Source of the DNA: a virus
Direction: 5' to 3' (one strand)
Virus record (IMG/VR): IMGVR_UViG_3300044697_000082
Coordinates: 1-22,756 of that record
Length of the DNA: 22,756 nucleotides
Positions 1-22,756 of this stretch are shown one piece after another (position 1 is the first letter of the stretch; each line of letters begins with the position of its first letter). Both the position numbers and the translations under genes were made by a program. A model generated the notes under the pieces. It ran no database searches, was not told where the DNA came from, and saw nothing but the letters and a program-made list of their open reading frames with translations.

Positions 1-1
1 G

Positions 2-235
2 TTAACGGATTACGTCACAAGGTTGCCCGAAAGTGTCAAGGTACGCCCGATACCAGCCTTTGACCATTCCTGCCCACTCCGTATTGCCCGAGATGCCTAG
101 ATCGTTTGCTTTTATGCGGGCAATCGTCTTCCTCAGGTGCCTGTGAGCTTCCCAATCCGAGATGTAATCGCGCAATCGGATATGCTCAAGCCACAAGCAA
201 CGGGCTGCGAATTCAGATAAGGTTAGCATGTTCAA
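2..235 (-). CDS. Small hypothetical phage protein (77 aa)
   Basis: I do not recognise a family. The 77-residue product is rich in Trp, Arg and His, begins with a helix-like stretch (LSEFAARCLWLEHIRLRDYI) and has no membrane segment or signal peptide, so it is probably a soluble cytoplasmic protein. It is the last of six leftward genes in this window. Its ATG lies inside the end of the upstream gene with a four-base ATGA overlap (232-235), so translational coupling is likely and the start is well supported. The stop codon is two bases from the window edge, so the gene is complete. Position and size suggest an early or lysogeny-type accessory gene; that is inference only. Confidence 0.7.
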   Translation of the reverse strand: MNMLTLSEFAARCLWLEHIRLRDYISDWEAHRHLRKTIARIKANDLGISGNTEWAGMVKGWYRAYLDTFGQPCDVIR

Positions 236-477
236 TCCTTTCGTAACGGGAAGCCGGAAACAGCGAGACTCGCATCTTGGCGGCCAAGTTGATACGCCCG
301 CTCAAGCTCGCCTTTGATCCAAGACCAATCGCGGCCAAAGCTATTGTCTTCCGGCTCGCCGCCATCGTAGTATTCGCGCAATTGCACGTCGTTGTGGCTG
401 ATTACGAGGCGCTTGCGATAATCGCTATCGCCGTAACCATCCTCATCTTCGATTTTCTTGATTTCAACTGTATACAT
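232..477 (-). CDS. Small acidic hypothetical protein (81 aa)
   Basis: Family not recognised. The 81-residue product begins with a beta-like MYTVEIKKIED segment, continues with an acidic Asp/Glu/Gly/Tyr-rich middle and ends with a helix (WIKGELERAYQLGRQDA). It has no Cys, no membrane segment and no enzyme motif. The start ATG overlaps the stop of the upstream gene (477-764) by one base in a TAATG junction, and the downstream gene starts inside its own stop codon. It therefore sits in a tightly coupled leftward operon. Charge and size fit the many small modulators found in phage early regions, but nothing specific supports a function. Confidence 0.7.
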   Translation of the reverse strand: MYTVEIKKIEDEDGYGDSDYRKRLVISHNDVQLREYYDGGEPEDNSFGRDWSWIKGELERAYQLGRQDASLAVSGFPLRKD

Positions 478-764
478 TACTTTGGTTCTCCTTTATAGCC
501 TCGCCGCACTAGGTCGGGCGAGATGTTCAACTCTTGCCTACGTAGGTTCGCGGCTGCTACTCGCTTACGGGCATCCGCTAGAATGTTCTGTGCTTCGGCT
601 GTAAATTCGGGCAATGTCTGGAGATAGCCCACAGCGTTATTCAGCCGTTCCATTGCCTTATAGGGTGTATCGGTCATTAGTCCGTTTTCCGTATAGCCCG
701 AAGACACAAACGATTGCTGATAAAACCAGCCCGCCGCGCTGATTCCTTTGACTTTACGCCGCAT
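477..764 (-). CDS. Hypothetical protein (95 aa) carrying a motif copy
   Basis: Family not recognised. The 95-residue product has a basic N-terminus (MRRKVKGISAAGWFYQQ) and a predicted long helix with Ala, Arg and Leu (about residues 36-80, from YKAMERLNNAVGYLQTL to VAAANLRRQELN), suggesting a helical soluble protein. It overlaps the upstream gene (754-954) by 11 bases and touches the downstream one, so all three are co-translated. One copy of the dispersed 15-base motif lies in its coding strand (680-694, read on the minus strand), in the direction of transcription like every other intragenic copy. Confidence 0.7.
   Translation of the reverse strand: MRRKVKGISAAGWFYQQSFVSSGYTENGLMTDTPYKAMERLNNAVGYLQTLPEFTAEAQNILADARKRVAAANLRRQELNISPDLVRRGYKGEPK
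680..694 (-). promoter_or_regulatory. Dispersed motif copy (stoperator-like)
   Basis: The minus strand reads ATACGGAAAACGGAC, a full match to the consensus RTACGGAAAAYGRAY. It lies inside a leftward gene and points with transcription. Confidence 0.6.
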
Positions 765-954
765 TGGAAACCGCCAGAGGATTCCGCTGATAGAACGCGG
801 TAATCAGGGCGTTAGTTTCAGCCTCGTAGCAAGGCGTTGTGCCAATCCAAAGCATTGTGACGGCCTTGGCGCGGGATTGCTCGACAGACGCGGGCGCAAC
901 GCCCGATGCGCCCGCCTTATTCCATTTCTTAGCCTCTTGCTCGTTAGTTGTCAT
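754..954 (-). CDS. Small hypothetical protein (66 aa)
   Basis: Family not recognised. The 66-residue product has a hydrophilic N-terminus (MTTNEQEAKKWNK) followed by an Ala/Ser/Val-rich part and one Cys. It has no signal peptide, membrane helix or catalytic motif that I can see. The ATG shares one base with the stop codon of the preceding leftward gene (954-1118, junction TAATG), and the gene overlaps the next one by 11 bases, which supports both its reality and its start. It belongs to the same leftward transcription unit as its neighbours. Confidence 0.65.
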   Translation of the reverse strand: MTTNEQEAKKWNKAGASGVAPASVEQSRAKAVTMLWIGTTPCYEAETNALITAFYQRNPLAVSNAA

Positions 955-1118
955 TATGCAAGCTCCGAGTAGATGATTGGCTGTGCTTCGCTGATTTCCA
1001 CCACCTTGCCGTAGCCCGGAATCCGCGAGCCGATTTTATATTGAGGGTCGTGCGGCATTTGCCGAATTACAACCCAAGTCTGCTTGCCTTTTTTCTCGAC
1101 TTTGAATGTCTTAGTCAT
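954..1118 (-). CDS. Small basic protein (54 aa)
   Basis: This short ORF encodes 54 residues, beginning MTKTFKVEKKGKQTWVVIRQ and ending in YSELA. The alternating hydrophobic and charged residues (FKVEKK, TWVVIRQ, KVVEISEA) suggest a small beta-barrel-like fold. No family is recognised. The reading frame is supported by its neighbours: its stop overlaps the ATG of the next gene by one base, and the 45-aa gene upstream stops at 1122, three bases before its start. An AGAG-type purine run (GAGATAAG) precedes the ATG. It is part of the leftward operon that starts at 1259. Confidence 0.65.
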   Translation of the reverse strand: MTKTFKVEKKGKQTWVVIRQMPHDPQYKIGSRIPGYGKVVEISEAQPIIYSELA

Positions 1119-1121
1119 GTC

Positions 1122-1259
1122 TTATCTCTTGCAATCCTTTCGCCAAAGCCCGTAGACTATCAGAATCCACAATTTCAATAGGTTACAGACTATCCAAAGC
1201 CCGAAGGTTGACAAAATTTGTTGACACTTTCTGTTGAGTTGACGTTTTCGGGCGACCAT
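1122..1259 (-). CDS. Small membrane protein (45 aa), leaderless start
   Basis: The 45-residue product has a strongly basic N-terminus (MVARKRQLNRKCQQ) followed by a hydrophobic stretch of about 20 residues rich in Leu, Ile, Val and Trp (about 19-39) and a basic tail (RKDCKR). This is the layout of a single-pass inner-membrane peptide. Related-looking segments (GLWIV and ILIVYGLW) make it look internally repeated. The start was chosen because an in-frame ATG lies six bases after the -10 box of a good leftward promoter, so the message would begin at or next to the ATG. It is the first gene of the leftward operon. Function unknown; membrane exclusion or a regulatory peptide are possibilities only. 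Confidence 0.6.
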   Translation of the reverse strand: MVARKRQLNRKCQQILSTFGLWIVCNLLKLWILIVYGLWRKDCKR

Positions 1260-1265
1260 GATCGA

Positions 1266-1294
1266 AGTCTAGTCCGAAGCCCGTAACAAGTCAA
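1266..1294 (-). promoter_or_regulatory. Leftward sigma70-type promoter, leaderless
   Basis: On the minus strand TTGACT (1294-1289), a 17-base spacer and TAGACT (1271-1266) are followed by six bases (TCGATC) and the ATG of the 45-aa gene at 1259. The expected transcription start falls on or beside the ATG. The layout matches that upstream of 22243 (TCGAAC then ATG). A weaker second candidate (-10 TATAAC at 1307-1302) lies just upstream. Confidence 0.6.
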
Positions 1295-1340
1295 TCGGAA
1301 AGTTATACTCTATTTGCCCGCGAATCAACAAGATAGAAAA

Positions 1341-1355
1341 ATACGGAAAACGGAC
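1341..1355 (+). promoter_or_regulatory. Dispersed motif copy between divergent promoters
   Basis: ATACGGAAAACGGAC matches the consensus. It sits between the leftward promoter (1266-1294) and the rightward promoter (1366-1395), where a bound protein could influence both. Confidence 0.6.
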
Positions 1356-1365
1356 AAGAAAAGGC

Positions 1366-1395
1366 TTGCGTTTGGCGGGCGAGATGCTGTATAGT
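1366..1395 (+). promoter_or_regulatory. Rightward sigma70-type promoter
   Basis: TTGCGT, an 18-base spacer and TATAGT precede the gene at 1419, with a purine-rich stretch (GGGAGTGCGGAG) between the -10 box and the ATG that can serve as ribosome binding site. It faces away from the leftward promoter about 70 bases upstream. Confidence 0.5.
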
Positions 1396-1418
1396 AAGGG
1401 AGTGCGGAGAACAAACAA

Positions 1419-1580
1419 ATGTCAGTCGGAATGTTCCTGATTCTATGCTTCTTGATCGTAGCCTTCGGGCATCGGTCGCCCGTAAACAAAACCTGGAGTG
1501 AAAAACTCCAGATAACGGACAAAGATTATGATCCTGATTGGCTGAAGAACTATGGAAAGCCCGAAACGAGGATAAAATGA
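1419..1580 (+). CDS. Small membrane-anchored protein (53 aa)
   Basis: The product starts MSVGMFLILCFLIVAFGHRS: a hydrophobic helix at about residues 4-17 directly after the start, followed by a polar, charged domain of about 36 residues (DKDYDPDWLKNYG). It is probably a type II or signal-anchor peptide in the inner membrane with its tail outside. The promoter at 1366 and the GGAG upstream of the ATG support the start. The next gene begins in its stop codon (ATGA at 1577-1580), so the two are coupled. It has the same membrane-anchored style as the divergent 45-aa gene at 1259. No family is recognised. Confidence 0.6.
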   Translation: MSVGMFLILCFLIVAFGHRSPVNKTWSEKLQITDKDYDPDWLKNYGKPETRIK

Positions 1581-1801
1581 GACATTTGGAGCATTTCACG
1601 GACAAACCCTGCGCGGCCTACGGGCTTACGAGCTATCGTTATGCGGGCAGATACGGCTGGATTATGATTGGGGCGAAAGACGATGCTGACGCCTTGCGCG
1701 AGGCTGCCCGCAGTACGGATAACGTATCGCCCGAAAAGCTTCAGGTTTGGAACGGCGCGGGATACGTGGAGATTTACTCTCAGTTGCCCGTAAGTAATTG
1801 A
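1577..1801 (+). CDS. Hypothetical protein (74 aa)
   Basis: Family not recognised. The 74-residue product looks like a small alpha/beta protein: aromatic-rich strands (YGLTSYRYAGRYGWIMIGA), a charged helix (DDADALREAARST) and a final strand (KLQVWNGAGYVEIY). This pattern is common in phage proteins that take a residue ladder of the form GWIMIGAKDDADALREA. The frame is open from 1538, but the ATG at 1577 is preferred because it forms an ATGA overlap with the stop of the preceding small membrane-protein gene. A strong rho-independent terminator follows 21 bases after the stop, so the two genes form a closed unit. Confidence 0.7.
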   Translation: MRHLEHFTDKPCAAYGLTSYRYAGRYGWIMIGAKDDADALREAARSTDNVSPEKLQVWNGAGYVEIYSQLPVSN

Positions 1802-1821
1802 CTTTGCAGTGATAAACCCGA

Positions 1822-1855
1822 TAGCCCGAAGCCTAGTGAACTTCGGGCTATTTTT
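1822..1855 (+). terminator. Rho-independent terminator made of inverted GCCCG words
   Basis: A ten-base stem TAGCCCGAAG/CTTCGGGCTA (1822-1831 and 1841-1850) with a nine-base loop is followed by TTTTTC. It ends the unit 1419-1801. Both arms contain the overrepresented GCCCG/CGGGC word. Confidence 0.85.
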
Positions 1856-1858
1856 CTG

Positions 1859-1873
1859 TCCATTTTCCGTATA
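1859..1873 (-). promoter_or_regulatory. Dispersed motif copy next to a TATAAT box
   Basis: The plus strand reads GTCCATTTTCCGTATAAT (1859-1876 region), so the motif is in reverse orientation and runs into a perfect -10 hexamer at 1870-1875. This is the same geometry as at 14824 and 22253, but no good -35 box is visible 16-18 bases upstream. Confidence 0.55.
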
Positions 1874-1890
1874 ATCGAGCTTGCATCCTT

Positions 1891-1919
1891 TTGACAGGTT
1901 CGCGCATCTAATGTATTAT
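1891..1919 (+). promoter_or_regulatory. Rightward sigma70-type promoter for the HNH gene
   Basis: TTGACA, a 17-base spacer and TATTAT. The -10 box overlaps the first ATG (1918) of the HNH gene, so a transcript from here would start near 1926 and exclude that ATG. An in-frame TTG at 1927 would then be a leaderless start. The alternative is that transcription comes from the TATAAT at 1870. Confidence 0.5.
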
Positions 1920-2472
1920 GCCTCCCTTGACCCTAACTCCGATAACCAAACGCCCGCAATCCATTCCTGCCGGATTCAAATGGTGTCCAACTCACGATAA
2001 CAAACAAGGCGCAATCCTGCCCGTAAAGCAATTCAACAAGCACAGTAAGCGAAAAGGCGGTCTATATTGGTGCTGTAGAGCTTGCGACGCTCAAAACCGT
2101 TCTAGGGAGATATCCCCGAACAGCCGATACAGACAGATTAGACAGAGAGCCCGTGTACGGAAAATGGATTTTGACCTATCGTTTGCCCGATACCAAGAAA
2201 TTGTGTCACAGCTGTGCGCCTATGGGTCGCATTCTCCGAAGCCCGTAAAACACATTGGAATTGATCGGAAAGACAACAAGCAAGGATATGTCGAGGGAAA
2301 TTGTCTGCCATGCTGCTATCGGCACAATTACATCAAAGGGAGCGTATTCAGCTACGACGAGATGCGGGACATTTGCAACCGATACCCAAATGCTAAAGCT
2401 TGCGGCGATCCTCCGCAATACAAAACAGACAAGCGAACACTTGCCCGTAAGACAATCACACAGTCAGACTAG
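1918..2472 (+). CDS. HNH homing endonuclease-like protein with altered zinc ligands
   Basis: The 184-residue protein has the two-part layout of freestanding phage HNH nucleases, which nick DNA and promote their own spread. The N-terminal zinc finger is CPTH (23-26) with CRAC (53-56) around a QFNKHSKRKGGLYW core. The second part holds the nuclease: C100, GIDRKDN (114-120), GYVEGN (123-128), a C133-x2-H136 pair, N137 and K140, the pattern of the GIDRxDNxxGY family. In that family the second zinc site is normally CxxC plus CxxC. Here the first pair is CAYG, so one Cys is lost, and the last Cys is His136, which could still bind zinc. A motif copy lies in the coding strand at 2155. The start may be 1918 (ATG) or 1927 (TTG). 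Confidence 0.8.
   Translation: MPPLTLTPITKRPQSIPAGFKWCPTHDNKQGAILPVKQFNKHSKRKGGLYWCCRACDAQNRSREISPNSRYRQIRQRARVRKMDFDLSFARYQEIVSQLCAYGSHSPKPVKHIGIDRKDNKQGYVEGNCLPCCYRHNYIKGSVFSYDEMRDICNRYPNAKACGDPPQYKTDKRTLARKTITQSD
2155..2169 (+). promoter_or_regulatory. Dispersed motif copy inside HNH gene
   Basis: GTACGGAAAATGGAT, full consensus match, encodes VRKM here. It is co-directional with the gene. Confidence 0.6.
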
Positions 2473-2928
2473 CAGACCATATCATTGTCTGATGGTACAA
2501 TGGTCCTACCACGCTCGAATCTTATTCCACATCGTCGCCCCACAAGTGGGTTTCGATCCACTTTCCAAAGTCTGTTGAGATTTCTGCTCAAACGCATTTG
2601 CCTTCGGGGGTCTATCGAATCCGCTAACCCGAGTAGAATCAGCAGCTTGAACGGAATGAACGCCCGAGTACACCCCAGAACCGAGCAAGATCGTGGGCAG
2701 AGTTTGGCGTGTACCACTTTCGCGGTCCTGGAGGTAAAAGGATTGTTATCTTGGAGATAGCCGGAGGCACTTGTACCCCGCACCCCTTGACAGTTGTGGC
2801 CTAGGCTTGGGTAGCTAAGTACCTATCTTTCCAACACGGGGCCGGGCTTTGCTCCCCGTCCTTAAAGTCCCTTATCCGCCTCTTACGGGCCACGAAACGT
2901 CCCTTAACTGCAAACGGGTGGCAGGGCC
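2473..2928. other. Gene-free stretch between two HNH genes
   Basis: About 455 bases without a convincing reading frame on either strand; the open frames here have no protein-like composition and no ribosome binding sites. Visible features are a hairpin ACGGGG/CCCCGT (2836-2841 with 2854-2859, 12-base loop), an isolated TTGACA at 2788 without a good -10 box, and a T-arm-like sequence near 2550 that fails the tRNA pairing rules. It may be an untranslated RNA, the remains of a decayed gene, or an insertion site for the flanking endonuclease genes. I cannot decide between these. Confidence 0.4.
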
Positions 2929-2957
2929 TTGACAACCGCCTGTGACTCTGGTACTGT
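2929..2957 (+). promoter_or_regulatory. Rightward promoter for structured RNA and HNH gene
   Basis: TTGACA (2929-2934), a 17-base spacer and TACTGT (2952-2957). The expected transcription start is near 2964, exactly at the first base of the 5' arm (GGTGCG) that closes the RNA fold described next. Confidence 0.55.
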
Positions 2958-2963
2958 GTCCTT

Positions 2964-3103
2964 GGTGCGGCGGCTTTCGCGCGGAAAGGCGAGATCGGAA
3001 GTACAGGGTCGGGCCTGGTTAACATGTAATCCGACTTGAGGCACGAGTCGTCTCCCCTCAGACCAGTATCGGGGAAGTGTCCGGTTCCAATCCGGGGCGC
3101 ACC
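2964..3103 (+). ncRNA. Candidate structured RNA or leader (cloverleaf-like, about 140 nt)
   Basis: The 5' end GGTGCG (2964-2969) pairs with CGCACC (3098-3103). Inside the closed loop are four possible hairpins: CTTTC/GAAAG with loop GCGCG (2974-2988 region); TCGGA/TCCGA (2995-2999 with 3030-3034) extended by TACA/TGTA (3002-3005 with 3025-3028); TGAGG/CCTCA (3037-3041 with 3056-3060); and a tRNA T-arm-like hairpin TCCGG-TTCCAAT-CCGGG (3080-3096). A promoter is placed to start it at 2964 and the HNH start codon follows 13 bases after it. It could be a 5' leader controlling the HNH gene, a stand-alone RNA or a degenerate tRNA-like element. Pairings were found by eye, without energy calculation. 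Confidence 0.4.
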
Positions 3104-3116
3104 GTCAAGATTTGTC

Positions 3117-3377
3117 ATGGAAACCTGCTGGTATTGTGAAAAACCATTTGGCGGGCAGTCTTCGAACGAGGGGTCTTGGCGCTCCGAGGACCACAAGACG
3201 CCTTTGTCTCGGGGCGGAACAGATGACGAAAGTAACATAGTACCTGCGTGTAAGAAATGCAACTCCTCGAAAGGCAACAGCACGGTCGGAGAGTTTATCG
3301 CACGGATGCTCGGGCTTCTCAAGAGACAGGCTAATGCGGGGGCTGGACGCCCGAAAAAGACGCAGTACGGAAAATGA
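3117..3377 (+). CDS. Small HNH endonuclease (86 aa)
   Basis: A compact HNH nuclease of the classical McrA-like form, expected to cut or nick double-stranded DNA with one metal ion. C4-x2-C7 and C45-x2-C48 form the zinc site, DH at 25-26 gives the catalytic His, and the RGGTDDESNIVPACKKCN block (32-49) carries the usual Asn residues, with K52 following. The tail (LLKRQANAGAGRPKKTQYGK) is basic. The frame is open further upstream, but the ATG at 3117 is preferred because the protein match begins there and the upstream part lies in the structured RNA. No clear ribosome binding site is visible, so access may depend on that RNA. Small HNH proteins often sit beside terminase genes and assist packaging. 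This one is 17 kb away, so a homing role fits better. The last codons lie in a motif copy. Confidence 0.85.
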   Translation: METCWYCEKPFGGQSSNEGSWRSEDHKTPLSRGGTDDESNIVPACKKCNSSKGNSTVGEFIARMLGLLKRQANAGAGRPKKTQYGK

Positions 3378-3379
3378 AC
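3365..3379 (+). promoter_or_regulatory. Dispersed motif copy at the end of HNH gene
   Basis: GTACGGAAAATGAAC supplies the last codons and the TGA stop of the HNH gene and ends ten bases before the next ATG (3390). Co-directional. Confidence 0.6.
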
Positions 3380-3389
3380 AGGAGGGGTA

Positions 3390-3668
3390 ATGAAAGTCAT
3401 TGATTTGATTGGGAATACACTTGAATCGGGCGATACCGTAGTCGTCTCGCTCGACCACGTAATCGGCGTCATTGGAAAGATCGATGACGGGGCTATCGCC
3501 CAAGGGATTATCACGGGCGACGGGAAGCCAGCAGGCACGACCCTGCCGCCGCATATCGTGATCCAGATTCAGGCGACGCAGGCACTGCTGATCCAGGCCC
3601 CGCCGAACTCGCCCGTAGGTCAGGTTCCGGGCGTCGTCAAGGTCCAGAAGCCCGAGGAGAAGAAGTGA
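3390..3668 (+). CDS. Hypothetical beta-rich protein (92 aa)
   Basis: The 92-residue product has beta-strand-like segments with a Gly-rich pattern (DTVVVSLDHVIGVIGKIDDG, then IAQGIITGDG) that resembles a small SH3-like or OB-like barrel, followed by a Gln/Pro-rich tail ending in PEEKK. No family is recognised. It has one of the best ribosome binding sites of the window (GGAGGGG, 3381-3387, three bases before the ATG), so it may be well translated. The following gene starts with GTG inside its stop codon (GTGA overlap). The motif copy at 3365 lies just upstream. It opens a chain of six coupled small genes. Confidence 0.75.
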   Translation: MKVIDLIGNTLESGDTVVVSLDHVIGVIGKIDDGAIAQGIITGDGKPAGTTLPPHIVIQIQATQALLIQAPPNSPVGQVPGVVKVQKPEEKK

Positions 3669-3781
3669 ACTTATTAGCGGGCGAAGTATGGGTCTTGTTT
3701 GACGGGAAAGTATTGTATACCCTTAATTTCAAAGACTTTGCCACGGCTTCGAAGTTCTGTCGGGAGTTCAACGACTTATGA
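3665..3781 (+). CDS. Tiny hypothetical protein (38 aa)
   Basis: The 38-residue product begins MNLLAGEVWVLFDGKVLYTL and ends FCREFNDL: two beta-strands followed by a short amphipathic helix, a plausible miniature ferredoxin-like or hairpin fold. No family is recognised. The GTG start overlaps the previous stop codon by four bases and its own stop overlaps the next ATG (ATGA at 3778), so both ends are held by translational coupling. That is the main reason to believe in a gene this short. Confidence 0.55.
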   Translation: MNLLAGEVWVLFDGKVLYTLNFKDFATASKFCREFNDL

Positions 3782-4002
3782 AGTATCGCCCGCAAAGAGG
3801 CTCGTACGCCGAATCGATGGCGGAGATCGTTATCGTGCCCGATAGCTTGCGGGCTTTCGCTGCGGAATTGAAAACTTCCGTCGAGCGGTTGGAAGTCAAA
3901 CCCTACTGCTACGATGACCGGAATGGCTGGAAGACTTACATCGTTACGGTTGACGGGCAAGCTGTAGGGTTTACAGACGGCCCGTGTACGGAAAACGGAT
4001 AG
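3778..4002 (+). CDS. Hypothetical protein (74 aa)
   Basis: Family not recognised. The 74 residues show strand and helix alternation (AEIVIVPDSLRAFAAELKTSVERLEVKPYCYD, then KTYIVTVDGQAVGFTDGPC), probably a small soluble alpha/beta protein. It starts in an ATGA overlap with the 38-aa gene. The last five codons lie inside a copy of the dispersed motif (3986-4000), which then sits five bases before the next start codon. No signal peptide or membrane segment. Confidence 0.7.
   Translation: MKYRPQRGSYAESMAEIVIVPDSLRAFAAELKTSVERLEVKPYCYDDRNGWKTYIVTVDGQAVGFTDGPCTENG
3986..4000 (+). promoter_or_regulatory. Dispersed motif copy before the HTH gene
   Basis: GTACGGAAAACGGAT ends five bases before the GTG start at 4006 and occupies the place of the Shine-Dalgarno sequence, which is otherwise missing. 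Co-directional. Confidence 0.6.
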
Positions 4003-4005
4003 CTT

Positions 4006-4458
4006 GTGCCCGTGAAAGTAACGAAGTGCCCGCCCGCCTACGATCCGGAGCTAGAATACGACCGCTGGCAGTTCGGTTCTCAATCTTCCGCCAAGGACTT
4101 GCTCGGGCTCATGGACTGGACGGAAGCCATGCGAATGCAGATATTTGAAACGTCCACGATTCGTAAAAAAATTCCAGATTGGGCGTTGGATAGTGTCCGC
4201 CTTCGGATAGTTCTTATGGCGCACCCACAGGCGGAGAAACTAGCCCCTAAATGGGCTCGAATAGTATATCTCTATTATTTCAAACAATATACAGCTAAAG
4301 ATGTGGCGGAAACAATGGGTATGCACGAAGATGCGGTGGAGAGAGTCCTCCGCTGCCTCAACCGTCGAGCCGAACAAGTGGCGGAAAGCGGCAGTTATAT
4401 GGATGCTCCAGAATCGAAAATCCCGCTTCACGGACGAAGAAATTCGGGAACTCTATGA
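4006..4458 (+). CDS. Helix-turn-helix protein resembling sigma70 region 4
   Basis: The 150-residue protein has an N-terminal part of unclear fold and a helical C-terminal half. There, WARIVYLYYFKQYTAKDVAETMGM (about 83-106) followed by HEDAVERVLRCLNRRAEQ reads as the two helices of a sigma-region-4-type DNA-binding domain, with the turn at YTAKDVAETMGMHEDAVE. Such domains occur in phage late-gene activators, ArpU-like regulators and some small terminase subunits. No sigma region 2 is present, so it is not a complete sigma factor. The GTG at 4006 is taken as start; a GTG at 4012 is equally possible. It is a candidate regulator of the rightward genes, and one candidate among several for a protein that reads the dispersed motif. 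Confidence 0.6.
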   Translation: MPVKVTKCPPAYDPELEYDRWQFGSQSSAKDLLGLMDWTEAMRMQIFETSTIRKKIPDWALDSVRLRIVLMAHPQAEKLAPKWARIVYLYYFKQYTAKDVAETMGMHEDAVERVLRCLNRRAEQVAESGSYMDAPESKIPLHGRRNSGTL

Positions 4459-4567
4459 AGAGGAAACCGGATATGACCCAGATAACGAAGAATTTATCGG
4501 GGAAGACGGGCGTCGTCGTCAACGTTGCGGGGGAGGGTCGAGAGTGCTTCCGACTAAAACCGAATAA
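4403..4567 (+). CDS. Small acidic protein overlapping the HTH gene (54 aa)
   Basis: The product starts MLQNRKSRFTDEEIRELYEE and has a very acidic middle (ETGYDPDNEEFIGEDG) followed by an Arg/Gly-rich tail. No family is recognised. It overlaps the end of the HTH gene by 56 bases in another frame, which is more than usual here, so the call is less certain. Support comes from the next gene, whose ATG directly follows its stop (TAAATG). A Shine-Dalgarno-like GCGGAAAGCGG lies farther upstream than ideal. A true start downstream of the overlap is not visible. Confidence 0.45.
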   Translation: MLQNRKSRFTDEEIRELYEEETGYDPDNEEFIGEDGRRRQRCGGGSRVLPTKTE

Positions 4568-4729
4568 ATGGTAACGTACGAAGACACGTACCGAAGCTTC
4601 CTGAAGTACCGAGAGATGATCGGGCTTCCGCCAATTGATTTTGAAACGTGGATGCACAAGCGGGAAGAACCCGAAAGGTCGCCCGCACAGAAAGCAAAAG
4701 AGTTCTTGGAACAAGTTCACGCAGGGTGA
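4568..4729 (+). CDS. Small hypothetical protein (53 aa)
   Basis: The 53-residue product begins MVTYEDTYRSFLKYREMIGL and continues with WMHKREEPER and a helical end (AQKAKEFLEQVHAG). It appears to be a small, charged, mostly helical cytoplasmic protein; no family is recognised. The ATG follows the stop of the 54-aa gene without any gap, suggesting coupled translation. It is the last gene of the unit that starts at 3390; a gene-free structured stretch follows. Confidence 0.6.
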   Translation: MVTYEDTYRSFLKYREMIGLPPIDFETWMHKREEPERSPAQKAKEFLEQVHAG

Positions 4730-4787
4730 GAGCGGTTTGACCTCCGAAAACAGTAAGAGATCAAGTATTAGTTGAATGCTCACCGTC

Positions 4788-4870
4788 GCCCGTAAATCAC
4801 GGGCCAGTAGGGGGTCTTGCGGGCTAACAGCCCCGGCTCTGCTTCGGGAAACCGAGGAGCGCAGACCCCC
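4788..4870. ncRNA. Structured intergenic element with two hairpins
   Basis: A hairpin GCCCGT/ACGGGC with loop AAATC (4788-4804) is followed by a long stem: GGGGGTC (4810-4816) and TGCG (4818-4821) pair with CGCA (4860-4863) and GACCCCC (4864-4870). Inside this stem lie GGCT/AGCC and a TCGG-GAAA-CCGA hairpin with a GNRA-type tetraloop. Only a weak T run (GTTTTG) follows, so it is not a textbook terminator. It could be a terminator, a processing site or a small RNA. Function inferred from base pairing by eye only; the strand is not decided. Confidence 0.45.
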
Positions 4871-4944
4871 GAAAGTTTTGTATCAAGGTCTTGCAAGCGT
4901 CTGACCGTACGTGAATCGGTTGGTGTGGCCCGCACTCTTTGAAG

Positions 4945-4973
4945 TTGCTTTGGCAGCTAGGGCAAATTTTAAT
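4945..4973 (+). promoter_or_regulatory. Putative promoter for the protease gene pair
   Basis: TTGCTT, a 17-base spacer and TTTAAT lie about 67 bases before the chosen protease start, in a locally AT-rich stretch. No motif copy is nearby, so this pair may be expressed independently of the motif network. Match quality is moderate. Confidence 0.4.
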
Positions 4974-5039
4974 TAGTCGAACAGAGGGCCGCACTTGCGG
5001 GCGACTTTAAACGGATGCTCTGTTGCCTCAAGGAACCTG

Positions 5040-5837
5040 ATGAAGACTCTGGCAGTCGCCATTCTTAGTTTATTCTTGTCCGTCGCTTGCTTCGGGCAAG
5101 CAAAATCCGTCCCAACATCCTTGTTCATCAAGGACACGTTGTACCCGGCAACTGCCCTCCTGTACTCCCAAGATGCTGAAGGCGGGATGCACATGCGTTG
5201 CACGGCGACGGCCATCGATCTTAAAGATGGGGTAACTACTTTTGCGACCGCAGCCCATTGCGGCTGCGAGGACAACACCGAAAAGAAGACGGTTAGCCCC
5301 GCTAAAGATGTCGTATTTTACATAACGACCGACGACGAGCAGGACAAGGTGTTTGAGAAGGCTGATGTTACGGGCTGCGGATATAGGCATCGAGGAGACG
5401 ACTTTATGTTGCTCGCGGTCAAGAGCAAGAAGCCGCTTCCCGTGGTCAAGCTTGGGGACGACCCGCAGATTCTAGATCAAGTCGTAAACGTGGCTTCGCC
5501 GTTGGGTCTTGGCAAGCAGGTGTTCGTCGGTTCCGTATCCTCCGCCGTTCTCGACCGTCCGGTGGTCGAAGAAGATATCAACTGGTCACACGTCGTTCTC
5601 TTGCAGATGTTCGGAGTTAACGGGGGCAGCTCGGGCAGCTCGGTTATCTGCATCGACCAGCAAAAAATTTGTGCTTTTGTAGTCGGGAGTATTGGTGGCT
5701 CGACCATGACCGCAATGCCCGTGTCTCGACTGAAAGCTCTGCAATCGGGAATCGCGGATCACACGTATCGGTACTGGGTGAGCGATCCAGATGCCGTCCC
5801 CGTGCCTCCGCCCGTAGCGACGGTGGCCAAGAAATGA
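5040..5837 (+). CDS. Secreted trypsin-like serine protease
   Basis: The 265-residue protein begins with a typical Sec signal peptide (K2, hydrophobic core about 4-17, cleavage probably after GQA at 21; C17 makes a lipoprotein signal possible but the lipobox is poor). The mature part has the chymotrypsin/HtrA-type triad: H73 in ATAAHC, an Asp at 120/121 in GDDFMLL, and S198 in GGSSGSS, the variant of GxSGG. Extra Cys pairs (C54, C74, C76, C113) could form disulfides outside the cytoplasm. A Pro/Val tail ends it. The frame is open from 4995, but ATG 5040 has AAGGAA five bases upstream and puts the signal peptide at the N-terminus. No PDZ domain is present. A coupled membrane peptide follows. 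Secreted proteases are rare in phages; it may alter the host surface or act as a lysogeny gene. Confidence 0.85.
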   Translation: MKTLAVAILSLFLSVACFGQAKSVPTSLFIKDTLYPATALLYSQDAEGGMHMRCTATAIDLKDGVTTFATAAHCGCEDNTEKKTVSPAKDVVFYITTDDEQDKVFEKADVTGCGYRHRGDDFMLLAVKSKKPLPVVKLGDDPQILDQVVNVASPLGLGKQVFVGSVSSAVLDRPVVEEDINWSHVVLLQMFGVNGGSSGSSVICIDQQKICAFVVGSIGGSTMTAMPVSRLKALQSGIADHTYRYWVSDPDAVPVPPPVATVAKK

Positions 5838-5965
5838 CCAAACTCTCGGGCTGGCTCTTGGCGATCTACGTTCTAGCAATTACGGGCATCGCAGGTTACG
5901 AATACGCCGTGATCCAGAGATTGGAATGGGTGATTCGGATTTTGCTGGCGGGCAGCCAGAACTAG
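5834..5965 (+). CDS. Single-helix membrane peptide (43 aa) coupled to protease
   Basis: The product begins MTKLSGWLLAIYVLAITGIA: one clear membrane helix at about residues 5-21, followed by a polar linker and a second amphipathic segment (WVIRILLAG). The ATG overlaps the protease stop codon (ATGA, 5834-5837), so the two products are made together and the peptide is a candidate partner, anchor or inhibitor of the protease. Size and topology would also fit a small holin- or spanin-like protein, but no lysin gene is nearby. No family is recognised. Confidence 0.6.
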   Translation: MTKLSGWLLAIYVLAITGIAGYEYAVIQRLEWVIRILLAGSQN

Positions 5966-5974
5966 GAAAGAAAA

Positions 5975-6460
5975 ATGTTGGACAAAGAATCTAAAAATTT
6001 GAACGACGGGCAGAAGGCTCCTACCCCCAGTCCCATTCGAGCGAGCAACACGCTTGAGACGCTTCGCCCGAAAGAAGTAAACGTCGCCCCTGAGTGGCTT
6101 CAGAAGGCGATGCCTCAAGTGCTAGAAGAAGTAAAAAACTTTCTAGAGCCTGTACAGGAAACGGACAGCCTTCCGCTGCAAGGCCGAGGACTACCGCCCG
6201 TTGACTACGAATACGATTGTGCGGGCGATCCTCCCAAAGTAAAAAACGTTCAGGAAACGGATTTGTTCGCGGAACCTGAACAGCCCGAGAAATACAACGT
6301 CTTGCCAGTAGATTGGCCGACCGCGACAAAGACGATGGGCCTGCCCGAAGAATTCCTGGACTTCCCTCTCGAAAAAAGAGTCACGAGGCTCGAAGAACAA
6401 GTTGACGGGCTTCTGGATCGGCTGGCGAAATTTTCTATTCGTTCGGGCCACAAGATTTAA
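5975..6460 (+). CDS. Hypothetical protein with C-terminal coiled coil (161 aa)
   Basis: Family not recognised. The 161-residue product is largely hydrophilic and Pro/Glu-rich (probably disordered up to about residue 125), contains two copies of a VQETD sequence (in PVQETDSLPL and NVQETDLFAE), and ends with a heptad-like coiled coil (LEKRVTRLEEQVDGLLDRLAKF, about 132-153). This is the layout of a scaffold-like or adaptor protein that oligomerises by its C-terminus. The ribosome binding site AGGAAAG lies just before the ATG. Two sequences resembling the dispersed motif (6152-6166 and 6249-6263, with A at the fifth base) sit in the VQETD codons and are probably only partial matches. Confidence 0.7.
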   Translation: MLDKESKNLNDGQKAPTPSPIRASNTLETLRPKEVNVAPEWLQKAMPQVLEEVKNFLEPVQETDSLPLQGRGLPPVDYEYDCAGDPPKVKNVQETDLFAEPEQPEKYNVLPVDWPTATKTMGLPEEFLDFPLEKRVTRLEEQVDGLLDRLAKFSIRSGHKI

Positions 6461-6639
6461 TGCCTGCCCGCAAGATCACTGATTGGCGGAAAGTGGCGTT
6501 GCTGATGTATCAGAGGCTTTACGGTTGCCGTTGCGTCAGATGTTCCGATCCCGTAAGGTTGCCCGAAGATGGCGTGCTGTACCGACTGAATGACGACATT
6601 GTTTTGACACACAAGAAGACTTGCGGGCCTAAGAGATGA
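6460..6639 (+). CDS. Small Cys-containing protein, zinc-ribbon-like (59 aa)
   Basis: The product starts MPARKITDWRKVALLMYQRL and then has C23, C25 and C28 in YGCRCVRC, with a further C55 near the C-terminus (KKTCGPKR). Three or four Cys in this spacing suggest a small metal-binding knuckle, though the second pair is incomplete for a classical ribbon. The ATG shares one base with the previous stop (TAATG) and the next gene starts in its stop (ATGA at 6636), so it is the coupled first member of the glycan operon. Role unknown; a nucleic-acid or protein-binding adaptor is possible. Confidence 0.6.
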   Translation: MPARKITDWRKVALLMYQRLYGCRCVRCSDPVRLPEDGVLYRLNDDIVLTHKKTCGPKR

Positions 6640-7478
6640 GCGTTACGATACGAACCTGCGGCGGCCTCGGGAACCAGTTTGCACAACGGGCCTTCGGCTA
6701 CTTGCTCGAAACCTTCGGGAACGAAATAATCTTCGAGCGTTCGTGGTTTGACAACGGCGATACGCGGGGTTGGGTCCTGGATCGGTTTAACACCGAAGTT
6801 AAAATCGGGCCTGTTCGCGGGCAGTGCATTCAGGAAGGGAATCTCTTATACCATCCTGAATTCCTAAAAAAGTACGAAGAAGATGTAACGCTGATCGGGT
6901 ATTGGCAAGCACATCAGTATCGAGTCCCCGTGGAAGATACGCTGCGAAAGACTTTCACGCTCCGCCGCTACCCGAGCGAGAAGTCATTAGCGGTTGCCCG
7001 TGAAATCGAAAATAGCAACTCCGTCTTTTTGCACATTCGAAGAACGGATAGCTTGTCTGGTCGCGGCCTGATCAATCACGGAGTTTGCCCGCAAAGTTAT
7101 TACCAACGAGCGGCAAGTTATATCTCGACCCGAGTTCCGAGCCCGCACTTCTTTATCTTTTCGGACGATATCGAGTGGTGCAAGCAGAACATTAACGTCT
7201 TTGGGTATCCGGCGACTTTTGTAGATCATAATTCTACGGGCGTAACCGAGGACAGCCAGCACGAAGTACGGAAAACGGACAACGGGACCGAACACGAAGA
7301 CCTCTGGCTTATGTCCCGCTGCAAGCACAGCATCACGGCCAACAGTTCTTTTTCTCTTTGGGCTGCGTACTTGAACGCAAATCCCGAAAAAATTGTCGTC
7401 GGTCCGAAGCAGTGGTTCGTTCCAACTAGCCCGCACGACGGAACCGACATCTGTCAGCCCGAGTGGGTTCGCTTATGA
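6636..7478 (+). CDS. GT11-family alpha-1,2-fucosyltransferase-like enzyme
   Basis: The 280-residue protein carries the three marks of family GT11: GGLGNQF (9-15), HIRRTD (133-138, the donor-binding HxRRxD motif), and the C-terminal NSSFSLWAAYLN (236-247) preceded by EDLWLMSRCKHS. These enzymes move L-fucose from GDP-L-fucose to the 2-position of galactose in surface glycans, and some also accept GDP-L-galactose. Length is normal for the family. It acts in the cytoplasm or at the membrane face. No GDP-fucose synthesis genes are in the window, but a GDP-mannose 3,5-epimerase is (11271), so GDP-L-galactose may be the real donor. It begins the operon of glycan enzymes, in ATGA overlap with both neighbours. 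A motif copy lies at 7266. Confidence 0.9.
   Translation: MSVTIRTCGGLGNQFAQRAFGYLLETFGNEIIFERSWFDNGDTRGWVLDRFNTEVKIGPVRGQCIQEGNLLYHPEFLKKYEEDVTLIGYWQAHQYRVPVEDTLRKTFTLRRYPSEKSLAVAREIENSNSVFLHIRRTDSLSGRGLINHGVCPQSYYQRAASYISTRVPSPHFFIFSDDIEWCKQNINVFGYPATFVDHNSTGVTEDSQHEVRKTDNGTEHEDLWLMSRCKHSITANSSFSLWAAYLNANPEKIVVGPKQWFVPTSPHDGTDICQPEWVRL
7266..7280 (+). promoter_or_regulatory. Dispersed motif copy inside GT11 gene
   Basis: GTACGGAAAACGGAC, perfect consensus, encodes VRKTD. Co-directional. Confidence 0.6.
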
Positions 7479-8326
7479 GTTATCTAAGCGTAATTTATTC
7501 GTGCAGTCATCGTGGATACGGCGGCGATTTCATTGGCCGGACTCAGGCGTGTATCGACAACCTGTTTACGTTGTCGGCCAAAATCGGGCTTGACGCGGAT
7601 ATCACGTTCGTCGAATGGAACCCGCCCGCCAACGTTCCGCGAGTTTCGCAGGTTCTAAATTGGCAGCATAAAACGTTGCCCGTGAAGTTTATCGAGGTTC
7701 CAGAAGCGGTTCACAATCTGGTCCCTAACCCCAGAAAAGAAGTCTTCTGGGAAATGTGGGCGAAGAACGTAGGTATCAGACGGGCGGCGGGCGAGTACAT
7801 CCTGTCCGCGAATCCCGACAACATCTACAGCGAGGCTTTGCTCCTTCGGCTGAAGAATCTTGAACCTGACGTTTTCTACCGGACGGACAGCTACGACGTT
7901 CACGACGGGAAAGTATTTCAGATTCATCGAGCGACGGAATCGCTTGTTAACGGTTGCCCGAACGGTTGTCCAGGATTTGTAAAGCCCGATAAGAGCGGTA
8001 AATTTCTATACCCTCCGCCAATCGGATACGTCGAGCCGTTGCACTTCAACAAGTCCGGCGACTTCTTCCTGATGGCCCGAAAGAACTGGTTCGAGATGCA
8101 CGGGCATCCGGAAACCGACTACACAGTTTCTTCCGACGCCGAGACAGTTTACTTGGCGGCGGCTCGCGGGTGGCGACAGATTTACCTGCCCGAACCAACA
8201 TACCATTTGAGCCACTCTCATAACACTCGATATGTTCCCGCTTGGACAGATGCGGCTCCGCACGGAAAAGAGAACGGCCCGAACTGGGGCTTTCCTTCGT
8301 ACGACTTTAAGACTTACGAAATCTGA
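7475..8326 (+). CDS. Glycosyltransferase-like protein, GT-A fold likely (283 aa)
   Basis: The N-terminal half has the pattern of a nucleotide-sugar transferase: beta strands and a helix in YLSVIYSCSHRGYGGDFIGRTQ, a conserved-looking WAKNVGIRRAAGEYILSANPDNIYS (about 94-118) resembling the segment before the acceptor loop of GT2-type enzymes, and a late acidic segment (SSDAETVYLAAARGWRQIYLPEPTYHLSHSHN). DNIYS may take the place of a DxD motif. The C-terminus contains several His and aromatic residues. ATG 7475 overlaps the GT11 stop (ATGA); the frame is open a little further upstream. The specific sugar cannot be read from the sequence. It probably acts in the same glycan pathway as its neighbours. 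Confidence 0.65.
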   Translation: MSYLSVIYSCSHRGYGGDFIGRTQACIDNLFTLSAKIGLDADITFVEWNPPANVPRVSQVLNWQHKTLPVKFIEVPEAVHNLVPNPRKEVFWEMWAKNVGIRRAAGEYILSANPDNIYSEALLLRLKNLEPDVFYRTDSYDVHDGKVFQIHRATESLVNGCPNGCPGFVKPDKSGKFLYPPPIGYVEPLHFNKSGDFFLMARKNWFEMHGHPETDYTVSSDAETVYLAAARGWRQIYLPEPTYHLSHSHNTRYVPAWTDAAPHGKENGPNWGFPSYDFKTYEI

Positions 8327-9039
8327 TGCACCGAGACGAATTTGACAAGGGCTTTGAAGAGTTCCAACGACTAAATAGCGGGAGACTGCCGTTTGGAGAA
8401 ATAGTTCCAGTCCTAGATGAATCAGAAATCGATGTCACGTACAATCAGATATACCTTTTGCATTGCGGTTGGGCCGCCCGAATACTAGCGAAAACCCGAC
8501 CTCGGATTCACGTTGACATCGGATCGTGTTCGTATTTCGTGGCAATAGCCTCGGCTTTCCTGAATATCGCGGCTTTCGATCTTCGCCCGATGAACATACC
8601 GCTCCCGAAGTTAATTTCTGGTGTTGCGGATTTAACGGCGCTCGCAATGCCCGACAACTCTTTGGATTCTCTCTCGTGCATGCACGCGATGGAGCACGTC
8701 GGCCTCGGTCGATACTACGATAAGATTGATCCAGACGGCGACCTGAAAGCAGCCAGAGAATTACAAAGAGTTTTGGCTCCGAACGGGAACCTTCTCATTG
8801 TACTGCCTGTCGGCATGCCGAGGGTCGTGTTCAATGCTCACAGGATTTATTCTTACGGGCATGTTATGGGTATGTTCTCGGACTTGCGTTTGAAGCAATT
8901 TACCTTCATCCCGATGGACCGCCCGCAGAGAATAGTTTATGATGCCGACCCCAAGATCGCGGAGAACGTAGACGAAGGCGCGGGGTGCTTCTGGTTTACA
9001 AAAGATGCTCGTACAGATAGCAGGAACTCCACAACCTAG
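8326..9039 (+). CDS. DUF268-type SAM-dependent methyltransferase-like protein
   Basis: The 237-residue protein resembles the DUF268 family (class I methyltransferase fold, often in sugar clusters). VDIGSCSYFVAIASAF at about 64-79 is the degenerate SAM-binding motif I. The family signature is SLSCMHAMEHVGLGRYYDKIDPDGD (about 115-139), followed by ELQRVLAPNGNLLIVLPVGMPRVVFNAHRIYS. DUF268 proteins are thought to methylate sugars, but the reaction is not well established. It starts with ATG one base into the previous stop and overlaps the next gene by 35 bases. Its last residues (RTDSRNSTT) are encoded within the next gene's start region. Confidence 0.8.
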   Translation: MHRDEFDKGFEEFQRLNSGRLPFGEIVPVLDESEIDVTYNQIYLLHCGWAARILAKTRPRIHVDIGSCSYFVAIASAFLNIAAFDLRPMNIPLPKLISGVADLTALAMPDNSLDSLSCMHAMEHVGLGRYYDKIDPDGDLKAARELQRVLAPNGNLLIVLPVGMPRVVFNAHRIYSYGHVMGMFSDLRLKQFTFIPMDRPQRIVYDADPKIAENVDEGAGCFWFTKDARTDSRNSTT

Positions 9040-10453
9040 CAGGGGAAAGATTTGCCTCGTAACCCCGCCTTCCGGATTTCTTCTTGACCAGCGGGTTTTT
9101 GTTTCGCTCGGGATTCTGAAGATCGGCGCGGTTCTTGAACAAGCGGGTTGGGAAGTCGATCATCTGGATTTAACGGGTGTCGCGAATTATGAAGAAGCTG
9201 CTGCGGACTATCGAGGAGCCGAGACTTTTGCAATCACCGCCACTACTCCGCAAATTCCTGCTGCCGTACGCATTAAAAAGGTTCTCCGTGGAAAAACGAT
9301 TCTTGGAGGACCGCACCCGACTCTTGTACACGCCGCAGTAAAACGTGGGAACCAACGGGCGCTCGCTGCCTTGGATTTCCTGATGCAGAACTTCGATACC
9401 GTTGTCGCGGGCGACGGTGAGAAGTCGATCTTTCGGGCAATCAGAGAATACGGGCTGATTGACGCCGACGATCCGAAATCGGACCTTTGGGTCTCGTCAA
9501 AAGAGTTTTCTGAGTCACCGTTGCCCGCCAGACATTTGGTGGACATGCCGAGCTACCATTACACGGTAGACGGTGAGAAGGCAACATCGGCGGTATTTCA
9601 GTTAGGCTGCCCGTTCGAATGCGGGTTCTGTGGCGGGCGATTTTCCCCGATGCTCCGACGAATCAGAAGTCGGACGGCAGATAGTGTGGTTGCCGAGATG
9701 CTCGCGATCCACGATAAGTACGGCTTTCGCGGGCTGATGGCCTACGACGACGAGCTTAATGTCAACAAAGGTCTTGTCGATCTTTGCCGGAAAATAAAAT
9801 CCACGGGCATCGATTGGCGACTGCGCGGATTTGTCAAAGCTGAATTGTTCAATGACGAGCAAGCCGAAGCGATGTACGACGCGGGCTTCCGTTGGCTGCT
9901 TTGCGGATTCGAATCCGCCCATCCGCGAATCCTGAAGAACATCAATAAGAAAGCGTCGCTCGAAGATAACACGAACATGCTTCGAACGGCCCACAAGCAC
10001 GGGCTAAAAGTAAAAGCCCTGATGAGTTTCGGGCATCCGGGCGAGAGCGAAGAAACGATCCTCGCAACCCGAGATTGGCTGCTCGCTGAAAAGCCCGACG
10101 ACTTTGATTGCACGGTAATCACGACGTATCCCGGAACACCGTATTGGGATAACGCGGTATTGGTAAAAGAACCTGTTTACCGATACGAGTTTAACGGCGA
10201 CGCTTTGTACATGGAAAACACCGACCCGAATGCCGAGGTCGGGTATTACAAAGGGAAACCGGGCGAGTACAAAGCTTTTGTCTGGACCGACTTCCTGACT
10301 GCGGAGCAACTAGTTAATCTGCGCGACGCGGTTGAGAAAGAAGTTCGCGGGAAGTTGAATATCCCGTATCCGACTGCGGGCGATGCGATCCTCTTCGAAC
10401 ACTCGATGGGTCAGCGGTTGCCCGAATCAATTTTGAAAACAGCACGACTATGA
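9005..10453 (+). CDS. Radical SAM enzyme with N-terminal B12-binding-type domain
   Basis: The 482-residue protein has the order B12-binding-like domain (about 14-145, with SLGILKIGAVLEQAGW, the PQIPAAVRIKKVL helix, LGGPHPTL at 100-107 and VVAGDGEKSI) then a radical SAM domain with the [4Fe-4S] motif C202-x3-C206-x2-C209, followed by typical barrel segments (GFRGLMAYDDELNVN, GFRWLLCGFES, KALMSFGHPGESEETI). The classical DxHxxG cobalamin ligand motif is not visible. Family members methylate unactivated carbons or catalyse other radical reactions on sugars, peptides or lipids. In this operon a C-methylation or rearrangement of a sugar is the natural guess. The ATG at 9005 lies within the previous gene. 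Radical SAM enzymes need reductant and iron-sulfur supply from the host. Confidence 0.85.
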   Translation: MLVQIAGTPQPSRGKICLVTPPSGFLLDQRVFVSLGILKIGAVLEQAGWEVDHLDLTGVANYEEAAADYRGAETFAITATTPQIPAAVRIKKVLRGKTILGGPHPTLVHAAVKRGNQRALAALDFLMQNFDTVVAGDGEKSIFRAIREYGLIDADDPKSDLWVSSKEFSESPLPARHLVDMPSYHYTVDGEKATSAVFQLGCPFECGFCGGRFSPMLRRIRSRTADSVVAEMLAIHDKYGFRGLMAYDDELNVNKGLVDLCRKIKSTGIDWRLRGFVKAELFNDEQAEAMYDAGFRWLLCGFESAHPRILKNINKKASLEDNTNMLRTAHKHGLKVKALMSFGHPGESEETILATRDWLLAEKPDDFDCTVITTYPGTPYWDNAVLVKEPVYRYEFNGDALYMENTDPNAEVGYYKGKPGEYKAFVWTDFLTAEQLVNLRDAVEKEVRGKLNIPYPTAGDAILFEHSMGQRLPESILKTARL

Positions 10454-11274
10454 CTCTACAGACAATCGACAGTGTTCGGGCGTTCTGGGATAAATCGCCT
10501 TGCTTCGTTCGCCGCTCGGCGGCTCCCAAAGATTCCCAGCAGTTCATGGACGAGACCGAAGCCCGAAAGTTCAAGTCCGAACCGCATATTCCCGGTTTTG
10601 CCGAATACGGAAAATGGGCAGGCAAGAAGGTTCTTGAGATCGGATGCGGAATCGGAATTGATTCCGTTAACTTCGCTCGGGCCGATGCTTGGGTATGCTC
10701 GCTGGACCTATCCGCAGCATCCCTTCAACTCGCCCGCAAAAGAGCGGAATTAGCAAAAGTTTATAAGCCCGTGTTTATTCACGGCGACGCGGAGAAGCTT
10801 GACGAGACTTCCGTTTGGGGCTGCGATTTTGATTTAGTCTATGCCTTTGGTTCGATTCACCATAGCCCGAACCCCGAAAAGATTTTACATAACATCCGGT
10901 TCGTTACGCATCCCGGCAGTATCTTGAAGCTGATGGTGTATAACAAGTGGAGTTGGAAATCGCTCTGGATACTCCTGAAGTACGGACGGGGCAAGTTCTG
11001 GAGGTTCCGCGAGTTGGTCGCCCGTTATTCGGAGGCTCAAACAGGGTGTCCTATCACTCACGTCTACTCCAAGAGTGAATTGCGGGCAATGCTGGAGCGG
11101 AACGGGTTTCATGTACGGAAAATGTACAAGGCGCATATATTTCCTTGGCGCATTCCTGACTACATAGAACATCGGTACGTCAAGGCTTTTCCGTGGAACA
11201 TCTGTCCAGATTGGTTGTTCAAAAAGTTAGAGTCTTGGATCGGCTGGCATTTGCTGTGCGAGGCGACGGTTTGA
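10450..11274 (+). CDS. Class I SAM-dependent methyltransferase
   Basis: The 274-residue protein shows motif I KVLEIGCGIGIDS (60-72), motif II-like SLDLSAASLQLARKRA, an acidic GDAEKL loop and motif IV region FDLVYAFGSIHHSPNPEKIL, the normal order of the Methyltransf_11/25 type. The C-terminal third (GHLLCEATV region) is basic and aromatic, perhaps the acceptor site. O- or N-methylation of a sugar is likely by context; the substrate is not visible. Start ATG 10450 overlaps the radical SAM stop (ATGA). Motif copies lie at 10605 and 11113. With the DUF268 enzyme and the radical SAM protein, this operon contains three possible methylating activities. Confidence 0.85.
   Translation: MTLQTIDSVRAFWDKSPCFVRRSAAPKDSQQFMDETEARKFKSEPHIPGFAEYGKWAGKKVLEIGCGIGIDSVNFARADAWVCSLDLSAASLQLARKRAELAKVYKPVFIHGDAEKLDETSVWGCDFDLVYAFGSIHHSPNPEKILHNIRFVTHPGSILKLMVYNKWSWKSLWILLKYGRGKFWRFRELVARYSEAQTGCPITHVYSKSELRAMLERNGFHVRKMYKAHIFPWRIPDYIEHRYVKAFPWNICPDWLFKKLESWIGWHLLCEATV
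10605..10619 (+). promoter_or_regulatory. Dispersed motif copy inside methyltransferase gene
   Basis: ATACGGAAAATGGGC, one weak last position. Co-directional. Confidence 0.5.
11113..11127 (+). promoter_or_regulatory. Dispersed motif copy inside methyltransferase gene
   Basis: GTACGGAAAATGTAC; the thirteenth base differs from consensus. Encodes VRKM. Co-directional. Confidence 0.5.
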
Positions 11275-12233
11275 AAACGATCACTGTGGCGGGGGCAGGC
11301 GGCTTCATCGGGCATCATCTCTGTAAGAGATTGAAAGCCGAGGGAAATTACGTCATTGGCGTAGACCTGAAATATCCGGAATACGAAGAGTCGCCCGCAG
11401 ACCAGTTTCATATTTGGGATTTGCGAGAGTATAACTCGGCTCTGGCATCTACTTACCACGTAGACGAAGTTTATCAGCTTGCGGCAGACATGGGTGGGAT
11501 CGGGTACATCACGTCCAACCTAGCGAGCATTGCCCGCAACAACATCCTGATCAACGCGAACATGCTCGAAGCCGCAAAACAGTGGAAAGTCAAGAAGTAT
11601 CTGTATTCTTCGAGCGCCTGTGTTTATCCAGCAGGCAAGCAGGGTGACGCGAACGTAACTCCGCTGAAAGAAGAAGATGCTTACCCCGCCGACCCCGAAC
11701 CTGGGTACGGCTGGGAAAAACTTTTTGCCGAGCAGCTCGTTGAGTATTACAATCACGATTTCGGGCTAGATACGCGGATCGTCCGTTTCCATAATGTTTA
11801 CGGGTCTTTGGGAACTTACGACGGCGGAAAAGAAAAAGCGCCCGCCGCGATTTGCCGGAAGATTGCGGAAGCGCAAGACGGCGATACGATTGAAATCTGG
11901 GGCGACGGCGAGCAGACACGAAGCTTCATGCACGTCGATGACTGCTGCGAAGGTCTTGTACGGTTAATGGATTCGGGCTACCAACGCCCGCTAAACCTCG
12001 GGACCGAAGAACTTGTTACCGTGAATCAGTTGGTTGACAAGGTTGCCCACATCGCAGGCAAAGAAATTCACAAGCGACACAATCTGAAAAAGCCGCAGGG
12101 CGTTCGCGGGCGGAATTCCGATAACACGCGGCTTCGAGAAGTTCTAGGTTGGGAGCCGAAGATCACGTTAGACGAGGGACTTCGCCCGACATACGATTGG
12201 ATCGAAAAACAGGTGTACGCCTGCAATGACTAG
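11271..12233 (+). CDS. GDP-mannose 3,5-epimerase-like SDR enzyme
   Basis: The 320-residue enzyme of the extended SDR family has GAGGFIG (8-14) for NAD binding, SSSACVYP (113-120) and the catalytic Y146-x3-K150 (YGWEK). Many stretches read like GDP-mannose 3,5-epimerase (GME): DMGGIGYITSN, NNILINANMLEAA, HNVYGSLGTYDGGKEKAPAAICRK, DGEQTRSFMHVDDCCEG and the RGRNSDNTRLREVLGW end. GME converts GDP-D-mannose to GDP-L-galactose or GDP-L-gulose, a step better known from plant vitamin C synthesis. The frame is open upstream to 11193, but a TTG at 11271 in TTGA overlap with the previous stop places the start directly before the Rossmann fold, so I prefer it. Its product would be a donor for the GT11 enzyme in the same operon. 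Confidence 0.88.
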   Translation: MKTITVAGAGGFIGHHLCKRLKAEGNYVIGVDLKYPEYEESPADQFHIWDLREYNSALASTYHVDEVYQLAADMGGIGYITSNLASIARNNILINANMLEAAKQWKVKKYLYSSSACVYPAGKQGDANVTPLKEEDAYPADPEPGYGWEKLFAEQLVEYYNHDFGLDTRIVRFHNVYGSLGTYDGGKEKAPAAICRKIAEAQDGDTIEIWGDGEQTRSFMHVDDCCEGLVRLMDSGYQRPLNLGTEELVTVNQLVDKVAHIAGKEIHKRHNLKKPQGVRGRNSDNTRLREVLGWEPKITLDEGLRPTYDWIEKQVYACND

Positions 12234-13422
12234 GATCGGAATCATAGGGGCCGGAAAATTAGGAAGCCCGATGGCCGCCGCACTTGCGAGCAAGGGCTTC
12301 GAGGTCATTGTCTGCGACGTTGACCCGAAAAAAGTTCAGGCAATAAATGACGGGCAAGCCCCCGTACAAGAAACTGGCTTACAGGGTTTGATATTCGCGA
12401 ATCGCGAACGTTTGCGGGCAACCAGCAGAATCGAAGAAGCAGTCCGTTTTGCGGACATAACTTTCGTAGTCACGGCGACACCGAGTTCTCCTGACGGACG
12501 GTTCTCGCTCGAATATATTTTGCCCGCATGCGAAGAAATCGGACGGGTTCTCGGGCGACCGCTCGGTAAAGTCGCGTTCCATCCCGTGGTAATAACGAGC
12601 ACCGTTATGCCCGGGGATACTTGGGGCCAGATTCGAGAGACGCTCGAAAAACACAGTCATCGAAAATGCGGCGAAGAGTTTGGTTTAGCTTACAACCCAG
12701 AGTTTATCGCGCTCGGAAGCGTAATCCACGACTTCCTGAATCCCGATTTTGTTTTGCTTGGCGCGAGCGATCCGTTAACCGAAGCGCGGATTTCAGCGGT
12801 GTACAAGAAGATTTCGGACGCCCCAATCGCCTGCCTGCCAATCGTGGATGCAGAAATCGCAAAGCTCGCGATCAATTCGTATATCACGACAAAGATTTCG
12901 TTCGCGAATATGCTTTCCCGAATTTGCTCGGGCGTTCCGAATAGCAACGTGGACAACGTGACCCGCGCAATGGGCATGGACTCCCGCATCGGTGGAAAGT
13001 ACCTGAAGGGCGGCGTGAGTTATGGCGGACCCTGTTTTCCCCGAGATAATCGGGCGCTCGCAACCCTCGGGCAAAGCTTCCCGCTTGTAGTTGATAGTTT
13101 CAATCGGGCGCAGATTACTTATCTAGCTAGCTTCGTAAGAGAGAACACCCGAGGCCCTATAGCGATTCTCGGGACGAACTACAAAGTTGGAACCGATGTA
13201 GTTACCGAATCGGCTGGTAGTCTGTTGCACGCAGAACTTGCGGAAGAACTTTGTACGGAAAACGAATCGCCCGAAACGATTGTTGTCATGTTGCCCGATC
13301 CGAAATTTCAAGACATTGATTTCTCGGGTAGGACTGTGATTGATCCGTGGAGGGCGTTCGGATATTTGGCCGAGGATTCCTCTGTTACTTATATCCCGTT
13401 GGGTATTGGACCTCGTGAGTAA
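12226..13422 (+). CDS. Nucleotide-sugar 6-dehydrogenase (UDP-glucose/GDP-mannose type)
   Basis: The 398-residue protein has the N-terminal Rossmann motif GIIGAGKLG (5-13), the middle-domain AEIAKLAINSY (209-219, with the catalytic Lys and Asn) and the active-site Cys270 in GGPCFPRD (267-274). It oxidises the C6 of a UDP- or GDP-hexose to a uronic acid with two NAD. The C-terminal domain (AILGTNYKVGTDVVTESAG) is present but the protein is shorter than the usual 430-450 residues. Whether UDP-glucose or GDP-mannose is the substrate cannot be told; the adjacent GDP-mannose epimerase makes the GDP route attractive. It overlaps the preceding gene by 8 bases and the next by 8. A motif copy is at 13253. 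Confidence 0.85.
   Translation: MTRIGIIGAGKLGSPMAAALASKGFEVIVCDVDPKKVQAINDGQAPVQETGLQGLIFANRERLRATSRIEEAVRFADITFVVTATPSSPDGRFSLEYILPACEEIGRVLGRPLGKVAFHPVVITSTVMPGDTWGQIRETLEKHSHRKCGEEFGLAYNPEFIALGSVIHDFLNPDFVLLGASDPLTEARISAVYKKISDAPIACLPIVDAEIAKLAINSYITTKISFANMLSRICSGVPNSNVDNVTRAMGMDSRIGGKYLKGGVSYGGPCFPRDNRALATLGQSFPLVVDSFNRAQITYLASFVRENTRGPIAILGTNYKVGTDVVTESAGSLLHAELAEELCTENESPETIVVMLPDPKFQDIDFSGRTVIDPWRAFGYLAEDSSVTYIPLGIGPRE
13253..13267 (+). promoter_or_regulatory. Dispersed motif copy inside dehydrogenase gene
   Basis: GTACGGAAAACGAAT, full consensus match, encodes CTENE. Co-directional. Confidence 0.6.
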
Positions 13423-14113
13423 GGCGCTAATCGCGGTTATCACTTGCCGAAAACTAGCGTATCCGATTAACGAATTAGATTCGCATCTGGCGGGCGAGAA
13501 CGACCGAATCCAAACGCTCCTTTCGACGTGGTACAGAACGTATCTCGCTCGCTATACGGACAAGATTGATGTAGGATTTTTTGTCGGGCGCGGGGAAGGC
13601 GAAGTAAATCTCCCGCACTACATTGAACTTGATGCGCCAGACGACTACGAAGGCTTGCCCGCGAAGATTCGCAAGATGTTTGAGTTTGCTTTGGATGCCG
13701 GATACAAGCATGTCTGCAAGGCCGATGATGACGGATACATCAACTGGCCCAAGTTTGAAGTTGTAACCGCTGATTATGCGGGCATTCGAAAGCCCGGAGA
13801 TTATGCGGGCGGCGGCGCTTACTGGCTGTCTCATCGCCCGATGGAAATCGTGGTCGAACACGGGATTCCAGATTGGGCGGAAGATCGCGGTGTAGGGAAG
13901 TTGCTCGCAGAACACGGAATCCAGTTAACGGATATTCCGTATATCCAGCCGGGCAGGGGAATCGCAGCCGAATACGGTTGCTCGTGTTCGCCCGCATGTC
14001 GGGCAAAAAGTTCGAAGCCCGTGTGGGAATATTTTCCAGACGCGCCAGTGATTACGCAACTATCGCCCGAACAAATCCGAGCTTGTCACAGATTTTACGA
14101 AGGACTACGTTAG
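13415..14113 (+). CDS. DDD-motif glycosyltransferase, paralog 1 (232 aa)
   Basis: The product resembles the galactosyltransferase type with a DDD metal-binding motif (KADDDGY, 102-108), as in family GT31. It is clearly a paralog of the gene at 14859: both share the ALDAGY...DDD segment, IDVxxFVGxGxxEV and ELDAPDxYxxLPAK. The C-terminal part has Cys-rich CSCSPAC in place of CCSCPEC of the other copy, perhaps a metal or disulfide site. GTG 13415 is taken as the start because it gives MSKALIAVITCRK at the first beta strand and overlaps the dehydrogenase gene by 8 bases; the frame is open upstream to 13340. Family assignment is by motif only. Confidence 0.7.
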   Translation: MSKALIAVITCRKLAYPINELDSHLAGENDRIQTLLSTWYRTYLARYTDKIDVGFFVGRGEGEVNLPHYIELDAPDDYEGLPAKIRKMFEFALDAGYKHVCKADDDGYINWPKFEVVTADYAGIRKPGDYAGGGAYWLSHRPMEIVVEHGIPDWAEDRGVGKLLAEHGIQLTDIPYIQPGRGIAAEYGCSCSPACRAKSSKPVWEYFPDAPVITQLSPEQIRACHRFYEGLR

Positions 14114-14131
14114 AGATCGGCTAGATAATCT

Positions 14132-14815
14132 TCAGGCGGTTCGGCTAAATAGGATACGCCATGCTGTTGCAGCCACGATTGGAACTTGCCCGTTTCCAAT
14201 GGCTTTGAATCTGTCCAGCCTATCGGCCAGCCCATCATCCATTCCTGATTCACAGGGTCCGGTTTCCCAAATACTTGAACGAAGGTTCGGCAATTCGGAT
14301 GCTTTTGCATGGATGCGGCAGAGAAATTCATAGCGCACGTTGGAGTATGCAAGTAACCAGTATCTTTTCCGAATGTGGTCAGCACCCAAGTCTTTCGCGG
14401 ATAAAGCAAGCGTCTCTGTTTTGTATCCAGAAGATTGGCAGTCAGCGGCGGCCCTTGCAATTGCTTTGGCGGAGACGTTTTCTGCGAGCACGAATTTTGG
14501 TTGAACTTGTCGGATAATTCGGAACATTTCAGGCCAATAATCGCGTGCTGTGCTTTTTCCATGCGTCGCTGTACTAAAGGGCTGGCAGGGGAAGCCTCCT
14601 GAAACCACGTCAACACGGTTATACCAGAGGCGTCCGTTGAAGGTACAAACATCGTCCCAAACGGGAAACGGAGGAAGGATGCCGTCATTCTGCCGTTGCA
14701 TGAGGATTCGGGCGCAGTAGGGATTGATTTCCACGGCGCAAACGGTTCTCCATCCGAGCAGTTTGCCCGCGAGAATTCCTCCACCAGCGCCTGCGAAAAG
14801 TGCCAACTCATTCAT
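14132..14815 (-). CDS. Compact C5-cytosine DNA methyltransferase
   Basis: The 227-residue enzyme has the ordered motifs of C5 methyltransferases: motif I LALFAGAGGG (4-12), motif IV GFPCQPFS with nucleophile Cys77, motif VI ENV (112-114), motif VIII HIRKRYWLLAY (148-157) and motifs IX-X DRFKAIGNGQVP (201-212). It methylates cytosine in a specific DNA sequence, probably protecting phage DNA from restriction. It is about a third shorter than typical M.HhaI-type proteins; the target-recognition part between VIII and IX is only about 40 residues. It is encoded against all neighbours and lies between two paralogous glycosyltransferase genes. The GCCCG word is rare in it (3 copies in 700 bases), consistent with recent acquisition. 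No partner endonuclease is next to it. Confidence 0.9.
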   Translation of the reverse strand: MNELALFAGAGGGILAGKLLGWRTVCAVEINPYCARILMQRQNDGILPPFPVWDDVCTFNGRLWYNRVDVVSGGFPCQPFSTATHGKSTARDYWPEMFRIIRQVQPKFVLAENVSAKAIARAAADCQSSGYKTETLALSAKDLGADHIRKRYWLLAYSNVRYEFLCRIHAKASELPNLRSSIWETGPCESGMDDGLADRLDRFKAIGNGQVPIVAATAWRILFSRTA

Positions 14816-14820
14816 AAGAA

Positions 14821-14849
14821 ATCATACGGGAAACGGATTCTGTTGTCAA
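14821..14849 (-). promoter_or_regulatory. Leftward consensus promoter for the methyltransferase, leaderless
   Basis: On the minus strand TTGACA (14849-14844), a 17-base spacer and TATGAT (14826-14821) are followed by five bases and the methyltransferase ATG (14815), so the transcript has no untranslated leader. The motif copy at 14824 covers the spacer and the -10 box. Confidence 0.8.
14824..14838 (+). promoter_or_regulatory. Dispersed motif copy overlapping methyltransferase promoter
   Basis: ATACGGGAAACGGAT differs from the consensus by G for A at position 7. Relative to the leftward gene it is reversed and covers the -10 box, as an operator would. Confidence 0.6.
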
Positions 14850-14858
14850 GCACCTTTT

Positions 14859-15518
14859 ATGCCCAAGATTCTAGTCGGAATCACAACCGCCCGTAAATTC
14901 AAATATGCTGCGGGCGACCAAGCGGGTCATCGGGATAGCCCGACTAACCCCAGGATTCATGCGGTTCTCGGTACGTGGTTTCCCGAGTGTACGGGCAAGA
15001 TTGATGTCCGTCTTTTCGTAGGCACGGGCGACCAAGAAGTTCATTTTCCGAACTTGGTTGAACTTGATGCTCCGGACGGGTATTACGACTTGCCCGCAAA
15101 AGTCAAAGCGATGTTTGCTTGGGCGCTGGACGCAGGCTACGATTACGCGGTCAAGCTCGATGATGATGTCCTGTTTCGCCCGAATAACTTCCTGAAATTC
15201 TTCCAGCCCGTAGACTACTGCGGGTACGAACTGGAAAGCAACACCGACAAGTGGGCATCGGGCGCAGCATACGTAGTCAGTCGTCGGGCGATGCAGTTCG
15301 TGGTCGATACGCCGTGGAACCCGGCGTGGAATAGTGCGGAAGACCAGATGGTGGGCAGGATTCTGCGGGCTAACGGTATCCCTTTGGTGCACGACCCGAG
15401 ATACCTTTGTTGCTCGTGTCCGGAATGCTTCCGCAAGTATGGCCTAGAGAACCTCATAACCATACACACTTCGAAGCCCGAAATGATGTACGATTTGCGC
15501 GCCAAGCTAGGACAATGA
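14859..15518 (+). CDS. DDD-motif glycosyltransferase, paralog 2 (219 aa)
   Basis: Paralog of the gene at 13415, with which it shares TxKIDV, FVGxGxxEV, ELDAPDxY, LPAK and the ALDAGYxxxxKxDDD metal-binding block (DDD at 101-103). The C-terminal Cys cluster CCSCPECFRK corresponds to CSCSPAC in the first copy. By motif it is a GT31-like transferase that uses a divalent metal. ATG 14859 begins MPKILVGITTARK, the first strand; the upstream extension to 14724 lies antisense to the methyltransferase gene and is rejected. The leftward methyltransferase separates the two copies, suggesting it was inserted after a tandem duplication. Confidence 0.7.
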   Translation: MPKILVGITTARKFKYAAGDQAGHRDSPTNPRIHAVLGTWFPECTGKIDVRLFVGTGDQEVHFPNLVELDAPDGYYDLPAKVKAMFAWALDAGYDYAVKLDDDVLFRPNNFLKFFQPVDYCGYELESNTDKWASGAAYVVSRRAMQFVVDTPWNPAWNSAEDQMVGRILRANGIPLVHDPRYLCCSCPECFRKYGLENLITIHTSKPEMMYDLRAKLGQ

Positions 15519-15549
15519 CTCTACAGTTTCTTAATTAAGGGGTCTTTCA

Positions 15550-16509
15550 ATGCCAACTTTCGATACAGAATTAGCTAGCGCGGCAAATTTCAATATCCTC
15601 GGCGCGTCTACGGTTACCAATACCGGGCTTACCGTGGTCAGCGGCGGGAACCTGGGTCTTTATCCCGGAACTTCGGTTACCGGGTTTCCTCCGGGCACTT
15701 TTGTTGCGCCCGCAGTCGAGCACGTCACGGACGCCGTAGCGCAGCAGGCGCAGGCCGACGCGACGACCGCGTACAACTATTTTGCCGGGCTACCGAGTAC
15801 GGGATCGTTGCCAGCGCAACTCGCGGGTCTGACTTTTACGCCCGGAGTTTACGCTCAGGCTAGCGCGGTCAACCTCGCTTCCGGGCAGTCTGTTACGTTA
15901 GACGCCCAAGGCAACTCCGCCGCGACATTTGTTTTCCAGATTGGGTCGGCACTGACTCTCGTCTCCGGTTCTTCCGTGATTCTGAAGAACGGGGCGCAGC
16001 CGCGAAACATCGTGTGGCAAGTTGGAAGCTCGGCAACCATTGGAACCACCGCCATTATGTTCGGCGATGTCATCGCCTTGGCGTCGGTAACCTTGGCGCA
16101 CCTTGCTAGCTTGAACGGGCGGGCAATTGGTCTTACGGGCGCGGTGTCTATGGACACCAACCTGATGACGGCACCCGCGCCGCTCGCTGGAGCGCCCGTG
16201 GTTGTTGTTACTCTTTCGGGTGGCGTCAGCACGTCGGGTATTCCCGCGAATTTCATCAACACGCCGAGAACCCCGAATCCCGCTTCGGCGTCTAGCACCG
16301 CGACTCCGAACTTCCCGCTTACGATCACAACTTGGTCTTTACCGGGTTTCCCGTCCCAGCCTCAAGTCGCGTCGGCGCAGAGTTACTCGACATTGCCCGG
16401 ACAAATCTTTCCCGATTTTGTCAGCGGACAAGTTGTTGAAGCTCCTGGAACGCTTCCTTCGGGCCAGCAAATTCTGGCTCTGCAAGCCGGGGCTCCCGCC
16501 ATCGACTAG
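15550..16509 (+). CDS. Ice-binding-like (DUF3494) beta-solenoid protein
   Basis: The 319-residue protein matches the ice-binding-protein domain (DUF3494): NFNILGASTVTNTG (14-27), SGGNLGLYPGTSVTGFPPG, the helical AVAQQAQADATTAYNYFAG segment, GLTFTPGVYAQASAVNL and repeating beta-solenoid turns (FVFQIGSALTLVSGSSVIL, IVWQVGSSATIGT, GDVIALASVTL, LNGRAIGLTGAVSMDTNLM). In bacteria this domain is secreted and binds ice or acts as an adhesin. Here no signal peptide is present and the gene lies in the phage late region, so it is probably a virion-associated or decoration and receptor-binding protein that uses the same fold. A Pro/Ser/Thr-rich tail of about 110 residues follows the domain. Ribosome binding site AAGGGG lies before the ATG. 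Ice binding itself is untested. Confidence 0.85.
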   Translation: MPTFDTELASAANFNILGASTVTNTGLTVVSGGNLGLYPGTSVTGFPPGTFVAPAVEHVTDAVAQQAQADATTAYNYFAGLPSTGSLPAQLAGLTFTPGVYAQASAVNLASGQSVTLDAQGNSAATFVFQIGSALTLVSGSSVILKNGAQPRNIVWQVGSSATIGTTAIMFGDVIALASVTLAHLASLNGRAIGLTGAVSMDTNLMTAPAPLAGAPVVVVTLSGGVSTSGIPANFINTPRTPNPASASSTATPNFPLTITTWSLPGFPSQPQVASAQSYSTLPGQIFPDFVSGQVVEAPGTLPSGQQILALQAGAPAID

Positions 16510-16511
16510 CG

Positions 16512-16922
16512 ATGTCAGAATTTTCCCTCTACTGCGACGGCAGCGTCAAGCACGGTACGGGATACTTCGGCTACGTTCTCTTTCTCGACAAAGTTGAAGT
16601 AGATCGTGGTTGGGGGATGATTGGGCAAGGAATTAAGCCCAAGGTTGCCGAGAAGTACGCAATCATCTACGGGCTAGATTCCTTTGTACGGAAAATGGAC
16701 CGAGCTTGCCCGCTAAAAGTTTTCGGTGATGCGAAACAAGTCATCGAATCGGCTGATAAAGATTCTGATATACATCTTCGAGCGGAAACGATCCGAGGAT
16801 GGGGCGTGCCCGTGGAATTCCAATGGACAGCCCGAGGAAACAATAAATTGGCGAACGATCTAGCCAGAAAAATGATCGAATATTTTCGGATCGCTGGTAA
16901 AGGCCCGAAAATCGAAAGGTAA
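16512..16922 (+). CDS. RNase HI-like protein
   Basis: The 136-residue protein fits a minimal RNase H fold, with the four acidic metal ligands in order: D9 in YCDGS, E47 in AEKYA, D73 in VFGDAKQ and D116 in LANDLARK. Such enzymes cut the RNA strand of RNA-DNA hybrids. The basic protrusion of E. coli RNase HI is absent, as in many short bacterial and phage versions. It starts two bases after the ice-binding-like gene and ends two bases before the next gene. Isolated RNase H genes between virion genes are uncommon. A role in removing primers or R-loops during replication is the obvious inference. The motif copy at 16686 lies in its coding strand. Confidence 0.85.
   Translation: MSEFSLYCDGSVKHGTGYFGYVLFLDKVEVDRGWGMIGQGIKPKVAEKYAIIYGLDSFVRKMDRACPLKVFGDAKQVIESADKDSDIHLRAETIRGWGVPVEFQWTARGNNKLANDLARKMIEYFRIAGKGPKIER
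16686..16700 (+). promoter_or_regulatory. Dispersed motif copy inside RNase H gene
   Basis: GTACGGAAAATGGAC, full consensus, encodes VRKMD. Co-directional. Confidence 0.6.
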
Positions 16923-16924
16923 TT

Positions 16925-17542
16925 ATGAGCTTTATTCAAAATCAGGCCCCGGTACTGTACAGTCTACAGACTTCGGTCTCCGGAACCGGAACTAATCTGT
17001 TCCAGGTTAGCTCGGTTGGAACCACTGCGGGCCTTGCAGCGGGAAATTTCAACCTCATTGCTGGCCCCTCCAACAACCTGAACGGTCGCCGATTTAGCGT
17101 TCTCTACGGCGGATGGGTCAAGGCCCACGGCGCGACTCAGGAAATTGCTTTCGGGCTTCAGATTTTTCCGTGGAATACTTCGGTCGCGGGCGGCCCGACT
17201 GTCAGCGGCACGAACACTTTCACTGCCGTAAACTCCGGAGTCTTGACTGCGGGCACGTATTATGATTTCATCGTCATGCAGGATTTCTTCGGCGAAGCAA
17301 ACGCAAACACTCTGACTTGTTTTGCTCCCTCGGTTTATGTGGGCGGCACGCAGGTCACGATTGCCAGCACCGCTGCGGCGGTTACCGTAGCCTTCAATAC
17401 AGCCTCGGTGACAGAGCCGATCACGGGCGAAAATAACACCACGGATTATCCGCTGGCGTATTTCGTTCCGACGTATGCGAACACCGTGAGCGATACGACT
17501 GAGACGTTGCAGTTGACCCAGTGCGCGGTGCAGTTGATCTAA
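16925..17542 (+). CDS. Probable virion protein, beta-rich (205 aa)
   Basis: The 205-residue product is rich in Thr, Ser, Gly, Val and Ala, with almost no charged residues, and reads as beta strands throughout (SVSGTGTNLFQVSSVG, RRFSVLYGGWVKAHG, AAAVTVAFNTASVTE). It lacks a signal peptide. This composition is typical of capsid decoration or minor tail proteins. No family is recognised. It lies between the RNase H gene and a small basic gene and ends 8 bases before a strong hairpin, so it may be the last gene read from upstream. The shared composition with the ice-binding-like protein supports a structural role for this part of the window. Confidence 0.65.
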   Translation: MSFIQNQAPVLYSLQTSVSGTGTNLFQVSSVGTTAGLAAGNFNLIAGPSNNLNGRRFSVLYGGWVKAHGATQEIAFGLQIFPWNTSVAGGPTVSGTNTFTAVNSGVLTAGTYYDFIVMQDFFGEANANTLTCFAPSVYVGGTQVTIASTAAAVTVAFNTASVTEPITGENNTTDYPLAYFVPTYANTVSDTTETLQLTQCAVQLI

Positions 17543-17549
17543 TTGGATA

Positions 17550-17575
17550 GCGGGCGGCTTCGGTCGCCCGCATTC
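17550..17575 (+). terminator. UUCG-tetraloop hairpin, probable terminator
   Basis: The stem GCGGGCGGC/GTCGCCCGC (17550-17558 with 17563-17571, one G-T pair) closes a TTCG loop, an exceptionally stable RNA hairpin. The following ATTCTTC is a weak U tract, so termination may be partial or it may be a processing or stability element. It lies 8 bases after the stop of the probable virion gene, and both arms contain the GCCCG/CGGGC word. Confidence 0.65.
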
Positions 17576-17592
17576 TTCAAAGGAGATTTGAA

Positions 17593-17805
17593 ATGCGTAA
17601 GAAAGGCGATTACGGCAAGGGAATGGCCCGAAAGGGTAAGACCGAAATTCAGTCTTATTCGAAAAAGGGAAATTTCGGCTCGGCTGGAACTAAAAGGGCG
17701 GGTAACCCCGCTTACATGGACGGTCGCGGGCAGCAACAGAGCGGAATGAATCCCGATTACGCGGGCGGAACTGATTCCGGCGCGATGGGCAACATTCCCG
17801 AGTAA
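17593..17805 (+). CDS. Small basic Gly/Lys-rich protein (70 aa)
   Basis: The 70-residue product begins MRKKGDYGKGMARKGKTEIQ and is Gly-, Lys- and Gln-rich with few hydrophobic residues: probably flexible, and basic in its first half. This fits a nucleic-acid- or capsid-binding peptide, but no family is recognised. A strong ribosome binding site (AAAGGAG, 17579-17585) precedes the ATG. The stop is immediately followed by a motif copy (17806-17820). It may form the first gene of a unit that restarts after the hairpin at 17550. Confidence 0.7.
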   Translation: MRKKGDYGKGMARKGKTEIQSYSKKGNFGSAGTKRAGNPAYMDGRGQQQSGMNPDYAGGTDSGAMGNIPE

Positions 17806-17820
17806 GTACGGAAAACGGAC
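17806..17820 (+). promoter_or_regulatory. Dispersed motif copy in the gap before 17825
   Basis: GTACGGAAAACGGAC, perfect consensus, starting directly after a stop codon and ending four bases before the next ATG. Co-directional. Confidence 0.6.
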
Positions 17821-17824
17821 GACA

Positions 17825-18145
17825 ATGAATCTGATGTTGGAACAGCAGGAAATGTCCGAGCGGCAGACACTTGCCCGAAAGAAAGTTCGAAAGGCGGCGG
17901 GTTCGAAAAGAAAACGGACCCGCACGTCTGTCAAAACTTTGCTGATCGATCTCGCTCGGCATACCAAGGCTTCGGGCAAAGTCAGGGCGTGGGCGATCCA
18001 GCAACTCTTGTTATTGACCGGGAAGCCCGTACAGCCCTTCGAGGAATCTTATGACGAACCAGAATCAAAGCCCGAATCCGTTCCCGCCTTCACCGGAAGA
18101 GACCTTGGAAAGTCTGAAGTTCGGTTACCCGTGGATTCGATCTGA
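17825..18145 (+). CDS. Hypothetical basic helical protein (106 aa)
   Basis: The 106-residue product starts with a helical, strongly basic segment (ERQTLARKKVRKAAGSKRKRTRTS) followed by a helix (KTLLIDLARH) and AWAIQQLLLLTGK, then an acidic Pro-rich tail. Basic N-terminus plus helices recall DNA-binding small terminase-like proteins, and the terminase large subunit is 2 kb downstream in the same direction, but the similarity is too weak to claim it. No Shine-Dalgarno sequence is visible apart from the GGAAAA of the motif directly upstream. Confidence 0.6.
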   Translation: MNLMLEQQEMSERQTLARKKVRKAAGSKRKRTRTSVKTLLIDLARHTKASGKVRAWAIQQLLLLTGKPVQPFEESYDEPESKPESVPAFTGRDLGKSEVRLPVDSI

Positions 18146-18197
18146 AGAAGGTCTTGATCCAAACGACACGCATATCAACGGACGTTGCGTAGAGTAA
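18051..18197 (+). CDS. Small overlapping hypothetical protein (48 aa)
   Basis: The product begins MTNQNQSPNPFPPSPEETLE and contains KFGYPWIRSEEGLDPNDTHINGRCVE. It is polar, Pro-rich at its start and has one Cys. It overlaps the preceding gene by 95 bases in another frame, which weakens the call. A GAGGAA purine run lies six bases before the ATG. The protein-like second half (after the overlap) makes the call reasonable but not certain. Function unknown. Confidence 0.4.
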   Translation: MTNQNQSPNPFPPSPEETLESLKFGYPWIRSEEGLDPNDTHINGRCVE

Positions 18198-18237
18198 ATT
18201 TGCTCGAAAGCTTCGGCGGCGAGCAGGAGAAGTTAAT

Positions 18238-18582
18238 GTGCAGTCGAACCGGACGCTCAAAAAACTCTACCGCGAATACAACCGCAAATATTTTGCGGGC
18301 AAGCTCCCAAGCCTCCCGATCAATTTTCTGACGCCCGGCCAGATGAAGAAGTATTTTGGTGTAGCGCGGGCGACTTGTGCGATTACTTGCTTCAAGAAGG
18401 GCACGTACACGCCCGATTCAATCTACATATCCATGAATCAATTCAAGCCTTGGCGGTATGTCCGAGCGGATTTGCTCCACGAACTCTGTCACGTTTCAAA
18501 ACCACGGGCGAGCCACGGGAAAGTTTTTCAGGACGAGATGCTCAGAATAGCAAAACTCGGCGCTTTCGAAGATGCTTGGTAG
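18238..18582 (+). CDS. SprT-like zinc metalloprotease domain protein
   Basis: The 114-residue product has the zinc motif of the SprT family: H81-E82-x2-H85 (HELCH) with a further His at 93 in ASHGKVF, preceded by the typical YREYNRKYFAGKLPSLPINF start. SprT and Spartan enzymes are minimal proteases that in eukaryotes remove DNA-protein crosslinks. In phages they are seen occasionally and the role is not settled. The GTG start is preferred because AGGAGA lies seven bases upstream and the ATG two bases before is in another frame. The next gene starts 15 bases after its stop, across a motif copy. Confidence 0.85.
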   Translation: MQSNRTLKKLYREYNRKYFAGKLPSLPINFLTPGQMKKYFGVARATCAITCFKKGTYTPDSIYISMNQFKPWRYVRADLLHELCHVSKPRASHGKVFQDEMLRIAKLGAFEDAW

Positions 18583-18596
18583 TACGGAAAACGAAC
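18582..18596 (+). promoter_or_regulatory. Dispersed motif copy before phosphatase gene
   Basis: GTACGGAAAACGAAC ends one base before the ATG of the phosphatase gene, which has no other Shine-Dalgarno sequence; GGAAAA would stand about nine bases upstream. Co-directional. Confidence 0.6.
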
Positions 18597-18597
18597 A

Positions 18598-19089
18598 ATG
18601 AAGGAAGTCTATTCGCGATTGTACGTAGGGGGTGATCCAGATTACCTCAAGGTTGCGGATGATCCTGATTGGCGAATTGTACGGGCGTGCAAGGACGGGC
18701 CGGGAAGCCATCGAGAGACTCTAGGCTATCAAGAACGTTCCGCCCCAAAGGGTCCAACCTATTACTTTGTTGAACGCCCGCGAAAACTGATCCTGAACCT
18801 GATCGACACCGATGACCCTAATTATATCCCTACTCCGCTTGTTGATAAAGCTCTGTCGTATATCTCGGATTCTCTTAGGCTAGGGCACAAAGTTCTTGTT
18901 GCCTGTAATCACGGGCAATCTCGAAGCCCGTCGCTCGCCTTCCTGTGGTTATACCTCGAAGGCAAGTTGCCCGCAGAATATCATCGGGCCGCCCGAATGT
19001 TCAAGACTCTTTATCCGGATTACGAACCGAACACGGGCATTAGGCAGTACGTCAAATCCAGAATTCTTGCTGCAAAGCACAAAAGGTAA
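18598..19089 (+). CDS. Dual-specificity phosphatase-like protein
   Basis: The 163-residue protein has the Cys-phosphatase P-loop C103-x5-R109 (ACNHGQSRS) with the following SPSLAFLWLY helix, and an Asp-rich loop NLIDTDDPN (67-75) that could provide the general acid. The usual His before the Cys is Ala here, and the x5 loop is NHGQS instead of the common xxGxS. The enzyme would remove phosphate from Tyr/Ser/Thr, RNA or a sugar-phosphate. The N-terminus VYSRLYVGG resembles other phage-encoded members of this family. It overlaps neither neighbour, but only two bases separate it from the next gene. Confidence 0.8.
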   Translation: MKEVYSRLYVGGDPDYLKVADDPDWRIVRACKDGPGSHRETLGYQERSAPKGPTYYFVERPRKLILNLIDTDDPNYIPTPLVDKALSYISDSLRLGHKVLVACNHGQSRSPSLAFLWLYLEGKLPAEYHRAARMFKTLYPDYEPNTGIRQYVKSRILAAKHKR

Positions 19090-19091
19090 AT

Positions 19092-19736
19092 ATGGCAGAG
19101 AACCCAATCAAATCATTGATTCCGAAAGACCCGAACGGCACTAGTATCGGCTCGGAGCTGAATGCCCGAGTAAAAATGCAGCAGCAGGCGGAACAGGCGT
19201 TGAAGCCGACTGGCGCTCCCGCTGCGGGGACAGTCGCGAGGCCCGTAGGAACCAGCCCCGTGGACAAGACCAAGACTCAAGGCCCGTATGGTACGGGCGT
19301 GGGCGAGAAGCGGATCGACGTTGACAAGATGACAAAGCCTTTGGGACAGATGCACTCCGGAGGCACGGTCCCAAAGACGGGTCCTTATGTTCTCAAGGCA
19401 GGCGAGAAGGTTCTGACGCAGGACCAACACAGCCACTTGAAGAATGCGATGGCACTTGCCCACGATGCCCTCGGGCATAATCCGGACGCAGCCCCCGAAT
19501 TGCCGAAGCATCTGAAAGAAATGCACATCAAGGAATTGCACACGGGCGGGTTTCACGTCCAAAAGCACGACGGTAAAGGCGGGATGACCGAGCACGGCGC
19601 TCCGCACGACGATGCGGTGATCGGGCACTTTATGGATCACATGGCGCATCCCGACGAAGATGAAGAGGCGGCGGAAGCAGGCGACCACGATATGCACGCG
19701 GCTGACGCCGAGTCGCAAGCTTTGGGAGGGAAGTAA
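19092..19736 (+). CDS. Hypothetical His-rich protein (214 aa)
   Basis: The 214-residue product has a low-complexity Pro/Thr/Gln first half, a middle with SGGTVPKTGPYVLKAGEKVL (about 90-109) that is a common short signature in phage structural or tail-tape proteins, then a helix (HLKNAMALAHDAL) and a very His- and Asp/Glu-rich tail (MDHMAHPDEDEE, DHDMHAADAES). The His clusters could bind metal. No enzyme motif, signal peptide or membrane helix. A virion-associated or scaffold role is the best guess because terminase follows; the protein itself is not recognised. Confidence 0.65.
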   Translation: MAENPIKSLIPKDPNGTSIGSELNARVKMQQQAEQALKPTGAPAAGTVARPVGTSPVDKTKTQGPYGTGVGEKRIDVDKMTKPLGQMHSGGTVPKTGPYVLKAGEKVLTQDQHSHLKNAMALAHDALGHNPDAAPELPKHLKEMHIKELHTGGFHVQKHDGKGGMTEHGAPHDDAVIGHFMDHMAHPDEDEEAAEAGDHDMHAADAESQALGGK

Positions 19737-19933
19737 TGGCGCATAAAGTTCATAATCCCTCGCTTTACCGTGCTTTGCACAAACTTAACAAGGGCGGCCT
19801 GCACCGGGCGTTAGGCGTGCCCGAAGGTCAGAAGATTCCTGCTGAGAAAATCGAGAAAGCCCGAAACTCCAGTAACAAACATATTTCCCGTATGGCTAAC
19901 ATGGCCCATACGATGGCAGGCTGGAAACACTAA
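19736..19933 (+). CDS. Small basic hypothetical protein (65 aa)
   Basis: The 65-residue product is basic and His- and Met-containing (KVHNPSLYRALHKLNKGGLH; KHISRMANMAHTMAGWKH), mostly helical in character, with no Cys. It starts one base into the stop codon of the preceding gene (TAATG) and so belongs to the same unit. Family not recognised. Strong positive charge and location just before the terminase gene would fit a DNA- or capsid-associated protein. Confidence 0.65.
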   Translation: MAHKVHNPSLYRALHKLNKGGLHRALGVPEGQKIPAEKIEKARNSSNKHISRMANMAHTMAGWKH

Positions 19934-19960
19934 CGTTCGAACAAATTCAAGGAGAAGTCA

Positions 19961-20128
19961 ATGATTGAAAAAGCAATTATCGCGGGCATCGGTTTTGTAA
20001 TCGGGGCATTTTGCCCGTCAGTTCTCAAGAAGATCAAGAGTTGGTTTTCGAGCGAGGGCAAGAAGGTCGTTTCGATTGCTGACGCGGAGGCCAAGGCTGC
20101 CGAAGCGGACATCAAGAAAAAGCTGTAA
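19961..20128 (+). CDS. Small membrane protein (55 aa)
   Basis: The product begins MIEKAIIAGIGFVIGAFCPS: a membrane helix at about 4-19, followed by a Lys-rich polar tail with helix-forming repeats (KKIKSWFSSEGKKVV, ADAEAKAAEADIKKKL). A perfect ribosome binding site (AAGGAGA) lies six to seven bases upstream. Similar short proteins with one N-terminal helix and an Ala/Lys coiled tail precede terminase genes in many phages; their role is not known. Holin-like function is possible but unsupported. Confidence 0.65.
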   Translation: MIEKAIIAGIGFVIGAFCPSVLKKIKSWFSSEGKKVVSIADAEAKAAEADIKKKL

Positions 20129-20144
20129 CTTGCGGGCGACCGCT

Positions 20145-20159
20145 GTACGGAAAACGAAC
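20145..20159 (+). promoter_or_regulatory. Dispersed motif copy before terminase gene
   Basis: GTACGGAAAACGAAC ends three bases before the TTG candidate start of the terminase gene (20163). Co-directional. Confidence 0.6.
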
Positions 20160-20162
20160 TGA

Positions 20163-21968
20163 TTGGACGCCCGAATGCAGCAGCTAACGGACAAACATAA
20201 GGACGCTCTAGCCGCGCATTGGGGAAAGTTCAGGGCACAAATCCTTGAAGAGTACGGTTTTGATCTGATCAAGGACGGGCTTGCGCTTCGGCACCGGGCG
20301 CAAACTGACGGGTTTTGGCTGGCGAAAGAAGTCCTCGGGTATACGCAGTTCTCAGACTGTCATCAGGAATTGTTTTCGACGCCCGAAAAAGAAGGCTTCT
20401 TTACCCTCAAAGACCCGAGCTACCCGACATTCAAGGAGTTCGCCGAGGCCGACAAAGGTCTTCACGACCGTTTGGTTTTCCTCTGTCGTGGCGGATTCAA
20501 GTCCACCGCCGACATCGTAGACACGATCCAGTATTTTCTGGCGTGGCCTTCGATTCGGGTGAACGTGATGACGGGCACCGCGTCATTGTCCGAGGAATTT
20601 ACGGGCGTCATCAAAGGGCACTTTACCTTAAACGAGGACGGTAGCCCGAAGACGCACGACAACGGAAAACTCCGGCTAGTCCAAATCCTTTTTCCGGAAC
20701 ACTGCGAGATTGATCCCGGCAAGAAGCCGCAGTGGGTAACGCCCGCAAGACAAGGCGATATCGCGGGACCGACGATCCGAGCCACGTCGCTCGATAAGAA
20801 CACGACTGGTACGCATTGCGACGTTCTGAAAGTTGACGACGGCACTACCGCTGAGAATACGCAGAACGCGGAACGTATTCAGAGTGTGAACCGGGCACTG
20901 TCAATGGCTCGTAAACTCTGCGAACCGTACGGCTATAAAGACAGGATCGGCACGCCGTACGCGACGACCGACAACCTGACGGCTACGGTTAAAGACGAGG
21001 AAATGCGGGCAAAGAATGGGCTCCCGCCGCTCGTCAAGATTCTGATTCATCCGGCGTACGAAGTCTTGCCCGAATTTGCGGACCTGACGCCCGATCAATT
21101 TCAGCCGCACATGGTAAAGCTGTGGTTCCCCGAAAGAATCACGGTTGATTACCTGAAGACCGAGTATCACGAAGCCCAGAAAACGGGCGATACTACGAGC
21201 TTCTATTCGCAGTACGCGCTAGACCTGAACAAGTCCTTCGAGACCAAGTTCAGACGCGAGTTGATGGTCGCCCGAACAGTTGATACTCTCCCGCAGCAAG
21301 GTCTGACTTTCGAAGCCTGGGACTTGGCGTACAGCGAGCAAAAAGGCGCTAAGTACACCGTAGGAATCGCGGGCTTGTTTACCGCGCAGGGGATTTACAT
21401 TATCGACATGGTTCGCGGGCGATTCGGGGAATACGAACTTCCGGGAGTCATGGCGAGCTTCGCGCACAAATGGAAACCGCGCCGCGTGGCCGTGGAAGAT
21501 TCTATGGGTGCCCGCTGGTTAAGTGCGGAAATCCGTCGCGAAATGGAACGCTTCAGAATCCATATTCCGTTTGAGTTCGTATCGCTCGGAAAAGGATCGA
21601 AGGCCAACAGCAAGGAAGTCAAGGCGAAACCCGCATGCCGCTTGCTTGGTGACGGGCGTTTGTACTTCTGGAAAGCAATGGCGGGCCTCGAAGAACTCTA
21701 CAACGAGCTTGAGGCGTTTCCGAAGGGGACGTTCACGGATATTGTTTGCAGCCTGAGCTTGCTCGTAAATCACTTCCAGAGTTTCGCGGAGACGCAGCCA
21801 ATGTTGCCCGTAAATGTTACGGACCGTATGGAACGATTGAGGCGCGACATCGTGTATGGCCTGGGCCCTTTCGCAAAACAAGTTGAAGACGGGCAAGCGT
21901 TGATGATGCAAGGCGGAGTACCGCAGGAACCGGACCGGGACCCTATTGCCGAGGCCGGATTGTATTAA
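20163..21968 (+). CDS. terL: Terminase large subunit (TerL)
   Basis: This 601-residue protein (597 from the ATG at 20175) is the phage DNA-packaging motor. The ATPase part has a deviant Walker A RGGFKST (109-115) and a Walker B-like segment DVLKVDDG (220-227). The C-terminal RNase H-like nuclease domain has its acidic residues in AWDLAY (D387), AVEDSMGARW (E445/D446) and GTFTDIVCSLSLL (D526). It docks on the portal, cuts concatemers and pumps DNA into the capsid. Length is within the normal 450-650 range. Neither possible start has a Shine-Dalgarno sequence; TTG 20163 lies three bases after the motif at 20145 and ATG 20175 twelve bases further on. No portal gene is visible in the window. Confidence 0.93.
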   Translation: MDARMQQLTDKHKDALAAHWGKFRAQILEEYGFDLIKDGLALRHRAQTDGFWLAKEVLGYTQFSDCHQELFSTPEKEGFFTLKDPSYPTFKEFAEADKGLHDRLVFLCRGGFKSTADIVDTIQYFLAWPSIRVNVMTGTASLSEEFTGVIKGHFTLNEDGSPKTHDNGKLRLVQILFPEHCEIDPGKKPQWVTPARQGDIAGPTIRATSLDKNTTGTHCDVLKVDDGTTAENTQNAERIQSVNRALSMARKLCEPYGYKDRIGTPYATTDNLTATVKDEEMRAKNGLPPLVKILIHPAYEVLPEFADLTPDQFQPHMVKLWFPERITVDYLKTEYHEAQKTGDTTSFYSQYALDLNKSFETKFRRELMVARTVDTLPQQGLTFEAWDLAYSEQKGAKYTVGIAGLFTAQGIYIIDMVRGRFGEYELPGVMASFAHKWKPRRVAVEDSMGARWLSAEIRREMERFRIHIPFEFVSLGKGSKANSKEVKAKPACRLLGDGRLYFWKAMAGLEELYNELEAFPKGTFTDIVCSLSLLVNHFQSFAETQPMLPVNVTDRMERLRRDIVYGLGPFAKQVEDGQALMMQGGVPQEPDRDPIAEAGLY

Positions 21969-22243
21969 CCCGCGTGGAACGAAGAACAAATTACGCTGTA
22001 CTTCAGACCCTTCTTGGCCGTTCCTATGCACTCCGCTTTGACTTCATCGGGCGAAGCCCAAGTATTGCAGGGTTGCCATTTTGAGCCATCGGGTCGAGTT
22101 GCCCACCAAGAGTCCCCTTCGTATCTGTAATCGCCGCCCGGATGAATATGACGAGCTTCTAGTTCAGTATTAGCGGCGATTACCGCATCGCTAAAAGTAT
22201 CGTATCCGCTGTTGGCGTCTTGAGAGATCACCCAAAGTTTCAT
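21965..22243 (-). CDS. Conserved phage/bacterial small protein (92 aa)
   Basis: The 92-residue protein begins MKLWVISQDANSGYDTFSDAVIAA and contains EARHIHPGGD and the final VICSSFHAG. This looks like the widespread short family that starts with KLWxISQ...GYDTYDSAVV and includes ARxIHP, a small alpha/beta protein of unknown function seen in phages and bacteria. The start is fixed by the promoter: the message begins at or next to the ATG. Its stop overlaps the terminase stop in a shared TTAA (convergent end, 21965-21968) with no terminator between the two transcripts. Confidence 0.75.
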   Translation of the reverse strand: MKLWVISQDANSGYDTFSDAVIAANTELEARHIHPGGDYRYEGDSWWATRPDGSKWQPCNTWASPDEVKAECIGTAKKGLKYSVICSSFHAG

Positions 22244-22249
22244 GTTCGA

Positions 22250-22278
22250 ATTATACGGAAAACGTACAGGATTGTCAA
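22250..22278 (-). promoter_or_regulatory. Perfect consensus leftward promoter, leaderless
   Basis: On the minus strand TTGACA (22278-22273), exactly 17 bases, TATAAT (22255-22250), then TCGAAC and the ATG at 22243. Both hexamers are the sigma70 consensus. The transcript should start at about the A of the ATG. The motif copy at 22253 covers the spacer and the first bases of the -10 box. Confidence 0.9.
22253..22267 (+). promoter_or_regulatory. Dispersed motif copy overlapping a consensus promoter
   Basis: ATACGGAAAACGTAC. Relative to the leftward gene it is reversed and lies over the -10 box and spacer, the position of a repressor operator. Confidence 0.65.
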
Positions 22279-22291
22279 GTCGCCCGTAAGC

Positions 22292-22546
22292 CTAGATCAG
22301 TTCCCCGTCTTCATCTGTTTCCCAAGTTCCCGCACCCTGGAATCGGCCTGTTTTTCGGTCCCATTGTATCCAGCGGTCCCCGATAGTGAGCGAAACCGTA
22401 TCGTCCTCCACAGTCAAGAGTATGTAGCAAGGCTGAGGTAAGTTTAGCATGGGAAGGATGTAGTCCTCCCGTTCGTAGTGAATTACCTGAGTCTTTTCGG
22501 CATTTAAAGCACTGTCCAGCGGCAAAATTTCGGCATTTTCAATCAT
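22292..22546 (-). CDS. Hypothetical protein (84 aa)
   Basis: The 84-residue product begins MIENAEILPLDSALNAEKTQ and is mainly beta-like (QVIHYEREDYILPMLN, CYILLTVEDDTVSLTIGDRWIQWDR), ending in an acidic tail. No family is recognised. The ATG at 22546 is chosen because a perfect AAGGAGAG lies five bases upstream and the frame overlaps the end of the AP2 gene by 8 bases; an upstream TTG would add only five residues. Transcription must come from the AP2 gene or from beyond the window. Confidence 0.7.
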   Translation of the reverse strand: MIENAEILPLDSALNAEKTQVIHYEREDYILPMLNLPQPCYILLTVEDDTVSLTIGDRWIQWDRKTGRFQGAGTWETDEDGELI

Positions 22547-22756
22547 TATTCTCTCCTTCAAAATTCAGTTTAGCAAACTCCCCGAAGTATGTCAAGGCCG
22601 CTTTATCGTAGGCTTTGGCAGCGTCTTCCTCAGTTTTGTGATAGTGCAAGAAGACGGACTTGCCTTTTACTTGGATACGGGCAACCCAGAGTTGTTCGTC
22701 CTTCCGCCACGACACGCCTTTGAAACGGCTCGCGGAGTTGAATTGCTTTTTGCAGT
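22539..22756 (-). CDS. AP2-domain protein, partial (C-terminal part of a probable HNH-AP2 homing endonuclease)
   Basis: The frame runs off the right edge, so only 71 C-terminal residues are visible. They form a nearly complete AP2 DNA-binding domain: SRFKGVSWRKDEQLWVARIQ (three-stranded sheet, with the RFKGVSW and WVARI hallmarks), then EEDAAKAYDKAALTYFGEFAKLNF (the helix). In phages and cyanobacteria this domain is most often the DNA-binding tail of HNH endonucleases; the nuclease part would lie outside the window. The gene overlaps the next leftward gene by 8 bases and its last codons hold that gene's ribosome binding site. It is the third homing-endonuclease-type gene in the window. Confidence 0.8.
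   Translation of the reverse strand, partial: CKKQFNSASRFKGVSWRKDEQLWVARIQVKGKSVFLHYHKTEEDAAKAYDKAALTYFGEFAKLNFEGENND

What the first reader, a model, noticed from the sequence alone, without database searches (positions are those of the whole stretch)
15550..16509. Ice-binding-protein fold in a phage late region
The protein has the full DUF3494 layout but lacks a secretion signal and lies beside virion-like genes. The domain is normally secreted by cold-living bacteria, algae and fungi or part of adhesins. In a phage it could be a particle-surface protein that binds ice, a carbohydrate or the host. The tail of about 110 residues after the domain may attach it to the particle.
Basis: partly seen in the sequence, partly recalled or inferred. 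Interest (0 to 1): 0.7.

Follow-up and report, generated by a model that had tools for sequence, protein, structure and literature searches.

The report
Ice-binding-type fold on phage particle proteins
A soil-type phage has joined an ice-binding-type domain, normally exported by bacteria, to a small protein of its own, and a database survey shows that many uncultured phages carry the same domain built into their tail sheaths and baseplates, a use of this fold that I could not find described.

Summary
Window 15550-16509 encodes 319 aa: a complete DUF3494 domain (Pfam PF11999, E 7e-51) plus a 111-residue tail. There is no signal peptide; an in-frame stop lies five codons upstream. The predicted domain superposes on the ice-binding protein 6eio (1.3 A, 46% identity).

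The tail explains the protein. Five related phages have a stand-alone, single-copy 96-97 aa protein matching the tail (about 50% identity), three at this exact locus and two beside the portal gene; none of the four checked has DUF3494. So DUF3494 was grafted onto an existing phage protein. A second strain keeps the fusion under strong purifying selection (one amino-acid change).

The domain is widespread in uncultured phages: one IMG/VR scan confirmed 112 stretches. Of 76 distinct phage proteins examined, one has a hydrophobic leader, against 68 of 80 bacterial ones. Several hosts are clear tail-sheath or baseplate-J proteins, with up to five domains per contig. Most phage domains tested form one clade. 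I found no match among 50,697 deposited phages.

Best reading: a particle-surface binding module, comparable in use to phage Ig-like domains. Virion location and ligand (ice, polysaccharide or cell surface) are inferred, not shown.

The parts
15550..16509 (+). Whole gene: DUF3494 domain fused to a small phage protein, 319 aa
   Evidence: Intact ORF; same fusion in L002 with 34 base changes and one amino-acid change
15571..16173 (+). DUF3494 / Ice_binding beta-solenoid domain, residues about 8-208
   Evidence: PF11999 E 7e-51; 6eio E 3.5e-42 by sequence; AlphaFold2 and Foldseek
16174..16230 (+). Junction or linker, residues about 209-227, not aligned with the sister proteins
   Evidence: Alignments A1 and A4
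16231..16506 (+). C-terminal module, residues about 228-319, homologous to the stand-alone 96-97 aa protein of sister phages
   Evidence: 46-51% identity, 34 invariant columns; single copy in five sister contigs
14799..15518 (+). Glycosyltransferase (Galactosyl_T) gene, upstream neighbour; keeps this position in L087, L089, L090
   Evidence: PF01762 E 2.6e-11; synteny
16512..16922 (+). RNase-H-like (RVT_3) gene, downstream neighbour, 2 bases after the stop
   Evidence: PF13456 E 7e-5; synteny
16925..17542 (+). 205-aa beta-rich protein of unknown role, conserved in sisters (62-80%)
   Evidence: No Pfam or PHROG match; alignment A6; weak model
20163..21968 (+). Terminase large subunit, anchors the window as a tailed phage
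   Evidence: phrog_38 E 2.2e-37; Tunturi_3 36% identity

Best explanation
The protein is a virion accessory-binding protein made of two modules. The C-terminal module is a small phage protein that related phages carry alone, in one copy, and that probably docks on the particle (inferred). The N-terminal DUF3494 beta-solenoid was added to it as a ready-made flat, Ser/Thr/Ala-rich binding face that projects outward (inferred). The face probably makes weak, multivalent contacts with an extended surface such as ice, extracellular polysaccharide or the host envelope, which would hold particles where hosts are. Other phages use the same domain in the same way on other particle proteins, inserted in tail sheaths and baseplate-J proteins or fused to small phage proteins. 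Shown: the domain, the fusion, absence of the domain from sisters, lack of a leader, purifying selection, and the presence of the domain inside tail proteins of other phages. Inferred: that this protein is in the virion, its surface exposure, and the ligand (my split: cell or polysaccharide surface about 45%, ice about 35%, no ligand about 20%).
For: DUF3494 confirmed by profile, sequence and fold. Tail is a stand-alone single-copy phage protein at the same locus in L087, L089, L090 and between terminase and portal in L092, L098; the four sister contigs searched have no PF11999 match. The fusion recurs in a second strain under purifying selection. In other phages DUF3494 lies inside tail sheath, baseplate J, minor tail and virion structural proteins, up to five domains per contig. 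Leaders in 1 of 76 phage proteins against 68 of 80 bacterial ones. 21 of 24 phage domains, the window's included, form one clade. Residues of the known ice-binding face preserved.
Against: No virion proteomics. The window gene lies upstream of the terminase among glycan and small genes, not inside the structural block. The tail module has no known family and no confident model, so its docking role is a guess. Tunturi_3, the best deposited relative, lacks the tail protein.
Confidence: 0.72

Rival explanations
1. Auxiliary cryoprotectant: the phage makes a soluble ice-binding protein that protects the infected cell or, released at lysis, the local environment. This is how ice-binding-like genes of Arctic viral contigs have been read (PMC11515562).
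For: Closest solved proteins are ice-binding; ice-binding face preserved; published reading of PF11999 genes in vOTUs. Lysis could release a leaderless protein.
Against: No signal peptide; fused to a conserved phage module; the same phage clade of domains sits inside sheath and baseplate proteins, which cannot be soluble cryoprotectants.
Confidence: 0.1
2. Structural decoration without a ligand: the solenoid is a spacer or stabiliser of the particle surface and binds nothing specific.
For: The sisters live without it, and the domain recurs on very different tail proteins.
Against: Outward positions of the known binding face are kept at about 89% Ala/Gly/Ser/Thr in phage domains against 48% elsewhere in the domain, which suggests, but does not prove, that the face is under selection.
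Confidence: 0.14
3. Artefact: a bacterial gene captured in a chimeric assembly or a chance fusion without function.
For: The domain family is common in bacteria, and the window is an assembled fragment.
Against: The same junction in a second, diverged strain; strong purifying selection; the domain belongs to a phage clade, not to a bacterial branch.
Confidence: 0.02

Closest known systems
EfcIBP (PDB 6eio) and other DUF3494 ice-binding proteins
   Same: Same domain: 46% identity, rmsd 1.3 A to the model; same face residues
   Different: DUF3494 ice-binding proteins are typically exported with a signal peptide (PMC7783341); the window protein has no leader and carries a phage-specific tail
Ice-binding-like auxiliary genes in Arctic viral contigs (PMC11515562)
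   Same: PF11999 genes in viral contigs
   Different: Read there as host cryoprotection; domain architecture, fusion to virion proteins and missing leaders were not discussed in the passages I read
Ig-like accessory domains of phage virion proteins
   Same: Promiscuous, dispensable domain added to or inserted in tail and other particle proteins, probably to bind surfaces (comparison from own knowledge; papers on phage Ig-like domains and mucus listed)
   Different: Different fold (three-sided beta-solenoid), different family, ligand unknown here
Hyperionvirus DUF3494 proteins (BFVD)
   Same: Viral DUF3494 proteins, the only ones found below E 0.001 in the viral structure library
   Different: A giant virus, not a phage; no virion-protein fusion examined

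Membership tests
DUF3494 / PF11999 Ice_binding | Profile match over the curated cut-off and full length | tested here: met
   173 bits against 28.7; profile 1-207 of 208
DUF3494 / PF11999 Ice_binding | Three-sided beta-solenoid with a long helix | tested here: met
   AlphaFold2 model with helix 62-79; Foldseek to 6eio, TM 0.86 on target
DUF3494 / PF11999 Ice_binding | B-face positions mostly Ala, Gly, Ser, Thr as in proven ice binders | tested here: met
   24 of 27 positions; but bacterial relatives at large score the same
Ice-binding protein by function | Ice-binding activity | not testable with these tools
   Needs purified protein
Secreted bacterial-type ice-binding protein | N-terminal signal peptide | tested here: not met
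   Domain starts at about residue 8; stops upstream
Phage virion accessory domain (Ig-like type) | Domain fused to or inserted in virion proteins | tested here: met
   Met for relatives in sheath and baseplate-J proteins; for the window protein the carrier is a phage protein of unknown location
Phage virion accessory domain (Ig-like type) | Dispensable: absent from close relatives that keep the carrier | tested here: met
   Sisters keep the 96-97 aa carrier without DUF3494
Phage virion accessory domain (Ig-like type) | Present in the virion and exposed on the particle | not testable with these tools
   Needs virion proteomics or cryo-EM

The most novel reading that the evidence does not exclude
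DUF3494 is a general virion decoration domain of many uncultured phages, carried on tail sheath, baseplate and small particle proteins in one to five copies, so that whole phage particles adsorb to ice or similar crystalline or polymer surfaces; the window protein is one case.
Probability: 0.35. Interest if true: 0.88.

Novelty: new variant of a known kind. Interest (0 to 1): 0.72.

Why it matters
If true, a domain family named for ice binding has a second life as a surface-binding module of phage particles, which would change how 'ice-binding' genes in viral metagenomes are read (particle part instead of host cryoprotection). It gives a direct test of whether phage particles can stick to ice or environmental polymers through a dedicated domain, and offers a defined domain whose flat face can be mutated to find the ligand.

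Tried and rejected
Deposited phages: tblastn with five DUF3494 queries (P0001, L102, L112, L107, L104) and with the L003 tag and the 97-aa tail module found nothing in 50,697 records; a positive control against plasmids worked (34 records). Signal peptide from a missed upstream start: excluded by stops. Assembly chimera: excluded by L002. Closest bacterial matches L036 and L010 as hidden prophage copies: rejected, both look like exported proteins in cell-type surroundings. Using the preserved ice-binding face as proof of ice binding: rejected, it does not separate phage from bacterial members. Structure of the 205-aa neighbour as proof of a virion gene: the model is too weak (pLDDT 54, best TM about 0.3). 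A joint alignment with many domain-only rows misplaced the tail rows, so a smaller one was used. Two loci of the first survey, L103 and L108, appear by eye to have leaders and membrane anchors and were treated as cell-type. One alignment call failed on wrong coordinates.

Full report
CHECK OF THE OBSERVATION. The ORF at 15550-16509 is intact and encodes 319 residues. PF11999 matches residues 16-206 over nearly the whole profile (E 7e-51); the closest solved protein is 6eio (E 3.5e-42). AlphaFold2 gives a confident domain and an unresolved tail (pLDDT below 50 for 211-319). Foldseek against the PDB returns 31 chains below E 0.001, all DUF3494 ice-binding or antifreeze proteins. Against viral structures only three Hyperionvirus DUF3494 proteins match at that level. 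There is no room for a signal peptide: only five open codons precede the start.

WHAT THE WINDOW IS. It is a 22,756-base virus record with a large terminase whose best deposited relative is Tunturiibacter phage Tunturi_3 (36% identity), a podovirus of an Arctic tundra acidobacterium (PMC11924767). A dual-specificity phosphatase and a small gene next to the terminase are shared with it. An acidobacterial host is therefore likely but not shown.

THE TAIL IS A PHAGE PROTEIN. Related contigs found through the terminase (65-79% identity) have, between the same glycosyltransferase and RNase-H-like genes, a stand-alone protein of 96-97 aa that matches the tail of the fusion protein (L087, L089, L090). 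In L092, and in L098 (terminase 48%), the homologue lies after the terminase and before the portal gene (the portal of L098 was read by eye from its likeness to that of L092). Alignment of the tail with four homologues gives 46-51% identity and 34 invariant columns. A profile search finds one copy in each of the five sister contigs. PF11999 is absent from the four of these searched for it (the contig of L098 was not in that search). The simplest history is that DUF3494 was joined to the front of this protein. L002, a second strain (93% identical over 3.5 kb), carries the same fusion: 34 base changes, of which 32 are silent and two fall in one changed codon (S263A).

THE DOMAIN IN OTHER PHAGES. 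A scan of viral contigs with a mixed alignment gave 14 loci, and one with phage sequences gave 112 confirmed stretches, 79 distinct loci kept. The patterns are narrow, so these are lower bounds. Whole-record searches found up to five domains in a contig. Host proteins with independent virion matches are: tail sheath (L120 phrog_279 E 4.5e-28; L130 phrog_2839 E 1.3e-38 and L156 phrog_2839 E 5.5e-30; L156 PF17482 E 4e-11; L112 phrog_16991 E 4.6e-5); baseplate J (L109 PF04865 E 7e-19; L177 and L206); minor tail protein (L104 phrog_9922 E 6.6e-7); and a virion structural protein (L125 phrog_15100 E 1.4e-9). Many other hosts have no family match. L127 repeats the window's design: DUF3494 in front of a 110-residue module whose stand-alone relative is the next gene (read by eye). 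L003 and L126 share an N-terminal tag that also occurs on a neighbouring protein without a detected DUF3494 domain.

LEADERS AND DESCENT. A hydrophobic 12-residue stretch stands before the domain in 68 of 80 bacterial proteins, and near the N-terminus or before the domain in 1 of 76 distinct phage proteins. This is a crude measure, not a signal-peptide predictor, and the regions scanned were not identical in the two sets. In a maximum-likelihood tree of 105 domains, 21 of 24 phage rows, the window's included, form one clade (95/88). The other three lie elsewhere, so at least two or three captures occurred (bootstrap not fully settled). The tree does not hold the further loci.

LIGAND. Mapping the B face of AnpIBP (PMC7277481) onto the window protein through the alignment gives 24 of 27 outward positions as Ala, Gly, Ser or Thr; AnpIBP S153 and T156, whose substitution by tyrosine lowered activity to 17%, correspond to S160 and T163. 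Phage domains average 89% at these positions and bacterial ones 86%, against 48% and 43% elsewhere in the domain. The face is therefore preserved but does not tell ice from other ligands. Bacterial relatives include Brevibacterium, Streptomyces and Solirubrobacter, which I do not regard as cold specialists (own knowledge). Habitats of the viral contigs were not available to me.

MECHANISM. Most likely the tail module docks on the particle and the solenoid presents a flat face to the outside. Copies on many subunits would give weak binding to a repetitive surface and keep particles near hosts. Docking, exposure and ligand are inference. The main rival, a soluble cryoprotectant (the reading given to such genes in PMC11515562), fits the missing leader and the phage carrier module poorly.

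NOVELTY. The domain is known; its use on phage particles was not found in the open papers searched, and no deposited phage has a copy detectable by tblastn although the same method finds plasmid copies. Subscription papers and preprints were not searchable, so novelty is provisional.

Noticed in passing
L120:4382-7213 and L122:1811-4651: In these sheath-like proteins the DUF3494 domain looks circularly permuted: in L120 residues 163-315 match 6eio 70-223 and the following residues 321-361 match 6eio 24-64; L122 shows the same split.
   Followed up: partly
6636-15518: Long glycan-type cluster before the DUF3494 gene: GT11, two methyltransferases, B12 radical SAM, NAD-sugar epimerase and dehydrogenase, two related glycosyltransferases; much of it is shared with L087, L089, L099.
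   Followed up: partly
14132-14815 (-): A DNA cytosine methyltransferase-like ORF (227 aa, matching only the first half of the dcm model) lies antisense between the two related glycosyltransferases.
   Followed up: no
window 13440-21824 against L002: Mosaic relation of two strains: 93% identical over 15068-18601, then falling to 79-85% with gaps, and the terminase changes from divergent to nearly identical within the gene.
   Followed up: partly
HQ633071 (Synechococcus phage S-SKS1): Named in PMC11515562 as the main viral homologue of an ice-binding-like protein, but PF11999 finds no match in the whole record, even at E 1.
   Followed up: partly
L149, L151, L170, L185, L188, L198, L202: A recurring phage protein type with a fibronectin-III-like start, a DUF3494 domain and a proline-rich end (fn3 only E 0.006 for L149).
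   Followed up: no
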